A DNA stretch of 64,000 bases from a virus: IMG/VR virus record IMGVR_UViG_3300045051_001056, positions 1-64,000 of that record; one strand, written 5' to 3'. Position 1 is the first letter of the stretch. Every line of letters starts with the position of its first letter. The notes under the pieces are model-generated. The model worked only from the letters and a program-made list of their open reading frames with translations. It was not told the DNA's origin and searched no databases. Of this stretch, positions 1 to 64,000 are shown in pieces. Position numbers and translations under genes: made by a program.

Positions 1-38
1 GCGAGAAATTCGTTTGTCTGATCCGCGTCATCGCTCAT
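1..38 (-). CDS. N-terminus of a truncated phage protein
   Basis: Only the first 12 codons lie in the window (MSDDADQTNEFL). The start is preceded on the minus strand by GAGAGGAA, a plausible ribosome binding site. It would be the next gene of the leftward structural arm. It lies beyond a terminator (127-151), so it probably starts a new transcription unit. No function can be assigned. Confidence 0.5.
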   Translation of the reverse strand, partial: MSDDADQTNEFL

Positions 39-101
39 AATTCGAAATTCCTCTCGTATAGAATATATGATTTCCTTAAGAGTCATTGTATAAAATTTTT
101 G

Positions 102-109
102 CAAATATA
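102..109 (-). promoter_or_regulatory. possible Bacteroidota -7 box
   Basis: The minus strand reads TATATTTG, matching the Bacteroidota -7 consensus TANNTTTG. It lies between the terminator at 127-151 and the start codon at 38. No clear TTG element sits 19-21 bp upstream, so the call rests on the -7 box and its position. Confidence 0.3.
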
Positions 110-126
110 ATAAAAATTTTCAGAAT

Positions 127-151
127 AAAAAAGGGTGTACGATGACACCCC
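127..151 (-). terminator. rho-independent terminator after the 194-1183 gene
   Basis: On the minus strand GGGTGT pairs with ACACCC around a 6-nt loop and is followed by TTTTTT. It lies just after the stop of the 194-1183 gene, as expected for the end of that transcript. Confidence 0.75.
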
Positions 152-193
152 TTATTATAGCTAAATGCTGCAAAATTTCTATTCTCGATAGAA

Positions 194-1183
194 TTAGGCA
201 GGATGGTAGTCGCCAGCTGCATCGGTCCACGTAAGAACCTGATTGTTAGTAGCGGCAGTTGTGAGGTCAATGACCTGACGAACCTTGGCAATAGCAGCAT
301 CAAATGCTGCAACATTAGCAGCCGGAACTGCAACGGTAAGTTGCCTTGGAGATTTTTGCACAGCATGATTAAACTCATCGCCATCATAGAAGCCAAATTC
401 GTAGAGCGTATAGACGGTTAAGTCCACAACGTCCGAGAACAAAGCAAAATCGTACGGATATGCTAATCCGCGCAGAGAATCTGCAAATGCTCCATGTGTC
501 TGATACTCCAAGTCTTTGATATAATTGACGGAGCAGGGATTAGGAACATACTCGGTGTAAGCAACGGTAACATCAGTCAAAGCCAGTGTCGAGGGATTTA
601 CCTGACGGGCCTGAATGTTGAAATCAATTGCGCGACCATCTTTTTTGCCTGTGACAAACGGAAGCTTGATAGATTGGAAAGTGATGGTATTAGTACTGGG
701 AGTGATGGTAAAATACGACTGACCCATTCGAGTCTGAGATGCAGAAACAGCTGCAGCAAGTGCAGTTGCGATAGTCGTAGTCGTATCTCCACTAACGGCC
801 TGATATGAACCATTAAGGAAAATTACATTATCCCTACTAAGAGATCCATCATTCCAAATTCTAATAACTATTTCGTACAAGTCACCAGCAGTTGCTGTGC
901 CGACAGTTACTACTGCGCTCGGCAACACCTCTGATACGGGAGCCTGTTTCTTGTAATAGGTCAGTTTATCTGGATCAATAACATCAGATTTACGAACCCT
1001 TCCGTCAAGATGTTTGACGTAGAAGCAGAACTTTTCTTTACCAGTGATAGCAGCGCCAAACTGATTCAGGATTTGTCCCTCACCGGCCGAAGCGCTAGCA
1101 ACAAAAGTGGCGGCAGTTGTTTCGGAAGCTATCCCATTGAATACAACGAGATCGCGTTCGTTTCTAATTGAAAAAAGTGCCAT
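194..1183 (-). CDS. putative virion structural protein
   Basis: A 329-aa protein with no recognised family. It is rich in Ala, Thr and Val, has no membrane segment and no obvious enzymatic motif, and is predicted to be largely beta. It closes the cluster holding the MCP and head-tail proteins and is followed by a terminator. A major tail, sheath-like or head-decoration role would fit, but that is inference from position and composition only. Confidence 0.6.
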   Translation of the reverse strand: MALFSIRNERDLVVFNGIASETTAATFVASASAGEGQILNQFGAAITGKEKFCFYVKHLDGRVRKSDVIDPDKLTYYKKQAPVSEVLPSAVVTVGTATAGDLYEIVIRIWNDGSLSRDNVIFLNGSYQAVSGDTTTTIATALAAAVSASQTRMGQSYFTITPSTNTITFQSIKLPFVTGKKDGRAIDFNIQARQVNPSTLALTDVTVAYTEYVPNPCSVNYIKDLEYQTHGAFADSLRGLAYPYDFALFSDVVDLTVYTLYEFGFYDGDEFNHAVQKSPRQLTVAVPAANVAAFDAAIAKVRQVIDLTTAATNNQVLTWTDAAGDYHPA

Positions 1184-1223
1184 AAATTAAAATTTAGAAT
1201 AATTGTTTTTTATTTATATTTTC

Positions 1224-1955
1224 TTAACTGTTTATGGAAATTTGTGACGCAGTCGTTTTTGCATTTGGGTCATCACTTTTTGACATGTACCCAAGAACTA
1301 TTGCTAGATCGAGAATTTTCTCATGCAACGGGTCTAGTGGCGCCTGTGCGTCTAAATCCGAATTCGTCGAAACTCCCTCTATACTAGCATCTTCCAAATC
1401 ATTAGTAATAATGAATGGGGGAATCTTTTTGATATATTTTAAATAGTACCGAGGGTTGGTCGCAACCAGCACATCTGTCACTATCTCTGAATATTTCTTT
1501 GTTACCCCGCCATCCACAAATGTAATACTATCTCTCCACGCATAACCTCTAGTAGAGGCTCTAAATGGATTATCAAACGAATAGAAGGCCTCATCGTCCT
1601 TTAAAGGCTTTATTTTCCGCAGAATGTTATTACTACTATCCCTTATTGATTCGGCTACAACATACAACACGTCAGATGGAAGTTCATATACTATACTATC
1701 CTTCCTTAATTTTAATGATGCATCTGCATTGTACACTGAACTTATCTGTGCCGACTTAGTTATCGATATTAACTGTTTCTTAATCTTCTCGTTCCTATCA
1801 TAAAGTGGCATCATTTGTTTTACAATCTCATTTGCCGCCTTAGTTAGAAATAGTGATTTCTCGTATTCGTCAAATATGAGAAGACTAACATTTTTTGTTT
1901 GCGCATATCGATTAGATAGCACATCCATTGCGTCTGATAGCTCGTTGTATGTCAT
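1224..1955 (-). CDS. head-tail connector/ring-like structural protein, copy 2
   Basis: A 243-aa protein that is a distant paralogue of the upstream gene at 1952-2680. Both have an N-terminal helical part (EYEKSLFLTKAANEIV here, DFEKSMYLTMAQEQIL there) and a C-terminal helix of similar form (PLHEKILDLAI here, EIHDEILDRAI there). crAss-like phages carry families of this shape next to the MCP that act as portal-proximal ring or connector proteins. The exact ring position is not decided by the sequence. Its start overlaps the upstream stop by 4 nt, so the pair is translationally coupled. Confidence 0.6.
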   Translation of the reverse strand: MTYNELSDAMDVLSNRYAQTKNVSLLIFDEYEKSLFLTKAANEIVKQMMPLYDRNEKIKKQLISITKSAQISSVYNADASLKLRKDSIVYELPSDVLYVVAESIRDSSNNILRKIKPLKDDEAFYSFDNPFRASTRGYAWRDSITFVDGGVTKKYSEIVTDVLVATNPRYYLKYIKKIPPFIITNDLEDASIEGVSTNSDLDAQAPLDPLHEKILDLAIVLGYMSKSDDPNAKTTASQISINS

Positions 1956-2680
1956 TCGTTTCTCTGATCAATTTGGATTTGGCCACTGGTGTCCCCAATA
2001 TAGTCAATCCTGCAAATTTCAATAGCCCTGTCTAATATTTCATCATGAATTTCTGGTGGCAATGTGCATTCTGTAGTTGTGTTTAACCCTCCAATTGACA
2101 ACGGAGACAGCGATCCAGTTATGATTGGGGTAGGCCTTTTAACGTACCTAACGGAGTATGCAAAATCTTTGGTTTTATCTATATTTGATTTTGGTATAAT
2201 TTCTACTATAACATTACCAGAAGTATTGCCGCCCTTCATGATCCTCCAAGACTGTCTCTTGGGAGGACTTTTATACGGCTTTGACACAACTCTCTGAAAA
2301 TCCTTATATTCAATAGGAAATACAGATGTTTTGAAGTCATTGCTTCCAGAATCCTTGTAATTAAATCTCTCGTTCAATATAAATAAAACATCATCGTTAA
2401 TTCTAAATATAAGTCCATAATCACTAAAGGGAGTGCCGCCATCCTCTGATGATAAAGTGGCGGCTGTTATCACGGAGGAAAAATCTATATGCCTCTTTTC
2501 AGACATGTCAAATCCCTCAGCATATTTATTGCCCTTTGGATTAAAATAATTACTAAGAATTTGCTCTTGCGCCATGGTTAAATACATTGACTTCTCAAAA
2601 TCGTTAACGCTGAACGCCAGATTACTATTAATCAAATTAAACCTTACATCAAATCTATTCGAAAATTCGGCAGCTGTCAT
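1952..2680 (-). CDS. head-tail connector/ring-like structural protein, copy 1
   Basis: A 242-aa protein with the same layout as its paralogue at 1224-1955: N-terminal helices (FEKSMYLTMAQEQIL), a central beta region and a C-terminal helix after PPEIHDEIL. It overlaps both neighbours by 4 nt inside the capsid operon. Ring or head-completion proteins of crAss-like phages have this form. The assignment rests on pattern and context, not on a catalytic signature. Confidence 0.6.
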   Translation of the reverse strand: MTAAEFSNRFDVRFNLINSNLAFSVNDFEKSMYLTMAQEQILSNYFNPKGNKYAEGFDMSEKRHIDFSSVITAATLSSEDGGTPFSDYGLIFRINDDVLFILNERFNYKDSGSNDFKTSVFPIEYKDFQRVVSKPYKSPPKRQSWRIMKGGNTSGNVIVEIIPKSNIDKTKDFAYSVRYVKRPTPIITGSLSPLSIGGLNTTTECTLPPEIHDEILDRAIEICRIDYIGDTSGQIQIDQRNE

Positions 2681-3558
2681 TGCTTAGCTATTTCTACTCT
2701 ATTTTCAATCTTAAGTCTTATAGGTTGATTTATTGGCAGATCAAGATATGCAGCCGCAACCGCTAACGACGCCCTACCATCATTGCATAATGGCTTTCCA
2801 TCGTCTGTAAAATATTCTCCGTCAATAATTCTAAGTGCACCACATTTGACTCCGCCATCTATAAGCATTTTAGTTCTCAATTGCTTATCCGATATAACCT
2901 GCAGAAATTCTCTGGTTTTATTTTCTAAGATATCTCCAACCCATCCTTGAATAGTGGCTAGTTTCGTGTTTGCAGTAACATTGGAGCCATTGACGACCTT
3001 GCAAATATATGCCAACACATCTCTATCCTCCTCATATCTTCCATACAATTTGTATGCTTCAGATTTGGCCGTAAGTTTTCGATGACTTTCCTGCTCGCGC
3101 TCGCCATCCCTAATCACATAAAATTGATACGTAACCTTATTATTGACCTCATCTATAGAAGGGGCGACAATATTCTCATTAGACAATGCTATCTTGGCTT
3201 TGATAAAGTCTTCTGGCGACGAGAGATCGAAAAAGTTTTCACCCTTCTCCAATTTAACTCTAGCATTATCCCAATAATTATTTTCCTTCTTGTATACACT
3301 AAGACCGTCTTCCCCGAGACCCATAAACCTCTCTAAAAAGGTTTTTTCATCTTTGGTTAATACGTTCTTATAGTCACCATTTCTTAATAGGGGAGTGGTT
3401 AAGATTTTCACAGCACCCTCCATCATACCGCCATATACAATATGTTTTGGATCCTTTACGAATCCCTTCACGCGCGGATAAAATTTAATAACCAGTCTCT
3501 TATTTTCCAAACAATTTGGAATAATTTCTTGTTCTTCCTTAATATCAGTCTTTGCCAT
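2677..3558 (-). CDS. capsid-operon structural protein, function unknown
   Basis: A 293-aa, lysine- and glutamate-rich protein directly downstream of the MCP gene and overlapping the next gene by 4 nt. The C-terminal third (INQPIRLKIENRVEIAKQ) is charged. There is no signal peptide, membrane segment or enzymatic motif. Position suggests a minor head or head-tail joining protein. I do not recognise a named family. Confidence 0.5.
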   Translation of the reverse strand: MAKTDIKEEQEIIPNCLENKRLVIKFYPRVKGFVKDPKHIVYGGMMEGAVKILTTPLLRNGDYKNVLTKDEKTFLERFMGLGEDGLSVYKKENNYWDNARVKLEKGENFFDLSSPEDFIKAKIALSNENIVAPSIDEVNNKVTYQFYVIRDGEREQESHRKLTAKSEAYKLYGRYEEDRDVLAYICKVVNGSNVTANTKLATIQGWVGDILENKTREFLQVISDKQLRTKMLIDGGVKCGALRIIDGEYFTDDGKPLCNDGRASLAVAAAYLDLPINQPIRLKIENRVEIAKQ

Positions 3559-3581
3559 CTGATTTTGTTTTTTAAAAGTTT

Positions 3582-3605
3582 GGAGGGCCAGTCTCCCGAC
3601 CCTCC
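3582..3605 (-). terminator. stem-loop between the MCP gene and the next gene
   Basis: GGAGGG pairs with CCCTCC around a 12-nt loop. On the minus strand it follows the MCP stop codon and is followed by a short, broken T tract (AAACTTTT). It could be a partial terminator or a 3' stabilising hairpin that raises MCP expression over the genes behind it. Confidence 0.55.
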
Positions 3606-3620
3606 CTAATTAAATCTATA

Positions 3621-5135
3621 TTATGCTAATTCGCTAGGAATTAACGTTGCCGTACGAGACGGATCCAGAACAATTGCTCCAAGGGTACACTGTTTATGAA
3701 TAACAGCCTTATCCTCATCAAAGCTCATGTTATCATTATTTATGGCTCCAGTAAATGGATTTCTAAAGCCCCACTGATAGCCACGAATTTCTTCTTGGCC
3801 TTTGATTTTTGCAATCTGAATATTCGGCTCGTCCATAGTACCAATGTAGAGGATATCATAACGATAAGACTCTGCGGGTATAATGACGGAACCACGAAAA
3901 TCAGAAGCATAAACTTTGTTACGTACCGGGTCGTCGTAGAACGGGTCTACCTCAACACTTACTATAACACCATTGGGAGCGCGCCATTCTACAAACTGGA
4001 ATCCAACAGACAGCGCATTGTCATGTAATTGAGAAGACACTTTCTTAATAGACTCACCATTGTAAAAGCGAGAACCAGTCTGAACGCTACCAAGCCATCC
4101 GGTTGCAATGTCAGTCACTGCTTTATGGAACTGAGCAGCTCCACCTTCGCCTGTTCGCAACATGAACCTACGCTCTCCCATACCCAATTTGGCATGAGAC
4201 AAGCTATAAAGCATATCTTCAATCAATTTGATTGAGAATTTGCCATAATACTGAGTATTTGACACCTCCATTTGCTCACGAATACCCGACCCCATTTTGA
4301 TAACGTTACCAGACTTACCAATGTTATGGTATTCTCCGGCAGAGTCGCGATTGGTGCGAGAATAGATTATTGCATGATTCTTCTCTTCTGAGAATTCCTC
4401 CTCAAGCTTGAAGTCTACATAATGCATCCATCCATTCATGACAGTCTTATTTCCAGCTTTGTCAACAATAGGAATACCCATTTGGATTTTCATATCATCA
4501 ATATTGCCAGGAACTTCGTGTTTAATACGCAAAGTTGTCCACTCATTACGCATAGATGTTGGAGAAGTAAAGTGGATATCGCCAACTTGGCGAGACATCT
4601 TCTCCTCAACGGGCGAGAAGTCTTTCGAGAATTTTTTCCCCGCAAGCAATTCAGTTCCAGGCATACCGCCAGTAACATTGCCTAGCAACTCAACCGTATA
4701 CACAGTATAAATACCCTCAGGACGGCCATCTCCAATAACCCTTAAGGGGTATAACTCATTCTTTTCACCAACAATTTGATTGCCATCTGCAAACCAATCT
4801 TCCTCAAATACAACCTCAAAGCGAGTGTTAGCAGCGCCTACTCCAGTGGTATTGCTGTCTACATCGACACCATTTACAACGGCCTTAACGAGCTTAATGT
4901 TGCGCCTGGAAGAACCAATTAATTGCCATACGAATTCATCGGATGTGTCAAAATACTTGGTTGGGAATTGCGAAAGATAAGCCTCCAATGATTTACCACG
5001 ATTATAGGCCAAGAGATTGATCATGTTGCGAGCCGCGGCCTGCGGTTGCCCATGGAAGATGGCCCTAACGTGGTTTTTGTCGGTAAGTCCCTGCCACGCT
5101 TTGGGGGCAGTCATTTGAAATTTACCTAAACTCAT
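3621..5135 (-). CDS. major capsid protein, crAss-like
   Basis: A 504-aa protein that I read as the HK97-fold major capsid protein. The length, the position directly after the scaffold-like gene, and a central region with LIEDMLYSLSHAKLGMG followed by RFMLRTGEGG and QFHKAV resemble crAss-like capsid proteins. It lacks a membrane segment, as expected for a soluble shell subunit. The gene has its own spacing on both sides (25 and 62 nt) and a hairpin after its stop, in keeping with high expression. Confidence 0.8.
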   Translation of the reverse strand: MSLGKFQMTAPKAWQGLTDKNHVRAIFHGQPQAAARNMINLLAYNRGKSLEAYLSQFPTKYFDTSDEFVWQLIGSSRRNIKLVKAVVNGVDVDSNTTGVGAANTRFEVVFEEDWFADGNQIVGEKNELYPLRVIGDGRPEGIYTVYTVELLGNVTGGMPGTELLAGKKFSKDFSPVEEKMSRQVGDIHFTSPTSMRNEWTTLRIKHEVPGNIDDMKIQMGIPIVDKAGNKTVMNGWMHYVDFKLEEEFSEEKNHAIIYSRTNRDSAGEYHNIGKSGNVIKMGSGIREQMEVSNTQYYGKFSIKLIEDMLYSLSHAKLGMGERRFMLRTGEGGAAQFHKAVTDIATGWLGSVQTGSRFYNGESIKKVSSQLHDNALSVGFQFVEWRAPNGVIVSVEVDPFYDDPVRNKVYASDFRGSVIIPAESYRYDILYIGTMDEPNIQIAKIKGQEEIRGYQWGFRNPFTGAINNDNMSFDEDKAVIHKQCTLGAIVLDPSRTATLIPSELA

Positions 5136-5160
5136 AGTTAACTAATTAAAATTAATAAAA

Positions 5161-6294
5161 TTATATAGCCTCCTCGTCATCAAACTTATAATCTCGAAGC
5201 CCATAAACTGCTGCGTCATCATGCTCAGGGGAGGAGACATTCCCCATCTTATCAAAGTTTGTTGAATTTAACACCGACTCTAGTTCCATAGTAGCTTTAG
5301 TCCTCGCCTTTTTTGTCACGAAATCGTCAAATTTCTTGAAACCATCTGTTATCGAGTAAAGCCATGCCACCTTGTGCTGGTAATCAATTGGATTCTCTAT
5401 CTGATATTTTGTAAGTTCGTTAACTAGTGTTCCGTCTTCTGTGCGAGCGACTGGCTTGGTCATTAACTTAAACATCTGATCTTTCAGCTGTCTTGGAATC
5501 TCAAAAGTCTCACCTAATTTATCGGTGTTATAAAAAGCATTTTTTAAATCTTCTTCGTATTGTCTTTGTTCATTTATTTGTTGTTCCCTGAGAGACTTCT
5601 GATATTCAAACTCTCTCTGATTTTCAGCCTCAATCATGGCCTTAATTTCATCCCTAGCCGTCTTTGCCTCAACCAGGTCTTCCGCTAAATCGAAGTGCAT
5701 TTGCGCCATTTTCTCAGCCTTTTCAGGAGCAATGCCTTTTGCCAAATAAGAATCGATAATAATCTGCTTCCTTAAATTCTCGTCAGACGCTAAAAGTTCG
5801 TCAGTGATGCCATCTAAATTGACTTCCCCCCTTTTTGCCTGAACGAATGTTTCTGCAGGAATCCCTTGGCTCAATGCTTGTAAGTACTCTTTCTGTAAAT
5901 CATTAAGCTCATTAACTCCATCCAAACTAAATCCGAGGGCCGATTCGATATTCTTCGAATTAGCTTTTCGAATTTCTTCGCCCAATTTATCGAAACTATC
6001 GATCTCATCATATTTGAGGTCGGAAAGGAATCCTTCTTCTCCAAGGGCTTTGGCTAAGGAAGAATATAGATTCGGCAAAGATTGACTTCCATCCTTGGAA
6101 GACCCCTTTCCATCGACCTCTCCTTCGCCAGCTACGCTCTCCGAGCCTTCGCCCTCACTAGCACTATCTTCTTTTGGTTTGGAACCAGAAGGACCATCAT
6201 CGTCCCTTGGCTCAATATCATCAACATCTTGATCTACAATAAAATACTCATCGTCTAAGATGTTCAAATCTAAATCTCCTAAATTGTTACTCAT
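5161..6294 (-). CDS. capsid scaffold-like protein
   Basis: A 377-aa, very acidic protein. Residues about 20-75 are a disordered Asp/Glu/Ser/Gly tract. Residues about 190-260 form a long charged coiled coil rich in Glu, Gln and Lys. This acidic-linker plus coiled-coil build directly upstream of the MCP is typical of phage scaffolding proteins, which fill the procapsid and are then expelled or degraded. No protease domain is visible. Confidence 0.65.
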   Translation of the reverse strand: MSNNLGDLDLNILDDEYFIVDQDVDDIEPRDDDGPSGSKPKEDSASEGEGSESVAGEGEVDGKGSSKDGSQSLPNLYSSLAKALGEEGFLSDLKYDEIDSFDKLGEEIRKANSKNIESALGFSLDGVNELNDLQKEYLQALSQGIPAETFVQAKRGEVNLDGITDELLASDENLRKQIIIDSYLAKGIAPEKAEKMAQMHFDLAEDLVEAKTARDEIKAMIEAENQREFEYQKSLREQQINEQRQYEEDLKNAFYNTDKLGETFEIPRQLKDQMFKLMTKPVARTEDGTLVNELTKYQIENPIDYQHKVAWLYSITDGFKKFDDFVTKKARTKATMELESVLNSTNFDKMGNVSSPEHDDAAVYGLRDYKFDDEEAI

Positions 6295-6371
6295 TGCCGA
6301 ATTCTTAAATTTGTTACAAAATTAATAATTTTTATAATATACTGTATATATTTTATTGCATATACAGACAT

Positions 6372-6384
6372 TTATTGCTAAAAT
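6372..6384 (-). repeat. recurrent 13-bp motif TTATTGCTAAAAT, copy 1
   Basis: This 13-bp sequence abuts the stop codon of the minus-strand gene at 6385. Two further copies at 11033 and 21101 (TTATCGCTAAAAT) occupy nearly the same place beside the stops at 11046 and 21116. All three lie in gaps between late transcription units, so a termination, processing or late-promoter role is plausible. Confidence 0.5.
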
Positions 6385-6966
6385 CTATTTTCCTATTAAT
6401 TTAGCCAAAATATTGATAGGATTAAATATATTTAATTTTTTTAGCAAAAGTAATATTAGCAAGACGACCTGCCCTAAAATAATTCCAAAACACCATTTAT
6501 ATAATTTGGGAATAAATCTAACTGGAATAACTTTGTCGACAGTAGTTTCCCTAATCGCTCCCGGGATCTTGATTGTGTCCATTCTGGCGATTAGCAAGCT
6601 TGGCCTATTAATCCAAGCCCTTACGTCTAGTTGATTATTTAGTATGAAAGCATTTGCAGTTATTATCCCAAATGTTTTGGTGATTGGCTTCATGTTAGCA
6701 ACTCCGCTATCAATAGAAATGACGCCATTTATATGTATTGAATCTGCAGGCAATTTAACTTTTATAGTGTCATGTATGTAGATCGTTGTATCCTTTCTCA
6801 CAATTGTAGTAGTGGCAACATCTCCACAAACTCTTGCGAACCTATCGCAATTGTGGGCAATTTTAGACTCAGTTAGGCAACTATTCATTCCTAGTAGCAT
6901 TACTATGCCACAAATGGCCGAAAGTGCCTTAAATCGCGTAAAAACGCCCTTAAAATTGATTTTCAT
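6385..6966 (-). CDS. unimolecular spanin (u-spanin)-like lipoprotein
   Basis: A 193-aa protein with an N-terminal signal peptide ending in a lipobox (LLGMNSC, lipid-attachable Cys30), a beta-rich periplasmic middle part and one strong C-terminal membrane segment (about residues 158-177). A protein tied to the outer membrane by lipid and to the inner membrane by a C-terminal helix is the layout of unimolecular spanins such as T1 gp11, which fuse the two membranes at the end of lysis. It sits beside a holin-like gene and 0.7 kb from the endolysin, which supports the call. Confidence 0.7.
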   Translation of the reverse strand: MKINFKGVFTRFKALSAICGIVMLLGMNSCLTESKIAHNCDRFARVCGDVATTTIVRKDTTIYIHDTIKVKLPADSIHINGVISIDSGVANMKPITKTFGIITANAFILNNQLDVRAWINRPSLLIARMDTIKIPGAIRETTVDKVIPVRFIPKLYKWCFGIILGQVVLLILLLLKKLNIFNPINILAKLIGK

Positions 6967-6967
6967 A

Positions 6968-7177
6968 TTATTCTTCTAATTTTTTTTGCGCTAAAGTCAT
7001 TGCGGAAGATCCAAGAATCAGTCCAGACAATACGTATAGCAATTCAGGTGGAATCTGCTTTCCAATAATTATCGAAGTTTCCGCGACCACCAAAAGAATA
7101 AGCCCAACCAAGGCAGTAAACCTCTTACTACTAACGGTAGAACTATTGCTAAGCAGATTCGCAAAAAACTTCTTCAT
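6968..7177 (-). CDS. holin-like small membrane protein
   Basis: A 69-aa protein starting MKKFFANLL. I use the internal ATG because the longer reading upstream overlaps the neighbouring gene by 80 nt and starts at TTG. Two hydrophobic segments (about residues 22-38 and 45-60) are joined by a short turn, and the C-terminus is charged (AQKKLEE). Size and position between u-spanin and endolysin suggest a class II holin. It has no sequence signature that proves it. Confidence 0.55.
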   Translation of the reverse strand: MKKFFANLLSNSSTVSSKRFTALVGLILLVVAETSIIIGKQIPPELLYVLSGLILGSSAMTLAQKKLEE

Positions 7178-7178
7178 A

Positions 7179-7652
7179 TTATACTGTCGGTAAAACGGCA
7201 AACAATGCATATATCTTAATATTGCCAGCAGTCCAGTCTTGAAGATTTTCTGAGCCAAGAGTTACCCTAATGGTAATATCATCTAAGAGTCCATTAGGAA
7301 TAGTTGCATTTAATGCACTTATATCTACTGGGACAGTATTTGCTATTTGAGCCACAGAGGAAACTGAATTCTCGGTATATCCATAAGTGTAACTAGCAAA
7401 AGCTTCCGTATTTTTATATATCAATTGAAATATATATTTACCGGCTGGTTTCGCATTTGAAAACACTACATCAACAGTGGTAACCCCTGCGGTAGCGCTA
7501 TTTAAATCTGAATAATTTATATCGCCAATTTCAACTGGAACGCCTCCATCGATCAATATAGATTCATCGATTATTGTATTGATTGTATCTACCAGCTTGT
7601 TGACGAAATATTGTCCAGAAATCTCACTAACATTGACTTGAATTTTGTCCAT
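7179..7652 (-). CDS. tail-fibre-associated protein, paralogue of 10532-10963
   Basis: A 157-aa, beta-rich protein. It shares with the gene at 10532-10963 the signatures DLN-A-A, AGKYIFQLIYKNT against AGKYIANIFCKNT, and DWTAGNIKIYALF against DWTAGEIEVYATF. Both flank the glycosyltransferase and lysis genes and lie downstream of the fibre genes, so a small virion component such as a fibre tip or decoration is likely. I know of no named domain. Confidence 0.55.
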   Translation of the reverse strand: MDKIQVNVSEISGQYFVNKLVDTINTIIDESILIDGGVPVEIGDINYSDLNSATAGVTTVDVVFSNAKPAGKYIFQLIYKNTEAFASYTYGYTENSVSSVAQIANTVPVDISALNATIPNGLLDDITIRVTLGSENLQDWTAGNIKIYALFAVLPTV

Positions 7653-7673
7653 AATAAAGAATTATATAATTGT

Positions 7674-8207
7674 TTAACACAGGGGATTATATTCCATCGC
7701 CCTATCTAAGTATTTTTTTCTATCGGTTATTCCATTTGTTCCACCATTTATTCGTTTCGTTATTGAAACAAACTTGTCCAAATCGGCTAGCGGATTTAAT
7801 CCAAAAGCCCACCAAAACCAACATGCACTCCTAGAGGCATATTCTGGAGTTGAGAGAAGTTTTGGATTTTCCATCAAGTTAACGCCCAGAGCCTTTCCGC
7901 ACTTATAATAATTGTTTGCCCCAGTTAATTGTATTAATCCTCTGCCCTTATATTTTCTGCCATCACCATCCACTTGGGGAGTATTTCCCAAATCAGTTCT
8001 GGCATCATAACTATCACCACTTGCGAGTTCCTCCATGTATTTAAATTCTCCGCTTTCGTGAGCAACTTGGGCAATGAAATGATTTTCTCTCAGTGGAGTA
8101 TTTATCTCATAATCATTCATTCCCTTAATCAAAAAGGGGAATATTAGGTCCACTCTCCGCTCGCTAGCATTTGGCATTACCTTATATAGAAAATCTTTCG
8201 TTATCAT
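7674..8207 (-). CDS. GH19 endolysin (lysozyme/chitinase family)
   Basis: A 177-aa single-domain glycoside hydrolase family 19 protein expected to cut the peptidoglycan glycan strand. Visible motifs are HESGEFKYMEE (residues about 50-60, with catalytic-type Glu51 and Glu60), YKGRGLIQLTGANNY (about 86-100) and a Trp-rich segment ACWFWWAFG near residue 130. The length matches phage GH19 endolysins without a separate wall-binding domain. There is no signal peptide, so export would need the holin. It abuts the upstream gene. Confidence 0.88.
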   Translation of the reverse strand: MITKDFLYKVMPNASERRVDLIFPFLIKGMNDYEINTPLRENHFIAQVAHESGEFKYMEELASGDSYDARTDLGNTPQVDGDGRKYKGRGLIQLTGANNYYKCGKALGVNLMENPKLLSTPEYASRSACWFWWAFGLNPLADLDKFVSITKRINGGTNGITDRKKYLDRAMEYNPLC

Positions 8208-8575
8208 TACTTGCCATCTCTTCGTATTAGCAAATCCATCACCCTGTCCACCTTATTTTCAACCCTCTGAATTGTTGATATTACCATGTCCACCTTCGAA
8301 TCATCAGCCTTATTGCTTTCGACTCTCTTAATATAATCTAATATAAACTCGATTCTTTCTGCGGTACTAGATCTTTGCCCATTTATAAGTGAGGCTATAT
8401 CACTCTTGAGAGACACCATTTCTGTCGCATGTGATTCTATGTGACTATTTAATTTCTCGTCAATATTTCTAGTCCTCTCTTCCATAGTGGCTTCGGTCTT
8501 TTTAGTTGCTATGAGAGAGCTCGCAAGAGCTAATAATATTGTAACAACCCCTACCAAGATTTCTATCCAGTTCAT
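8207..8575 (-). CDS. N-terminally membrane-anchored coiled-coil protein
   Basis: A 122-aa protein with one membrane segment at residues about 4-22 followed by a long coiled coil (EERTRNIDEKLNSHIES and two further heptad blocks). It overlaps the endolysin start by 1 nt. Such proteins beside phage endolysins are often annotated as holin or inner-membrane lysis accessories. Holin, antiholin or spanin partner are all possible. Confidence 0.5.
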   Translation of the reverse strand: MNWIEILVGVVTILLALASSLIATKKTEATMEERTRNIDEKLNSHIESHATEMVSLKSDIASLINGQRSSTAERIEFILDYIKRVESNKADDSKVDMVISTIQRVENKVDRVMDLLIRRDGK

Positions 8576-8605
8576 ATTTTGCTATTTTATGGTAAATCAT
8601 TTTGG

Positions 8606-9007
8606 TTATTCTCCTAAAAGTATTAATTGTAATATATTGGACGCATCATATCCTAACTCAATCTTAGACAGGGATTCGAGTGGCACCTTAACTGTGAAAA
8701 AATCGAAATTAGTTTTAGTTTCTAAGAATTTGTTAATCTCTTTATTATATTCTGCCTGCAATTCATTTTTTCTTGACAGGTTTTCTTCAGATAGTTCTCC
8801 CTCAGTCTCATTAAGTTCTCTGAGTTCTTTAGGCATGAATTCGTTTATCTCTTGTCTAAATCCATGACAGGTTTCGGAAACATTTTTTAGGTTCCTGGCC
8901 ACCATAGTGTTTAACACTAAACTCTTGTACTCAGATTTTCTCAGCTCGTCCACTGCCAAACGTAAACCATTTTCTACTACAAATAATTCTCCATTCGTCA
9001 ATTCCAT
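8606..9007 (-). CDS. hypothetical protein with own promoter
   Basis: A 133-aa, helical, acidic protein with a Glu-rich coiled-coil region (about residues 45-85). No family is recognised. It is the first gene behind the promoter at 9038-9069 and precedes the lysis genes, so it may be expressed at the start of that unit. Confidence 0.5.
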   Translation of the reverse strand: MELTNGELFVVENGLRLAVDELRKSEYKSLVLNTMVARNLKNVSETCHGFRQEINEFMPKELRELNETEGELSEENLSRKNELQAEYNKEINKFLETKTNFDFFTVKVPLESLSKIELGYDASNILQLILLGE

Positions 9008-9037
9008 AGTTTCTAATTTTTTATTGTTTATAATTTA

Positions 9038-9069
9038 CAAATATAATATTAAAATTTTAATTGGCCAAA
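9038..9069 (-). promoter_or_regulatory. Bacteroidota-type promoter for the lysis/capsid unit
   Basis: The minus strand has TTTG, 20 bp, then TATATTTG, matching the Bacteroidota consensus TTTG-N19-21-TANNTTTG. The -7 box lies about 30 bp upstream of the start codon at 9007. The element overlaps the 3' end of the glycosyltransferase gene. Confidence 0.75.
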
Positions 9070-10532
9070 TTTAAACTTCTCTTAACAATCCTACAGCTCT
9101 TATTGCTGAAATTTTTTTCTATTACGGTTCTCGTAAATGTATTGGTTGGATTTATATCGATTTTAGGATTGTACTCTAAGTATTCCTTGTCTGTTGAATA
9201 GTGTCTACAAACTGCAGATGGAATCATCCACAATCTTCCTCCGCTTTGTTTTAAAGCCTTTCCCCACGCCCAATCATGTGCCTGTATGCCATCGCAGTAT
9301 GGTTTAAATGTTGGACATAAATCTTTCCAGAATATTAAGAATCCAGTTCCAGTATAATCTATTACAAATGGATCTAATGTTGGGACGTTTTCGAGATCTA
9401 CGGTTGATCTTGGATTCTCATCGTTATAAAATCCACCCACTATCTTTTGCCAATCTGGATTTCTATTGAGATATATTCCAGCAACAGCCTCTTTAACAGG
9501 ATTACCATTTGTAATATACTCGTATATGGATCTGAAACTATTTTCATTTGGAATAATATCATCCTCTCTCAGATGAACAAGTTCTCCATTGGCATTTTCA
9601 AGTATTCTATTGTACTGATCAGAAAGCAATTCACACACCTCATTTCTCCTATCTCGCTCGTCTTTCCAGTGAATTTTCTTGCCAGTTATAATTTTAATTT
9701 CAGAAAAGTGGTATCCATATTTTTCAACGACCTCTCCCAAATTTTCATCAGAATTATTTATAATAATTAATTGAGGCTTTTGCGCAACTACGCCTAAATC
9801 TTTGACAAGGATCTCCATCCATTTGTTAATAAATCCAGGAATTCTTCCAGAATAGATCAGCCCAATGGTCATGTTTACCATGTCTCTTCTTATCCTCTCA
9901 CTAAGACTTAGTAATTGCCCCTCAGATTTTTCTCTGCCTAAACTCCAACTTCCAGAATGTTGTCGATAATTGAGTACTGCCGAAGATTTTCTTGGCCTAC
10001 CAAGTCTTGACAGCCTAAGTGCTAGAGACCAATCCCACATGGTATTCACGCAAGTTTCCTGCCAGCATCCAACCTTATAAAACGCATCTCTCCAAATCAA
10101 TGCAGATGTGTTGACAAAGTTTCTATTCCAAAGAAATGACGTTCCCCAACTTTTAACTGGCCACCATGTTTCGAAATCCCCAAATGCATTGCACGGTCCA
10201 TACACGAATGGGGTGGATCTATCAAATACTTGTAAATGCCTCTCTATGTAGTCATTCGTGAGAATGTCATCTCCATCGAGAAATATAATTGCATCAGAAG
10301 TAGCATACGAAGCTCCGTCGTTCCTGGCGGCAACAACCCCCAAATGCTTATCATGTGGAACTACGATAACTTCCGGATATTTGCATGCTACATTAATGGA
10401 ACTATCATCTGAGAAATCATCTGAATAAATTATCTCCAGAGGTTTCACGGTTTGCCTAATGCAGCTCTCAATGGCTTCTGGCAAGTATTTTCCGTAATTT
10501 CTTGCAGTAATAATTACTGATACACTTATCAT
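9057..10532 (-). CDS. two-domain family 2 glycosyltransferase
   Basis: A 491-aa protein. The N-terminal GT-A domain (about 1-220) begins SVIITARNYGKYLPEAIES and has the metal-binding DGDD at 86-89 and a nucleotide-sugar pocket of the GT2 type. A second GT-A-like half (about 240-470) carries LREDDIIPNENSF and a Trp/His-rich acceptor region. No membrane segment is seen. It sits between tail-fibre and lysis genes and overlaps the upstream gene by 1 nt. It may glycosylate virion fibres or alter host surface sugars; context favours virion proteins. Confidence 0.8.
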   Translation of the reverse strand: MISVSVIITARNYGKYLPEAIESCIRQTVKPLEIIYSDDFSDDSSINVACKYPEVIVVPHDKHLGVVAARNDGASYATSDAIIFLDGDDILTNDYIERHLQVFDRSTPFVYGPCNAFGDFETWWPVKSWGTSFLWNRNFVNTSALIWRDAFYKVGCWQETCVNTMWDWSLALRLSRLGRPRKSSAVLNYRQHSGSWSLGREKSEGQLLSLSERIRRDMVNMTIGLIYSGRIPGFINKWMEILVKDLGVVAQKPQLIIINNSDENLGEVVEKYGYHFSEIKIITGKKIHWKDERDRRNEVCELLSDQYNRILENANGELVHLREDDIIPNENSFRSIYEYITNGNPVKEAVAGIYLNRNPDWQKIVGGFYNDENPRSTVDLENVPTLDPFVIDYTGTGFLIFWKDLCPTFKPYCDGIQAHDWAWGKALKQSGGRLWMIPSAVCRHYSTDKEYLEYNPKIDINPTNTFTRTVIEKNFSNKSCRIVKRSLNLAN

Positions 10533-10963
10533 TAAATGTTCGGATAATCAATGAATGTTGCGTAAACTTCTATTTCTCCCGCAGTCCAATCTTTCGGATT
10601 GGTTTCAGACAACGTAACCTTAACCGACAAATCATCCATCACTTTGGCTGGATAATATTGACCAATAGTTGTTACTCCCAATAAAACAGAATTATCTATT
10701 AACTCTATTTTGTCTATAGTTGCACTAGTAGAATAACTTACAAATGTAGCAGTATTCTTGCAGAATATATTTGCAATATATTTGCCGGCCTGCTTGCCAT
10801 CAGTATATGTAAAATCCACGGATAACGCCGATGCGCCATCATTTAAATCACCATAAGTAATGGTTCCTATCAGAATTGGATTTCCCTGGATTCTCGTAGT
10901 CAATTCGTTGATTGATCTGGATATCTGGGAACCCCTATTAGAATCTAGATAATTTAGTGGCAT
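10532..10963 (-). CDS. tail-fibre-associated protein, paralogue of 7179-7652
   Basis: A 143-aa, beta-rich protein related to 7179-7652 through its AGKYI, NTATF-SY and DWTAGEIEVYATF stretches. It has its own promoter (10980-11010) and comes directly after the long fibre gene. It is probably a small fibre or baseplate component and a possible substrate of the glycosyltransferase it overlaps. The function is inferred from context. Confidence 0.55.
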   Translation of the reverse strand: MPLNYLDSNRGSQISRSINELTTRIQGNPILIGTITYGDLNDGASALSVDFTYTDGKQAGKYIANIFCKNTATFVSYSTSATIDKIELIDNSVLLGVTTIGQYYPAKVMDDLSVKVTLSETNPKDWTAGEIEVYATFIDYPNI

Positions 10964-10979
10964 ATAAATAAAGTTTTGT

Positions 10980-11010
10980 CAAAAGTATAATTTTTTATCC
11001 ATATACGCAA
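10980..11010 (-). promoter_or_regulatory. Bacteroidota-type promoter before 10532-10963
   Basis: The minus strand has TTG, 20 bp, then TACTTTTG (TANNTTTG consensus). It lies 17 bp upstream of the start codon of the 10532-10963 gene. Confidence 0.6.
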
Positions 11011-11040
11011 TAGTAGAAAAATTTTTGTCCTATTATTGCT
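11007..11040 (-). repeat. inverted repeat after the long fibre gene
   Basis: GCAATAGTAG and CTATTATTGC form a 10-bp inverted repeat with one G/T mismatch around AAAAATTTTT. The right arm overlaps copy 2 (11033-11045) of the recurrent motif TTATTGCTAAAAT. It could be a weak terminator for the fibre transcript or an operator over the following promoter. Confidence 0.5.
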
Positions 11041-11045
11041 AAAAT

Positions 11046-14000
11046 TTATTTTGGAATTTTTGATTCAGCAATATTTAACCTACTCTCCAATTCTGCGACT
11101 TTTGCGATTAGTAGATCTATATAATTTATTACTTTGATTCCATTTTTTATCTTAACCAACTCTGGCGCATAGATCTCTACTTCCTGAGCCATCGCTCCAT
11201 ATCTTGGAACCCCTGGATTGTTTTTGAAATTAAATGAGTAGAATTTTATGTCTTTAAACTTTGATGAATTCATCTCAACTATATTCTCCTTTAACGTCAT
11301 ATCCGAAGGATAGACTGTGCTACTAAAAACTCCATCTCCGTTTACGGATGTTATATCTCCGGAGCAAGTTATTTTCCCAGTACTAGAGTTATAATCCCCA
11401 ACCTGAACAATGTCCCCGCCAAGATATGTATTGCCATTAACCATTAGTCTATTGCCGCTTCCGGGATCTACATTATAATTAATCATTGCATATCCAAGCT
11501 TACCAGTAGATGTTGTGTAACTTGAAACCGAAAGACCATTTGTTGAATCGTGAAAAAGTAGGCCAGAGCCGAATCCATTAAATTTTATGTACGGAGTTCT
11601 TGGAGTACCATTGCCCGCAGACGTAGCATCATTAGCGGTGTCATAAATATCACTATTGCCAACTATTATATCCGTTATAAATGAACTTCTACCTATCCTT
11701 AAGCCATAAGCGTTTGGGGTTCCACTAGTACTACTTAATCCAGTTATGTCTGGCCTATTGTTATTGCCACTAGAAAACGCACTCCTAGTGCATGTTAGGG
11801 AATAAAATAGCGATCCAATAGTAGATGATCCCTGAACCTTCTGATCCCAGCTTAGCCCAAGGGCAGAAATGGTCGACATGTTAATTGCATTTGCTCCAAT
11901 ATTTATATCACCCGCAAAAGTTGCATTGCCTGCTTGTGTAATTTTTAGAGCATTGATAGGCGTACCACCATTATATGTGTCTAAATTAAAAGCATTATCT
12001 GTTGACTGTCTTAATCCCCAATATCCAGAATACGAGACAAAACTATAATTTGAATTTGTATTGCCAACCGATATTGAATTAGAAGGAGAATTTGATGAGT
12101 ATAACCAAGGCGACGTAACGCTTCCTGCAAAAGTTGCGTTACCACCAACAGCTATTTTAAATCTGGAAGCACCTTGTTCAAGGATTTCCATTCCATAATC
12201 TGAATTGCCTACACCGATGCGCCAATATTCAGTATCATTGCTGGATTTCCATATAATATTCCCATCAGCATGGGTTGCGTCATTAGTGCGTTTTAAAATT
12301 ACATTACCACCAGAAGGAACATTGAGATTAACGTTGCCAGCAAAAGTTGCGTTACCTGTTGAATAATTAAGTCTAAATGGATATGTACTACTACCGTAAG
12401 AATAGACATAATAATCGCTTGTTCCATTTTCTTTACCAAATTCCCATTTTGCGGTTGCCCCTTCTCTAAGATAAAAACCAGCGACTTGAGAACTTGACGC
12501 AGCCCTAATATCAATAAAATTATGAGTTGTGCTTGTTATAGTTAATGGAGTGGTTGACGTACCTGTCAAGGTTGCGTTACCTGCACTTGTAACCGTGAAA
12601 ACATCAGAACCACCATCTAAGCCAGAAGTATTAACCCTGAATTTACCATTGCTTCCTTCTGAAATTCCAATAGCTACATCACCAGGTTTTGAAGCATGTG
12701 AATGCCCATAAAGATTTATTGCACCACCATATCCACCAGAACCACCACCTGCTTGAATAATGTATTTTCCTGCATAAGTGTTATCCGAATTGACTATATT
12801 ATAAAGCGCATTAGTTCCATTTGGAGTTATGAGATATTGTGAAACCGTTACACTCCCGGCAAAAGTTGCATTACCTAAACCATCAAGCGTCATTTTATCC
12901 CCATCATGATACCAATGCAAAATATCTGTTCCACTAAACAATCCATGATACCAATAATGTCCCCCGCCTGTACCTAATGAAATTCCAGTTTCAGATGTAT
13001 TATCCGGTCGATTTAAATATAAATATGAATTAGCTTTTGAAATATATAAATCACCTGTTAAAGTTCCTCCTGCAAGTGGTAAATGCCCTACCTGAGAATA
13101 GGAGTAGGCGGTGTTCCATTGAGTGCTATTACCTCCTGCTGCGGATATAGTAGAAACAAAACTCATAGATTTATCACTTGCTATTGTTCCAGCCAAATCA
13201 TAGCCATTAACATAAAACCTTAAATCTTTAGTACCTACACCTCCGGCAATAGAAGATTGAACCGTAACTCCATTATAAAAATCTATTTCACCTCCTCTAC
13301 TATTCCCTTTGAGATTAAGCAAGGCATAAGTATTAGAAGCAGATGGAACTATATTTAAATCTCCTGTCAAAGTACCACCGCTTAAAGGTAAATGCCCAAC
13401 CTGACTGTAAGTGTAAGCGGAGTTCCAGTTTGTGGAATTACCACCGCTTGCAGTAACAGTGCTTCCAAATTGGCCAGTACCATTAATCCACATAGAAGCA
13501 GTTTGTGCTCCTACTGATTGGTTTTGTATATATCCAGTTCCACCAGTGGCTGGAGATGCCCCTACGTCAGAATACAATAACCCATGTGCCGCGAATCCAT
13601 ATGTAGTAGGCGACAATGCTTTCATAAAATGCCCAGTAGTCAACCCAGATACTGGATGATTAGTGGTATCTACAAGATTGTGAATAGTTGGAGATACTCC
13701 AGTAAGCGCGTGAGTATGAGTATTTGTAGTTACTGAGTTTGTTGTGGCTAATGTAATAGTACTCGGCGTTCCCATATTAAGCACCTGCGTAGAAATCTGC
13801 AATCCGCTATTGGTTGCCAGAGTTACGGCATTATGCATTACTCCATAAGCCGAATTCCAATTCGCCTCCTCTGTGGTTGTAGGTATTACATACCCAGAAG
13901 TCAAACTAAATACCCCAGTAGTATTTGTATATGTCAATCCAGTGGCAGATGAACTTAATGATGTAAGATTTATCTTTCCATTGAACGTATTCCAATCTGT

Positions 14001-15821
14001 AGACGTCAAATATCCACTAAGTGAAGATGTTGCGGCCTGGGTGGCAATTGTATATTGCGCCGATGATAAATGATAATACTCCCCAAGAATACCGCCCTGA
14101 AGGCCACTCAAGGTATTGTGGGAAAATCCAACAGCAGTGCCAGAAGATTGAATAAGATTAGTACTCACTCTCTTAGGATCTGCAACCAACTTGCAGTTAC
14201 CAGTCCCTCCAGCTGCTTGATTTGTCCAGGTTAGCTGATATGCAATTACGAGTTCTGTGGAGATAAAGCCATCCAAGTTAAATGTTGCAGGATCCTCTGC
14301 TTGAGCTTGTACTAATGTGGCGAATTCAGCTCTACCTGGAATTATAAATATTGCCCACGATCCCTGAACGTTTGCAAAACACACATAGGTATTGACTAAT
14401 CTATTGTTCGTAGCGTCAGTCATTGTGCCCCCATTATCATATTGTATGGCATTATTGGCATTACCAACATTATATACAAAGGGCATATTACTTGTTTTCC
14501 AATTTCTCGTGGTCGCACCAGTTCTATATATTACATTATAGGCTAGTGTTATGCCATTTGGATCGGGGATTCCAGGGATACTATGAATAATATCTTCATC
14601 ATTTATTATAGAATTCGCTATTGCAAATGTCTTGCCTGTGTCGACACTGGAATTTAGGGTGTATCCGGTTATGGCGCCAAGGATCTGCATTTTCGTACCC
14701 TCATTAAAATGCTCATAATAGTGCATCCTTTCGTCAATAAGGACAGTATGTCTCTCTTCTCCCAAAAAATATTTCGGAGTTTGCGTATTATTCCAGAATA
14801 ATGTGGCAACAGGAATCTTGTCATCCAACAAATCCCAAGAGATTGTTGATGATATTAACGTTCCATCATTTGCATCTATATAGATAAAATACATTGTATT
14901 ATCCACCATGGGAGAGGCCACGGTTACGGTCTTACTACCAGTGATGGTTCGCCTAAATCCTTGTCGCCAATATGACCAAGTTGTGGCTGTTGGGGCTATT
15001 GTGAATAAATTAACCCCATCAAATGATATGGTGCTATCATATGGGGAAGTAAAGCCTAATCTATGTATATCTGTTGCAAAATATTGCGGAAGAAAATATG
15101 TAGAATCAAGCCCATCAAGTAAATCTGCATTCAGATTATTGACTAATGTTGTAGATCCTACGGTAAATGGCTTAGTTCCAGTTGTTGCCGTAAATGTTGG
15201 ATCCTGAACTCTAGCAAAAACTCCAGTTCCGCTACCAGTATATTCGGCAGACGTTAAATGATAATATTGTCCAGAAGATCCTCCCTGCAATCCAGACAGA
15301 CCATTGTGAAGTACTGTATCGGCATAGACCTTATCAACTAATTCATGCGGCAAATCTATGACTCTCCCGGCCTCCAAAAGAGGAATTCCATTGACAATTG
15401 TTTGAGTAGATGTTTGATCTAGGTTTAACAAGTTCTTCCATATTACATCTAACTCAACCTCGCGACTCATATCCAATGCAGACAAGTCCAGTCTTCTGTG
15501 CCTTATTGGCGCCAAAAATGGAGAACGCCCATCTCCTACAGATTTGTATATATATCCGAATTGACCTGTCTGGGGCCCATATCCAACCCCAAGACTGTCT
15601 GTTACTTCTATGTGATTAGGATTTCCCCCAACATTAATCGCTGTTATATTGTATGATACTCCTATGTAGTCTTTTAGATAATACCCAACTTGAAGGTCCA
15701 TTACTGGAGCTCCAGGCTCATTTATATCTAGTGGGGATACGGTAACCCTATATGTAGTTGGTGTTAATAATACTACATCGTTGACTATCGTAGTCCACGC
15801 AACGGTTGGAAGATATGACAT
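11046..15821 (-). CDS. long tail fibre with C-terminal S74 chaperone domain
   Basis: A 1591-aa protein and the largest gene in the window. The body has many repeated beta-modules: NATFAGSVT and NATFAGN units between about residues 1000 and 1400, and paired blocks SQVGHLPLSGGTLTGDL and SQVGHLPLAGGTLTGDL. The last ~90 residues form an intramolecular chaperone/auto-protease of peptidase family S74: SDMTLKENI with the Ser/Lys pair, then YGAMAQEVE and PELV, then a trimeric coiled coil (LLIAKVAELESRL). The domain drives trimerisation and is then cut off. It is the likely receptor-binding fibre. Confidence 0.88.
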   Translation of the reverse strand: MSYLPTVAWTTIVNDVVLLTPTTYRVTVSPLDINEPGAPVMDLQVGYYLKDYIGVSYNITAINVGGNPNHIEVTDSLGVGYGPQTGQFGYIYKSVGDGRSPFLAPIRHRRLDLSALDMSREVELDVIWKNLLNLDQTSTQTIVNGIPLLEAGRVIDLPHELVDKVYADTVLHNGLSGLQGGSSGQYYHLTSAEYTGSGTGVFARVQDPTFTATTGTKPFTVGSTTLVNNLNADLLDGLDSTYFLPQYFATDIHRLGFTSPYDSTISFDGVNLFTIAPTATTWSYWRQGFRRTITGSKTVTVASPMVDNTMYFIYIDANDGTLISSTISWDLLDDKIPVATLFWNNTQTPKYFLGEERHTVLIDERMHYYEHFNEGTKMQILGAITGYTLNSSVDTGKTFAIANSIINDEDIIHSIPGIPDPNGITLAYNVIYRTGATTRNWKTSNMPFVYNVGNANNAIQYDNGGTMTDATNNRLVNTYVCFANVQGSWAIFIIPGRAEFATLVQAQAEDPATFNLDGFISTELVIAYQLTWTNQAAGGTGNCKLVADPKRVSTNLIQSSGTAVGFSHNTLSGLQGGILGEYYHLSSAQYTIATQAATSSLSGYLTSTDWNTFNGKINLTSLSSSATGLTYTNTTGVFSLTSGYVIPTTTEEANWNSAYGVMHNAVTLATNSGLQISTQVLNMGTPSTITLATTNSVTTNTHTHALTGVSPTIHNLVDTTNHPVSGLTTGHFMKALSPTTYGFAAHGLLYSDVGASPATGGTGYIQNQSVGAQTASMWINGTGQFGSTVTASGGNSTNWNSAYTYSQVGHLPLSGGTLTGDLNIVPSASNTYALLNLKGNSRGGEIDFYNGVTVQSSIAGGVGTKDLRFYVNGYDLAGTIASDKSMSFVSTISAAGGNSTQWNTAYSYSQVGHLPLAGGTLTGDLYISKANSYLYLNRPDNTSETGISLGTGGGHYWYHGLFSGTDILHWYHDGDKMTLDGLGNATFAGSVTVSQYLITPNGTNALYNIVNSDNTYAGKYIIQAGGGSGGYGGAINLYGHSHASKPGDVAIGISEGSNGKFRVNTSGLDGGSDVFTVTSAGNATLTGTSTTPLTITSTTHNFIDIRAASSSQVAGFYLREGATAKWEFGKENGTSDYYVYSYGSSTYPFRLNYSTGNATFAGNVNLNVPSGGNVILKRTNDATHADGNIIWKSSNDTEYWRIGVGNSDYGMEILEQGASRFKIAVGGNATFAGSVTSPWLYSSNSPSNSISVGNTNSNYSFVSYSGYWGLRQSTDNAFNLDTYNGGTPINALKITQAGNATFAGDINIGANAINMSTISALGLSWDQKVQGSSTIGSLFYSLTCTRSAFSSGNNNRPDITGLSSTSGTPNAYGLRIGRSSFITDIIVGNSDIYDTANDATSAGNGTPRTPYIKFNGFGSGLLFHDSTNGLSVSSYTTSTGKLGYAMINYNVDPGSGNRLMVNGNTYLGGDIVQVGDYNSSTGKITCSGDITSVNGDGVFSSTVYPSDMTLKENIVEMNSSKFKDIKFYSFNFKNNPGVPRYGAMAQEVEIYAPELVKIKNGIKVINYIDLLIAKVAELESRLNIAESKIPK

Positions 15822-15824
15822 ATA

Positions 15825-17813
15825 TTAATCGAATACTAAATGAATTACTATTGGTTTTGACACAGTTGCGAGTGCCTCAATCCTCATATTACTTTGCGTT
15901 GGAGCGACTATCCCAGAATATGCAGCATTATTAAATAATTGCCTTTCCTCGGTTGCGCCATTCAATTCAAAAATTGTGACAAAAGATATCCTTCTAGACA
16001 AATTGTGCGTTATCTCTAAATCATTGGGATTTAACCCGTAAGCATTAAGAGTCCATCCTGCCGGATAATCCACTCCAGACGTAGCTCCCGCCACCCTGAG
16101 AGCAACTGAACCAGCATTTGGGAGGGTTATCGTATAAACAGTTTGCCTAAAGTTGTTTGCAGAAATATTACCATATACAGTAAGACTTCCGTCGCCATCT
16201 ATTGTCATCTGCTTGGTCAGTGATCCTCCCCTCATTAACCACCAATCAAATCTGCAATATTCATTATCCTGAGTGATGTCTGTCCATACGCAGTTAAATC
16301 GTCCAGATACTTTTTCTGAAAGAAGGGGGTCCACCCATCCCAATACTGGCATCAGAAAGTCTGTGGTTAGCCCGTATTCATCTGCGCCAACGGTATGAGC
16401 AGAATCTCCTCGCAAAGACAAAACAGTCCTTAGACCGGATGAAGTTGTGGTTAAATTCGCTCCCTGTATTGGTATGTTCGGAGAAAATCCAACGATCCCA
16501 TATCCGCTAACAGAATCGCTTCCTATGCCGAGAACTCCCACCCCCTGAGAATCCCCAGTTATACATACGCCCAAAGTACCATTAACAGCACTAATTGCAT
16601 CAGTTGTTAATAGTTGGGTAAATGTTTTTGCTCCGGTAACAGTTTCGGTCCCAGCTATATGCACTAAGTCTGCTGTGTCCAATCCAATATCCGATGGAGA
16701 TAATGTTCTTGTTGTATATGCTGTGGTGTGCCCAAGGGTGTTAACTATTAGAGAGGCCAACACGCTTGCCCCTGTTAGCGATAATGATATTGCCGACTGC
16801 GTTGGATGAGTGTAGGCTGCAGCTGGTGGATCGTTATAAACCACAAAGCCACTACCATCTATTGAGAGCCATTTCGATGGCGTACCCTTGGTCAGCTTTA
16901 TATTGGTCATATTAATCTCAAACAATCTATTGTTGTCATCGATCTTTATATATTCATTGTTTTGGCCGCCAGTTCCGACTATGGAACCTACCGTTATAGG
17001 AGTAGATGACGATGCGGTAAATGCTGATAATGTTGAGGATAGTGCATTGGTAAACCATTGAACAGTATTGCCAGCATCCGCCAAGGTATAGTCTCCAGTA
17101 TAACTTATAGTACTATATGTTGAAGATGAGAGCCTTGCGTTAAACGACGTGGCATTTATACCTCCATCAAGAGTTATAATATTATTTTGATAAGATGGAT
17201 ATCCTCCATTTAGACCATTGTAAAAATATGGATAGCTAGGATCTGACAATTTTTTTGTTGCATATGGAGCATACTTGGTTCCATCCCAATCAAAAGTATA
17301 ATCTAGTGGTGATGACAGTGTGGTGCTTAATATTCCACCACCATCTATTGACAGCCCATTACCAACCTTTATTCCACCCAAATTGCTACCAGAGGCGATT
17401 GGCAGGACATATGCCGCTGGAAACGTTACAGATATGGTGCCGTCGAGCGTAACATCTATATTGCTTCCAATTTTTACTCCTCCTAGCGCAAGTGTAGTAG
17501 CAGGCGCCAATGTGTATGAATATGGTGATGCGTATGTCCATTTCCCATCAGCGCCCATAACAAACAAGTCGCCGGTAGCAGCATCATCGACAGCATCATC
17601 CACATCAAGAAGGGATGGGATATTCGTATTTGCAATATATGAATTGAATATTTGTATCACCTGCTCTATCGTAACAGCAAGGCCTCCACCAGAACCGAGA
17701 GACTCAGAAGCATCTTTTGCTAAAAATATTAGCGTTGGCGGTATCTGAGAGTCCAGTTTGGTTGAGGCGTCACTATTAGGAGCAAAATCTGGAGTACTTT
17801 GACCTAACTTCAT
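15825..17813 (-). CDS. tail fibre/baseplate protein with repeats
   Basis: A 662-aa protein built of glycine-, serine- and threonine-rich beta-repeats, including the tandem ALGGVKIGSNIDVTLDG and NLGGIKVGNGLSIDGG blocks near residues 105-165. A SPSDIGL-type turn lies near residue 375. The C-terminal ~100 residues look globular. It shares fibre-type modules with the next gene and is separated from it by 3 nt. Probably a fibre base or second fibre subunit. No S74 domain is present. Confidence 0.7.
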   Translation of the reverse strand: MKLGQSTPDFAPNSDASTKLDSQIPPTLIFLAKDASESLGSGGGLAVTIEQVIQIFNSYIANTNIPSLLDVDDAVDDAATGDLFVMGADGKWTYASPYSYTLAPATTLALGGVKIGSNIDVTLDGTISVTFPAAYVLPIASGSNLGGIKVGNGLSIDGGGILSTTLSSPLDYTFDWDGTKYAPYATKKLSDPSYPYFYNGLNGGYPSYQNNIITLDGGINATSFNARLSSSTYSTISYTGDYTLADAGNTVQWFTNALSSTLSAFTASSSTPITVGSIVGTGGQNNEYIKIDDNNRLFEINMTNIKLTKGTPSKWLSIDGSGFVVYNDPPAAAYTHPTQSAISLSLTGASVLASLIVNTLGHTTAYTTRTLSPSDIGLDTADLVHIAGTETVTGAKTFTQLLTTDAISAVNGTLGVCITGDSQGVGVLGIGSDSVSGYGIVGFSPNIPIQGANLTTTSSGLRTVLSLRGDSAHTVGADEYGLTTDFLMPVLGWVDPLLSEKVSGRFNCVWTDITQDNEYCRFDWWLMRGGSLTKQMTIDGDGSLTVYGNISANNFRQTVYTITLPNAGSVALRVAGATSGVDYPAGWTLNAYGLNPNDLEITHNLSRRISFVTIFELNGATEERQLFNNAAYSGIVAPTQSNMRIEALATVSKPIVIHLVFD

Positions 17814-17823
17814 TATTAAAAAT

Positions 17824-18087
17824 TTAAGATGCAGTCCAGATGTCTGGGACCCTCTGGTATGTCAATCTATTAAACGTATATATTAATGCCCTAACCTTAT
17901 TAACGTCTAAAGGAAAATAATCATCTTCAGGCAAAACTTCTTGCAATGTTTCTATAATCATACCGATGTAGCCATCCTTGAAGTGATCATTTGAAAGATA
18001 TTGCCCTCCCTTCATTAACAATTCCCTATCTGCCACATAGTTAGAGGTTGCCTCGTCTAAAAAGGCCTGTAATTCTGTCCAAGTCAT
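17824..18087 (-). CDS. hypothetical tail-region protein
   Basis: An 87-aa acidic protein (MTWTELQAFLDEATSN...) with no recognised domain. It overlaps the upstream gene by 4 nt and is part of the portal-fibre operon. Confidence 0.55.
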   Translation of the reverse strand: MTWTELQAFLDEATSNYVADRELLMKGGQYLSNDHFKDGYIGMIIETLQEVLPEDDYFPLDVNKVRALIYTFNRLTYQRVPDIWTAS

Positions 18088-18620
18088 ACTAATTGTGCCT
18101 CAAGTCTTGTAAACATATTAATCTTGTTATATATCCCAGTGGTATTTCCACTAGCTATATCCGCGATGAGTCCTAAATACAGAATGTTTACCATACATGC
18201 AAATTTAACCTCAAGCGTATTTATTTTAAACGAATCGTTTACTGTGTTGAAACAGATTTGAGTTTTATATGCCCATGCATTATAATAAAATACCTCATCG
18301 GTAGAGTAATCCAGTGCGGTGGTGCCGGTAGTAAGTATTCTTATTGTGAGAATATCATCATCTATAATTCTGTCGGCCCCATACAAATCAGTTGCTGTAA
18401 TATCTATATACCAGTCTCCTTCTAAATCTGCCCCAACCAAGGATTTAGTGTAGGTGTCTAGCGTGCCTACGAAATTCAAATCCCCATCCTTAGTCTTGAT
18501 TGTGAGGGTGCCAGACGTTCCTGCTGCAACATATTCACTCCAATTGAGGGATGTATTATATATTCTTATTGCATGCCCAGCTAAGACGGGTGTGGTTGAA
18601 AAACTAAAAGTAATTGCCAT
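18084..18620 (-). CDS. hypothetical virion-associated protein
   Basis: A 178-aa protein, beta-rich in the N-terminal two thirds and more helical at the end. No named family is recognised. It lies 1 nt after the portal gene and is coupled to the following gene by a 4-nt overlap, so a tail or head-tail role is likely. Confidence 0.55.
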   Translation of the reverse strand: MAITFSFSTTPVLAGHAIRIYNTSLNWSEYVAAGTSGTLTIKTKDGDLNFVGTLDTYTKSLVGADLEGDWYIDITATDLYGADRIIDDDILTIRILTTGTTALDYSTDEVFYYNAWAYKTQICFNTVNDSFKINTLEVKFACMVNILYLGLIADIASGNTTGIYNKINMFTRLEAQLV

Positions 18621-18621
18621 A

Positions 18622-21021
18622 TTATGCAGTTTTTGCGGTTGTTTTCTTTATTTTGGAAATAGACTCCTTGGCCCTATTAGATCTTTTCGACTCCTCATGC
18701 TGAGCCTTTGCCAATTCCATCTGGTCCCCGTGCTTCTCTCGCTCGAGCTCAATTGCAGAATCCTTTAAGCTATTAGCTGTCGCATTCTTTTCAATGCTCT
18801 CTGAGGATTTCATTCCTCCCAACTTAAGCTTTGTCTCATTATCGCGAATATTGTTTCTTTCAAGCATTTCAATTTTATCTCGCTCTAATTGTTCTTTTGC
18901 GGCCTCCAGCTCTCTCTGTGCATCGATCTGTTGTTTCTGTAATTCCTGCGCATTTTTTCCTTCTTGGGCATTTCGTTCTATCATAGACTTTTCATCACGC
19001 TCAATCATTCTCATATTCTCTGCGAGAGAGGAAGATGTAAACAACTTCATTATTGTTGAGAATGAGAGTGTTTGATTTTGCAATGCAGCATGCGCTAACT
19101 GCTCGATTTTGCTATCGAGATTAGCTATTGACACAGAATTATCCACTACGATTCCATAATCAGCTTCAGCAAATTCTGCACCACCTATCTCATACATTGT
19201 AATACTATAATCGTCAGATATATTCTGAAACTTCTTCTTATTATTTTTTAGGGCAATCTTGGCAGTTTCAAGCAGGCATTCTAGGCAACGTTTTTTAACA
19301 TTATCGTGAACCACGAAAATCTCCTCGGTAATATTTGCGGATGCATTTACAGCCCTTTCTATGCCCCCAACCGTTTCTGACGCCTGAATCTGCCCCTGCC
19401 GCTGCTCAGATATTCCAGCAATAGCAAACATCTCTCTCTTAATCCACATCAAAAAATTAAGATGGAAATCGATTGATTTGGAATTATCTAAATCGTGAAC
19501 CCTTCCTGTGGCATTATTGATATTCATTGCCAATTTGCCCGTAGCGGCACCTTTATTGCCCTCCTTAAATGAGTCTACAACAGACATTCCGTCTTGACGC
19601 AGAAAGTGCAAATATGTCTCTATTTGCCATCCATCTGGTATCTTTGCCAAATCCAATTCTAGGACTTGACCGTACGATCGCATCAGCGCCTTATTAAGCC
19701 TATCTGAAACTATTGTATATAGGTATGCATATGGCTTCATTCTATCCACCAAAGAGATAGGTTTTGCATGATTGGTATTATACATTTGACCTATTACCCC
19801 CAGATGGCATTGAGACGGATTGCTAATCCTATTATATTGAATCTTTCGTGGACGCATATTAACATAAATGTCTTTACCAATCTTAACGCCCTCCCATGCC
19901 TCATTTATCCAATATTCTTTAACCTCTTCTCCCTTAGTTTTATCGGGAATATAATCTTCTGTTACAAATGTAAACTCCTCCTCACCAGTCTCTTCATTGT
20001 AATATTTTAATCTCTGAACCTTTCTAAGAGATTTCCATCTAACACGAAGAACTCTTATATTTCCATTGCCATCATAATAATTGGAGAACGTTCTGCCCAT
20101 GGCGCCAGCAAAATAGATCATTTGATCTATCGAGTTGGCCTCATCTCCAACGGATGGGGTATATATCATTGACGCACGTTCATCTATATTATCCATTGCA
20201 TCGACCTTGCTAATGGAATTGGTGCGCTGAATTTGATCTACATCTTCTTCTGTGAGCTCCTGATAATATGTGTCAATTATTCTACCGGGCGACCAATAGT
20301 CGTAAAGTATTATTAAATCTGCATCCTCTGCTCTAGACGAGAACCCATTTCTAAGTATAAATGTTTTTCTTGGATTAAGCCTCTCCATAGTTGGTTCGCC
20401 GCTAACTATATCGAAATCATATAGTTCCTCTCCAGCTATTGCAACATCTTTGAAGCCCTGATTCCATTTGAGCTTCATATCGAGCTCCTTGATATAATGA
20501 TTTATGAGAAAATTAGCAGATTTCTCCCTAGAGTCTTGCCAGGTATATGCAAAATAGTCAGAATTTTCCTGTAGCTTTTGCTCAAAGTCATTATCATTCA
20601 TTGACTCGTTCTTAATCAATGACATCATTGTTGCATTAAGTTCCTGTGACTTCTCCTTTTCTTTCTCGGAGATGGCATTATAGTTTGACACTATTGCCCT
20701 AAATTCAAAACGACGCTTTGCTTCTTCTCCAATTACAACATTGATTGGAGAGTTTATTATGGAATAATACTGGATACTCTCTGGTATAAGTCCCTCTGAG
20801 TCAGCCCCAAATGGATTTAACACCTCTTTCATGTCTGATATATGAAGCTTTCCGTCGAATAAGTCGTAATTAATCTTCTTATGGCGAAGGGATTGCCTTA
20901 CGTTGTTGTCGTAGAGCATACTAGACATATCACTCCAGTCCAGCATTTCCTTCCTCCACTTTTTATTCTTCTGGGAGTTCTTTAGTTTCTGCTGAGGGAA
21001 GCCAGTGGGGAAATTATACAT
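18622..21021 (-). CDS. portal protein, crAss-like
   Basis: A 799-aa portal protein. Residues about 90-140 (SIINSPINVVIGEEAKRRFEF) and the long helical middle fit the large portal family of crAss-like phages. A helical region near 560-580 holds GISEQRQGQIQASETVGG, the tunnel-lining type segment. The C-terminal 150 residues form a charged coiled coil (QKQQIDAQRELEAAKEQL), the barrel/crown part. It forms the dodecameric DNA gate at one capsid vertex. It has its own promoter and follows the terminase gene. Confidence 0.8.
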   Translation of the reverse strand: MYNFPTGFPQQKLKNSQKNKKWRKEMLDWSDMSSMLYDNNVRQSLRHKKINYDLFDGKLHISDMKEVLNPFGADSEGLIPESIQYYSIINSPINVVIGEEAKRRFEFRAIVSNYNAISEKEKEKSQELNATMMSLIKNESMNDNDFEQKLQENSDYFAYTWQDSREKSANFLINHYIKELDMKLKWNQGFKDVAIAGEELYDFDIVSGEPTMERLNPRKTFILRNGFSSRAEDADLIILYDYWSPGRIIDTYYQELTEEDVDQIQRTNSISKVDAMDNIDERASMIYTPSVGDEANSIDQMIYFAGAMGRTFSNYYDGNGNIRVLRVRWKSLRKVQRLKYYNEETGEEEFTFVTEDYIPDKTKGEEVKEYWINEAWEGVKIGKDIYVNMRPRKIQYNRISNPSQCHLGVIGQMYNTNHAKPISLVDRMKPYAYLYTIVSDRLNKALMRSYGQVLELDLAKIPDGWQIETYLHFLRQDGMSVVDSFKEGNKGAATGKLAMNINNATGRVHDLDNSKSIDFHLNFLMWIKREMFAIAGISEQRQGQIQASETVGGIERAVNASANITEEIFVVHDNVKKRCLECLLETAKIALKNNKKKFQNISDDYSITMYEIGGAEFAEADYGIVVDNSVSIANLDSKIEQLAHAALQNQTLSFSTIMKLFTSSSLAENMRMIERDEKSMIERNAQEGKNAQELQKQQIDAQRELEAAKEQLERDKIEMLERNNIRDNETKLKLGGMKSSESIEKNATANSLKDSAIELEREKHGDQMELAKAQHEESKRSNRAKESISKIKKTTAKTA

Positions 21022-21047
21022 AGTCCAAACTATTTACTAAATTTTTA

Positions 21048-21077
21048 CAAAAATAACTAAATTAATTGAGATACAAA
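21048..21077 (-). promoter_or_regulatory. Bacteroidota-type promoter for the portal unit
   Basis: The minus strand has TTTG, 18 bp, then TATTTTTG (TANNTTTG). It lies 27 bp upstream of the portal start codon. The spacer is 1-2 bp shorter than at the other sites. Confidence 0.55.
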
Positions 21078-21100
21078 ATAGACACTCGTTTACTGTACAT

Positions 21101-21113
21101 TTATCGCTAAAAT
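21101..21113 (-). repeat. recurrent 13-bp motif, copy 3 (TTATCGCTAAAAT)
   Basis: A near-identical copy of the motif at 6372 and 11033, again just beyond the stop codon of a minus-strand gene (terL) and upstream of the next unit's promoter. Confidence 0.5.
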
Positions 21114-21115
21114 AT

Positions 21116-23335
21116 TTAAGCATCTTCGAAATAATTTTTAATGTTTAATGTACCCTTAGAATTTCTAACAAAATATTTATCAAATTGTAAACCAACGGTA
21201 ATACCCTTATCACGATTCATTGCATTTTCTATATACTTTTGACGGTCTTCTCTGAGTAACATTAACATACCGGCCGCAGATACTCGGTCAAAGTTTCCAT
21301 CTATACTCCACTTCATAGCTTCTAACAAAAGAGCTATCGATCTTATCTTGTGCAAATTAAGAATGTTAGAACCGTCTTCTTGGATCCCGTATGCCGGTGT
21401 TAGCATCCAGTCTGCAAACAATCGTCTAGCTCTGGCATTAATAAATTTACCTGAGTTCGTGCCTTTACTTTTATTTCCGTACATATTGCCCCTAATCATC
21501 TCCACATCCTTTAGTGACTGCAACGTATCGCTCAACAGATATAGGGAATTTTTCCTATCAAAATACTGAAACAAACCTTTTTTATCATTTTCGTAATTAG
21601 CCACTGCATTATAATAGAGCAATAGCCTTCTGCACATCTCATAAAAATCATTGGCAAATTTCGGCCTGCCAGTATATTCGGCCACAATCCTATCTGTAAA
21701 TAAATCTAAAATAAGAATAGAGCCTAATGACACAGTCGTGCTCTCATCGTCATCATATGGGTCTATACCAGCGATATATCTTCCCCGCTGGGCTTCTCCA
21801 TTAACTAGAAATGGCTTTTCAAATATCTCTATGCACCCCTCGTATTTATTATCCTTTAATGGAAACTCTCTAATAGGTTTTGCAAACCCATTGAGGCGCC
21901 ATTCTACCTGACCACTTGGATTAAATACCAAATCACCAATATAATGTGGGCCAACAAATTCATCTAATCTAGGCATCACTTTTTCAAGATATTCTCGTAT
22001 ATCTGCCACAGGGAATAGTGTTCCCTCGAATTTCATCATGGAGTCTTGCGGCGTTATCGGAAACTCAGCCTTTCTGTGAGTAATTGTCCTTGGATCAGAC
22101 GAACTCTTTTTTATTCTAAATAGCTCTACAAATAATTCCTTCAGCGCCTTGGTAACATCTGGCATTCCATTCTCATCATAGCAATTGGCCCTATTAAGAT
22201 ACGCTCCCCAGAAAAATCCACACTCGCCCTGACCATTAGTGTTTCTATCATATACATTTTTAAGAGGCATAATATTATATGATTTTGGAGCATAAAACAT
22301 ATCTTCAGCACCCTCAAAATCAGACCCCTCTGTTCCGCCAGTACCACCTGCAATCAATTGTGCGAACACATTTTCCCCATCCTCAACAGAAGCTCTACTT
22401 AATTGCCAGGCTTTCTTTATGTGTGGATAAGAGCCGTACTCCTCAAATATAATATCGCCACGTTTACCCCTTATCTTATCTGGATCATCCTTTGTGGATA
22501 TGCCCATTATATCAGATTTCATTCCTCTCTCTGTTCCAGTTCTGGTATCTATATATCCAATACGTTTCTCAAGATTGGAATTCTTGGTTCTTAATCTAGG
22601 AAAAGGGGTATGTTCTGCTAGGAAGTCTAAATAGTCCCACGCCTTAGTGATTACACCATCCTTTGTAAGATATTGCATATCATGAGCCACATAGAATGTA
22701 TGCGACTTCTCTTTAAATAAAGCATTTCGTGGACCTATCGATGCCATCTTAAAAGAGTTTCCAATACCACGCACCTTTAATAATTCTGCATGCTCACCCC
22801 TATCCTTTGCCTGCTCTATATAATGCCAAAATAGATAATCTCCTAGAAAGATATTTCCAAAATCCTGAACCCTCTCAGAACGCTTTCCCTTTCCAAGTCT
22901 AACAGTCTTTGCTATTGGACAATAATTCCAATACCAATATAATGAACCTGGTATCCATTCACCATCTTCACGCACAAGACCCTCCCTTATCCTACGCTTT
23001 TCCTCTCTCCAAAATACTGCATAAGAAGATTTTGGATGTCTATTGGCTGGAAAATCTGTATACTTCCCAGACTTTCTATAATTATCTGCAGCCTGTGTAA
23101 AGAACCTCATATTTTCTAGCCGGTGAGGATTCGTTATATCCACTATTATTCTACCAAGATCATCCTTCTCTAAATCCGAAACACTTGGTATGTTTGGAGA
23201 AATCAGTCTTTGAATAAATACTATTTCATCTATTGCAGAATTTATTTCTTCTACAATTTCCTTATTTAAACCCTCATAATAACGATCATTAAGAGGAGTA
23301 TTGTAATCATTAGTTTGTCTGAATTGTTCTATCAT
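21116..23335 (-). CDS. terL: terminase large subunit
   Basis: A 739-aa DNA-packaging motor. The ATPase part has a Walker A-like KVRGIGNSFK (about 187-196) in the degenerate form common in crAss-like terminases, and a Walker B-type IIFEEYG (about 295-301). The C-terminal RNase H-fold nuclease starts at GRYIAGIDPYDDDES (about 518-532) with the first metal-binding Asp. The nuclease cuts concatemers and the ATPase pumps DNA through the portal. It overlaps the upstream gene by 4 nt. Confidence 0.85.
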   Translation of the reverse strand: MIEQFRQTNDYNTPLNDRYYEGLNKEIVEEINSAIDEIVFIQRLISPNIPSVSDLEKDDLGRIIVDITNPHRLENMRFFTQAADNYRKSGKYTDFPANRHPKSSYAVFWREEKRRIREGLVREDGEWIPGSLYWYWNYCPIAKTVRLGKGKRSERVQDFGNIFLGDYLFWHYIEQAKDRGEHAELLKVRGIGNSFKMASIGPRNALFKEKSHTFYVAHDMQYLTKDGVITKAWDYLDFLAEHTPFPRLRTKNSNLEKRIGYIDTRTGTERGMKSDIMGISTKDDPDKIRGKRGDIIFEEYGSYPHIKKAWQLSRASVEDGENVFAQLIAGGTGGTEGSDFEGAEDMFYAPKSYNIMPLKNVYDRNTNGQGECGFFWGAYLNRANCYDENGMPDVTKALKELFVELFRIKKSSSDPRTITHRKAEFPITPQDSMMKFEGTLFPVADIREYLEKVMPRLDEFVGPHYIGDLVFNPSGQVEWRLNGFAKPIREFPLKDNKYEGCIEIFEKPFLVNGEAQRGRYIAGIDPYDDDESTTVSLGSILILDLFTDRIVAEYTGRPKFANDFYEMCRRLLLYYNAVANYENDKKGLFQYFDRKNSLYLLSDTLQSLKDVEMIRGNMYGNKSKGTNSGKFINARARRLFADWMLTPAYGIQEDGSNILNLHKIRSIALLLEAMKWSIDGNFDRVSAAGMLMLLREDRQKYIENAMNRDKGITVGLQFDKYFVRNSKGTLNIKNYFEDA

Positions 23336-23907
23336 AACTCGCCATCTTCAAATAATGCCTTCTGCTGTGAGCCACGGTGTGAATCTCGCATGTCTTTTTC
23401 ACGAAGTACGCGTTCTTCTAGCTCCTGTAACGTGGTAATCATTTTTGGCAAGTTTGTTATAAATGATTGAACCTTAGTCATATCATATTTTGGCTTATCT
23501 CCAAACTTAGTCTCTATAACCGCATCTAATTCCTCAGATGCCTTCTTAGACCATTTGCTCATATTGTCTATGATGGTTCTTGCATCCTCTAACATTCTAA
23601 CTGCTACAGAATATGAGTTCTTCTTATAAGTGTCGATAGCTCTTAGTACGGCACCATCAGGCTTCCAACCCTTTGGCAGTCCATCTAGTACCTCTATAAT
23701 AGCGGCCATTCTCTCTTCCTCATCTATGATCTGCACAAAATCAGAACTCCAATCGCAGAAGAACCATACAAATGCCAACTCAGCCATAGCAACTGGCTTT
23801 CCTTTTATTTTGTCTCTCCTAATCAAAGAAGAAAAGTCCTTAATAAGCAAAACCTCCGGCTCAAAGTCAAGCACAAAGGTGTCTAAATCCATATTAAATA
23901 TCTTCAT
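23332..23907 (-). CDS. hypothetical protein upstream of terL (candidate small terminase)
   Basis: A 191-aa, mainly helical protein coupled to terL by a 4-nt overlap. A long C-terminal coiled coil (LQELEERVLREKDMRDSHRG) fits an oligomeric protein. Direct placement before terL makes it the best candidate for the small terminase subunit, but I see no clear N-terminal HTH and do not recognise a family. Confidence 0.5.
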   Translation of the reverse strand: MKIFNMDLDTFVLDFEPEVLLIKDFSSLIRRDKIKGKPVAMAELAFVWFFCDWSSDFVQIIDEEERMAAIIEVLDGLPKGWKPDGAVLRAIDTYKKNSYSVAVRMLEDARTIIDNMSKWSKKASEELDAVIETKFGDKPKYDMTKVQSFITNLPKMITTLQELEERVLREKDMRDSHRGSQQKALFEDGEL

Positions 23908-23921
23908 ACATAAAGTTTAAA

Positions 23922-23939
23922 GGGGGAATTTCTTCCCCC
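23922..23939 (-). terminator. terminator hairpin between GroES-like and terminase units
   Basis: On the minus strand GGGGGAA and TTCCCCC form a 7-bp stem with a 4-nt loop, followed by TTTAAACTTT. It lies 6 nt after the stop at 23945 and splits the small-gene operon from the terminase genes. Confidence 0.65.
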
Positions 23940-23944
23940 ATTGC

Positions 23945-24433
23945 TTAAACAGACTCCCCTCCGGGTTTACCACTCGATTTTGTTTTCGTATCGAAAACGC
24001 TTTCATCCCACCAATATTCTACGTCGCCCTGGTCTATCTCAAGATATTCCTCGCCACCGAATTCTACAAGTGGAATGTAATATTCTAATTTAGTCTCATC
24101 AAACTGACTGCCGTCCTTTAGTGATTTGTAATTCTTTGGCCTTACAAATCTAGACAAATTAATCTTTACCCAATCGCCCACGCCAAAACCGACTTTCTCT
24201 AACTGAGCTTCTGCGGGAATAATGGTTGTGCTATTATATCGGATATCTGTGGCCCTAATTTTCCTTTCATACGTCTTGACGTACGGACCCATGGCAACAA
24301 CTTTCTGTATATCACTCATTTCGTATTGACCTGGAAGGATCAACGATGACTCTTTCTGCTTCTTCAGTGTTGTCACTAACATTAACCCCTTCGTCATGTT
24401 GGGAACTTTTTTTAATAATTGCTTTTCGTGCAT
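23945..24433 (-). CDS. GroES-like (co-chaperonin 10 fold) phage protein
   Basis: A 162-aa protein. Residues 13-32 (MTKGLMLVTTLKKQKESSLI) resemble the first strand of Cpn10. Then come IQKVVAMGPYVK, a VGDWVKINLSRFVRPK stretch equal to the GroES V-GD-V element, and YLEIDQGDVEYWW near the end. Phage proteins of this fold (T4 gp31 type) direct the host GroEL to fold capsid proteins. It overlaps the 24312-24659 gene by 122 nt in another frame; an ATG at 24397 would cut this to 86 nt. Confidence 0.6.
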   Translation of the reverse strand: MHEKQLLKKVPNMTKGLMLVTTLKKQKESSLILPGQYEMSDIQKVVAMGPYVKTYERKIRATDIRYNSTTIIPAEAQLEKVGFGVGDWVKINLSRFVRPKNYKSLKDGSQFDETKLEYYIPLVEFGGEEYLEIDQGDVEYWWDESVFDTKTKSSGKPGGESV

Positions 24434-24659
24434 AGTCTATTCTACTTAATGTTGTATATAATTTAAAAATTCTTGGTATATTGAAATTTACTTTCGCCTC
24501 CCTAAGATCGTCCTCTGTGTTTAAAATGCTGAAATCTTTGCCCTCCAAGGTTTTTCTTATAAATTTAAACATGTCAGTGTAGATTAACTCGGCCGTGCGA
24601 ACATCCACGCCATTTTCTCGAGCAATATCTTCTATGATCTTAGAGATAATTCTATCCAT
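24312..24659 (-). CDS. small HU/IHF-like DNA-binding protein candidate
   Basis: A 115-aa protein. The N-terminal 80 residues (IISKIIEDIARENGVDV, then FKFIRKTL, then NIPRIFKLYTTLSRI) follow the helix-helix-strand order of HU/IHF-like proteins found in Bacteroidota phages. The C-terminal 35 residues are acidic and look disordered. Its end overlaps the GroES-like gene in another frame. The HU/IHF assignment is a pattern match only. Confidence 0.45.
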   Translation of the reverse strand: MDRIISKIIEDIARENGVDVRTAELIYTDMFKFIRKTLEGKDFSILNTEDDLREAKVNFNIPRIFKLYTTLSRIDYARKAIIKKSSQHDEGVNVSDNTEEAERVIVDPSRSIRNE

Positions 24660-25029
24660 TAATTATAAAGTTAAATATTAACTTAAAATTGTCCGAGCCT
24701 ATCTCATAATTTGGTATCATCTTCTCATTCAACCTATTATCTAGTATAACTCCTTTGGCTCTCATTGAGCTGAGATAGTTTTGGAATGAACCCATTTTAC
24801 ACCCAACCTCATCCATAATTTCCTTCCTAGTTTCCGTAGAAAACAAGAGCTTATCAACTATATCTTCATCTTTTATGTGTATCATATATTGATATCTCTT
24901 CTTAAGAAACTTAAGAAATATCACCGATTCAGCTTCTGTCAACTTGTGTAGTGGCTTGGTGACAGCAACCCAATAGTCAAATAATTTATCCTCACTGGTT
25001 TTAATTGTCGCCACATTTGCATTCTTCAT
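24652..25029 (-). CDS. possible winged-helix regulatory or packaging protein
   Basis: A 125-aa protein. TRKEIMDEVGCKMGSFQNYLSSMRAKGVI (about 70-98) reads as a helix-turn-helix followed by a wing, which suggests DNA binding. It lies in a string of overlapping small genes upstream of the terminase. Small terminase, transcription regulator and replication initiator are all possible. Confidence 0.5.
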   Translation of the reverse strand: MKNANVATIKTSEDKLFDYWVAVTKPLHKLTEAESVIFLKFLKKRYQYMIHIKDEDIVDKLLFSTETRKEIMDEVGCKMGSFQNYLSSMRAKGVILDNRLNEKMIPNYEIGSDNFKLIFNFIING

Positions 25030-25249
25030 CTTCTCTTTTGATTAAGAAATCTTTACCGTATTTTTCTCGGTATAATTGCCGCCATATATCTATATCCGTC
25101 CTTCCTATGGAAACGCTCCCGCAATCGTCGCAATAGGATCCAAGTCCGTCTCCTTCATTTATAATTTTTATCCCGAAGCACGTCTTACAATAATACATTG
25201 GAACATGGTTAAACTCCTCCTTGTTTTTTGGTATATTATTCTCCTTCAT
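25001..25249 (-). CDS. small zinc-ribbon protein
   Basis: An 82-aa protein with YYCKTCFGIK and SYCDDCGSVSIG (about residues 19-50), a CxxC-CxxC zinc ribbon, and a third cysteine pair at the C-terminus (ECKCGDN). It overlaps both neighbours (29 and 14 nt). Role unknown. Confidence 0.6.
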   Translation of the reverse strand: MKENNIPKNKEEFNHVPMYYCKTCFGIKIINEGDGLGSYCDDCGSVSIGRTDIDIWRQLYREKYGKDFLIKREDEECKCGDN

Positions 25250-25457
25250 ATGATTGAGCTATTTCATTTACATTCCAACCCAGAGACTCTCGCATCTCCC
25301 TTAGCGCCTTAGATAGATTTGATAATGCAGACATTTCCACCTCTGACCTAGCCTCAGACATTTCTTTTAAGCCAGAAACTGATCTTAATGTTTCATTTGC
25401 ACTATCAGTGATAAGCTTGAGGCGATCTAAATTCATGTAGTATTGCTTGGATGTCAT
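25236..25457 (-). CDS. hypothetical protein
   Basis: A 73-aa helical protein (MTSKQYYMNLDRLKL...) with no recognised motif. It is coupled to the upstream gene by a 4-nt overlap and overlaps the zinc-ribbon gene by 14 nt. Confidence 0.5.
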   Translation of the reverse strand: MTSKQYYMNLDRLKLITDSANETLRSVSGLKEMSEARSEVEMSALSNLSKALREMRESLGWNVNEIAQSYEGE

Positions 25458-25915
25458 AATATGATATTTTTAATGGTCAATTTATCAGAATCCGTCAAAT
25501 TAATATATAGTTCCAGAACTCCATTTTCAAATATATTCTCAAAACCTTGAATTATTTTTCCACTAATATTAAACTTAATCTTGAATGGAGCCTTTGCATC
25601 CTTATTTGCCCTTATGGCATCCCTACACAGTTCAACCGACAAAAAGTTATCACTCCACTCTATGGACGTGAATCCCTTGGGAACATTCTGCATGCCAATT
25701 TTTGTGATGAAAACAAATTGATTCTCTTTATATTCTCTAATTTCAGCCCAGAGTAGATTTGGATAACCGTATACACAATCTACTCTCACGTCTGGTTTAT
25801 CTCCACCTTTTTGCTCTTTTTTATTAAGCCCTTTTGCCAACTCATTTTGTAGAAATAATATAGATCCCTCAATCTCTTTAAGTTTTTTCCCTAAAATTTC
25901 TAATTTGTCTGTCAT
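25454..25915 (-). CDS. hypothetical protein
   Basis: A 153-aa protein with an N-terminal coiled coil (LGKKLKEIEGSILFLQNEL) and a mixed alpha/beta remainder. No named family is recognised. It belongs to the run of small minus-strand genes between the exonuclease and terminase. Confidence 0.5.
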   Translation of the reverse strand: MTDKLEILGKKLKEIEGSILFLQNELAKGLNKKEQKGGDKPDVRVDCVYGYPNLLWAEIREYKENQFVFITKIGMQNVPKGFTSIEWSDNFLSVELCRDAIRANKDAKAPFKIKFNISGKIIQGFENIFENGVLELYINLTDSDKLTIKNIIL

Positions 25916-25930
25916 AATTTAATAATTTTA

Positions 25931-26227
25931 CTATTTATAGTTTTCATAAATTCCGATTCTCATACAGCAGTTCTTATATTTAACTGGAATCATCGATTTA
26001 TTATACCAAAGGGCTTCATCCCTCTTTTTCGAAAATTCCTCAAAATCCCCGCACTCTCCAAGATCTATTTCTTTTTCAATAAATTTTCCACATGGACAAG
26101 GATCATTCCTGCCTATTTTTGGATATTCCCTAATCAAAGGAAAAATTGTCGGGGGTAGCATAACTCCAATATTGTGAGAATCAATACCAGCCTTCTTGGC
26201 TATAAGTTTTCTTTCTCGTCTATTCAT
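25931..26227 (-). CDS. SEC-C-type zinc-binding protein
   Basis: A 98-aa basic protein. GRNDPCPCGKF (about 39-49) and KYKNCC (near residue 85) form the CPC-...-CC ligand set of the SEC-C zinc motif, with a ~30-residue acidic insertion between the halves. SEC-C motifs occur in SecA and many phage proteins and bind metal. The role here is unknown. Confidence 0.7.
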   Translation of the reverse strand: MNRRERKLIAKKAGIDSHNIGVMLPPTIFPLIREYPKIGRNDPCPCGKFIEKEIDLGECGDFEEFSKKRDEALWYNKSMIPVKYKNCCMRIGIYENYK

Positions 26228-26229
26228 TA

Positions 26230-26427
26230 TTAATAGGTTAACTTCTTGAATATCATTATAGCATCTTCGCCCTCAAAAATAAACTCCTCCTTCTGTTTGT
26301 CTACATTCTTGGTGTCCATTTTTATAACACATTTGCGATTCTCCTTACTCCAGATTATTTCGTCAATATGACTGTTAAAAAATGATTCATTAATCTGTTT
26401 TAAAATGTTCCTACTTTGTTCTGTCAT
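26230..26427 (-). CDS. hypothetical protein
   Basis: A 65-aa acidic protein without a recognised motif, coupled to the upstream gene by a 4-nt overlap. Phage accessory gene of unknown role. Confidence 0.5.
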   Translation of the reverse strand: MTEQSRNILKQINESFFNSHIDEIIWSKENRKCVIKMDTKNVDKQKEEFIFEGEDAIMIFKKLTY

Positions 26428-26657
26428 CTTTCTATATAAGCCTTAATATAGTCTTCAATCTCTTCAAATCCAATCCTAAATAACAACTTCTTTACTGGAC
26501 CCTCCTCGCCAACTCTAATACAAATAAATTCTTCCGAAGATGGATCCTCGTCTATTACTACATATTCTATCACACGATCCTCTCGGTCTATGAGGATATC
26601 GCCTGGGGCAACATCCTCTGGCTCCACCGCATTAGAATATTTCAATCTAATTGTCAT
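26424..26657 (-). CDS. hypothetical acidic beta protein
   Basis: A 77-aa acidic protein (MTIRLKYSNAVEPEDV...) reading like a small beta-barrel with a C-terminal helix. Overlaps of 4 nt on both sides show tight coupling. No family assigned. Confidence 0.5.
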   Translation of the reverse strand: MTIRLKYSNAVEPEDVAPGDILIDREDRVIEYVVIDEDPSSEEFICIRVGEEGPVKKLLFRIGFEEIEDYIKAYIER

Positions 26658-26812
26658 TTTATCTCCTTCAATTTTTCATAAATATCGTGGTCGGCTATCA
26701 TGCATGCCTCGCAATTCTTGCATTTATAGAACCACTTTTTACCATCGCTACATTCTCCTGTGCGACTAAATATCCAACTGTGTAATCCGAGGAAACATAA
26801 CAATTTTTTCAT
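26654..26812 (-). CDS. 52-aa cysteine-rich protein
   Basis: A short gene that fills the gap between two longer ones. It starts MKKLLCFLGLHSWIF with TAATG overlapping the exonuclease stop and ends in an ATGA overlap with the next gene. Cys at position 6, His at 11, CxxC at 33-36 (CKNC) and a further Cys suggest a small metal-binding fold. The exact overlaps at both ends support it as real. Confidence 0.6.
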   Translation of the reverse strand: MKKLLCFLGLHSWIFSRTGECSDGKKWFYKCKNCEACMIADHDIYEKLKEIK

Positions 26813-27762
26813 TATCGTGCCACACTTATTATAAGATTTTTCCTTTCGTCTTTCCCTAAATCGCTGGACCTAGACCTAGATACCGCACCACACTTACATC
26901 TGTAAGTCGCATATCTTCCCGCTGGAGTGTAATAGAAGTTGCCATCTGGCTCAACTTCCTCGCCGCCACAGTTAGGACATATCGTTTTTTCACCTTCGCC
27001 ATATAGGGCAATATTCGCATGAGACTTAATCCATGGCCTAAGTCTAAGATAAACCTCTTCAAGCACAATTACATCATTAACATTATAGTCTTGCATCTTC
27101 TGCAAAGCCTCATCACTACCAGCAAGAGAGTCTACCCATAATTGATATGGAGCATATGACTTACCATTCATTCCAAATAACTTAGCAAGACCGTCAAGCT
27201 TATTAGAACTGAAGCCAAACTGTTTCTGTGCAATAAGTTTTGTGTCAACCTGCTGATATGGTGATGTAGGAGGTAGTCCCCACTTAATCATCCTTGCATT
27301 TATCTTGGGTATATCAAATGAATTTCCATTATGCGCAATAACGATATCTGCCCTATTAAGTACATCCCACAGAGACCTTACGATTCTTTCATCATTCTCC
27401 TCAAGGGCTTCTCTTCCAGTAATCTTTTCAGACATAACTTCTGCTGAAAACAGCCATTTAGCACTCCATGTAAGCATAAACCAATCGCAAACTATAGAAT
27501 CAATGCTAATATCTTGCTTCCACAATCTCCATACATATGCCTTGATGGGCGCAGTTTCAATATCGAGAATTAAAATATTGGGAAGCTTCGGCAATTCCTT
27601 CGACATTTCCTCTCCGCGGATAGTTGCTCTAGCTATCTTCCTGGCTTCAACTATTTCCTCCGGGGTACATCTAAACCAGCGGCTCAATCTCCCTGCCCCC
27701 ATTTCAATTATATAGGGCCTCGCAATCATCTTGCCAACAACATAGTCAATTTTTTTAGACAT
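26812..27762 (-). CDS. DEDD-family 3'-5' exonuclease with zinc ribbon
   Basis: A 316-aa protein with three parts: an HTH-like N-terminus (about 22-50, LSRWFRCTPEEIVEARKIA), a DnaQ/PolB-type exonuclease with ILDIET (65-70), HNGNSFDIP (144-152) and YNVNDV (226-231), giving the DEDD metal ligands, and a C-terminal zinc ribbon (CPNCGG and CKCG, about 258-285). It should remove 3' nucleotides from DNA. It is led by a strong promoter (27793-27824) and heads the small-gene operon. It may trim DNA ends or proofread in trans. Confidence 0.8.
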   Translation of the reverse strand: MSKKIDYVVGKMIARPYIIEMGAGRLSRWFRCTPEEIVEARKIARATIRGEEMSKELPKLPNILILDIETAPIKAYVWRLWKQDISIDSIVCDWFMLTWSAKWLFSAEVMSEKITGREALEENDERIVRSLWDVLNRADIVIAHNGNSFDIPKINARMIKWGLPPTSPYQQVDTKLIAQKQFGFSSNKLDGLAKLFGMNGKSYAPYQLWVDSLAGSDEALQKMQDYNVNDVIVLEEVYLRLRPWIKSHANIALYGEGEKTICPNCGGEEVEPDGNFYYTPAGRYATYRCKCGAVSRSRSSDLGKDERKNLIISVAR

Positions 27763-27792
27763 TCAATAAATGTTTAGTTTTTTAAAACAATA

Positions 27793-27824
27793 CAAATATA
27801 ATACACTTTAGCCGAATCTCCAAA
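27793..27824 (-). promoter_or_regulatory. Bacteroidota-type promoter for the exonuclease operon
   Basis: The minus strand has TTTG, 20 bp, then TATATTTG. The -7 box lies about 31 bp upstream of the start codon at 27762. It is a full match to the Bacteroidota consensus. Confidence 0.8.
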
Positions 27825-27859
27825 GAAATTGTTAATTATTTTCTATCATTTAACATTAT

Positions 27860-28171
27860 TTAACAATAGAGGTCGATATTCTTTCTGATCTCATCGTTTA
27901 GCGTGATTAGATATAGTCCTGAGTTAGCCTTCTCCATTTCTATCTGACCCATTAAGCGCAATTCCTCTAATGTTTTTAGTAAGATTTCTGGCGGAATCTT
28001 TAATTTAATCGCATCCTTTTCTAGGTATAACGTGTATCTCTCTTCTCGCCTACTGTTGAAATGATGTATCCTAATCAAAAGCATAATAAGCCATAGGGGT
28101 ACATCTTCCTTAAAATAAGCAAGCGCCCCCTCAGTGACGACGCTATACGGTACGTTTGTCTTTGTCTTCAT
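27860..28171 (-). CDS. possible winged-helix protein
   Basis: A 103-aa protein. IPPEILLKTLEELRLMGQIEMEK followed by a short hairpin (GLYLITL) looks like a winged helix, as in phage regulators. It is among the first genes transcribed from the leftward promoter at 28795-28825, so an early regulatory role is plausible. Confidence 0.5.
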   Translation of the reverse strand: MKTKTNVPYSVVTEGALAYFKEDVPLWLIMLLIRIHHFNSRREERYTLYLEKDAIKLKIPPEILLKTLEELRLMGQIEMEKANSGLYLITLNDEIRKNIDLYC

Positions 28172-28173
28172 AA

Positions 28174-28371
28174 TTAATTCTTTTTAAATTGTCTTTTTAT
28201 GCATTTTAAGCACTTCAAAATCTTTTCATCTAAATTAACTCCTGCGACCTCATGAAGGAACCGAACATACTCGACATCTTTAGCCATAATATGTACAAAT
28301 TTTTCCCCCCTGTATTTGCCAAAAGGAATCTCATCTTCAAATTTATAAACTATTTTTGTTGTGAATTTCAT
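28174..28371 (-). CDS. small protein with exodeoxyribonuclease X-like C-terminal motif
   Basis: A 65-aa protein with IPFGKYRGEKFVHIMAKDVEYVRFL (about 15-39), the pattern (PFGKYKG-...-DP-Y--WL) found at the C-terminus of exonuclease X-like proteins and in the DUF3820 family. It is only the accessory motif without nuclease residues. It lies 2 nt upstream of the winged-helix gene. Confidence 0.55.
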   Translation of the reverse strand: MKFTTKIVYKFEDEIPFGKYRGEKFVHIMAKDVEYVRFLHEVAGVNLDEKILKCLKCIKRQFKKN

Positions 28372-28457
28372 TCTTCGTAATTTAAAATAAACATTTGACT
28401 ATGCCTAATCCAAATAGATAACTACACCAATGCCTTTCAAATGTCGGATCATGGTTA

Positions 28458-28733
28458 CTAGCCATGATGATGCTTCTTTTCTGAAATATTTGAAAACGTT
28501 TTACCATCGCTGGTCATAACATAATAAGACGAATCCCTATACAATGGTATGATCGATTCTGAGTCCTCAAAACAAACCAAGCCGTACACGTTGTCTAATT
28601 TGGCATCATCCCATAATTCAACCCTAAAATCAAATTCGTCTTTGTTTTCCTCCCTTAAAACTAACACATATTCAATTCCCAAAGCTGTGTTAATTTCCAA
28701 TTTTTCATCTGCAATTCTTCTTAAGATAAACAT
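28458..28733 (-). CDS. hypothetical first gene of the leftward arm
   Basis: A 91-aa acidic beta-rich protein (MFILRRIADEKLEINTALG...). It is the first gene after the strong promoter at 28795-28825. No family is recognised. Confidence 0.5.
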   Translation of the reverse strand: MFILRRIADEKLEINTALGIEYVLVLREENKDEFDFRVELWDDAKLDNVYGLVCFEDSESIIPLYRDSSYYVMTSDGKTFSNISEKKHHHG

Positions 28734-28794
28734 GTCTGTGTGTATTTATATGTTTTGATCTACTTTTGGCGAGATCAATTTGCCGCTTATTCTG

Positions 28795-28825
28795 CAAATA
28801 TAATACAAATAAATTGAAAAACAAA
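28795..28825 (-). promoter_or_regulatory. main leftward promoter at the strand switch
   Basis: The minus strand has TTTG, 19 bp, then TATATTTG, an exact match to TTTG-N19-TANNTTTG. It lies at the divergence of the two arms, 62 bp upstream of the first minus gene. Confidence 0.8.
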
Positions 28826-28962
28826 ATCCTAAAAAAAATTTCTGAAAATTTTCTGCATATCTGTAAAAGAGGGGACCATCCTCTCGTTAGACCCGCACTT
28901 AGCTTTGCGAGGTTGCCATACCCGCCATGTTTGCGCCGTTGCAACATGAATTTATTTTTATT

Positions 28963-29343
28963 ATGAAGCAGACATTTAATTTTCAGGGATTCGTTGCGTT
29001 TGTAACAGAGAAAGCGTTATTGCTACCTGGACGCAGTGAGTTGTTAGCGAAATTCGGCATTCTGAGTGTTGATAGTACGCATGTGACCGGCAAGTTCAGC
29101 AGAGCATTTGAGCAAACTGATGGCACGCAAGTAACATTACAGAGCATTGGGCTGTTCACTGGCATCGACACAGCGCCTGTATTTGCACGCATTCCGAGTG
29201 GCACAGCGAAGAACTGCAAGTATTTTGACATCGCCGCATTTGCCACCAGGAGCGACTACACTGTACCGAGCACTGGCAAGGTGATCCCAGCAGGGCACGT
29301 GTATTTCACAGCAACACCGGTTGTAGACGAGACTGAGGAGTAA
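28963..29343 (+). CDS. first plus-strand gene, GC-richer than its neighbours
   Basis: A 126-aa protein starting MKQTFNFQGFVAFV. I prefer the ATG at 28963 over the upstream ATG at 28927 because the extra residues look non-coding. The protein is beta-rich and ends in an acidic tail (VVDETEE). Its codons are visibly richer in G and C (gtgaccggcaagttcagc) than the AT-rich genes around it, which may mean recent transfer or high expression. No function assigned. Confidence 0.6.
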   Translation: MKQTFNFQGFVAFVTEKALLLPGRSELLAKFGILSVDSTHVTGKFSRAFEQTDGTQVTLQSIGLFTGIDTAPVFARIPSGTAKNCKYFDIAAFATRSDYTVPSTGKVIPAGHVYFTATPVVDETEE

Positions 29344-29369
29344 TTAGAAATCTTTAAAAATCCAGAGCC

Positions 29370-29507
29370 ATGAGTGATGATAAGTATATAGTAGAAACAT
29401 TCCACATTCGTAGCAGGGAGGACCTGGAGAGTGCAATCGAGCAAATGAAAGACATGCTTGATCAATGGAAGAATGGAATGAGCCTTGAGGAATTTGAGGC
29501 CCATTAG
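29370..29507 (+). CDS. 45-aa acidic helical protein
   Basis: Begins MSDDKYIVETFHIRSRE and continues as one amphipathic helix (EDLESAIEQMKDMLDQW). It comes 26 nt after the previous gene and 100 nt before a strong terminator, so the two likely form one short early transcript. No function recognised. Confidence 0.55.
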   Translation: MSDDKYIVETFHIRSREDLESAIEQMKDMLDQWKNGMSLEEFEAH

Positions 29508-29607
29508 TACGAAGGGTGTAACAGCCCTTTGAATCACACATGCTCGGATACTGCTGTAATAGATTGACGAACTGTCGTCAGGGTCCTGGAGATTATTTAA
29601 TGATAAT

Positions 29608-29637
29608 GGGTGGATAGGATAATAGTCCACCCTTTTT
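29608..29637 (+). terminator. strong rho-independent terminator
   Basis: GGGTGGA pairs perfectly with TCCACCC around an 11-nt loop, followed by TTTTT. It ends the first plus-strand transcript. Confidence 0.85.
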
Positions 29638-30072
29638 AAGAAAGAGAAAAAGAAGAGAAAGAAAAGAAGAAAAGAAAGTACCAAAGAAAAGAAGAATAGA
29701 AAGAGAAGAAAAAGAGAAAGAATCCGTGGACAAAAATTTGTCTATTTTCACTTCCCCCCTTCAGGGGGGTTAGGGGGGTGGACAGTCAACTGTTTGGGTT
29801 TATTGCAACAGCCTACGGCGTTCCCAATCAAAAGGAAAATGAGGGGCTTTATTTTCTCTGGGATAATTCTTCTTTGATTTGGAAGAGTGTTAACATGATG
29901 TAGTTTTAAATTGATTGAGCTTTATGGGTGAGAGATGTGTCTGATTATTAGAGAGATAAACGAGATATTTATTGTAAAGAAAGTGATGATATGTTCTCTC
30001 ACCCTTGTTTTAACAGCATTTATCAACTTGCATTTTTATCAATTATTTTATTTATCGCTAAATTATTATATT
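29638..30072 (+). other. gene-poor region with polypurine tract, G-runs and hairpins
   Basis: No convincing gene. In order: an ~85-nt tract at 29638-29722 that is almost only A and G; GACAAAAATTTGTC; CCCCCC-TTCA-GGGGGG at 29754-29769 followed by a second G6 run at 29773-29778; a nested hairpin at 29824-29882 (CCAATCAAA with TTTGATTTGG, inside it GAAAAT with ATTTTC). A 67-codon reading from 29935 exists, but only its last 21 codons look coding. This may be a replication or transcription control region. Confidence 0.5.
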
Positions 30073-30138
30073 ATGTGTTGGATTCCTAGACCGGCTGGTC
30101 GCCCATTGGGCAGCAAGAACAGGCCGAAAAAAAAGTAG
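30073..30138 (+). CDS. 21-aa AT-hook-like peptide
   Basis: Reads MCWIPRPAGRPLGSKNRPKKK. The core PAGRPLGSKN with flanking Arg and Lys matches the AT-hook minor-groove binding motif (GRP within basic residues). An in-frame ATG at 29935 would add 46 hydrophobic residues, but these read like chance translation. A degenerate copy of the recurrent 13-bp motif lies just upstream (30052). Confidence 0.4.
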   Translation: MCWIPRPAGRPLGSKNRPKKK

Positions 30139-30147
30139 ATTATTAAA

Positions 30148-30343
30148 AATAAATGAGATTGCATAGAAGCCTAAATGAGCCTGGTTGAAAGAGAGCATAT
30201 GTCTTTGGATTTGCAACCAAAGTTTCAACGAATGTTGAATTAAAACATGCCTTATGCTGTGATGCGAAGAATCCTGCTCTATTGTGCACAATATCAGGTG
30301 AGCTTAAGTAACTCAATAAAATTCGACGATAATCTCATTTATT
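30148..30343 (+). ncRNA. candidate structured RNA closed by a 13-bp stem
   Basis: AATAAATGAGATT (30148-30160) is the exact reverse complement of AATCTCATTTATT (30331-30343), so the ~196-nt stretch can close into one structure. Inside are CTTTGG/CCAAAG and TTCAAC/GTTGAA hairpins and ATTGTGCACAAT. No ORF crosses it. The layout recalls a long rod or multi-branched regulatory RNA. The class is unknown. Confidence 0.5.
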
Positions 30344-30583
30344 AATAGCGCTTAGTTTAATTGAAAAACACCAAAAAGGCAATATCAAAAATCAGCTTAT
30401 TATGAGATATTGTTCTTCGGGAAACCATAGTCGTAATATGGTAGCGCTACCAAGTTTTATATAAAAAGTTTAACCTTAAAAAAATAACCATGAAAATACT
30501 TTATTTCACTCTCATGCACAAGAGACAGATGATATATATGTCCAATATATAAAGTTAAAATCACAAACTTTAAAGAAACAATT
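30344..30583 (+). other. intergenic stretch without a convincing gene
   Basis: About 240 AT-rich bases. A 20-codon reading starts at 30490 (MKILYFTLMHKRQ...), too weak to call. GGTAGCGCTACC at 30439-30450 is a perfect 12-bp palindrome, a possible operator. No clear promoter match. Confidence 0.35.
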
Positions 30584-30691
30584 ATGAGCACTGAATCAAT
30601 TATAACAATCGCAACTGTAATAATAATTGGCGTGGTCGCATTTGCTGCCGTTATATTGGCCATTAATGATTATATTAAAAAAGATCAATAA
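30584..30691 (+). CDS. 35-aa single-pass membrane peptide
   Basis: MSTESIITIATVIIIGVVAF... is one membrane helix followed by DYIKKDQ. It ends 1 nt before the next start. Typical of phage early inner-membrane peptides. Role unknown. Confidence 0.5.
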   Translation: MSTESIITIATVIIIGVVAFAAVILAINDYIKKDQ

Positions 30692-30692
30692 T

Positions 30693-30860
30693 ATGCATCG
30701 CACTATAACACGCTGGGAAATTATTACATGGCTTGTAGCAGGCTATGATAAAAGAGACGCTGAAATGGCGCATGGTTTATTTGCGAGGAAGCTTACAGAT
30801 GAATATTTGGCTAAACAATTTAAACTAATTATACTCAGAAAAGGCACATTCGCATACTAA
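30693..30860 (+). CDS. 55-aa hypothetical protein
   Basis: Starts MHRTITRWEIITWLVAGY. I use the ATG at 30693, because the longer in-frame reading from 30627 overlaps the membrane peptide gene. Basic C-terminus. No motif recognised. Confidence 0.5.
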   Translation: MHRTITRWEIITWLVAGYDKRDAEMAHGLFARKLTDEYLAKQFKLIILRKGTFAY

Positions 30861-30874
30861 TAAAATTGAAAATC

Positions 30875-31051
30875 ATGAAAAAAAATGAACAAATTGTAGA
30901 AAAACTACGCGAATTAGAAACAGAATATTTATCTAAAGTTGTCAATAGCATTACACTATTCCCGTCCATTGAATCTTCGGAACAAATAATATTAAGAGCC
31001 AAAATTAGAACATTAAAATGGGTTCTCAATATCGATAACATTAATATTTAA
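30875..31051 (+). CDS. 58-aa coiled-coil protein
   Basis: MKKNEQIVEKLRELETEYL then a second helix (EQIILRAKIRTLKWVL). ATG at 30875 chosen over an upstream TTG. Small helical phage protein, no function recognised. Confidence 0.5.
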   Translation: MKKNEQIVEKLRELETEYLSKVVNSITLFPSIESSEQIILRAKIRTLKWVLNIDNINI

Positions 31052-31068
31052 GCTAAAGCCTTGTCAAG

Positions 31069-31209
31069 ATGACTGATGGATTATATAGGGTGGAAACATC
31101 TTGGTTTACCGCAGGATTTGTCATTAAAGATGGGAGTGTTGTAAAATGCGCTCCCATACTTCGTGCAAAACTATACTATTGGAAAACTATTGCAATTAAA
31201 ATTAAATAA
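31069..31209 (+). CDS. 46-aa conserved-type phage protein
   Basis: MTDGLYRVETSWFTAGFVIK then CAPILRAKLYYWK. This pattern (YRVE-..-FTAGFV-KDG-VV-CAPILR) recurs in short hypothetical proteins of many unrelated tailed phages and so is likely real. Its function is not known. Confidence 0.65.
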   Translation: MTDGLYRVETSWFTAGFVIKDGSVVKCAPILRAKLYYWKTIAIKIK

Positions 31210-31212
31210 ACC

Positions 31213-31413
31213 ATGAAAAAATATATTAAACTATTCATGATATCAATCTTTATTGCCTATATATCCGTATCCATCGTTGTAGGAGATTGTATAATGATAT
31301 TTACTGATATAAGAATATTTTCAATATTTGCAATAATATTTCTACTTGGTTTTGTATATTGCATATTATTTCTTAATCTAACAAGTACAAGAAAAATTAT
31401 TAAAGCTATTTAA
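31213..31413 (+). CDS. small two-helix membrane protein
   Basis: A 66-aa protein with two membrane segments (about 8-24 and 33-55) and a basic C-terminus (STRKIIKAI). It starts 3 nt after the previous stop. Could modify the host membrane early in infection. Unknown. Confidence 0.5.
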   Translation: MKKYIKLFMISIFIAYISVSIVVGDCIMIFTDIRIFSIFAIIFLLGFVYCILFLNLTSTRKIIKAI

Positions 31414-31429
31414 ATTAATATCCATTAAA

Positions 31430-31717
31430 ATGAAAAAAGTATTTGTAATAAAAAATCGTGAATTTGGCAATCAATTTAGAGAAGAGATTAAGGTTAAATT
31501 CAAAAAATATAAGAATTATGGAATTAAGTGCATCCTTATCTCAAAAATATATGATAACGATAATTTGATAGAAGATATTAAAGATACTGTCTGTATTGAT
31601 AACGGTCTTAATAGAGAAGATTTAAAAGAATTGGCCCTTAGGACCACAATGGGCACCTCGTTTCATAAATATAGAGAAAAAATCGTTAAATTCTTTTTAA
31701 ACAAAAAATCAAAATGA
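31430..31717 (+). CDS. hypothetical basic protein
   Basis: A 95-aa, Lys/Arg-rich protein beginning MKKVFVIKNREFGNQFREEI, probably alpha/beta. It overlaps the lipoprotein gene behind it by 4 nt. No family assigned. Confidence 0.5.
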   Translation: MKKVFVIKNREFGNQFREEIKVKFKKYKNYGIKCILISKIYDNDNLIEDIKDTVCIDNGLNREDLKELALRTTMGTSFHKYREKIVKFFLNKKSK

Positions 31718-32241
31718 AAAAACAAAATCTTTCATTGTCAATATCAATATTGGCATTAATTTTATCAATGATAGCATTGACATCATCATGTAGTAAAAGG
31801 TCAAGTATATTGAAGGAAAAGGATCCCATATTGAGAGAAGGGATCATTCCTGATACAACCAATGTAGCCGATTCTTCGTCAGTGCCAGACAGCATCAACA
31901 TATTGGTACAACCTAAAAAGGCTGACATATTTTACGAATGCTATATTGTTGAACAATGGGAATCACCTGACTATCCTTGGGATTGGGAATATGTTGATGG
32001 CAGTCCAAATAAGTCTGTTAAACAATATTTTGAAGATAAATATGGGCGACCAGATACAATACAAAAAGAAATAAAGGTCAATAGCTCAATATTAGAATTG
32101 ACAACATTCGAGCTGGAAAATACGCTCCCATTAACTGGTTATAAAACTGATTCAGCAGTATTTGTATCAAATAAAGCATATTCCATGCGAAAATATGAAT
32201 ACAGAAAGGTTAAGAAAGGCCAATATAAATTAAAAAAATAA
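31714..32241 (+). CDS. putative lipoprotein
   Basis: A 175-aa protein with a signal peptide and lipobox (IALTSSC, Cys about residue 27). The exported part has an acidic linker, then a compact region with WESPDYPWDWEYVDG. Surface or periplasmic lipoproteins made by phages often block superinfecting phages, a possible role here without direct evidence. Confidence 0.6.
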   Translation: MKKQNLSLSISILALILSMIALTSSCSKRSSILKEKDPILREGIIPDTTNVADSSSVPDSINILVQPKKADIFYECYIVEQWESPDYPWDWEYVDGSPNKSVKQYFEDKYGRPDTIQKEIKVNSSILELTTFELENTLPLTGYKTDSAVFVSNKAYSMRKYEYRKVKKGQYKLKK

Positions 32242-32284
32242 AATTAAATCAAAATGAAATATTACTATTAGAAAATAATAAATA

Positions 32285-32640
32285 ATTAATTTTAAGATTT
32301 CCCCGTGACACAAATTTAAGCAGGGGATAAGTTCATCACTACTTAATATTACAAGTGGAGAGACGGCGGTGACGGAACCGTATATATAAATAAATTAGGT
32401 TAAAATTAAAGAAAAGTAAGTGCAAGCCAAAAGGCCCAGGCTAGCCTTAATTTACATAAATGGGCACTAAAAGAAGACCGGCCAGCAAAAATAAGCTCAG
32501 TATATCAGTATACACCCGGTCATGAAGAGGGTACGAGTCGTTCGCCTTCGTAAATTCATATAAAAGTTAACTTAAAACGACTCAAATGCGCGCAAACAAG
32601 GTGGTGAATCCGTTATACAGGTAGTAGCCACCTTTTAAAT
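32285..32640 (+). ncRNA. gene-free block of consecutive RNA hairpins
   Basis: About 355 bases without a convincing gene but with many stems in series: TCCCC/GGGGA (32298-32326), ACGG/CCGT near 32370, AGTGC/GCACT (32419-32468) enclosing AAGGC/GCCTT, GACCGG/CCGGTC (32476-32521), GAGTCGTT/AACGACTC (32535-32583) and a terminal AAGGTGG/CCACCTT stem. A 21-codon reading at 32460-32525 (MGTKRRPASKNK...) lies across the fourth stem and is probably chance. One or more small RNAs ending at the terminator are likely. Confidence 0.5.
32598..32636 (+). terminator. terminator of the 32.3-32.6 kb RNA block
   Basis: AAGGTGG and CCACCTT form a 7-bp stem around a 23-nt loop, followed by a short T run. It sits 27 nt before the next start codon. 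Confidence 0.55.
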
Positions 32641-32662
32641 TTGAAAATTATTTAAACTAGAT

Positions 32663-33247
32663 ATGGATCAAATAGAGTTTCATTTAAATAAGCTTCCCGA
32701 CGGGCATCGGGAAAAAGCATTGTTTTATTATAATAGGGAGGTAATGTGTGGAGGTACAATGCCGCTGTTAGAATGTAACAGTGTGTCAAATGCGCTAACA
32801 CATGCCTTTGATTGGGACAAAACAGAAGAGGGTGCTATATGTTGGGCGCAAATAAGAAAAGCATATGATGCATTTGAAACTAAAGGTATAAATATACCTA
32901 AATTGCCGCCGATATTACAAAAACCCCATGGTTTTATGAATGGGCGATATGGCCCAATTGAAATTAAACTGGTAACAGATAGACAAGCTTTTGAACTTTT
33001 TAATATATTGGAAGAATATTCTTTCGAAGGAATAGCTGGATTTAGAAAAAATATAGAAAGTGTACCACATTATTATACTGGTTGCCATGTAATATTTCAT
33101 GAACATAAAAGAATAAATTTTAGAACAGTTCCCACCCTTAATGATATAAATATACTTCTCAGATACAGGACAATAATAGTGCCATTCGAAAAATTTAAAA
33201 TTTATAAGGATATATATTTTTACAATTATTTAAATTATTCATTTTAA
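32663..33247 (+). CDS. phage protein of the TEEG-W paralogue family, long form
   Basis: A 194-aa protein. The first half (LNKLPDGHREKALFYYN, then CNSVSNALTHAFDWDKTEEGAICW) matches the next gene (SSVSEALRSSFLWIPSPEGIIFW) and 42440-42847 (LPWSDTEEGGSYW). The second half (VTDRQAFELFNILEEYSFEG...PFEKFKIYKDI) resembles the 33898-34179 gene. It therefore joins two modules that occur separately nearby. Such small modules are common in tailed phages; function unknown. Confidence 0.6.
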   Translation: MDQIEFHLNKLPDGHREKALFYYNREVMCGGTMPLLECNSVSNALTHAFDWDKTEEGAICWAQIRKAYDAFETKGINIPKLPPILQKPHGFMNGRYGPIEIKLVTDRQAFELFNILEEYSFEGIAGFRKNIESVPHYYTGCHVIFHEHKRINFRTVPTLNDINILLRYRTIIVPFEKFKIYKDIYFYNYLNYSF

Positions 33248-33260
33248 AATCAATATTATA

Positions 33261-33713
33261 ATGATCATATGTTCGATTGGCATGGCTGAAGGCATATTCA
33301 TTTCGATAACAATAGTGGCAGCTACTTTTGCGATATGTCAACTTTTTGGACTGGCCATAGACAAAATTTCTGATAAGATACATGACCACAATCTAAAAAA
33401 ATATTCTAAAGATTGCTTCACACCAACAATAGTTGTTGATTGGTTAAGAACAATGCCAGAAGAATATGCGCAAAGGGCAATAAATAATATGTATAATCCT
33501 TATAATTTCTTAAATAAAAATGCATATAAAAACTGCTCTTCGGTTAGCGAAGCATTACGTTCATCATTTTTATGGATTCCTTCACCAGAAGGAATTATAT
33601 TTTGGCTAAAAGTGGCAGAATATTACACTGACCTAGAAACAAATGGAAAAACTTTACTAAAATTGCCTAAAATTCCCAAGAAAAATATCAAATATACATT
33701 GTCTCGCCATTAA
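33261..33713 (+). CDS. TEEG-W paralogue family, with N-terminal membrane segment
   Basis: A 150-aa protein. Residues about 5-28 form a membrane segment. The rest carries the paralogue pattern WLRTMPEEYAQRAINNMYN, SSVSEALRSSFLW and PEGIIFWLKVAEYY. It is a tandem relative of the gene before it. Confidence 0.55.
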   Translation: MIICSIGMAEGIFISITIVAATFAICQLFGLAIDKISDKIHDHNLKKYSKDCFTPTIVVDWLRTMPEEYAQRAINNMYNPYNFLNKNAYKNCSSVSEALRSSFLWIPSPEGIIFWLKVAEYYTDLETNGKTLLKLPKIPKKNIKYTLSRH

Positions 33714-33716
33714 ATC

Positions 33717-33878
33717 AAGGAAGTAATTCATATAACGCTTTTCATAAACCAGAATTTTAATATAATTTTAGTTTTCTCAGCTGGTTATGCATGTTAACGA
33801 TAACGATCAAGTTTGAATCTGTTGATTATTTTAAGGAATAATCTTAATAATATGTTTTAATAAATGAATTGCTTCCTT
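33717..33878 (+). ncRNA. candidate 6S-like rod RNA, 162 nt
   Basis: AAGGAAGTAATTCAT (33717-33731) pairs with ATGAATTGCTTCCTT (33864-33878). The only deviation from perfect complementarity is a U-G pair, which points to pairing as RNA. Inside are ATAAACCAG/CTGGTTAT (33744-33787), GTTA-ACGA-TAAC and GATTATT/AATAATC hairpins. A ~160-nt rod with a long closing stem resembles 6S RNA in general shape. No conserved 6S sequence is visible. Confidence 0.5.
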
Positions 33879-33897
33879 TTAAATATAATTTAAAATT

Positions 33898-34179
33898 ATG
33901 ATAAAGATATGTGTAAACAATAAAGAAGAATTTGATAAAATAGTGGAAATATGGACAGAGGAGGGATGTGTTAAAAATTTTATGATTAATCATTTTTCTA
34001 GATGTTTCGACTTATATAGGAAAACAAATATATTCTTAATAAAGCAAACCTTAGAATTTGGCATAAAACAAATAACTGCTTCCACGAATCGTACTTTTCC
34101 AAACCCAAAAGAACGGGAACAAGGAGTAATCTCTTCGGACAAATATTTATTATATAAAGATATCTATAAGCTTGAATAA
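33898..34179 (+). CDS. small protein related to the C-terminal half of 32663-33247
   Basis: A 93-aa protein: MIKICVNNKEEFDKIVEIWTEEG at the start and LLYKDIYKLE at the end, the same order as in the long-form paralogue. Unknown function. Confidence 0.5.
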   Translation: MIKICVNNKEEFDKIVEIWTEEGCVKNFMINHFSRCFDLYRKTNIFLIKQTLEFGIKQITASTNRTFPNPKEREQGVISSDKYLLYKDIYKLE

Positions 34180-34180
34180 T

Positions 34181-34274
34181 AGTGGAAGTGATTGGTGTCA
34201 AGTGGTAACACGTCAAAGATTTCATCAGCGAAAGCACTGGAAGATGAGAGTTCGAACCTCTCATCACAACTGCT
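34181..34274 (+). tRNA. tRNA-like element with non-canonical anticodon arm
   Basis: A textbook T arm (GAGAG-TTCGAAC-CTCTC, 34246-34262) and a D-like arm (GTGT-CAAGTGGTA-ACAC, 34195-34211) lie at tRNA spacing, and GTGAT pairs with ATCAC in the acceptor. The two outermost acceptor pairs are A-A, followed by a further imperfect stem (AGTGG/CTGCT). No 5-bp anticodon stem with a 7-nt loop can be drawn; the best hairpin is TTTC-ATCAGC-GAAA. It could be a decayed tRNA or a tRNA mimic. Confidence 0.4.
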
Positions 34275-34310
34275 ATTAATTTAAAAACAAATTTAAAAAA
34301 TAATTACATT

Positions 34311-34409
34311 ATGGACCCACTGCCTTTCATTATATTAGGACTCTTATTATTATATTGGATGATTAAGAGTATGAATTCTGGAGGAAATAATAATTGTTGT
34401 ACAAGATAA
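34311..34409 (+). CDS. 32-aa membrane peptide
   Basis: MDPLPFIILGLLLLYWMIK is one membrane helix, followed by a Gly/Asn/Cys tail. Likely a short inner-membrane peptide. No known family. Confidence 0.4.
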   Translation: MDPLPFIILGLLLLYWMIKSMNSGGNNNCCTR

Positions 34410-34609
34410 CAATAACCCCCCTCCTTAAGGTTCCCCCCCAAAAACAAAAAACCCTACCGCTTACCATAAACCTTCCAACTTTATTAGGTGGTCTTAGTTT
34501 TGCCATTCTTTATCCTTACTCAGGCGTGGCTACATTCTATATTTAATGCAAAGATAATACAAAATTTTTCAATTTCCAAATATTGTTTAAAAATTTAACA
34601 TTATTTAAC
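34410..34609. other. C-rich intergenic region with a minus-strand promoter
   Basis: About 200 bases with no plus-strand gene. It contains CCCCCCTCC and CCCCCCC runs around CCTTAAGG (34414-34440), and at its right end a consensus promoter facing left (34549-34580). A minus-strand reading from 34512 begins MAKLRPPNKVGRFMVSG, but its later part reads as chance translation. Confidence 0.45.
34549..34580 (-). promoter_or_regulatory. antisense Bacteroidota-type promoter
   Basis: The minus strand has TTTG, exactly 20 bp, then TATCTTTG, a full consensus match. It points left into a gap between plus-strand genes, so it would yield an antisense or small RNA rather than an ordinary gene transcript. Confidence 0.6.
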
Positions 34610-34858
34610 ATGTCACTTATTGCTAAAATAATTATTGTCATCTTAATAATGGCAATTTGGTTCATTTGGGCAAGATATCTTCGATACAAATACTATCGAA
34701 GAAAAATCTGGAATTTTATTAACCTATCGTGGTTGGAAAAAAACTTATTGATAATAGAAATTATTCTAAATTGGATAATAATTATATCTACCTTTTTGAT
34801 ATTATGTTGGTTAATGTTTTCAATAGGTCTTTCGATCTGGATATTAATATTACATTAA
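34610..34858 (+). CDS. small two-helix membrane protein
   Basis: An 82-aa protein starting MSLIAKIIIVILIM. Two membrane segments (about 3-17 and 45-75) flank a basic loop (RYLRYKYYRRKIW). Ends 1 nt before the next gene. Role unknown. Confidence 0.5.
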   Translation: MSLIAKIIIVILIMAIWFIWARYLRYKYYRRKIWNFINLSWLEKNLLIIEIILNWIIIISTFLILCWLMFSIGLSIWILILH

Positions 34859-34859
34859 A

Positions 34860-35420
34860 ATGAAAAAAAATCAATTACCATTATCATGGTATATAGAAAA
34901 TGATAAAAGTCAATTATTTAAAGATACAGTAATCTCATACCTTAATACCAAGTATGGTGGAAATTATGCTGGAACTGATAAATATTATGGAATGACCGGG
35001 AAATATCATGTCAGTTCATTAAGTAATGCAGCTTTTCGAGCAAATAATTACACACGTCTTACGTTGCAGGATTTTATTGATCTCAGCGCAATCAAAATAA
35101 AGGCTGTAAAAGAAAAAAAATATGAATTAACCAGGTCCACCATATTAGAAATGGCCTCTCGTAATCCTGCAGTAAAAATGGCTTTAAGAGGTGCATTTCC
35201 TGATGCATTCGAACCAGAAGACAAATCTGTAAATATACCACTTGCATCCAATATGAAAACTGAGGGGTTCCAAATAATTAGAGATAGTAATCAAGTACGC
35301 TTAGCAGAACCTATACAATATGGTGAATATTTCGGAAAGGCACTTTTTCTTAATACATCATTCAATTGGGAGCTAAGGTTGGGTGAAACACAAAGCATTT
35401 TAATACCAACAAAAAAATGA
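34860..35420 (+). CDS. hypothetical phage protein
   Basis: A 186-aa soluble protein of mixed composition. The motif SRNPAVKMALRGAFPDAFEP (about 98-117) recurs in small phage proteins. Unknown function. It overlaps the lipoprotein gene behind it by 4 nt. Confidence 0.55.
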   Translation: MKKNQLPLSWYIENDKSQLFKDTVISYLNTKYGGNYAGTDKYYGMTGKYHVSSLSNAAFRANNYTRLTLQDFIDLSAIKIKAVKEKKYELTRSTILEMASRNPAVKMALRGAFPDAFEPEDKSVNIPLASNMKTEGFQIIRDSNQVRLAEPIQYGEYFGKALFLNTSFNWELRLGETQSILIPTKK

Positions 35421-35881
35421 AAATAATATTATATATTGTAATAATTTTCGCAACAATAAGTTGTGCCGAAAAGAAAAATCCAATTTGTTTGGAATTCCAA
35501 GGAAAATGTGAATTGCGCAAATTCAAGTGTGAAAGCGAAAAAAACAAAACTTCTAGCGGATATTGGGTTATTGCTGGTGGAAGCTATTCTTCTCAAGAGA
35601 CCACTAAAAAATGGATAACTTTTTATTGTAAAAACAATAACGGGGAATACTGTAAGTTTGATGTTATGCCTAACAAAATTAGGATCTCTATTAATGATAC
35701 GATAAGTAGGCCATATGTCATATTTCACACAAAATATGATTTCTATAATGATATTTATTTTTGCCTTTACACCGAAGGGTGGAGTCGTGGGCCCACTTCA
35801 CACACATTCGATGGGCAATATGTCACAATATTTTGCAACAATGAGGATTTTCCAGAAAGTTTAAACATTGATCAATTATAA
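35417..35881 (+). CDS. putative small lipoprotein
   Basis: A 154-aa protein with a short signal peptide and lipobox (FATISC, Cys about residue 15), then a beta-rich, cysteine-containing exported part. Probably an outer-membrane or periplasmic lipoprotein; exclusion or host-surface alteration are possible roles. The tmRNA gene begins directly after it. Confidence 0.55.
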   Translation: MKIILYIVIIFATISCAEKKNPICLEFQGKCELRKFKCESEKNKTSSGYWVIAGGSYSSQETTKKWITFYCKNNNGEYCKFDVMPNKIRISINDTISRPYVIFHTKYDFYNDIYFCLYTEGWSRGPTSHTFDGQYVTIFCNNEDFPESLNIDQL

Positions 35882-35954
35882 ATAAAAACATTAACATTCG
35901 TTGAGATTGCTAGTAAAATTCGTTTGGACCGGGGTTTGATTCCCCGCACCTCCA

Positions 35955-36117
35955 CATGCAGGAGTCGGTATTGGACATTTCTTATATACCGTTAGATTTG
36001 TATAGGATAATATCGACTCCCCTTTCTACAACGTAATCGCCAATTACGACACCTCGGAGGAAGCAGGTGTATTTCGTCTGCTTAAGAAAGATGTGGCACG
36101 TCGAGGTTAAATTTTAT
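35955..36117 (+). other. structured spacer of the permuted tmRNA precursor
   Basis: This 163-nt piece should be removed when the tmRNA precursor is cut into two RNAs. It is far more structured than a plain spacer: a 12-bp stem (35961-35972 with 36009-36020), a hairpin CGTAAT/ATTACG (36032-36048) and ACCTCG/CGAGGT (36051-36107) enclosing GCAG/CTGC. It may be a processing guide or a separate small RNA. Confidence 0.6.
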
Positions 36118-36172
36118 GGGGGTGATCGAGTTTGACAGCGAAAGAATAGGGTAATTGAGAGTGTTAGTAAGC

Positions 36173-36226
36173 GCAAACGGCAATCAGTTTGAAATTGGTT
36201 TTCAGTCATCAAGGATGGCTGCTTAA
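36173..36226 (+). other. tmRNA tag reading frame
   Basis: Codons from the resume GCA read ANGNQFEIGFQSSRMAA, then TAA. The first residues Ala-Asn and the terminal Ala-Ala are standard for degradation tags read by ClpXP-type proteases. The middle differs from the short -YALAA tags of the Bacteroidota hosts. The last codons lie in a hairpin (AGTCATC-AAG-GATGGCT, 36204-36220), as in helix H5 of known tmRNAs. Confidence 0.75.
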
Positions 36227-36234
36227 TCACGCCT

Positions 36235-36265
36235 AGCCCCAGCGAAATGGGGCTTTTTCTTTTTA
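36235..36265 (+). terminator. terminator of the tmRNA gene
   Basis: AGCCCCA pairs with TGGGGCT around GCGAAA, followed by TTTTCTTTTT. A strong intrinsic terminator right behind the tag frame. Confidence 0.85.
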
Positions 36266-36282
36266 TTAACAAAACATTTATA

Positions 36283-36414
36283 ATGGAAGAAGAAGATAAC
36301 GGATTCCTAGATAATATATCTTCTAATCCTAAGATAGTATGGGCAATGTCTATTATATATCTCTTGCTTTTTATTTTATATATATTTATCAGTGTAATTA
36401 TTTTAAATCTTTAA
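36283..36414 (+). CDS. 43-aa membrane peptide
   Basis: MEEEDNGFLDNISSNPKIVW then one long membrane helix (about 19-42). Acidic N-terminus, no basic tail. First gene after the tmRNA terminator. Function unknown. Confidence 0.5.
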   Translation: MEEEDNGFLDNISSNPKIVWAMSIIYLLLFILYIFISVIILNL

Positions 36415-36426
36415 AAAACAAGCAAA

Positions 36427-36690
36427 ATGAAAAGAATTGAAACGCCTGCAGGAAACACAGTTTTACAATTTACTGGAGAGTATTACCGTCACAGTAGGCC
36501 TCAGAGAACAAAGAACACTCAGGTGACCGAGAATTCCATCTCATTAGATCAAAAATTGTCAGTAAAAAAATCTTTTGGGGTAGACATGTCTACAAAAACA
36601 ACAGAAAAGGCGGCTGCCGCTACATTAAAACATCTTACCAACAAGACATTCAAAGGGGAAACCATTTGGAGGTCACAACTTGCAAGATAA
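36427..36690 (+). CDS. hypothetical protein
   Basis: An 87-aa basic protein (MKRIETPAGNTVLQFTGEYY...) with a helical C-terminus (KAAAATLKHLTNKTF). No family recognised. Confidence 0.5.
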   Translation: MKRIETPAGNTVLQFTGEYYRHSRPQRTKNTQVTENSISLDQKLSVKKSFGVDMSTKTTEKAAAATLKHLTNKTFKGETIWRSQLAR

Positions 36691-36691
36691 T

Positions 36692-36961
36692 ATGGACTGG
36701 CTGTCAATAATCTATTTGATTGGGATTATATTGGCTCCAGCCATGTTTGCTATTATGGATTCGTTCGAAGAAAAAAACCGAACAAGAATTATTGACGATG
36801 AGAATTGGGGATGGGGAGCTATTTTATGCTTCTTTTCCCTATTATGGCCATTAGTGATAATGGTATATATTTTTCGTCATTTTTTTAAAATCTTTAGCTA
36901 TATTTATTGTAAAACAGAATCTATTATTCTTAACCTTAAGAATAAAAATAAAATTGGCTGA
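36692..36961 (+). CDS. membrane protein
   Basis: An 89-aa protein starting MDWLSIIYLIGIILAP. Two membrane segments (about 4-20 and 40-62) flank an acidic loop (EEKNRTRIIDDENWGWG). It resembles the next gene in layout, so the two may be tandem copies. ATG preferred over the upstream TTG. Confidence 0.5.
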   Translation: MDWLSIIYLIGIILAPAMFAIMDSFEEKNRTRIIDDENWGWGAILCFFSLLWPLVIMVYIFRHFFKIFSYIYCKTESIILNLKNKNKIG

Positions 36962-36979
36962 TAATTTAAAATAAATCTT

Positions 36980-37219
36980 ATGAACACAATATTACTTATT
37001 TTTTTATTAGGAATAATATTCATTCCATTAATTACATTGATCCTGATCAAAGACGAAGATGTTGAAAACTGGGAGCCTGGGGATTGGGTAGCATTTTTCA
37101 TTGTATTCGGCTTGGGATGGATTGCGATTGCAATATATACCCTGATATGGGCGCTTTTCGTTATTTTATTAAAATTGTCAGATAAATTAATTTTAATCTT
37201 TAAAAAAACAAACAAATGA
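36980..37219 (+). CDS. membrane protein, likely relative of the previous gene
   Basis: A 79-aa protein with two membrane segments around the loop LIKDEDVENWEPGDWVAFF, similar in order to the previous gene's IIDDENWGWGAILCFF. It overlaps the next gene by 4 nt. Unknown function. Confidence 0.5.
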   Translation: MNTILLIFLLGIIFIPLITLILIKDEDVENWEPGDWVAFFIVFGLGWIAIAIYTLIWALFVILLKLSDKLILIFKKTNK

Positions 37220-37539
37220 AAGTACTTTTATCAGTAGATGGGTCTAGGGCAAGCTTTGCCTATATTCGATGGAATCATTCGATTCACCATGTGTCAAATG
37301 TTATAAAGACGGATATTGACAATACAATTCCATTGAGTAAAACTAGTTGTAAAATTGATTTTTTTGATTCGAAAGGAAACGCGCTAGGTCATGTTGAAGG
37401 TAGCTCAAAAGTATCTCCAAGAGATTTTTATAACAAAGAACTTGGTAGAAAATTGACCCTTAAACGTGCCATGAAAGATATAGAAAAGCCGATTAGAACA
37501 GCTTTATGGGAAGCGTATCTCAATCGTAAAAGCAGATAA
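37216..37539 (+). CDS. hypothetical protein
   Basis: A 107-aa basic soluble protein (MKVLLSVDGSRASFAYIRWN...), strands first and helices near the end. No family assigned. Confidence 0.5.
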   Translation: MKVLLSVDGSRASFAYIRWNHSIHHVSNVIKTDIDNTIPLSKTSCKIDFFDSKGNALGHVEGSSKVSPRDFYNKELGRKLTLKRAMKDIEKPIRTALWEAYLNRKSR

Positions 37540-37549
37540 AGCTTTCAAT

Positions 37550-38224
37550 ATGCGTAATCAAAAAAAATATCCATTTGAGGGAATTATGCACATTAAGTCC
37601 CATATAGAAATGATATTTTATGGCATGGCCCGTAAAGCAATGTTAGGAAGAAGAGATTTTGAAATAACTATTGTTTCTGGGCCTGCCATTTGTAGACATT
37701 GTAATGCTGCAAGATCAATTGGGGCAAAATTCATAAATATCTACGAAATTTCAAAAGAAGTTTATGAGAAAATTCTTGAGAGTGGAAAAAGCTTAAAAGG
37801 AGTAAAAATCCATTGTGCATCAGTTGAAAAAAGCAACGACCCATTCATAGACTGCGATTTAACTGGTATAAGCGAAATTCCATCGATAAAGAATACATTG
37901 AGAAATCAATCTTCAATACCTGGAAAAAAAGCTTTTATATGGACCGTAGCAGAGGATAGGAGAGAAAAATCTAAAAAAATTGATAACATCAATATAATAA
38001 AATCAATTTTAGATACTATAAGCGCAGGAGATGTTAAGATCGTCAACAAAATTAGATTAAAAACTCCTAGATTAGGATTAAAAGACAGCCTTGGAAGAGA
38101 GAGACATGGCTACATTGATCAAATAGATCTGGAAACTTCTAATAAAAATATCTTATCGCTCTTGTGCTTCAAATATAACTCTGGTGGCGGGAATATGTTA
38201 ACTTGTTATATAGAATATATTTAG
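37550..38224 (+). CDS. hypothetical protein
   Basis: A 224-aa basic protein. A cluster of Cys and His near residues 45-54 (GPAICRHCNAARSIG) could bind a metal. The rest is alpha/beta without a recognised enzyme motif. Confidence 0.5.
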   Translation: MRNQKKYPFEGIMHIKSHIEMIFYGMARKAMLGRRDFEITIVSGPAICRHCNAARSIGAKFINIYEISKEVYEKILESGKSLKGVKIHCASVEKSNDPFIDCDLTGISEIPSIKNTLRNQSSIPGKKAFIWTVAEDRREKSKKIDNINIIKSILDTISAGDVKIVNKIRLKTPRLGLKDSLGRERHGYIDQIDLETSNKNILSLLCFKYNSGGGNMLTCYIEYI

Positions 38225-38225
38225 T

Positions 38226-38426
38226 ATGGAAATTAAACTTTCAATGGCAACATGGGTAATTATAGCGTTACTTACTTTAGTAATTATAGTAATCCAGCAT
38301 CTTTTAAATTGGTGGTACCGTCATGAGATAAAATATGGAGCTTTTTATAATGATGCATGGCTATCAATTGCCGTAGGAATTTCAGTTTTTATCCTATATT
38401 GCATATTACTTTGTTGCATACTTTAA
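38226..38426 (+). CDS. small membrane protein
   Basis: A 66-aa protein with two membrane helices (about 8-24 and 45-66) separated by a loop with NWWYRHEIKYG. It follows the previous stop by 1 nt. Unknown role. Confidence 0.5.
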   Translation: MEIKLSMATWVIIALLTLVIIVIQHLLNWWYRHEIKYGAFYNDAWLSIAVGISVFILYCILLCCIL

Positions 38427-38437
38427 AAATAATCAAA

Positions 38438-38647
38438 ATGCCAAAATCAAAATTACGAAAAAATAGAAAAACCGTAATACAAACCATCATGTCTGCACCA
38501 GTAAGAATTCTTATCATGGTGAAAAAAGGGAAAAAAGAAATTCCATTAATTAAAACTACTAAAAGTGGCGACAAAAAAAAGGTTTACAAAAACAACCCGG
38601 ATTCGAAAGTTGTTAAGCAAATCAAACATTTTAGACCGCATGCCTAA
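38438..38647 (+). CDS. small very basic protein
   Basis: A 69-aa Lys/Arg-rich protein (MPKSKLRKNRKTVIQTIM...). ATG at 38438 used; the longer in-frame reading from 38357 would overlap the membrane gene by 70 nt. Nucleic-acid binding is plausible from charge alone. Confidence 0.5.
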   Translation: MPKSKLRKNRKTVIQTIMSAPVRILIMVKKGKKEIPLIKTTKSGDKKKVYKNNPDSKVVKQIKHFRPHA

Positions 38648-38867
38648 AACATTATTTACTGTACACAAAATTGCCACAGCCCTGGAATTCCTAAGAAATA
38701 TCGAACTGCAAGAAGGTGTTAATGACGGAGAAATAAATCAACAAACTCAAAGTGACATAGAGACTTGCAAAGGAATCCTAGAAAATTCCATGAAAAACGA
38801 AGGATATGTAATTGTTTATGGCGAAACAGGTAATATGATGATTAAAAAAATAGTAGAAAATGTTTAA
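38640..38867 (+). CDS. hypothetical protein
   Basis: A 75-aa helical acidic protein starting MPKTLFTVHKIATALEFL. I chose ATG 38640 (8-nt overlap) over GTG 38565, which would give an 83-nt overlap. Unknown function. Confidence 0.5.
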   Translation: MPKTLFTVHKIATALEFLRNIELQEGVNDGEINQQTQSDIETCKGILENSMKNEGYVIVYGETGNMMIKKIVENV

Positions 38868-39111
38868 AAAAATTGGAGCATTAATTAAAATTCAAGGAGC
38901 AAAATCTAGGCCTAAAATTACTAAAACATATCCAATATTAGGAATATGGGAAGACGGTACAATCGCAATATTTGTATCTCGCGGCGAAGGCTATGTTGTG
39001 CAGAGGGGGGAAAAAACATCTGAGTGGGATTTTCTCGAAAATGTTGACGAAAGTGGTTTTTCCTTTCCAGCTGGATTAAGCTATTCGATTGAAAATGTAG
39101 ATATAAAATGA
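38860..39111 (+). CDS. hypothetical beta protein
   Basis: An 83-aa protein (MFKKIGALIKIQGAK...) with a likely beta fold (TYPILGIWEDGTIAIFVS). It is coupled to both neighbours by 8- and 4-nt overlaps. No family known. Confidence 0.5.
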   Translation: MFKKIGALIKIQGAKSRPKITKTYPILGIWEDGTIAIFVSRGEGYVVQRGEKTSEWDFLENVDESGFSFPAGLSYSIENVDIK

Positions 39112-39281
39112 GATACATCATTGTCCCATTAACAGCTATTCTATATTTTTGGTGGACCATTAAATCTATCAAGAACTTAATTGATAATTGGAGGAGTGGA
39201 TATGACTTAGAAGGACACACACTCTTGTGGTGTTTTTTACATATAATCATTTTCATATTCTTTTCGTTTCTTTATTGGTAG
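39108..39281 (+). CDS. 57-aa membrane protein
   Basis: Two membrane helices (about 2-17 and 40-57) around a short polar loop (NLIDNWRSGYDLEG). Its stop lies 9 nt before the tRNA gene. Unknown role. Confidence 0.5.
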   Translation: MRYIIVPLTAILYFWWTIKSIKNLIDNWRSGYDLEGHTLLWCFLHIIIFIFFSFLYW

Positions 39282-39290
39282 ATAAAATTT

Positions 39291-39362
39291 TGCGGGGTAG
39301 AGCAGTGGTAGCTCGTGAGTTTCATAATCTCAAGGTCATAGGTTCGAATCCTATTCCCGCTT
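39291..39362 (+). tRNA. tRNA-Met (CAT), initiator-like
   Basis: A full cloverleaf: acceptor TGCGGGG/TCCCGCT with an unpaired first position (T-T), D arm GAGC-AGTGGTA-GCTC, anticodon loop TTCATAA (CAT), T arm ATAGG-TTCGAAT-CCTAT. The unpaired 1-72 position and the A11-U24 pair are hallmarks of bacterial initiator tRNA. The stem below the anticodon has GAG/CTC with a T-T mismatch instead of the initiator GGG/CCC. CCA is not encoded. Confidence 0.85.
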
Positions 39363-39426
39363 CAAAAGAAAATTGAAAATCAGACTATAATATCTGAACA
39401 ATTATTATTAACTAAAAATTTGTACT

Positions 39427-39984
39427 ATGTTCTACAGATTAGACAAAAAAGGATTAGAATATGTTAGAATTAAAATGTTTTGGTTTATAATCCTTTTACT
39501 ATCAGTGATTTTATTTATTGTAATAATCTTAAGTTTTTTTAACACTATAGAAGAAAAGATTATTGAACAAAAGGTTATTGTTGTAATGAATCAGCAAAAT
39601 AAATTTGAGGAATCTAAATTTATTAAAAAAATAAAAGAATTAAATTTTCAATTTCCTCACATTGTTTATGCACAATCAATATTAGAAACGGACAGCTTCA
39701 GATCTAATATTTTTAAAGAGAATAATAATCTTTTTGGTATGAAACAGGCCGTGATTAGAGTAAATCTTGCCAAAGGAGTTCAATATAATCATGCATATTA
39801 CGATAATTGGACGGATTCCCTGCTTGATTATGCCCTATATTATTCTACATATTTATCACAATTAAAAACAGAAGACGATTACTTTAACTATCTGTCTCAA
39901 TTTTATGCAGAAGATAAAGAATATGTGAATAAATTAAAAACATTAATCAATAAATTATCATTAAGAGAAATTTTTAACAAATGA
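39427..39984 (+). CDS. membrane-anchored glucosaminidase-like protein
   Basis: A 185-aa protein with one N-terminal membrane segment (about 17-38) and a FlgJ/LytD-type N-acetylglucosaminidase domain (about 60-185). Visible are YAQSILETDSF with the catalytic-type Glu87, and NNNLFGMK (about 99-106). It would sit in the inner membrane and cut peptidoglycan from the periplasmic side. It lies in the early arm, away from the lysis genes, so local wall remodelling or DNA entry is more likely than lysis. Confidence 0.75.
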   Translation: MFYRLDKKGLEYVRIKMFWFIILLLSVILFIVIILSFFNTIEEKIIEQKVIVVMNQQNKFEESKFIKKIKELNFQFPHIVYAQSILETDSFRSNIFKENNNLFGMKQAVIRVNLAKGVQYNHAYYDNWTDSLLDYALYYSTYLSQLKTEDDYFNYLSQFYAEDKEYVNKLKTLINKLSLREIFNK

Positions 39985-40003
39985 AAACGTAAAAATTAAA
40001 GCT

Positions 40004-40294
40004 ATGAAAACACCAGAAAGATATGCAGAATTGATTTTAAACAGTACAAAAGCCCATCTTCTTGTATTGATCGAAGAAATTCAATCCGAAGCCTACGCAG
40101 AGGGCTACAACTCAGGGGTACACGACACTGTTATTGCGTGTGCAGAAAATGCGAAGCTTAAAGTTGAGCGTATGAACGGAAAAGTGCATACCGAATTTAA
40201 GAATTATGTAAAAGGTGATTACATTACAGTTGACAAAGAAAGCATTATGAGTGTTGAGCAAACTTTAAAAAATAAACTATCCAAAATAGTATAA
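40004..40294 (+). CDS. hypothetical helical protein
   Basis: A 96-aa, largely helical, slightly basic protein (MKTPERYAELILNSTK...AYAEGYNSG). This shape is common among small phage proteins. No function. Confidence 0.55.
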   Translation: MKTPERYAELILNSTKAHLLVLIEEIQSEAYAEGYNSGVHDTVIACAENAKLKVERMNGKVHTEFKNYVKGDYITVDKESIMSVEQTLKNKLSKIV

Positions 40295-40315
40295 TCTATA
40301 ATTAGAAAGAATTAA

Positions 40316-40489
40316 ATGAAAAAAATAAAATCCGTATATATTATAGTTCGATGGAAACCCTTAAATTCCAAAGATCAACTGTTGGATGAGAAAATAGATT
40401 CTATATCTGAAGATTTTAGGGAATCTGTTCTTAAACATGTTAGCAAATTGCCAAAAGTTTCAGTTATTAAAATAGAAAAAAATGGCTGA
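40316..40489 (+). CDS. 57-aa hypothetical protein
   Basis: MKKIKSVYIIVRWKPLNSKD followed by helices. It overlaps the next gene by 8 nt (shared ATGGCTGA), which supports both. Unknown. Confidence 0.5.
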   Translation: MKKIKSVYIIVRWKPLNSKDQLLDEKIDSISEDFRESVLKHVSKLPKVSVIKIEKNG

Positions 40490-40721
40490 TATATCAATGT
40501 GTAACAATGAAAATTGTCCACACAAAGAAAAATGTTATCGTTATACGGCACCAAAAGGAGAATTCCAATACTATGGCACTCATCTTTTGAAAGAAGATAA
40601 TACTTGCGAAGATTTCTGGCCTAACGATGGGCATATGAAGGGAATGGAATTTTTAAAAATAATTGGCAAATTGTCAAGAACAAAAGAATATTTACAAATA
40701 TTAAATCAGACAATTTTTTAG
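40482..40721 (+). CDS. small cysteine-rich protein
   Basis: A 79-aa protein. CNNENCPHKEKCYRY plus a fourth Cys in the DNTCEDFWP stretch look like one metal site or cysteine knot. This pattern (C-x4-C-x4-C ... C-x2-F-P) occurs in small phage proteins. Function unknown. Confidence 0.6.
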   Translation: MADISMCNNENCPHKEKCYRYTAPKGEFQYYGTHLLKEDNTCEDFWPNDGHMKGMEFLKIIGKLSRTKEYLQILNQTIF

Positions 40722-40792
40722 GCCATGTTGTTTGTTTTTAGGTATGAGGCGAGAGCAGTATTGCCCGCTCTTTGCTTCTAAAAATTAAAATT

Positions 40793-40858
40793 ATGGAATC
40801 TGATTATAACAGTATCGGACCAATACTTGACCCATCAGATCAATATACTGAATTTTAA
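40793..40858 (+). CDS. possible 21-aa peptide
   Basis: MESDYNSIGPILDPSDQYTEF between two ordinary genes, preceded by AT-rich sequence. Too short to be certain. A hairpin AGAGC/GCTCT lies just upstream (40752-40772). Confidence 0.25.
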   Translation: MESDYNSIGPILDPSDQYTEF

Positions 40859-40935
40859 AAATCTAAAATAACGCCCAAATCAAAGAAGTAATTTTACTAG
40901 GCTATTGAGAGATAACCCTTTAATTTTTATTTCTT

Positions 40936-41196
40936 ATGGTTAATTATGTGACGACAGACGGTATTGTTAGGGAATTCTCTGACATTGACATCGTAGCAAT
41001 GAAAAATGGTTCTGCTCAGCTTATTCAGCATGTTGCCAGTGGTAAGTATGACGAAAATCCTGAAAGGGAAATCCGTCGGGCAGTAATTAATGTTGCTGAT
41101 GATGAGACAAAAGAATCTCTTTGGGAAAAACTCAATGATGAGGAAACAATCATCAATGGCAAAGGTAATATTGCTAAGATAAAATACGCTGTCTAA
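40936..41196 (+). CDS. hypothetical acidic protein
   Basis: An 86-aa protein (MVNYVTTDGIVREFSDIDIV...) with more balanced codon use than its neighbours. It is followed by a strong terminator, suggesting a single abundant transcript. No family recognised. Confidence 0.6.
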   Translation: MVNYVTTDGIVREFSDIDIVAMKNGSAQLIQHVASGKYDENPEREIRRAVINVADDETKESLWEKLNDEETIINGKGNIAKIKYAV

Positions 41197-41210
41197 GTAA
41201 GGGTGTTTAA

Positions 41211-41239
41211 GGGGGGAGAAATCTCCCCTTTATCCTTTT
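41211..41239 (+). terminator. rho-independent terminator
   Basis: GGGGAG-AAAT-CTCCCC followed by TTTATCCTTTT, 15 nt after the stop at 41196. Confidence 0.8.
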
Positions 41240-41259
41240 AATCAATTAAAGTAAAAGAA

Positions 41260-41757
41260 ATGAATACATTCGGAATCATAATAATTGCAACTGTAATATT
41301 TATAGGAATCATATGGGTTACATATGATATGTTTTTCATGATTCCACGATGGGAGAAATATTATGCAGATTTAGATAGATTAAGCCAGGCTGAGCTGAAA
41401 CTACAATTTTCGCAAATACGTTCAAATAAAAAGAGCTACAAGATGGAAAATAAATATTACAAAATTAATCACAATGACATTCTCGTAAAAAGCAAAGGGG
41501 AAAATAAAGGGAAAGTTAAAATGACGGGCGAAGGTGTTAAGCCTTATGAAATAGGAGATATTGTTCATTATAATAAAGATGACGTTAAAAATATTGAAAT
41601 AAATAAAAAACAATATTTGCTAATATCTATGGACAAAATTCTCTTTGCAAAAAGCAAGACCAAACATTATGAGCATCCACGTGGATGTCCACTTAAAATG
41701 GTAGATGGGTGGCTGCAATCATGGCCATATGACGATGGATTAGATGATTGTATTTAA
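41260..41757 (+). CDS. membrane-anchored GroES-like protein
   Basis: A 165-aa protein. An N-terminal membrane segment (about 3-28) and a short helical linker precede a region (about 67-133) that reads like Cpn10: DILVKSKGE, TGEGVKPYEIGDIVHY (the V-GD-V element) and YLLISMDKILFAKS (the closing strand with D-I-L). A C-terminal tail with Cys and Trp follows. An internal ATG at 41443 could give a soluble form starting MENKYYKINHND. The Cpn10 relation is a pattern reading. Confidence 0.5.
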   Translation: MNTFGIIIIATVIFIGIIWVTYDMFFMIPRWEKYYADLDRLSQAELKLQFSQIRSNKKSYKMENKYYKINHNDILVKSKGENKGKVKMTGEGVKPYEIGDIVHYNKDDVKNIEINKKQYLLISMDKILFAKSKTKHYEHPRGCPLKMVDGWLQSWPYDDGLDDCI

Positions 41758-41773
41758 ATTTAAAACGAACAAT

Positions 41774-41893
41774 ATGACAAAAGAAGAAGCTAAAGAAGTC
41801 CTAACGAAGAAGTTTCACATAACCGAAATGACGAAATTTCACTCTTACGAATACTTATATAAAGTAATGATAAAACTAATGGAATCGCTATGA
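41774..41893 (+). CDS. 39-aa helical peptide
   Basis: MTKEEAKEVLTKKFHITEM followed by a second helix; its TGA overlaps the next ATG (ATGA). The coupling supports it as real. Unknown. Confidence 0.5.
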   Translation: MTKEEAKEVLTKKFHITEMTKFHSYEYLYKVMIKLMESL

Positions 41894-42201
41894 CAAGAAT
41901 TCTTGCATTTACAATTAATTCATTAATAGGACTTTCGGCGATCGTCGAGAAGAAGAAAAGTGAAATCATATTTTTCTCAATAGGTTTTGGACAGATATTG
42001 GTTATGGCTATAAATACATATTTCATTAGTCATACTAATTGGGCTGGCATGATATTAAGTCAATTTGCTACATCATATATATGGGCAATAAATGTGAATA
42101 AAATATTTTCTAGTGGCAAAAAAGTTAAAATATTATATGCAACTGGGGCAGCCGTTGGCTGCATAATAGGGGTTTTAATAGCAAAAAACTTAACAAAATG
42201 A
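41890..42201 (+). CDS. small multi-pass membrane protein
   Basis: A 103-aa protein with three to four membrane segments (about 5-20, 28-45, 50-68, 80-98). AINTYFISHTNWAGMILSQF and ATSYIWAINVNKIF look like conserved helices of a phage membrane protein family. The fold suggests an inner-membrane host-modifying protein. Name unknown. Confidence 0.55.
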   Translation: MTRILAFTINSLIGLSAIVEKKKSEIIFFSIGFGQILVMAINTYFISHTNWAGMILSQFATSYIWAINVNKIFSSGKKVKILYATGAAVGCIIGVLIAKNLTK

Positions 42202-42443
42202 AAAATAATTTTATTGATACAGAAGATGGCAGACTTAAGCTAGAGCAAATTTTTGATTCATTTAAGGCATGGTTGCTGAAGGATGAAGATCTTGACCTTG
42301 AAGTAATAAGACAAAAAACCGTCTTTTACAAAGCATGGTGCTGGTTTCTTTTTCGTCATACAGAAAATCCAACTGATGATAGTAGGTGTAAGCGTTGTGG
42401 AAAAAAGGCCAAAAAATATTCTATTAAACCATATACTGTATGA
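42198..42443 (+). CDS. small CxxC zinc-binding protein
   Basis: An 81-aa protein. A helical first half is followed by SRCKRCGKKAKKY, half a zinc finger, with Cys48 and His residues as possible other ligands. It overlaps both neighbours by 4 nt. Confidence 0.5.
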   Translation: MKNNFIDTEDGRLKLEQIFDSFKAWLLKDEDLDLEVIRQKTVFYKAWCWFLFRHTENPTDDSRCKRCGKKAKKYSIKPYTV

Positions 42444-42847
42444 ATACGCAAGAGGAAGACCAAGATGAAAAATTCGCAAAAATCACTCAAGAACTAGATT
42501 GTCTGAAAGCTGGTATTGGGGAAGAATTTATAGCAATGCTCCCATTGAGCGTTAGGGCAAGGCTGATGAAAAATTACCAAAAAATATATAATAAAAATCA
42601 AATTTATCATATTAATACTGGACTGATATTAGATATATCGGTATTGATGAATGGTTTTTTGCCATGGTCTGACACCGAGGAAGGTGGATCATACTGGTTA
42701 AAGGTTTATTCTCACTATAACAACAGGGTATGGCGAATGCATACTATTGTCAATAAGTATAGGAGAATAAAGGGTGAGCCAATTTATATAGAAAGGGGTA
42801 ATTTTATTGATGCAGTTAAATTAGGTGAAATTGAATATACGGATTAG
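42440..42847 (+). CDS. TEEG-W paralogue family, third copy
   Basis: A 135-aa protein. MLPLSVRARLMKNYQKIYNK, then DISVLMNGFLPWSDTEEGGSYW, shares its layout with the genes at 32663 and 33261. It is coupled to the gene before it by a 4-nt overlap. Function unknown. Confidence 0.55.
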   Translation: MNTQEEDQDEKFAKITQELDCLKAGIGEEFIAMLPLSVRARLMKNYQKIYNKNQIYHINTGLILDISVLMNGFLPWSDTEEGGSYWLKVYSHYNNRVWRMHTIVNKYRRIKGEPIYIERGNFIDAVKLGEIEYTD

Positions 42848-42850
42848 ATA

Positions 42851-43396
42851 ATGGCAATAGAAATATATACAGATGGCGCCTGTAGCGGAAATCCTGGTTA
42901 TGGAGGTTGGGCTTACCTTATATTAGACCACAACTTAGAGATCATGGTGGCAGATAAAGGTTTTATTCACCAATTTCCAACAACTAATAATTATGCAGAA
43001 TTATCGGCGGTCTTAGAAGCCCTAGGGCGGGTGCTGGGAACATCTATACACAGTCTAGAAAAATATAAAATTTTTAGAGATAACGGGATTGTTCTATATT
43101 CAGATTCTCAATATGCCATTCATGGTATTAATGAATGGATGCAAAATTGGAAGAAAAATGGTTGGAAAAATTCCGATAATATAGAAATTGCAAATAGGAG
43201 TTTGTGGGTATCGATTTACTATATGATAGTAAACTTAGAAAGTCGAGACATTAGGGTAGAATTTGAATATGTTCCAGCTCATACAGGGAATAAATTCAAT
43301 GAGAAAGTAGATAGAGCTGCAAAAATTGCAGTTAAAAATTTTAAACAACATATAATTAAATTAAAAAATATAAGAGCACCTCAATCATCATCGTAA
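42851..43396 (+). CDS. rnhA: ribonuclease HI
   Basis: A 181-aa type 1 RNase H that cuts RNA in RNA-DNA hybrids, probably removing replication primers. Motifs: IYTDGACSGNPGYGGW with Asp8, NYAELSA with Glu50, LYSDSQYAI with Asp85, and AHTGNKFNEKVDRAA with His144 and Asp154. All catalytic residues are present. Length is slightly above the bacterial enzyme, with ~20 extra basic C-terminal residues. Confidence 0.92.
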   Translation: MAIEIYTDGACSGNPGYGGWAYLILDHNLEIMVADKGFIHQFPTTNNYAELSAVLEALGRVLGTSIHSLEKYKIFRDNGIVLYSDSQYAIHGINEWMQNWKKNGWKNSDNIEIANRSLWVSIYYMIVNLESRDIRVEFEYVPAHTGNKFNEKVDRAAKIAVKNFKQHIIKLKNIRAPQSSS

Positions 43397-43399
43397 ATT

Positions 43400-44395
43400 A
43401 TGAAAATAGTAAGAAATAAATTCCTGACAAAGATTGAGAGGGGAAAGGGTCTCGAATTAAGAATACCAACTAAAAAATTCGATGATCTAATAGGAACTTC
43501 CGATGAAGGATTTCCTAAGCCTACTGGAAGAATGCAAGAGGAAGAGGAAGGGGGGCAGAAGAAGCAAGGCAAATCAAAAGAATTAATATATTATAATGGA
43601 ATGGAAATATCCATTAAAGATATGTGCGAATTCTCAGATATGTCCGAAAAAACATTTCACAAATCCATAGAAAATGCATCAACAGAATATGTTTCTCTAA
43701 ATAAATTATTTTTGGTTCCCCAGATAAAAATTTATAAAATACTAAGATCAATATGTTTCATAAATTTTAGTAAAAGATTTGCATTCGAAAACTCGGCGGA
43801 TATTGATATCATTAATGCCATTATTCACGCAGATTGCGGAATCGATCTTGCAGCAGAAATAAAGCAAGAATATTTTTCGACAATTTCTAGATCATCTTCA
43901 GACTTTGATTTTGCCAGGGGAATCATTGTCAGAACATCAATACCAGATATTTCATCCACTACAGCCATAGAAGATTTGCGAGGCAGATACAATGATGCTT
44001 TTTCTGAACTTCGCCTTTTTGATTTGTATTTCAATGAATATCGAGTTCCTGAAATTACTACAGAAAAATTAACTGAAGCTCTTAAGAAAGTACATCAATC
44101 TACTTTTCAAAATAAGGACAGAAATATTAATTTTATATTAACTCCGGCATCTTACTCTTATTTAAGTACAATATTGAAACTGTCAACATGGAAAAATTGC
44201 GTATTTTCAAACATAGTACTACAGCAGAGGAAAAATGGACAAATTGTTCAAATGGATTGTCGAAAACTAATTTCGGAAGAAACTCTTCCAATATTTCAGA
44301 AAATGAAATCGGTTTTGCAGGAAAATCAGATGATTCCAATAAAAACTTTACAAGAAATTTTAATGAATTTTTATCAGAAGAAGACTTCGAATTAG
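43400..44395 (+). CDS. unrecognised 331-aa protein
   Basis: Helical, with an acidic linker at about 45-65 (MQEEEEGGQKKQGKSK) after a short N-terminal segment. No enzyme motif. It heads a set of three large unrecognised genes (to 46590) between RNase H and the helicase, a region where crAss-like phages often keep lineage-specific replication or transcription proteins. Confidence 0.55.
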   Translation: MKIVRNKFLTKIERGKGLELRIPTKKFDDLIGTSDEGFPKPTGRMQEEEEGGQKKQGKSKELIYYNGMEISIKDMCEFSDMSEKTFHKSIENASTEYVSLNKLFLVPQIKIYKILRSICFINFSKRFAFENSADIDIINAIIHADCGIDLAAEIKQEYFSTISRSSSDFDFARGIIVRTSIPDISSTTAIEDLRGRYNDAFSELRLFDLYFNEYRVPEITTEKLTEALKKVHQSTFQNKDRNINFILTPASYSYLSTILKLSTWKNCVFSNIVLQQRKNGQIVQMDCRKLISEETLPIFQKMKSVLQENQMIPIKTLQEILMNFYQKKTSN

Positions 44396-44496
44396 AGTCC
44401 AGAATGATGTCTAATGAATTTAAAAATTATTCACAAATAATAAAAGAGCATGAAAGAATATATGAAATTTTGGCTGGGACCAACATTAGGGCTTGA
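44188..44496 (+). CDS. overlapping reading frame, possible frameshift or short gene
   Basis: A 102-aa frame overlaps the end of the previous gene and the start of the next. Its last part (FLSEEDFELESRMMSNEFK then KEHERIYEILAG) looks protein-like and covers the 66 nt left between the neighbours. It may be a -1/+1 extension of 43400-44395 or a small gene from the ATG at 44404. Confidence 0.25.
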   Translation: MEKLRIFKHSTTAEEKWTNCSNGLSKTNFGRNSSNISENEIGFAGKSDDSNKNFTRNFNEFLSEEDFELESRMMSNEFKNYSQIIKEHERIYEILAGTNIRA

Positions 44497-45577
44497 TAAG
44501 GTTATCAATCTAAATGCAGTGTTGGACAACATTAGAAGAATAGTAGGCAAATCAGATTGGATCGTGGAAGATTTTATTGTATTTAAAAAGTCTTTTAACG
44601 AATACGATGTGACCGGACAATTGGATATTGCTTCAAAAATGAGCGATTTGTTTGTAAGTATTGACAAGCAGGCAAAAAGAATTCGATTTTCCAAAACTGC
44701 CAGACGTGGATATATCCTAATGTCTCCATATCTGTCTAAAGAGATATTAATTGAAATTGGCAGTACTGGAGAAAGAAAGTCGGAAGCATACGCTGTGATT
44801 AATAGATTTCTCAATAGCGAAAAAAATTCTAAATCTTTCTTTGATGAAGGGATAGTCATAAGAAATAATTTTCTAAAAGAATGTTTAAGTAAAACTAGAA
44901 GTTTTGATAGTCTTGGGGAAGTAACTCTAGGAAATCTTTCTGGTAAATTAGGGTCATTAAGAGCTCAAAATTCTATTGATATGAAATCTTTGGCCAAGAT
45001 TGTAGATAAAAATACATATAGCATAATATCCTTTATGGACCATTTTGTTCAAAGAACTGCTAAATACAATTCTATATACCGAATTATTCCAGACTCTATT
45101 TTCTTAGAAATATTTGGATGTGTTCCCGAGGAACTGCTTGACGCTTGTAAGGAAAAATCTTCTAATTTCACAAAACATGAATCCATAATCAATCCCGAGA
45201 AAAAGAAGAGAGTATTTTCTCCGCAGATCATTCCTAATGTTTTTCAGCTAAATGGCTTCAGAATTCATAATTCAGACTATTTAGAGGTTGCTGATTGCTC
45301 GTTTAATGTATTAATAAAAAACATGGATAATGCAGTTGATGCAGAAGGCAACACTGCTATTATGAAAATACATTTTCTATCTTTTTTTAATGATAATAAT
45401 GATAAAACGTTTTTTGTATCATATCTACCGGGGAAAAAGATAATAAAAGATGATTATAGTGAGTTGGGTAATCTCATCTATTTCTCGATTCAGAATGGTT
45501 CTGAAATAAATTTTAGGCCAAATATTGAGATTAAAAAATTAATAATGACAAATAATTTTGAACTAGATTTAATTTAA
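44462..45577 (+). CDS. unrecognised 371-aa protein
   Basis: Starts MKFWLGPTLGLDKVINL; an in-frame ATG at 44450 would add four residues. Alpha/beta protein; residues about 225-260 are Lys-rich. No known motif. It is followed 2 nt later by another unrecognised gene, so the two probably work together. Confidence 0.55.
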   Translation: MKFWLGPTLGLDKVINLNAVLDNIRRIVGKSDWIVEDFIVFKKSFNEYDVTGQLDIASKMSDLFVSIDKQAKRIRFSKTARRGYILMSPYLSKEILIEIGSTGERKSEAYAVINRFLNSEKNSKSFFDEGIVIRNNFLKECLSKTRSFDSLGEVTLGNLSGKLGSLRAQNSIDMKSLAKIVDKNTYSIISFMDHFVQRTAKYNSIYRIIPDSIFLEIFGCVPEELLDACKEKSSNFTKHESIINPEKKKRVFSPQIIPNVFQLNGFRIHNSDYLEVADCSFNVLIKNMDNAVDAEGNTAIMKIHFLSFFNDNNDKTFFVSYLPGKKIIKDDYSELGNLIYFSIQNGSEINFRPNIEIKKLIMTNNFELDLI

Positions 45578-45579
45578 TT

Positions 45580-46590
45580 ATGAAATGTATTTTTATTCTC
45601 AACGGATATAGCGCGATAAATGATATAGTTCGCCAAATATCAGGTTCCAGCAACATAACAATTAAGGTGAATCTATTAAGTTCATCTCCAGAAAATGCTT
45701 ATTGTATATATGATGAAGAATTGCAACAAATAAGTTTTTACAATAAGCTTAACAACGAAAAAGTTAAACAATATCCGGCAATCAAAATAGATGCATATCA
45801 CCGATTAGTATTCTCGATGATAACTGGAGCACTTCAAGGAAGATATTCCCTTATATTTGCAGACGAGATTTCATCATGTGAAAATCAAATTTATAATAAA
45901 ATCATTGGAATAAAGAAATATTCTAAAGATGAAAATCTTTTGGTTAAAATAAAGTCCAATGGGTATAATATAAATTCGCCATTTATGGCTGCACTCATGC
46001 TATCTCCCAATAGTAAAAAGTGGAACATCCCATTTGACTGTGAAAATATTCCAAAAAATAATCTCATTTACCTGGGGATAGTGCCTGAAAACTATAAAAA
46101 AAGCGACGCCTCCATAACGGCAAATAGTGGAGTCGTATCCTATCTAAATGTACCGATTGGGGATGAAGAAGGTTTGTTTGGATGTAAAATATCTGAATTC
46201 ATGAATTCTTCTAATGATATCGATATATCAAAAGACGTCCTGCATTTAATTAAAAACAATACACTTCCTAGCTCGTCCAAGTTATTTCTAAAGATTGCAA
46301 GGGGTGAGCCATACAACAGTGGAAAACCCCTATGGCTAGTATCTTTAAGGGAAATTAGTGGGAAAAAAAGAATACAAATATACACACAGGAAGATTTTTT
46401 GTCATCCATAGATTGTTCTAGGCGACTGCTAGTCAATACATTGACGTCCATGTCAGATATGCCAACATTTGCCACTATAGAAACTCATCCGTATAAAAGT
46501 ATTAGAAATAGTGGAATTATTGTTGATGTGGAAAATCTTATAAATTTTAAGCAATTTTCATATAATATATTAGATGGAACACTTAGTTGA
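45580..46590 (+). CDS. unrecognised 336-aa protein
   Basis: Mixed alpha/beta (MKCIFILNGYSAINDIVRQI...), no membrane segment or catalytic signature seen. It overlaps the next gene by 17 nt. Part of the 43.4-46.6 kb block of unknown role. Confidence 0.5.
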   Translation: MKCIFILNGYSAINDIVRQISGSSNITIKVNLLSSSPENAYCIYDEELQQISFYNKLNNEKVKQYPAIKIDAYHRLVFSMITGALQGRYSLIFADEISSCENQIYNKIIGIKKYSKDENLLVKIKSNGYNINSPFMAALMLSPNSKKWNIPFDCENIPKNNLIYLGIVPENYKKSDASITANSGVVSYLNVPIGDEEGLFGCKISEFMNSSNDIDISKDVLHLIKNNTLPSSSKLFLKIARGEPYNSGKPLWLVSLREISGKKRIQIYTQEDFLSSIDCSRRLLVNTLTSMSDMPTFATIETHPYKSIRNSGIIVDVENLINFKQFSYNILDGTLS

Positions 46591-47146
46591 TTTCAATTTC
46601 ATTATATATAATGGAATTAAAAATGGTTTAACCATATTACAATCAATCTATTTGGCAAATATTGTTGGAATATTTAAAAAATTTTCTCCAGAACTTGTTC
46701 CGACCACAACAACTATTCGTGCTAAAGATTTAGAAGAAATGGGATTTGTGGTCATAGATGGCACAAATATAAGAGCCACCCCAAAAGGTCTTCGCGTTTT
46801 TAGGAATATTCGCAAAGATAATTCCAAATTGGCCTCTAGCCTTAGACTAATGTATCCTCCAGGAATGAAGGATGATAAATGGCCATGGAGGGGAACTATT
46901 CCATCTATTGCCAAGAAGCTAGATCAGTTTAATAAGTTATACCCAGATATTACTAATGAAGAAATTGCGGAAGCAACAAAAGAATATTTGGAAAAATTTA
47001 CCGACGATACTGGTAGGTCTTTATTGGCATATTTTATTTTAAAGGATATTGGAGGATTCGCAAAAAGTATTCTTGCCGAATGGGTATATGCTAGGAGAGA
47101 AAAAATCGATTCACAAAAGTCAAATAAAAATTACGAGCAATTATGA
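46574..47146 (+). CDS. winged-helix replication/regulatory protein candidate
   Basis: A 190-aa protein. The first 80 residues look like a winged helix (TTTTIRAKDLEEMGFVVIDGTNIRATPKGL). The rest contains MYPPGMKDDKWPWRGTIPSIAKKL and a helical part with YPDITNEEIAEATKEYLE, a combination found in phage replication-associated proteins. DNA binding near the helicase genes is plausible. Confidence 0.55.
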   Translation: MEHLVDFNFIIYNGIKNGLTILQSIYLANIVGIFKKFSPELVPTTTTIRAKDLEEMGFVVIDGTNIRATPKGLRVFRNIRKDNSKLASSLRLMYPPGMKDDKWPWRGTIPSIAKKLDQFNKLYPDITNEEIAEATKEYLEKFTDDTGRSLLAYFILKDIGGFAKSILAEWVYARREKIDSQKSNKNYEQL

Positions 47147-47382
47147 AAACAACGATAACGGACGGAAAAGTTAATATAAGACCAGCATTTCCCATACTTG
47201 CAAGAAGTATTAAAACGGGCATTATAGTATTATTTACTAATGAACGCAGTGGTATGGTTATCCATGCTCAAGAGGATGCCCCGAATTATATTGGGGAATA
47301 TAGTCGCACTTGGATATCTTGCTTCGACGGGAAGGTGTGGAAAATTATTGATAAGCCGATATCCATAAGATTTGAGCCATGA
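47143..47382 (+). CDS. hypothetical beta protein
   Basis: A 79-aa protein (MKTTITDGKVNIRPAFPILA...) with strands throughout and an aromatic-rich end (SCFDGKVWKIIDKPISI). It overlaps both neighbours by 4 nt. Unknown. Confidence 0.5.
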   Translation: MKTTITDGKVNIRPAFPILARSIKTGIIVLFTNERSGMVIHAQEDAPNYIGEYSRTWISCFDGKVWKIIDKPISIRFEP

Positions 47383-47543
47383 AAGCTTTTATTATAATGG
47401 GAATTAGCGTTTATGGAGGCATTGACCCAGATTCTATTAAAGTTAGTCTTTCGTCAAAAGGTGCCAAACGTGTAGAATCTAAAATTAAAAAGAAATACAT
47501 AAACGTTATGAGAATCGAAAGAACGTTAAAAAATGTTAAATAA
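47379..47543 (+). CDS. 54-aa hypothetical basic protein
   Basis: MKAFIIMGISVYGGIDPDSI followed by a Lys-rich helical half. ATGA overlap with the previous gene. Its stop touches the promoter at 47544, so it ends this operon. Confidence 0.5.
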   Translation: MKAFIIMGISVYGGIDPDSIKVSLSSKGAKRVESKIKKKYINVMRIERTLKNVK

Positions 47544-47575
47544 TTTGGTAAGTTACTGAAAATCTTGTATCTTTG
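47544..47575 (+). promoter_or_regulatory. rightward promoter of the replication operon
   Basis: TTTG, 20 bp, then TATCTTTG, a full match to the Bacteroidota consensus. It lies 41 bp upstream of the helicase start. It is the only strong plus-strand match I found. Confidence 0.8.
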
Positions 47576-47615
47576 TATAGGGAAACGATAAGAGAGATAA
47601 TCCCAAATACAATAG

Positions 47616-48737
47616 ATGGAAGAAAAAAATCAGCAACTTTATGAACAGACATTAGAAAAATTAAAACTTAACAAATCGAGGAGACTTTCGGGGGAAATAA
47701 TCGCAATCCCTTGGAGTCTCCCCAGGTTAAGCAAAGCGCTACCCGGCATAGAACCAGAAAAAATAGTGGTTGTAACAGCCGGTCCCAAAGTTGGCAAATC
47801 TCAATTAGCCAACTTTCTTTATCTTTTTCAACCTATAGATTATTTATACGAACACCCTCACTGCAATTTAGACTTAAAGATCTTCTATTTTTCCCTAGAA
47901 GTGTCTAAAGAGGCAATTATGAGGCAAGCTATGGCGTATAGGTTGTATACGAAATATCAAATAATAGTTTCACAACAAAAGCTGCTGTCAGTTTTCAATG
48001 ATTATGTTTTAGATGATTATGTAGAGGAACTGATAGAAAAAGAAAGACCATGGTTCGAATTCTTTGAAAGTAAATTGGATGTTAATGATGAGATTCGACA
48101 TCCAACAGCTATGTTTAAATACATAAAAGAATGGTACGATACCAATGGGACTTGGAGTTATAAGAATCTCAAATTTGGCGATAAAATAGAGCGGGTGAGA
48201 GATAGGTATACTCCCAATAACCCTAATTTAATAGTGGAAGCAATTTTTGATCACTTGGGGTTACTCTCGACGGAGAAAGATCTTGATCAATGGCAAACTA
48301 TTGGCAGATTCTCATCAGAATATTGCTTAGAACTTCGAGATAAATACAAGGCGTTAATAGTTGAGGTGCAACAACAGGCCCTAGCTGGCAGTCAGCAACA
48401 GTATACAAATTCTGGAAAATCAATAATTGAGAAACTAAAACCAGAAGTTGGTAATCTCGGAAATAATAAGGAAGTTAGTAGAGATGTTAATCTTATGTTA
48501 GGATTATTTGCTCCATCAAAATATGGATTCTCTAGTTATAAGGAATATGATTTAGATCGTTTGAGGGACAACCACAGAGAATTAATTATAATGTTGAATA
48601 GGGACGGTGTATCTCAGCGCAATATTGACTTATATTTTGAAGGTGCTTGCAGTTATTTCAAAGAATTGCCAAGGCCAGAGGATATGGAGGAAAGGCATTA
48701 TGTCGCCATAGAACAGCTTAGAAATAAAATTATTTAA
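47616..48737 (+). CDS. DnaB-like (superfamily 4) replicative helicase
   Basis: A 373-aa RecA-fold ATPase. Walker A is GPKVGKSQ (about 56-63), YFSLEVSKEAIMRQ matches the H1a region, Walker B is VEAIFDHLGLL (about 207-217), and QQQALAGSQQQYTNSG near residue 250 fits motif H3. It lacks the N-terminal DnaB domain, as usual for phage forms. It should unwind DNA with the primase 2 kb downstream. Confidence 0.82.
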   Translation: MEEKNQQLYEQTLEKLKLNKSRRLSGEIIAIPWSLPRLSKALPGIEPEKIVVVTAGPKVGKSQLANFLYLFQPIDYLYEHPHCNLDLKIFYFSLEVSKEAIMRQAMAYRLYTKYQIIVSQQKLLSVFNDYVLDDYVEELIEKERPWFEFFESKLDVNDEIRHPTAMFKYIKEWYDTNGTWSYKNLKFGDKIERVRDRYTPNNPNLIVEAIFDHLGLLSTEKDLDQWQTIGRFSSEYCLELRDKYKALIVEVQQQALAGSQQQYTNSGKSIIEKLKPEVGNLGNNKEVSRDVNLMLGLFAPSKYGFSSYKEYDLDRLRDNHRELIIMLNRDGVSQRNIDLYFEGACSYFKELPRPEDMEERHYVAIEQLRNKII

Positions 48738-48738
48738 A

Positions 48739-49299
48739 ATGAGTCCACTAGAAGAAGTAAAAGAAAAGTACAGATTACTGGAAAGGGCTGGAGAATTAAG
48801 ATCTGTATATGAAGTATTAAGTGCAAACAATGAAATCACTGAAGATGAGTCGTACGAAATTCTTGATTGGTATATTGAAAAGCATGCATTGCTAACAGTT
48901 GCAGCAGAAGGATTTCGCGATTATGAAAAAAAGGGCGGTATGAATTTAATTTTTGGCTTAAGAATTAATGAGAATGCCGGTTCGGAGAGGGGCTTTAGGT
49001 ATCTTCGAGAATTTAATATTGAATTGGGAACATTTGGTAATGACAGCCCAGAATTTGATCCTAAATTCTTATTTGAAAAATATTTAAAAGCAGGAAATTC
49101 CAAAGAATCGGCATTATACATTGCCAATAAGGCTAAAAATAATATTTTCTATATAAAATATTTATATGAAAAACTCAATAAATTCAAAATTATTTCAATA
49201 GATTGGAACCCCTCAACACTTGATAACGAAAAATTGGTTAACAAGGTGCAAGATCTTGTCAAAGATTTTATAAATAAATTATCAATAAAACAATATTAA
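48739..49299 (+). CDS. hypothetical protein of the replication operon
   Basis: A 186-aa acidic helical protein (MSPLEEVKEKYRLLERAGEL...). It lies 1 nt after the helicase. A helicase loader or accessory factor could sit here, but no AAA or DnaC/DnaI motif is visible. Confidence 0.5.
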   Translation: MSPLEEVKEKYRLLERAGELRSVYEVLSANNEITEDESYEILDWYIEKHALLTVAAEGFRDYEKKGGMNLIFGLRINENAGSERGFRYLREFNIELGTFGNDSPEFDPKFLFEKYLKAGNSKESALYIANKAKNNIFYIKYLYEKLNKFKIISIDWNPSTLDNEKLVNKVQDLVKDFINKLSIKQY

Positions 49300-49306
49300 A
49301 AGTAAA

Positions 49307-49606
49307 ATGTCAAAAGTCGCAACAATTGGCCCCCCAATAGGAAGGGTTAACAATTTAGTATCCCCAGAGATGGAATTAATAAGAATAATCTCTCGATACC
49401 CAGACTGTACAAAATTTCTCTTGAGGTTTTATATTGGCAATAGGCCCAAGGATAAACTCAACACAATAAAGAATTTGTTAAACGAACACAAGATTTCGAG
49501 AGCATTCAATTATATGTATGAAATAATTCCTAATAAGGATACAAATATTGTTGAGATATATAGATCTCCAGAAGATTCAGGTGAAATAAATAAAAATAAT
49601 CATTAA
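49307..49606 (+). CDS. hypothetical small protein
   Basis: A 99-aa protein with a basic middle part (FYIGNRPKDKLNTIKN). It overlaps the ATPase gene by 1 nt. Unknown. Confidence 0.5.
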   Translation: MSKVATIGPPIGRVNNLVSPEMELIRIISRYPDCTKFLLRFYIGNRPKDKLNTIKNLLNEHKISRAFNYMYEIIPNKDTNIVEIYRSPEDSGEINKNNH

Positions 49607-50361
49607 TGGAATTACCACAAGAAAAAATTAGTCCATTAGCCATAGATCCGGGTCTATTGATTATAGCTGGATTTCAAAAATCTGGCAAAACCACTGCAGT
49701 AGCTGCACTAGATGATAATCTTATTATTGATTTGGAAGGTGGGGCAAAGTATTTTAACGCAATGAGAGTTGATGTTAATAATTTAAAAAGCTTTTCCGAA
49801 TTGATTAGGGCGCTACAGGCTAGCACAAAGAGAATTGGTAACAGTGAATATCGATATAAATATGGGACAATAGATACTGGTTCTAAACTGGAAGATATTG
49901 CACTTGAATTAGCTGTTATTAATTATAGAAAAACCCCTATGGGCAAGCGATGGGATGGAGGGGTCAAAGATATCCTCTCTCTTCCCAATGGCGCTGGATA
50001 TGGATTTTTAAGAACCGCATATTTAGAGTTAATCGAATGGTTAAGGCCCTATTTTAAAACGCTAATATTGGTATGTCATATAAAAAATAGTTCTATCCAA
50101 AAAGATGGAGAAGAACTTGCAATTGTTGATATATCTTTAACTGGTCAATTAAAAACAATTATAGCTGCGCAGGCTGATGCCATTGGAATATTGTGGAGAA
50201 AGAAAAACCAATCCATTTTAACTTTCCGTGGAGGTGAATCTTTCATGGTTGAGGCTAGGCCAAAACATCTAGCTGGAAAAGAATTCGTTTTAATTGAATC
50301 AGATAAGGACAATAATCTGACAATTAATTGGAATAATATTTTTATTGAAGAAGGAATTTAA
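49606..50361 (+). CDS. Sak4-like RecA-fold ATPase
   Basis: A 251-aa protein with Walker A GFQKSGKTT (about 22-30) directly followed by DNLIIDLEGGAKYF, the layout of the phage AAA_24/Sak4 family of single-strand annealing/recombination ATPases. The neighbouring SSB-like gene strengthens this, since Sak4 proteins commonly act with a phage SSB. It may promote recombination-dependent replication. Confidence 0.75.
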   Translation: MELPQEKISPLAIDPGLLIIAGFQKSGKTTAVAALDDNLIIDLEGGAKYFNAMRVDVNNLKSFSELIRALQASTKRIGNSEYRYKYGTIDTGSKLEDIALELAVINYRKTPMGKRWDGGVKDILSLPNGAGYGFLRTAYLELIEWLRPYFKTLILVCHIKNSSIQKDGEELAIVDISLTGQLKTIIAAQADAIGILWRKKNQSILTFRGGESFMVEARPKHLAGKEFVLIESDKDNNLTINWNNIFIEEGI

Positions 50362-50386
50362 TTGTAAACAAATAAAATAAATAAAT

Positions 50387-51103
50387 ATGTTTGGTACAAA
50401 AGGTGTTGAAACTGTCGAAGGCAGCAGTACGAGTAAGTATTTCTCTTATGGCGTGAATAAGGCAAAAATTGTTGATCTAAAATTGGTCAAATCTCCCAGT
50501 TCTCCTAATCAAAAGTTGGAAGTATGGTTGGAGGGCGAGCCAGTTACTGAAAAAGGTTTTGTAGGTGTCGATGGGGCTAGGGGAAAAGTCGGCAAACTCG
50601 TAACATATTGGTTACGCGAGGACAAACATTACCAGGATTTATTAAGACAAATCGGTATTATAGCTGATAAGCTTGGTGTACGTAAAGAAATTGATGAAAT
50701 CAGCGTTAATAGCGTTTCAGAATTTGGTCAATATCTTCAGAATATTAAGCCATATTTGTGTGGAAAATATCTTTGGTGGGTGATTGGTGCTGATTATTAC
50801 AGCGAAACTCGTTACAAACTTTTGTTAGTAAAATTCAATTTTGTTAAATCCCCTTCAGAAGTTGACGAAAGTTCTCTTGTTGTGGAGCGCGGTATTCCAG
50901 TTCAAATTAATTTGACAAGTGGAGGCCCTGCGCTATTCTTCAATAAGGATAATAGATATCACTTTCGCCCATTCGAAAAGGCTGATGCAGAAGAATCTGC
51001 GCCCTCAGCCAGTTCTTTCAAGGCATCCGGGCCAACCGAGAATCTTTTCAAAGAAATTGCTGATAGCAATATCGAAAAGAAGGAGGACAATCTACCATTT
51101 TAA
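50387..51103 (+). CDS. single-stranded DNA-binding protein-like
   Basis: A 238-aa protein with an OB-type beta-rich core (about 20-170) and an acidic tail ending EDNLPF. A terminal acidic stretch ending in Pro-Phe is the protein-recruiting tip of bacterial-type SSBs. Position between the Sak4-like ATPase and primase fits. The core is not close to E. coli SSB in sequence. Confidence 0.7.
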   Translation: MFGTKGVETVEGSSTSKYFSYGVNKAKIVDLKLVKSPSSPNQKLEVWLEGEPVTEKGFVGVDGARGKVGKLVTYWLREDKHYQDLLRQIGIIADKLGVRKEIDEISVNSVSEFGQYLQNIKPYLCGKYLWWVIGADYYSETRYKLLLVKFNFVKSPSEVDESSLVVERGIPVQINLTSGGPALFFNKDNRYHFRPFEKADAEESAPSASSFKASGPTENLFKEIADSNIEKKEDNLPF

Positions 51104-51106
51104 ATT

Positions 51107-52129
51107 ATGAAAATAACGACACGAAGTCCAGCGAGCAAGGAATTGCTCCTGGGCAAAGTGCCGGAATTAGCCATATTTAAATTATTTTGTTCAAATTTTA
51201 AATCAGTAGGTAAAAGATTTAAGTCTCCCATATCATTAAATGGGAAAATGAATACTGGCCAAGACGCAGCAATTGTCTTGCCAAACAAAAGAAAGGGTTT
51301 CGTATTATATGATTTTCGGATTGGCAGAGCTTTCTCTGCCATTAATTTTGCTATGTTGATGACTGGCTTAAATTTTCATGATACCATAAAATATCTTTGT
51401 GGAAAATTCAATGTATCAGAGATAGACCCAGAAATTACCATAAGGCAAATGGATGTAGAATTTAACGAAAATATTATTAGAGATCTTGCCTATCCGTGTA
51501 TCATAACAGTTAAATATGATGAATGGAGCCAAAAATCCATAGACTATTGGAAGCAATATGGCTGGGAACCTTTCATGCTTGATAAGGCTAAAATTCGTCC
51601 AATCCAAAAATTTTGGGTGGCATATGAAGAGGATAAAAGAATTGAATATAATAAACCGTTAATAGGAGACCTGTCTTTTACTTATGATTTTTTTAAGGTT
51701 GATGAGGTTTTTAGAAGAAAAATATATAACCCATTAGCTGAAAATAAAGCATTGAAATGGAAAACAAATACCAATAAGGGCATAATTCAGGCATTAAACA
51801 CTATTGAGGGCAAAGTTAAAACATTATACCTGGTATCCTCAATGAAAGACTGTGGACCATTTTGGAACGTATTAGGGCATCCATGCGCAATTGCGCCAAA
51901 TTCAGAAAGTACCATGTTATTCCCAGATCAAGTAAGATATTTAAAACAAATATCTGAACGTCAAGTTGTGTGGTATGATAATGATGAAACCGGTACTCAG
52001 AATGCATTAAAACACTCTAAAGCGTATGGTTTTGATGTCATGTGGAATCCAATTGGAACACCAAAAGATCAGAGTGATTATGTAAAAGAAAGAGGATTAA
52101 AAGAATTTAAAAAATTAATGATTCAATAA
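51107..52129 (+). CDS. DnaG-like primase (TOPRIM)
   Basis: A 340-aa protein. The N-terminal part (RFKSPISLNG, VLYDFRIGRAFSAINFAM) matches the phage DnaG-like core entry domain without the CHC2 zinc finger. The TOPRIM region reads LYLVSSMKD (about 240-248), AIAPNSES, then VVWYDNDETG with the Asp pair, then TPKDQSDYV. The SSxKD variant in place of the usual E is common to a large phage primase subfamily. It primes synthesis with the helicase. Confidence 0.75.
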   Translation: MKITTRSPASKELLLGKVPELAIFKLFCSNFKSVGKRFKSPISLNGKMNTGQDAAIVLPNKRKGFVLYDFRIGRAFSAINFAMLMTGLNFHDTIKYLCGKFNVSEIDPEITIRQMDVEFNENIIRDLAYPCIITVKYDEWSQKSIDYWKQYGWEPFMLDKAKIRPIQKFWVAYEEDKRIEYNKPLIGDLSFTYDFFKVDEVFRRKIYNPLAENKALKWKTNTNKGIIQALNTIEGKVKTLYLVSSMKDCGPFWNVLGHPCAIAPNSESTMLFPDQVRYLKQISERQVVWYDNDETGTQNALKHSKAYGFDVMWNPIGTPKDQSDYVKERGLKEFKKLMIQ

Positions 52130-52133
52130 AAAT

Positions 52134-52700
52134 ATGTCAGTTAAAAAATATTTCACAAGAGAGGAAAAAAGAATTGCGAATAATAATAGGGCAAGACAAA
52201 AGTATGCAAAAATGAAAGATGATCCCAATTTTCTAAAGCATGAAAGAGAGAAGGCAAAGAAATTAAGATTAGAGAAAAAAAATGGTGATCCTTTGATATG
52301 GAAGAAAATATTAGAAAGGGATAGATTGTATGCAGCAAAAAAAAGAATCTCGCAGGGGAAAATTTATATAAGTATTGAAGAAAGGCTCCTCATGAGAGCG
52401 GAAAGGGAATCATTAATTACATATTGGGTAAAGAAGTATCCCCTTAATATCAAATATGCATTTATGAAATGTGCAGAAGAACTTTCGACAACTAAAAATC
52501 CTATCTCGTGGAGGACAATACAGGGGGAATGGTATTCGAGAGTTAAGAATAAAACCATTATATTAACATGTGGATCACAGGTTGGATTTAGTAAAAATGT
52601 AAAAAATTTACTTGTAGATGAAAATGGTAATCTTCCCTCCTATAATTTTGTTGAATTCAACAATATAATTCAAGAATTAAATAGATTAATAATATTTTAA
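52134..52700 (+). CDS. hypothetical basic protein
   Basis: A 188-aa protein; the first 80 residues are a highly charged helix (REEKRIANNNRARQKYAKM), and the rest is mixed. DNA or RNA binding is suggested by charge only. Confidence 0.5.
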   Translation: MSVKKYFTREEKRIANNNRARQKYAKMKDDPNFLKHEREKAKKLRLEKKNGDPLIWKKILERDRLYAAKKRISQGKIYISIEERLLMRAERESLITYWVKKYPLNIKYAFMKCAEELSTTKNPISWRTIQGEWYSRVKNKTIILTCGSQVGFSKNVKNLLVDENGNLPSYNFVEFNNIIQELNRLIIF

Positions 52701-52703
52701 AAA

Positions 52704-52931
52704 ATGAGTAATATAAAAAAATTCTTAGAAGCGGTTGAAAACGCACAAAAACCAGGACGGACTACAACATTTACCATAATTGCTAGAAATAGCGATGTTG
52801 GCAACGGTTCTCACACAATAAATCTCGATGATGAAGACGTTAAACATCTTGAAAAAAAGTATAGATTATTATATAAAAAAGAAATCCAACAGGAAATCGA
52901 TCATTTACAAAAACAATTAAAGTCGTTATGA
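52704..52931 (+). CDS. hypothetical protein
   Basis: A 75-aa protein with a C-terminal coiled coil (EIQQEIDHLQKQLKSL). Overlaps the next gene by 4 nt. Unknown. Confidence 0.5.
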   Translation: MSNIKKFLEAVENAQKPGRTTTFTIIARNSDVGNGSHTINLDDEDVKHLEKKYRLLYKKEIQQEIDHLQKQLKSL

Positions 52932-53281
52932 GTGAATTAATTCTCTTATTGGTCCTCATCTTTCATTGGTTAGCAGATTTTGTATTCCAAAAAGAAGAAG
53001 ATCAAATTAATAAATCCCATAGTTTCCACCATTTGCTCAATCATGCCATATGGTATTCCCTGATAATGTGGACCCTATTCCTTATCATTCTTCCAGCAAA
53101 GACTCATGTTTACGCATGGGCAATAACCCTATTGTCTCATACTAGTATTGATTTCTTTTCGAGTAAATTAAATAAAAAATTATGGGACGCTGGTAGAATC
53201 CATTACTTTTTTGTCAATATGGGATTTGATCAGGTCTTACATTATATACAATTATATCTTACAGTTAAATATCTTTTATAA
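52928..53281 (+). CDS. DUF3307-type membrane protein
   Basis: A 117-aa protein with three to four membrane segments and the family residues HWLADFVFQKE (about 13-23), LLNHAIWYSL, HTSIDFFSSKL and NMGFDQVLHYIQL. DUF3307 proteins occur in bacteria and Bacteroidota phages. Function unknown. The conserved His and Asp within the membrane suggest a metal site. Confidence 0.8.
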   Translation: MSELILLLVLIFHWLADFVFQKEEDQINKSHSFHHLLNHAIWYSLIMWTLFLIILPAKTHVYAWAITLLSHTSIDFFSSKLNKKLWDAGRIHYFFVNMGFDQVLHYIQLYLTVKYLL

Positions 53282-53284
53282 AAA

Positions 53285-53692
53285 ATGAACAAGAAAATCG
53301 CAGTTTACGGAAGTTTGAGAGAGGGAATGGGAAATTATGGACTAATCGCCCATGCTATAAAATTATCAACAGAAGATGTTGAATTGCCATTTGCTATGGC
53401 TGATTTGGGGGGATTTCCGGGATTATACCCATCAGAAGAGAAACATAAAATTAAAATTGAAGTTTTTGAAGTTGATGAAAATACTTTTAAAAATGTTGAA
53501 CGCCTTGAAGGTTATCCTAATTTTTATGATAGGGCTAATATCGATACCAGTGTTGGTACCGCTGGTATATATTTTCTTCATAATACGCGGTATAGCAATG
53601 GCAGAATGGTTGAAAAATTTGATGGTGTATTTGACTGGACCAGGCACTATAATAAAAAAGTTGAAAATACGAGAAAAGAATATTATAGATAA
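53285..53692 (+). CDS. gamma-glutamylcyclotransferase-like protein
   Basis: A 135-aa AIG2/GGCT-fold protein. VYGSLREGMGNY (about 7-18) is the substrate-binding YGSL loop, and RLEGYPNFYDR (about 73-83) carries the general-acid Glu75. Such enzymes release gamma-glutamyl groups as 5-oxoproline or act on related amide bonds. It opens the amide-bond cluster (ATP-grasp, COOH-NH2 ligases, GATase). Confidence 0.82.
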   Translation: MNKKIAVYGSLREGMGNYGLIAHAIKLSTEDVELPFAMADLGGFPGLYPSEEKHKIKIEVFEVDENTFKNVERLEGYPNFYDRANIDTSVGTAGIYFLHNTRYSNGRMVEKFDGVFDWTRHYNKKVENTRKEYYR

Positions 53693-53705
53693 GAAAGAGA
53701 GAAAA

Positions 53706-53951
53706 ATGAGAGTATCTATTAAATTTTTCGAAAAAGACCGAGGCGATATAACCGGTGGAACATATGTGCAAAAAGCCATTAGAACGATATTTGTAAAAAA
53801 TAATTCTTCCCTAGAGGAATATATCCTAGATCTTACAGATAGAACTGGGGGAAAATATCGCAAGATGGCGGATAAGAATGAGTATCAATATGAGTCAGAA
53901 TGGGGTACATTAAAAATAGAAACATTCAAACATTCAGGTGATGAATTATAG
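53706..53951 (+). CDS. hypothetical protein in the amidoligase cluster
   Basis: An 81-aa protein starting MRVSIKFFEKDRGDI. It looks like a small alpha/beta fold. The longer in-frame reading upstream overlaps the cyclotransferase and is not used. It overlaps the ATP-grasp gene by 11 nt. Confidence 0.5.
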   Translation: MRVSIKFFEKDRGDITGGTYVQKAIRTIFVKNNSSLEEYILDLTDRTGGKYRKMADKNEYQYESEWGTLKIETFKHSGDEL

Positions 53952-54714
53952 AGTTAAACTTCGTAGTAAAAATCCTTCTGCTTCTAAGTTGAGAAGTATG
54001 TTGAGGAGTATTAGGTGTAATAATCCTTTCCTTGTGAGGTTGGGAAGCAGAACGCCTCTTGCAGAAATTTTTCCCAGAAATAACTCTAGGGTAATAGAGT
54101 TAAATACAATAGAAGCTATTGAAAATAGTAGGAATAAGTTGAGAATGAAAGCCTGCTTCAATACGGAAGGTATTTCTCATGCAAAATGGTTTCCCAGAGA
54201 GCAATTCAATAATGATCCCCAACAGGCTAAATATCCAATTGTTGTAAAACAAATATTTGGATTTAAGGGACATGGAATGAGATTGGTTGAGAAGCTGGAA
54301 GATTTTAGGCCTATACCAGACGGCAGCTATGTTGAAGAATTCAAAAATTTCTCGAGAGAATATAGGATTCACTGCACAAGAGATGAATCGTTTTTAGCAT
54401 GGAGAAAACTTCGTCGTGAAGATGCAAAAGAGAGATGGTTTTTCAATTCCACAAATTGTAATTGGGTCAGCGAGGAACACGAAATGTTTCAAAAACCTAA
54501 AATCTGGAATCTCATGTGCGAACATGCCCAAAGAGCTATATCTGCTACTGGACTAACAATAGGTGCAGTTGATGTAAGATGCAAATCAGATGCTAAGTCA
54601 GAAAAGGATTTCATAATATTAGAAGTAAATTCCGCTCCAGAACTTGGAGAAGTTGGAACCGAATCATATTTTAAAGTAATTAAAAAAATAGTAGAAGATA
54701 ATGATACCAAATAG
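53941..54714 (+). CDS. ATP-grasp ligase
   Basis: A 257-aa protein of the RimK-like ATP-grasp fold. YPIVVKQIFGFKGHGMRLV (about 98-116) is the glycine-rich nucleotide loop with Lys, YVEEF is the adenine hinge, REYRIHC follows, and VDVR...FIILEVNSAPELGEVGTE (about 215-246) holds the metal-binding E-x-N. It should form an acyl phosphate on a carboxylate and join it to an amine. ATG at 53941 preferred over GTG at 53938. Confidence 0.82.
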   Translation: MNYRVKLRSKNPSASKLRSMLRSIRCNNPFLVRLGSRTPLAEIFPRNNSRVIELNTIEAIENSRNKLRMKACFNTEGISHAKWFPREQFNNDPQQAKYPIVVKQIFGFKGHGMRLVEKLEDFRPIPDGSYVEEFKNFSREYRIHCTRDESFLAWRKLRREDAKERWFFNSTNCNWVSEEHEMFQKPKIWNLMCEHAQRAISATGLTIGAVDVRCKSDAKSEKDFIILEVNSAPELGEVGTESYFKVIKKIVEDNDTK

Positions 54715-55843
54715 CGCAACTATTTCTATTTTCCGCAATAAGAATTATCAGTTTACTCAAACTGGGTGTACAGAATTTCCTTCCGGAGATCCAAATATAC
54801 ATGAACACATAAGTCTTGGAATATATACCCTCTTAGACCCCTCTGTCAAAAGAACAATAGAACCACAAGTAGGTAAATTATTTGGGAATGAGTATTCTAT
54901 CGATAAATATCTAGAAGATTACGTAGATCTTTTAATGGAGATTTTTGGAAAGTTAAATACTGACGGAAAGACTTTTTTCTCCAAATATACCATTCAAGAT
55001 CTTTGTACAGATGCACAAAAATGTGGTAGCGGGATCAGTAGCAATGTGGACGATAAAAATATGTTTATCTATATTTCTGGTTTTAATCCACTAAAAATTT
55101 CCAAAGATAGTGAACAAGTCATTGGCATAAGAATTAATTGTCATGAAATTCGAGCAAAAGTTTGGAAATCTGGGTATGCTAGATGTAGGAAGGTTCAGCT
55201 AGCACATACTGCTTTGCGATACATATATTCATCTGGGTATATGATTCCTATAATATCAGTAAAACTATGGAAAGATCATGGACTATCTGCTTGGGATGCA
55301 TTGTATTTTGGAACCCTAATCAAATACGGTCATCAGCCATATTACAATGATTTTGGAGATTTATATAATCATTCGAACATGAAATATGTTTCTGAAGAGG
55401 ATTTTCAAAAAAGATTTTTTGATGAAAAGCTCAATAATAGCGTTATGGAGCATTTCAAGCCAGAGGAAAATTATATTCGCAAACATCTTGACTTAGATGT
55501 GGAAGAAGAAAATCTTTCCTCGAAATTATTAGTTCGTAAAATGTATGAATCTATTGGCTTGACATATCGCAATTCGGACACATCGATGATATCATTATTG
55601 ACAAATAGTGCATTTGAAAAGTGTTTGTTGCAATTAATTGAGACGTCAAAGGCTAAGGAAGAAGATTTGCTTATAAAAAATAATTTTAAATTTATTAAAA
55701 AGTTATTTAAATCTGCAGTTGTTGGCGCGAAATATGAAGGATATGTCCTTAAGAAAAGTAGGCTAAAAAGAATCATCTTTAAAGACGAAAATGAAACGCC
55801 ATTATCAATTTTACCAACAAGTAAATATATTGAGATATTATGA
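54701..55843 (+). CDS. unrecognised protein within the amidoligase cluster
   Basis: A 380-aa protein. It overlaps the ATP-grasp gene by 14 nt, so the two are translationally coupled. Three Cys lie in DLCTDAQKCGSG and ARCRKVQ. No family is recognised. It could be the substrate-providing or target-binding partner of the ligases. Confidence 0.55.
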   Translation: MIPNSATISIFRNKNYQFTQTGCTEFPSGDPNIHEHISLGIYTLLDPSVKRTIEPQVGKLFGNEYSIDKYLEDYVDLLMEIFGKLNTDGKTFFSKYTIQDLCTDAQKCGSGISSNVDDKNMFIYISGFNPLKISKDSEQVIGIRINCHEIRAKVWKSGYARCRKVQLAHTALRYIYSSGYMIPIISVKLWKDHGLSAWDALYFGTLIKYGHQPYYNDFGDLYNHSNMKYVSEEDFQKRFFDEKLNNSVMEHFKPEENYIRKHLDLDVEEENLSSKLLVRKMYESIGLTYRNSDTSMISLLTNSAFEKCLLQLIETSKAKEEDLLIKNNFKFIKKLFKSAVVGAKYEGYVLKKSRLKRIIFKDENETPLSILPTSKYIEIL

Positions 55844-55929
55844 TAATAAAAATAGATCCCAACGATAAGAGGCAGGTTCAATATGCTAATTATTGGATAG
55901 AATTTAGTAAGCGTCTTAAAAAAAATTAG
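55840..55929 (+). CDS. 29-aa peptide
   Basis: MIIKIDPNDKRQVQYANYWI then a basic tail. ATGA overlap with the gene before it. It could be a substrate peptide for the surrounding ligases, but this is speculation from location. Confidence 0.4.
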   Translation: MIIKIDPNDKRQVQYANYWIEFSKRLKKN

Positions 55930-55956
55930 TAAACAAATCCTCAAAAAACAAAAGAA

Positions 55957-56787
55957 ATGAAATTTACAATAGGTAGTGATCCAGAAGCATTCATAATTAA
56001 TGATTCATCCGGCAAGGTAGTTTCTGCAAAAAGATTTACCCTTGGCACAAAAGATGATCCAGAGGTTTTAGGTGGCGGATATGCTATTTTAAATGACAAT
56101 ATTCTAATCGAAGGGAATGTGCCTCCGGCTAATAATAAGGAAGAATTTGTGATTAACATGACAAATTTGTGGAATGTCATGAACGATAGGGCTAAAGAGA
56201 GAGAGGCCCATCTACATAATGCAGATTGCATGGAAATTACAGATGCACTTTTTAATACCCCAGAAGCCCAAGAATTTGGATGCTCATCATTTAGAGATGC
56301 ATGGAATGATATGATCGAAATATCGACTCCACAATTAGAAGGCCTTACGAGGCCAGCAGGTTGCCATATTCATATTGGATTTGAAAAAAATCTACTTGAA
56401 AAATATGGGCACCATTTTAGGCAAGCGGTAGTTAGATTATTTGACATGAATATTACCCTGCCGGCAATCAAGATTACTGGGAAAAATTATAGAACAAATA
56501 ATTTATATGGTCTTCTTGGCGCATGTAGAATAACTTCATATGGAGTTGAATGTAGGTCTCTTGGGGGAACATTTTTCGATCTAAAATATTTTGAATGGAT
56601 TTACGATAAGGTTGAAGGAGTGATTGAGACAATATATTGGGAAAATAATATTGAAAAGAATCTATCCTTCATATTAGGTCTTCCTAGTATTCATACCTAC
56701 AATCTAGATACTAGAATAAGAATGATTGAACAATCTAAATCATCTTTAATTAAAGGAATTTTTAAAAACTCTAAAATCATTGCTTAA
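55957..56787 (+). CDS. phiEco32-type COOH-NH2 ligase (type 2)
   Basis: A 276-aa amidoligase of the glutamine-synthetase-like fold. FTIGSDPEAFIINDSSG (about 3-19) is the family opening. EGNVPPANNKEEF, AGCHIHIGFE (about 130-139) with metal-binding His, and GVECRSLGGTF near residue 200 follow. These enzymes join a carboxyl to an amino group using ATP. In phiEco32-like phages they stand beside ATP-grasp and GATase genes, as here. Confidence 0.85.
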   Translation: MKFTIGSDPEAFIINDSSGKVVSAKRFTLGTKDDPEVLGGGYAILNDNILIEGNVPPANNKEEFVINMTNLWNVMNDRAKEREAHLHNADCMEITDALFNTPEAQEFGCSSFRDAWNDMIEISTPQLEGLTRPAGCHIHIGFEKNLLEKYGHHFRQAVVRLFDMNITLPAIKITGKNYRTNNLYGLLGACRITSYGVECRSLGGTFFDLKYFEWIYDKVEGVIETIYWENNIEKNLSFILGLPSIHTYNLDTRIRMIEQSKSSLIKGIFKNSKIIA

Positions 56788-58706
56788 TGTGTAGCACTTA
56801 TATTGCGAATATAATCTTAATTTCACTTTTAATACACGGTATTCTATTTCTAATACTTAAACCAAAGCTCAACACATTAAATTGTGGCATTTGGGCGTGG
56901 TCTGCGAATACTAAAGAAGAATGGACCCCTTTGGAAAAATTTAAATTCATTATCCTCGGTATGGAAATGGATTCTAGGGGTGGTGATGGCTGTGGAATAG
57001 CCTATGATAATCTTATATGTAAAACTGAGGAAGTAAAAAAGTTTAATGACTTTTGGCGACAAGATCCAGTTCCCGACATATTAGATCAGCCTGTAATTAT
57101 GGGTCATGATAGGAGGGCTAGTGTAGGAGCAAAAACCTATAACAATACTCAGCCAATATTTTTCCCAGAAAGTGAGAGTGTTAAAATATGTTCAATTCTT
57201 TCTCATAATGGAACTTTGTATAATCATGAAGAATTGTTAAGAAAATACAAAGCACATATAGGATTCGAAAAGGAACTTGATAAAATGTCTGATAGTCAGA
57301 TGTTGGCGATATTAATAGAAAAAGTTGGCTGGAAAATTCTCGATGAATATATTGGATCTGCTTCAATTGTATATATGCATGCGTCTGAGCCGGGAGTAAT
57401 GTATGTTTATCATGGAAGATCCAAGAACACTAAATATGTTCAAACAGAATCCGAAGAAAGGCCACTATTTTATGGTGTCGACAATAATCAATTATGGTTT
57501 TGTAGCACAAAAGATGCATTGACGAAAATCATTTCCAATACTGAAGCTATTTGTGAACTTCCCTTTAACGCAGTTTTTAAAATTGTTGGAAACACAATGA
57601 CAAAAGTTTGTGATATAGATCGCAGTAATGCCTATCAACAATCCTTTGAGGTAAAAGTTTTCAACAGCAAGAGCTCATATTATTCAAATGATTCTGACGA
57701 AGAAAATTGGCACGGAAAGAAAAATGAACATTATTGGAGCAAATATGGTCATAAGGTTGAGAATAGGAAGTCTTTCACAGAAAATAAAGCTTCTAACGTT
57801 TCAAAAGCTGAAGACGAAGCCGTACAGTTATCTCTTTTGCCAACTCATTACAATAGGCTGACTGATTCCATATATTGGAAAAATGGAGTTTGGGTAGATC
57901 CCAATGACAAGCTTTTGCATGGCAGAGTTCTTATAACCACTGTGGGAAGAATATTTGAATCTGAAAATGCCAAAACATATTTAAAACTATATGCATTTTA
58001 TTTCTGGAGAGGAAATTTAATGCTGGGGAGAACTGAATATTTAGATTTATTAAGGGCCTCCATGAAGAATCCTGACATGAAGGGTTCTCATTTTTGGATT
58101 AACTATGCATGTAAGGGATTCGCTCAACCATACTATATCCCTTCTGAATATAATGGAAGTAACAACATATTATTTTGCAATAAAACTCATGAGCCTTTTA
58201 GTGGAGAATTTTGCCCAACCTTTTCCTCGAGAAAAATAACATTCAAAATGGGTAAGGTTGTTAAATCTCAAATGTCTGTATATAATCAACTTTCGGACAT
58301 CCTTGTTTATCATGATCCATTTCCATCTGATTATGATGATGAAATGAAAAAAATAATGGCAGAATTTCATGAAGACGAGAAACCCATAGAAGAAAAATTA
58401 GAATGTCCAAATTGCATGGGAATTACTTATGATGGATCATTGCCATGTTCTGTATGCGGAGGCGAAGGAATAATTAGCAAGGACGACTTGGATAAAGAAA
58501 TCGCCGATTTAGAGAATATTGGAAAAATGATTTCCTCCATGACCGACGAAGCTTTTATTGCTAGAGGAATGGTACACTTGGCAAATCGAGGAATTGAAAT
58601 ACTTGAAGAGCCAGAGGTTTCAGATTATAATAATGGAATTTGTAAACAATTAGAAAAAGTAAAAGAACTACTTGTAGATGGAAAGTACAATTGTAACGAC
58701 ATTTGA
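56787..58706 (+). CDS. class II glutamine amidotransferase with N-terminal membrane segment
   Basis: A 639-aa protein. A membrane helix (about 6-25) precedes an Ntn-type GATase domain: CGIWAWSAN (Cys33), RGGDGCGIAYD, IMGHDRRASVG and LSHNGTLYNHEELL. Cys33 must become N-terminal to act, so cleavage before it is implied. A ~300-residue C-terminal region of unknown fold follows, then a DnaJ-type zinc finger (CPNCMG and CSVCGGEG, about 536-556). It should free ammonia from glutamine for the ligases. 1-nt overlap with the gene before it. Confidence 0.8.
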   Translation: MCSTYIANIILISLLIHGILFLILKPKLNTLNCGIWAWSANTKEEWTPLEKFKFIILGMEMDSRGGDGCGIAYDNLICKTEEVKKFNDFWRQDPVPDILDQPVIMGHDRRASVGAKTYNNTQPIFFPESESVKICSILSHNGTLYNHEELLRKYKAHIGFEKELDKMSDSQMLAILIEKVGWKILDEYIGSASIVYMHASEPGVMYVYHGRSKNTKYVQTESEERPLFYGVDNNQLWFCSTKDALTKIISNTEAICELPFNAVFKIVGNTMTKVCDIDRSNAYQQSFEVKVFNSKSSYYSNDSDEENWHGKKNEHYWSKYGHKVENRKSFTENKASNVSKAEDEAVQLSLLPTHYNRLTDSIYWKNGVWVDPNDKLLHGRVLITTVGRIFESENAKTYLKLYAFYFWRGNLMLGRTEYLDLLRASMKNPDMKGSHFWINYACKGFAQPYYIPSEYNGSNNILFCNKTHEPFSGEFCPTFSSRKITFKMGKVVKSQMSVYNQLSDILVYHDPFPSDYDDEMKKIMAEFHEDEKPIEEKLECPNCMGITYDGSLPCSVCGGEGIISKDDLDKEIADLENIGKMISSMTDEAFIARGMVHLANRGIEILEEPEVSDYNNGICKQLEKVKELLVDGKYNCNDI

Positions 58707-60261
58707 CGGAAAGAAAGAGGATAAGAATGATTGCGTTTTTATAAGAGGAAAATATTATCACAAAAAACGAGATTGTTTTCTTCACGACGGAATATATTAT
58801 TCCCCATTTAGCAGATATCTTGTCTTTGATAATGAATCCGGCAAAAGAGTGCATAGGGCAGCAGTAAAATTAGTTTATGGGATAATTGGGTTTGACAAAT
58901 CAGGGTCTCCAGTATTGGGATATTATACTCCCAATATTTCTAAAAATGGTTTCATATATATCGCCGATAAAGAGGAGTCGGGCAGATTGAGTAAGCTTCT
59001 GAATGAAGCTTCTGATGATGGAATTGATTCTAGGACGCACGGAAGGACTACTTCTAGATACGCCGACCACAGAGATTCTTCTGAGAGAAGCACAGAAACG
59101 ACCACTACAGAGTTTAACGAATTACATGTGAATGCTCCAGGATTATTTCTGGTGCCAGTAATGAATATTCATCAAATATCTGGGAGTGGAATTATTCAGT
59201 GTAAAAATAATGATGTAGTTGCCAGAGAAGAGGAAGTTAAAATTTATGACAAACAGAGTAAAGTTTCTTTTAATAAAATTTCTGCTATTAATCCTTATAC
59301 TTTTGAGTTAAGCTATAATTGCGAAACAATGTTGAAAGAATTTTCCAATGTATTTAATCCCGAAAACTTCCAAATCGACGACAGAACAAAAGTGCTTGCC
59401 GAACATCTTCATGAATATTCTTTCGGAATAGAATATGAATCTTGGGATGGAAGAATTCCAACTTACACCGCTGCTCATAATGGGCTAATTCCGCTAAGAG
59501 ATGGCAGTTTGAGGCATGACAATGTTTGTGGATTTGAATATGCAACTGTCGTTTTAAACGGAGCGCATGGATTATCTGCAATCAAGTCTCAATGCAAAGC
59601 ACTGTCGGAATATACTGAATTCAATGAACGATGCTCTATGCATATTCATGTTGGTAATATTCCTAGGACAAAAGAAAATTTATGTAATATCTATAAGGGG
59701 ATCATAAGTATTCAAGATTCCTTATATAAATTATTCCCATCCTGCCTCTCTAGGACTTCTGCTTATAAGCAGAAAGACTATTGCTCTCCATTGCCCAAAA
59801 TTAGCTGTAATGAAAATTCTATTGTCGGATTTCTTAGTGATGGCAATGAGGCATTCGATAAATTTGGAAGACATCATCCCAAGGATAGGAATATGCAGAA
59901 TAAGTGGCATGTTAATTCTAGGTACCATATCGTAAATTTAAATAATTTTTACTATACGAATAGGGGAACTATTGAACTTAGAATATCTACGCCAACATAT
60001 AATCACAATAAAATATCTGCATTACTTCTATTATTCGCTGAGATCATTAATGAATCTATTAATGGGAGGTTCTATACTGACGTATTCAAATTAATAAAGG
60101 AGAGGTTTGCTGGAGATATTCAAGAATGGATGGAGCAATATTTCCAATTCAGAGAAAAAGAATTATCTCAATGGACCACTGATAAAAATAATGGAGCTGT
60201 AAAGTATTATGAAACAATGAAAAATGACAAAGAAATTGGATGTAAAAGAGCCCTCTATTAA
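58678..60261 (+). CDS. amidoligase (COOH-NH2 ligase, type 1-like)
   Basis: A 527-aa protein. The N-terminal ~230 residues are an unrecognised domain with a Ser/Thr/Arg-rich linker. The C-terminal part is an amidoligase: YSFGIEYESWDGR (about 245-257), LRDGSLRHDNVCGFEYATVVL, CSMHIHVGN (about 320-328) and GTIELRISTPTYN (about 430-442). It overlaps the GATase gene by 29 nt. With the type 2 ligase and ATP-grasp it gives the cluster three amide-forming enzymes. Confidence 0.8.
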   Translation: MESTIVTTFDGKKEDKNDCVFIRGKYYHKKRDCFLHDGIYYSPFSRYLVFDNESGKRVHRAAVKLVYGIIGFDKSGSPVLGYYTPNISKNGFIYIADKEESGRLSKLLNEASDDGIDSRTHGRTTSRYADHRDSSERSTETTTTEFNELHVNAPGLFLVPVMNIHQISGSGIIQCKNNDVVAREEEVKIYDKQSKVSFNKISAINPYTFELSYNCETMLKEFSNVFNPENFQIDDRTKVLAEHLHEYSFGIEYESWDGRIPTYTAAHNGLIPLRDGSLRHDNVCGFEYATVVLNGAHGLSAIKSQCKALSEYTEFNERCSMHIHVGNIPRTKENLCNIYKGIISIQDSLYKLFPSCLSRTSAYKQKDYCSPLPKISCNENSIVGFLSDGNEAFDKFGRHHPKDRNMQNKWHVNSRYHIVNLNNFYYTNRGTIELRISTPTYNHNKISALLLLFAEIINESINGRFYTDVFKLIKERFAGDIQEWMEQYFQFREKELSQWTTDKNNGAVKYYETMKNDKEIGCKRALY

Positions 60262-60982
60262 AGTCAGAAGTTCTTATATCGATCAGACGACATTCTACAA
60301 TTTTTCCCAAGCAAACAATGTCTCCGGAGAAATACTCAGTCAGATGATATCGTCTGTCGAATGTAAGGATTCTTTTAGATACATAAACACAATTGCCCTA
60401 AAGGAGCAGATGTATCCCAAAAAGGCTTTTAATGCCCTATCATATTGTGATTTGGCTAATATTAGGTGTATAATTTTAGGGGGGATGCCGCAGCAATCTA
60501 GAATAGAATCGTGGACCGGAAGTGCATTTTCCTACAATAGTGGTGACAATATTTCTCAAGGAACAATATTCACAGATAAATTACAGGAAGATTTGGGCAA
60601 AGTTTCCACATATTCCAATATAATATCAGATAATTGTCAATTACAAGAATCTGGAATATTGTTAATGCATGATGTGCTGTCTGTAACAAGATCACAAGAG
60701 AATATATTAAAAGTGTTATGGAGGCCCATTATAGGATATCTATTAAGCTATCTATTATACAACGATCCAGAAATTCCTGTTGTCTTCACGAACATGTCCT
60801 CCATGGTCAATCATGAATTCTCTTCCATAAGTGCAAAAAATAAATTTTGCCTAAACGGAGGAGGATCTAATCATGCTTTTCCAGCCTCACCAAGCATATT
60901 TGACGTAGTTGAGGCTATATGCAATAGAGGTGTTCTTCATATGGCAGACAGGATTAGTTTTATTGATTTAATTTCGAAATAA
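60224..60982 (+). CDS. uracil-DNA glycosylase-fold protein without the catalytic Asp
   Basis: A 252-aa protein that follows family 1 UDG motif by motif: IRCIILGGMPQQ (80-91) at the GQDPYH site, GSAFSYNS at GLAFSV, SGILLMHDVLSV (133-144) at GVLLLNTVLTV, a VVFTN strand, and NHAFPAS (206-212) at HPSPLS. The water-activating Asp is replaced by Met and the Tyr by Gln, so base excision is unlikely. It may bind DNA or act as a polymerase processivity factor, as the poxvirus UDG does. It overlaps the amidoligase gene by 38 nt. Confidence 0.65.
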   Translation: MTKKLDVKEPSIKVRSSYIDQTTFYNFSQANNVSGEILSQMISSVECKDSFRYINTIALKEQMYPKKAFNALSYCDLANIRCIILGGMPQQSRIESWTGSAFSYNSGDNISQGTIFTDKLQEDLGKVSTYSNIISDNCQLQESGILLMHDVLSVTRSQENILKVLWRPIIGYLLSYLLYNDPEIPVVFTNMSSMVNHEFSSISAKNKFCLNGGGSNHAFPASPSIFDVVEAICNRGVLHMADRISFIDLISK

Positions 60983-62023
60983 ATGACAAAAGATGAAATT
61001 TTAAGATTACAATCTTTTAACACAGAGGGGGAGTATCGGGCTTCCCCCTCTTTAAACTATTCTTTATTAAAGGAGATTCCTAATGGTCCGAAATGCCTCG
61101 CAGAGGATTCTGCTAAAGATTTATCTGGTTCCGCAATAACTGTTGGTGGATATGTGGACTCATTTTTTACTAATAGGGAACATTTGGGAGAATTATACTA
61201 CACGGAGACCTCTAAGCCAAAATTAACTGAATCAATAGATTTGTTATTCCAAGTTTTTGCGGCAGAGGGAAATTACGAGCCCACATTGGATGAATGCGTC
61301 AAGAAGTGTAGGGAATATAAAATATATAGTTCCATCACAAAAGACGATAAGCTAAAGAAAAGAATTCCAGAAGACTTGTTTAATAGGCTGTCAATGGAAA
61401 AAGCGGCCAGGGGAAAGACAATTTTAACTCAGGAACAATTATTTCAAAGTACTTGTGCCATTGAGAATATACTATCATTTCAGCCAGCAGTAAAATTGAT
61501 TAATGGGGAAGAGGATGAGATAGTGATTTATCAATTTAAATATGAGTTTGTCTTAAAAATGAACGATGGCAAATATCGAAGCTTTAAGGTTATGTATGAT
61601 ATCATAAGATTCAACCTAACCAAAAAAACCATATCTGCATCTGACATTAAGACGGGCACAATTCCAACACATGAGTTTGGAGGCCAAATTTTTAAGTATA
61701 GATATGACATTCAGGGGATTTTATATTTTTTCGGATTGTTATCTTTACATAAAAGATATTTCCCAGAATGGAATCAACCTATGCCAGGTGATTTTCAGTT
61801 TATTTATTCTAGAAAAATTCCTAACTGTCTTCCAATTATAGTACGACTCTCTGAAAGATTTATGAATAGCTGTGCAGAAAATTTTGAATATAAAGGAGAA
61901 AGATGCCAGGGATTGTGGAGGATAATGGAGGATGCGCACTGGTATCTAGAAAATAAAGAATTCTCTCAACACAGGATAATTGCAGAAAATTCTAATATTA
62001 TATCAATAAATCAATTATTATAA
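60983..62023 (+). CDS. PD-(D/E)XK exonuclease-like protein
   Basis: A 346-aa protein. VGGYVDSFF (about 54-62) is the family's first conserved turn, and MYDIIRF...ISASDIKTG (about 204-225) provides the D...D-x-K triad. A helix with YRYDIQGILYFFG follows, as in RecE/Cas4-like nucleases. With the Sak4-like ATPase and SSB it may form a recombination set that resects DNA ends. No iron-sulphur cysteines are seen. Confidence 0.75.
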   Translation: MTKDEILRLQSFNTEGEYRASPSLNYSLLKEIPNGPKCLAEDSAKDLSGSAITVGGYVDSFFTNREHLGELYYTETSKPKLTESIDLLFQVFAAEGNYEPTLDECVKKCREYKIYSSITKDDKLKKRIPEDLFNRLSMEKAARGKTILTQEQLFQSTCAIENILSFQPAVKLINGEEDEIVIYQFKYEFVLKMNDGKYRSFKVMYDIIRFNLTKKTISASDIKTGTIPTHEFGGQIFKYRYDIQGILYFFGLLSLHKRYFPEWNQPMPGDFQFIYSRKIPNCLPIIVRLSERFMNSCAENFEYKGERCQGLWRIMEDAHWYLENKEFSQHRIIAENSNIISINQLL

Positions 62024-63234
62024 TGAATGTATCTCTAGCAATACAATTATTTTCTTTATTTAAAAATATAGTAGAATGTGAAGACAATTTAGCGCTTGGA
62101 GGATTCCCAGCATTAGTAGCTCAGGGCATATTGCCCGAAGGAGACAGGAAAACTAACGATTTAGATATTTCACTGTTTACAGACAATATAAATGATAGCG
62201 AACAATTTATACAAATTTGCAATAGGCTTCATCGATATAGGGATATAATTAACATGCATCTGGAGAGCCTACGAGTTAATAGAAGGATGTCCGTGATAAT
62301 AAAAACTTTTTCTAAATCTGGTGGAACCTTCAATCCAGATGGAGGCCTTGAAAACGTTATTGATATACAGGCTATAGCAGAACAGTCTAGAGCACTAAAG
62401 AGTAATGTTGGGGTAGATTCATCATATAGTATTATGATATCCTTTTCTCCGCATAGAGAATTTGAATATTTTCCGTTATCTACATTCTCTGATATGGTTG
62501 ACTCGTTTAATCATCGCCTTTCACGGACTTATGAACGAGAGATACTAAAATCTCTTACCATTTCTCCGGGTAAATGGTATGCAAATAGTCTAGAACATAT
62601 TAATATTGTGTGTAGTAATATATCTAACATTGCCAGTCCTTTATTTTTTAATATAGAAATGAAGAAATCGGTGGAAAATTTTATTGTAGAAAAAATGAAT
62701 TTTCTTTCTGAAAGATTTTCCTTGATTGACACACTCTTTCTAAATAATATTAATGAATTGAAAGTTGATTTGTTTGTTATAGGAAAAAGGAGCCGGGAAA
62801 AATTTACTAAAACTATAGATGGCACCACATTCGTTAGGCCATATCCAATTTTAAAAGCAAAATATGAATACTGTAGGAACATAAATTCATCAGATGATGC
62901 ATTCTTAAAGCATATAAATGATTTGAAGAGTTCGTATTCTATTATAAAAATGAAGGGAATAAATGATCCTCCTACGATAGATAAATTGTCTTTAGCAAGA
63001 GATGCTCAAAAGGAATCTTTAGAAATTAAAAAATTGACAAAACAAAATAACGAAGAAATTAAAATTCAGAACATCTCACCTTCGTATTCCATATCTTCAG
63101 ATTTATACGATAGGCTTAATGTGATATGGTCACACTCTTTCACCGAACACCCTTCAGCACATGGAATACTTTCACAAATTAGAAGTAATTCCCCAGCAAG
63201 TGCAGGGCGTGGTAATGTAAACATAAATGAATAA
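62023..63234 (+). CDS. nucleotidyltransferase-like protein
   Basis: A 403-aa protein. LALGGFPALVAQGIL (about 23-37) followed by RKTNDLDISLF (about 42-52) is the GG...D-x-D pattern of the minimal nucleotidyltransferase/AbiEii-like fold. The rest is helical with a charged coiled coil near residue 340. It could transfer a nucleotide to an RNA or protein. Host takeover, anti-defence or RNA repair are all possible. Confidence 0.55.
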   Translation: MNVSLAIQLFSLFKNIVECEDNLALGGFPALVAQGILPEGDRKTNDLDISLFTDNINDSEQFIQICNRLHRYRDIINMHLESLRVNRRMSVIIKTFSKSGGTFNPDGGLENVIDIQAIAEQSRALKSNVGVDSSYSIMISFSPHREFEYFPLSTFSDMVDSFNHRLSRTYEREILKSLTISPGKWYANSLEHINIVCSNISNIASPLFFNIEMKKSVENFIVEKMNFLSERFSLIDTLFLNNINELKVDLFVIGKRSREKFTKTIDGTTFVRPYPILKAKYEYCRNINSSDDAFLKHINDLKSSYSIIKMKGINDPPTIDKLSLARDAQKESLEIKKLTKQNNEEIKIQNISPSYSISSDLYDRLNVIWSHSFTEHPSAHGILSQIRSNSPASAGRGNVNINE

Positions 63235-63694
63235 ATCTATGCTATACATACTTCCACTAATAAGTGGATGGTCTCCGGACGCAGATTTGCCAATTAATTG
63301 TTTTGCTTTTTCTAATGTATCGGACGGCCTGGTTCTCCTATATCCAAAGGCCAGCCACGAAGAAGTTAAAGTGCATCCAAATTACATAAATAAGAAGGAA
63401 TTAGAAAATTTCACATATTACGTATACAATATTGAAGAAAAATATTTGGATGATTATCGATTATTATTAAAGGGCAAATTTAGTAAAATAAAAGAATCTA
63501 CCAAAACGTTGATATTATCAAGAACGAGACGACAGGAGGATTATGATAAAATAGATGAGATATTATACAAATCATCTTCTGCAAGGAAGAGGTACGAAAG
63601 AATGTTGGAAATACCTGACATTGATAATTTAGTTGACGAATACGAGAGTAAATTTGGAGAAGAAGAAATATTAATATTAGGAGAAAATGAGTGA
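63227..63694 (+). CDS. hypothetical protein
   Basis: A 155-aa protein (MNKSMLYILPLISGWSPDAD...) whose second half is a charged helix (ARKRYERMLEIPDIDNLVDEYE). It overlaps both neighbours by 8 nt. Unknown. Confidence 0.5.
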   Translation: MNKSMLYILPLISGWSPDADLPINCFAFSNVSDGLVLLYPKASHEEVKVHPNYINKKELENFTYYVYNIEEKYLDDYRLLLKGKFSKIKESTKTLILSRTRRQEDYDKIDEILYKSSSARKRYERMLEIPDIDNLVDEYESKFGEEEILILGENE

Positions 63695-64000
63695 AATAAG
63701 CACGCCGAAGGCCCTCAGATTTAATGAGGGAAAATTAGACTGGACATTGTTAGACTTTGATTCGGTAGAGCCCTTGGTTAAAGCAATGACCTATGGGATG
63801 AAAAGATACAGTAGAGAAAATTGGAAATTGCCCTGCGATAATCCAAGACAACACTTACAGAGCGCAATTAGACACCTTCTTGCCATTGTCAAGGGAGAAG
63901 AAATTGACCCTGAGAGTGGAGAACGCCATAGTGGACATGTTATGGCTAATATGATGATGTATAATTTTCATACAAAAGATGTAAAAAATGAACATGCTGA
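63687..64000 (+). CDS. dATP/dGTP diphosphohydrolase-like protein (DUF5664), 5' part
   Basis: The first 104 residues, cut by the window edge. LRFNEGKLDWTLLDFDSVEP, AMTYGMKRYSRENW, HLQSAIRHLLAIVKGE and SGHVMANMMMYNF match the phage dATP/dGTP diphosphohydrolase N-terminal (DUF5664) family, with the Glu and His residues of a MazG-like metal site. Such enzymes shape the deoxynucleotide pool during phage replication. ATG 63687 overlaps the previous stop by 8 nt. Confidence 0.75.
   Translation, partial: MSEISTPKALRFNEGKLDWTLLDFDSVEPLVKAMTYGMKRYSRENWKLPCDNPRQHLQSAIRHLLAIVKGEEIDPESGERHSGHVMANMMMYNFHTKDVKNEHA

What the first reader, a model, noticed from the sequence alone, without database searches (positions are those of the whole stretch)
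6372..21113. 13-bp motif TTAT(T/C)GCTAAAAT beside three minus-strand stop codons
Copies at 6372, 11033 and 21101 sit 0-2 nt from the stop codons of the spanin, fibre and terminase genes and before the next unit. The repeated placement suggests a shared late-transcription signal, processing site or terminator part. A degenerate copy at 30052 precedes the AT-hook peptide.
Basis: seen in the sequence. Interest (0 to 1): 0.5.

Follow-up and report, generated by a model that had tools for sequence, protein, structure and literature searches.

The report
Late-promoter switch site in crAss-like phage
A short DNA word repeated beside several genes of a crAss-like phage is most likely not a gene-end signal but the docking site for a protein that switches on the phage's late (virion-building) genes, using the host's own RNA polymerase.

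Summary
The repeats are real: 4 exact copies in 64 kb against 0.04 expected. They are not tied to stop codons. Read on the minus (coding) strand the core is TTTAGCNATAA; at four places it lies 45-47 nt, and at a fifth 54 nt, upstream of TAnnTTTG, the Bacteroidota -7 promoter box. These promoters precede virion and lysis genes of a Steigviridae-like (crAss-like) phage.

In this clade 17 of 22 late-region promoters examined carry the element (spacer 44-47 in 14, 54-58 in 3), against a mean of 1.5 for permuted motifs. The distance to the stop codon varies from -54 to +28. A weight matrix built only from relatives ranks the four late promoters 1-4 in the 97.7-kb record. Other Steigviridae have different words at fixed distances from the same box at orthologous genes.

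Best reading: an upstream activator site of late promoters read by host RNA polymerase. Candidate activator: a 125-aa winged-helix-like protein at 24652-25029, orthologous to crAss001 gp13. Binding and activation are inferred, not shown. Against: some boxes before late genes lack the element.

The parts
21101..21113 (-). element ATTTTAGCGATAA upstream of the portal unit
   Evidence: exact copy; core to box spacer 45; matrix rank 2
21048..21055 (-). -7 box TATTTTTG, 26 nt before portal gene 18622-21021
   Evidence: portal phrog_6547
11033..11045 (-). element ATTTTAGCAATAA
   Evidence: exact copy; spacer 45; matrix rank 3
10980..10987 (-). -7 box TACTTTTG with TTG 20 nt before it, 16 nt before ORF 10532-10963
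9100..9112 (-). element copy ATTTCAGCAATAA (1 mismatch), inside the end of ORF 9057-10532
   Evidence: spacer 54; matrix rank 6
9038..9045 (-). -7 box TATATTTG, 30 nt before ORF 8606-9007; endolysin gene 7674-8207 lies behind it
6372..6384 (-). element ATTTTAGCAATAA
   Evidence: exact copy; spacer 47; TTTAGC-ATA invariant in 5 orthologous promoters
6317..6324 (-). -7 box TAATTTTG, 22 nt before ORF 5161-6294; major capsid gene 3621-5135 lies behind it
155..167 (-). element CATTTAGCTATAA (core exact)
   Evidence: spacer 45; TAGC-ATAA invariant in 4 phages; matrix rank 1
127..153 (-). terminator-like hairpin and T run between element and box
   Evidence: sequence, fold; also in L009, L010, L012
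102..109 (-). -7 box TATATTTG, 17 nt before an ATG at 84; the frame runs off the record start
34617..34629 (-). fourth exact copy; doubtful member: inside a plausible plus-strand coding frame, TATCTTTG with a TTG 20 nt before it follows at spacer 60
30052..30064 (-). 1-mismatch copy without a box: not shown to belong
   Evidence: matrix rank 5
24652..25029 (-). candidate activator, 125 aa, ortholog of crAss001 gp13 and phi14:2 g098
   Evidence: model with three helices 55-91 and a short wing

Best explanation
The motif is the upstream activator-type site of a set of late promoters. Shown by sequence: on the coding (minus) strand TTTAGCNATAA lies at a fixed distance (44-47 nt, or about one helical turn more) upstream of TAnnTTTG before virion and lysis units, in this phage and its relatives, and is conserved while its flanks diverge. 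Inferred: host RNA polymerase with the Bacteroidota housekeeping sigma factor reads the TAnnTTTG box (the element then spans about -68 to -58), and a protein bound to the element recruits it, as class I activators do, making up for a poor -33 box. Most likely the protein is phage-made; the best candidate is the 125-aa winged-helix-like protein at 24652-25029, in the gene cluster that precedes the terminase gene (this last step alone about 0.45).
For: Exact copies 4 against 0.04. Spacer 45, 45, 45, 47 (and 54) to TAnnTTTG; chance of at least 4 of 7 core copies with a box at 44-47 nt is 1e-9 from window density and 2e-5 from late intergenic density. 17 of 22 promoters in the clade, 14 of the 19 picked without the motif, against means of 1.5 for permuted motifs and shuffled DNA. 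Footprint conservation. A matrix from 12 relatives' sites ranks the four promoters 1-4 in 97,745 bases. In L009 both spacers are longer by 10-12 nt than at the orthologous sites. -33 TTG in 7 of 17 promoters with the element, 5 of 5 without, 34 of 35 in gut relatives. Other genera show other words at fixed offsets. Late genes are thought to be read by host RNA polymerase (PMC10136315 passages; PMC8375218 section 8).
Against: No RNA or protein data. Boxes before other late genes of the same record lack the element: 86149 (before 84426-86126) and 80169 (before the 3219-aa gene 70477-80136), and in relatives L012_6560, L010_7354, L009_5983. Seven of 17 element promoters keep a -33 TTG. One core copy (30062) scores as well as the real ones without a box. 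Of six distant loci (L007, L008, L013, L014, L021, L022) none has the element at a late spacing by the rule used, except 2-mismatch hits of doubtful meaning. For the candidate protein: structural matches are weak, and helix and element types could go together by common descent alone.
Confidence: 0.75

Rival explanations
1. The element is part of the late promoters but is bound by a host regulator or nucleoid protein, or by another phage protein (HU or IHF-like, zinc finger), not by the gp13-type protein.
For: crAss001 also encodes HU and a putative zinc-finger factor next to gp13, and IHF-like proteins lie in the late cluster.
Against: The element differs between genera in step with the predicted recognition helix of the gp13-type protein; a host factor shared by Bacteroides phages and their relatives would favour one word.
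Confidence: 0.35
2. The element is an operator for a repressor that keeps late promoters silent early in infection.
For: Same position and conservation would result.
Against: A site centred near -63 is far upstream for a simple repressor (general knowledge), and weak -33 boxes fit activation better.
Confidence: 0.1
3. It is an RNA processing site or part of a terminator at the end of the upstream gene, as the reader also proposed.
For: In this phage three copies touch a stop codon, and a terminator-like hairpin follows the copy at 155-167.
Against: Stop-to-element distance varies from -54 to +28 in 17 sites; no common hairpin holds the element; spacing to the promoter box is what is kept.
Confidence: 0.04
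4. Chance repeat in an AT-rich genome.
For: GC is 35%; with 2 mismatches only 23 copies against 13.9.
Against: Exact count, spacing, conservation and the matrix built without this phage.
Confidence: 0.01

Closest known systems
Late promoters of Crassvirales (crAss001, phi14:2 and relatives)
   Same: Orthologous genes carry TAnnTTTG boxes, and late genes are thought to be read by host RNA polymerase (PMC10136315 passages; PMC8375218 section 8).
   Different: The upstream word differs: CAGTAAAT at 65-66 or 39 nt in 14 of 35 gut promoters, TAAACGCTATTAAAA at 58 nt in 2 of 4 phi14:2 promoters, AGTAGTAGATATT in 2 of 3 cr108 promoters; gut promoters keep the -33 TTG in 34 of 35.
Phage P2 late promoters with the Ogr activator (recalled)
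   Same: Phage-made activator, site upstream near -55, poor -35 box, host polymerase.
   Different: Other sigma factor and box; site is not the P2 word; the candidate is not a zinc-finger protein by Pfam.
Phage phi29 late promoter A3 with protein p4 (recalled)
   Same: Phage activator bound upstream of a late promoter without a -35 box.
   Different: Different site, host and protein; here several late promoters share the site.

Membership tests
Bacteroidota sigma-A type promoter (PMC6847099 passages) | -7 box TANNTTTG shortly before a gene | tested here: met
   Five element copies in the window are followed by it, 16-30 nt before a start codon
Bacteroidota sigma-A type promoter (PMC6847099 passages) | -33 element (TTTG/TTG), described as weak in Flavobacterium | tested here: inconclusive
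   TTG 18-21 nt before the box in 3 of 5 window element promoters and 7 of 17 in the clade
Bacteroidota sigma-A type promoter (PMC6847099 passages) | Transcription start 4-5 nt after the box | not testable with these tools
   No RNA data for this phage
Activator-dependent (class I) promoter | Sequence-specific site at a fixed, helix-phased distance upstream | tested here: met
   Spacer 44-47 in 14 of 17, 54-58 in 3, none at 48-53
Activator-dependent (class I) promoter | A protein binds the site and raises transcription | not testable with these tools
   Needs binding and reporter assays
P2 Ogr-type late promoter (recalled) | Ogr recognition word and zinc-finger activator | tested here: not met
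   The consensus of 17 sites is another word; the candidate has no zinc-finger hit in Pfam at E 1
VpsT/LuxR-type regulator (database label of gp13 orthologs) | LuxR-type HTH domain | tested here: not met
   No such Pfam hit at E 1 for the window, cr108 and phi14:2 proteins; none in NCBIfam for these and crAss001 gp13
Winged-helix DNA-binding protein | Three-helix core with recognition helix and wing | tested here: inconclusive
   Model pLDDT 80 with helices 55-62, 65-75, 79-91 and strands 95-96, 99-100; Foldseek E 0.26 or worse; best Z 7.9, rmsd 4.0, 91 aligned
Intrinsic terminator or processing site | Hairpin holding the motif, fixed place after the gene end | tested here: not met

The most novel reading that the evidence does not exclude
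Steigviridae share one late-gene activator, the gp13-type winged-helix protein, whose DNA specificity is rewritten from genus to genus together with its sites: TTTAGCNATAA here, TAAACGCTATTAAAA in phi14:2, CAGTAAAT in crAss001 and gut relatives, AGTAGTAGATATT in cr108. It would be the missing switch that turns host RNA polymerase to the late genes in crAss-like phages.
Probability: 0.35. Interest if true: 0.75.

Novelty: new variant of a known kind. Interest (0 to 1): 0.6.

Why it matters
crAss-like phages dominate many human gut viromes. Their early genes are read by a polymerase carried in the virion; late genes are thought to be read by the host polymerase, but what turns it to them is, as far as I found, not described. 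A defined site, a fixed geometry and one small candidate protein make that question directly testable in cultured relatives (crAss001, DAC15, phi14:2), which show the same layout with other words. Genus-specific late-promoter words would also allow late operons to be called from sequence alone.

Tried and rejected
They say nothing and are not used.

MAFFT did not align the portal-promoter region across L005, L006 and L007 usefully; these sites were read relative to the -7 box instead. L007 (portal 46%) has a TATATTTG before its portal gene but no element. A 13-base core of the phi14:2 word has 2 exact copies in that genome, the two late promoters, but 21 matches at up to 2 mismatches (7 for the reversed control).

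Rejected: terminator or processing site; chance; membership of the 30052 copy. The 34617 copy may be coincidence, since it codes for part of a plausible plus-strand membrane protein, but a minus-strand box with a TTG 20 nt before it follows at spacer 60. The plus-strand core copy at 28279 has a box at spacer 61 and was not followed.

Rows dropped or added before counting: from the motif-blind list I dropped L016_5608 (same sequence as L017), L005_9284 (overlaps L005_9293) and L018_3588 (a box without the element). I added win109, L018_3658 and L011_200, found by hand or through the motif. So 19 of the 22 were picked blind, 14 of these with the element (14 of 20 with the dropped L018_3588). An earlier count said 20 of 22; that is wrong. 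The words for phi14:2, cr108 and the gut phages were first seen and then counted on the same promoters, and several gut phages are near-identical there (crAss001 and tikkala), so those counts are not held-out tests.

Literature: ten searches gave listings only; I then saw passages of PMC8375218 (and its section 8), PMC10136315, PMC7886860 and PMC6847099. None of what I saw describes late promoters of crAss-like phages. Other listed papers were not opened. The phi14:2 virion-polymerase paper (PMC12127119) is not held, so I cannot say what it reports on late promoters.
Full report
OBSERVATION. TTATYGCTAAAAT occurs exactly four times in the 64-kb window, at 6372, 11033, 21101 and 34617, against a shuffle mean of 0.04. 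The whole 97,745-base record has no further exact copy. The core TTTAGCNATAA has 7 exact copies in the record: 155, 6372, 11033, 21101, 30052 and 34617 on the minus strand and 28279 on the plus strand.

WHAT PHAGE IT IS. The major capsid protein matches phrog_11589 and the portal phrog_6547, the terminase phrog_6681. The best named relatives in the phage collection are crAss-like: capsid 58% to cr111_1, portal 50-51% to crAss-like phages. The relatives whose records I opened are classed as Steigviridae, Asinivirinae. Portal, capsid and tail genes lie on the minus strand, in the order seen in crAss001 and phi14:2.

WHAT THE MOTIF GOES WITH. Read on the minus strand, four core copies (21111, 11043, 6382, 165) are followed after 45, 45, 47 and 45 nt by TAnnTTTG, and the 1-mismatch copy at 9110 after 54 nt. 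TANNTTTG is the -7 box of Bacteroidota promoters, with T at -12 and G at -5 (PMC6847099, passages). The five boxes lie 16-30 nt before a start codon. The units are: portal (18622-21021); 10532-10963; 8606-9007 with the endolysin gene behind it; 5161-6294 with the major capsid gene behind it; and a frame that starts at 84 and runs off the record. If the first base of the box is -12, the 11-base element spans about -68 to -58 (inference).

STATISTICS. For the 7 core copies the chance that 4 or more have a box at 44-47 nt is 1e-9 from the box density of the window and 2e-5 from that of late intergenic DNA alone. In this clade I compared 22 promoters. 19 came from a rule that does not use the motif (intergenic TAHHTTTG within 75 nt of an ORF start) and 3 were added by hand or through the motif. 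17 of 22 carry the element at up to 2 mismatches, 15 of 22 at up to 1; among the 19 blind ones 14, or 14 of 20 with the one I dropped. About 1000 column permutations of the motif give means of 1.5 and 0.13 (largest 14 and 6); 1000 shuffles of the upstream DNA give the same means (largest 7 and 3). The spacers are 44 (6), 45 (4), 46 (2), 47 (2), 54, 55 and 58; none from 48 to 53.

FOOTPRINT. In five orthologous capsid-unit promoters TTTAGC-ATA is invariant in an alignment of 60% mean identity. At the 155-167 site TAGC-ATAA is invariant in four phages at 64%. L009 has spacers of 58 and 55 where the others have 46-47 and 44-45, about one helical turn more. Over the 17 sites AGC-AT is invariant, though the sites were picked by likeness to the motif. 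A matrix built from the 12 relatives' sites alone, run over all 97,745 bases on both strands, puts the four late promoters at ranks 1-4. Rank 5 is 30062, without a box; rank 6 is 9110; rank 7 is 34627.

NOT A GENE-END SIGNAL. In 17 sites the distance from the upstream stop codon to the core runs from -54 to +28, and 5 copies lie before or across the stop (the stop is that of the longest open frame ending nearby, an automatic choice). RNA folds of the 17 regions show no common hairpin with the element. At 155-167 a terminator-like hairpin lies between element and box, here and in L009, L010 and L012.

ACTIVATOR SIGNATURE. TTG at 18-21 nt before the box (the -33 element) is present in 7 of 17 promoters with the element and 5 of 5 without (one-sided p = 0.03), and in 34 of 35 late promoters of ten gut-type Steigviridae. 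Two of the five without (win27800, L005_1032) stand in the upstream part of the gene block, win27800 before a polymerase exonuclease gene, and may not be late. A poor -33 box with a kept upstream site is the usual picture of activator dependence (general knowledge). By the same box rule the plus strand from 27001 to 64000 has only 2 such boxes before genes, neither with the element.

AGAINST. Not every late box has the element: in the rest of the record 86149 (before 84426-86126) and 80169 (before the 3219-aa gene 70477-80136) lack it, as do L012_6560, L010_7354 and L009_5983. So it marks a subset of late promoters. More distant relatives (L007, L008, L013, L014, L021, L022) show at most doubtful 2-mismatch hits at such spacings.

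OTHER GENERA. At orthologous promoters phi14:2 shares 15 identical bases (TAAACGCTATTAAAA) at the same offset, 58 nt before the box, in 2 of the 4 promoters listed; cr108 shares 13 (AGTAGTAGATATT) at the same offset in 2 of 3. None of 20,000 resamples of either pair reached this. In gut-type Steigviridae CAGTAAAT stands in 14 of 35 promoters, at 65-66 nt (11) or 39 nt (3), with 0.22 expected; 9 of the 10 genomes have it, cr108 not. These words were found on the same promoters on which they were counted, and some genomes are near-identical there.

CANDIDATE ACTIVATOR. 24652-25029 (125 aa) lies four genes upstream of the terminase and is orthologous to cr108 gp086 (34%), phi14:2 g098 (38%) and crAss001 gp13 (35% over 109 residues). 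It matches 52 phage records at E up to 0.01; none is a Flavobacterium phage, though 29 of these share the capsid gene. Records call it VpsT-like, but Pfam and NCBIfam show no LuxR-type domain. The AlphaFold model (4 sequences, mean pLDDT 80) has three helices at 55-91 and a short wing. Structural matches are mostly winged-helix proteins but weak: Foldseek E 0.26 or worse, Z up to 7.9. The predicted recognition helix reads FQNYL(S/T)SMR in three members of this clade, FQVI(M/L)GK(L/F)R in the seven CAGTAAAT phages aligned, FQSVLTNLR in cr108 and LQNNLTKLR in phi14:2. Helix type and element type thus go together in four groups. Common descent alone could give this, so it is a lead, not proof.

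MECHANISM, STEP BY STEP. Shown here: element, box, spacing, conservation and place before late genes. From the literature: late genes are likely read by host RNA polymerase (PMC10136315, passages; PMC8375218, section 8). Inferred: a protein binds the element and recruits that polymerase; the protein is phage-made; it is the 24652-25029 product.

NOVELTY. Ten searches of the held library, of which I opened four papers in part, showed no account of late promoters of crAss-like phages. The phi14:2 polymerase paper could not be read. The principle, an upstream site for a late activator, is known from P2 and phi29 (recalled). The site, the host sigma type, the candidate protein and the rewriting from genus to genus appear to be new.

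Noticed in passing
window 127-153, minus strand: A terminator-like hairpin sits between the element and the -7 box of the promoter at 155-102; it is kept in L009, L010 and L012.
   Followed up: partly
window 34549-34629, minus strand: Fourth exact copy followed at spacer 60 by TTG-N20-TATCTTTG on the minus strand, opposite to the plus-strand genes; a 47-aa frame (34363-34506) lies downstream.
   Followed up: partly
window 27001-64000, plus strand: Only 2 TAHHTTTG boxes stand before plus-strand genes by the rule used, as expected if a phage polymerase reads early and middle genes.
   Followed up: partly
L270, L296-L303 (gut-type Steigviridae): Many late promoters read TTTTACT directly before the -7 box, an apparent extension of the box.
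   Followed up: no
window 39291-39363: One tRNA gene (tRNA-Met) was found in the window, whereas crAss001 has a large tRNA cluster.
   Followed up: no
window 28279-28358, plus strand: A plus-strand core copy with TAnnTTTG at spacer 61, in the region where transcription directions diverge.
   Followed up: no
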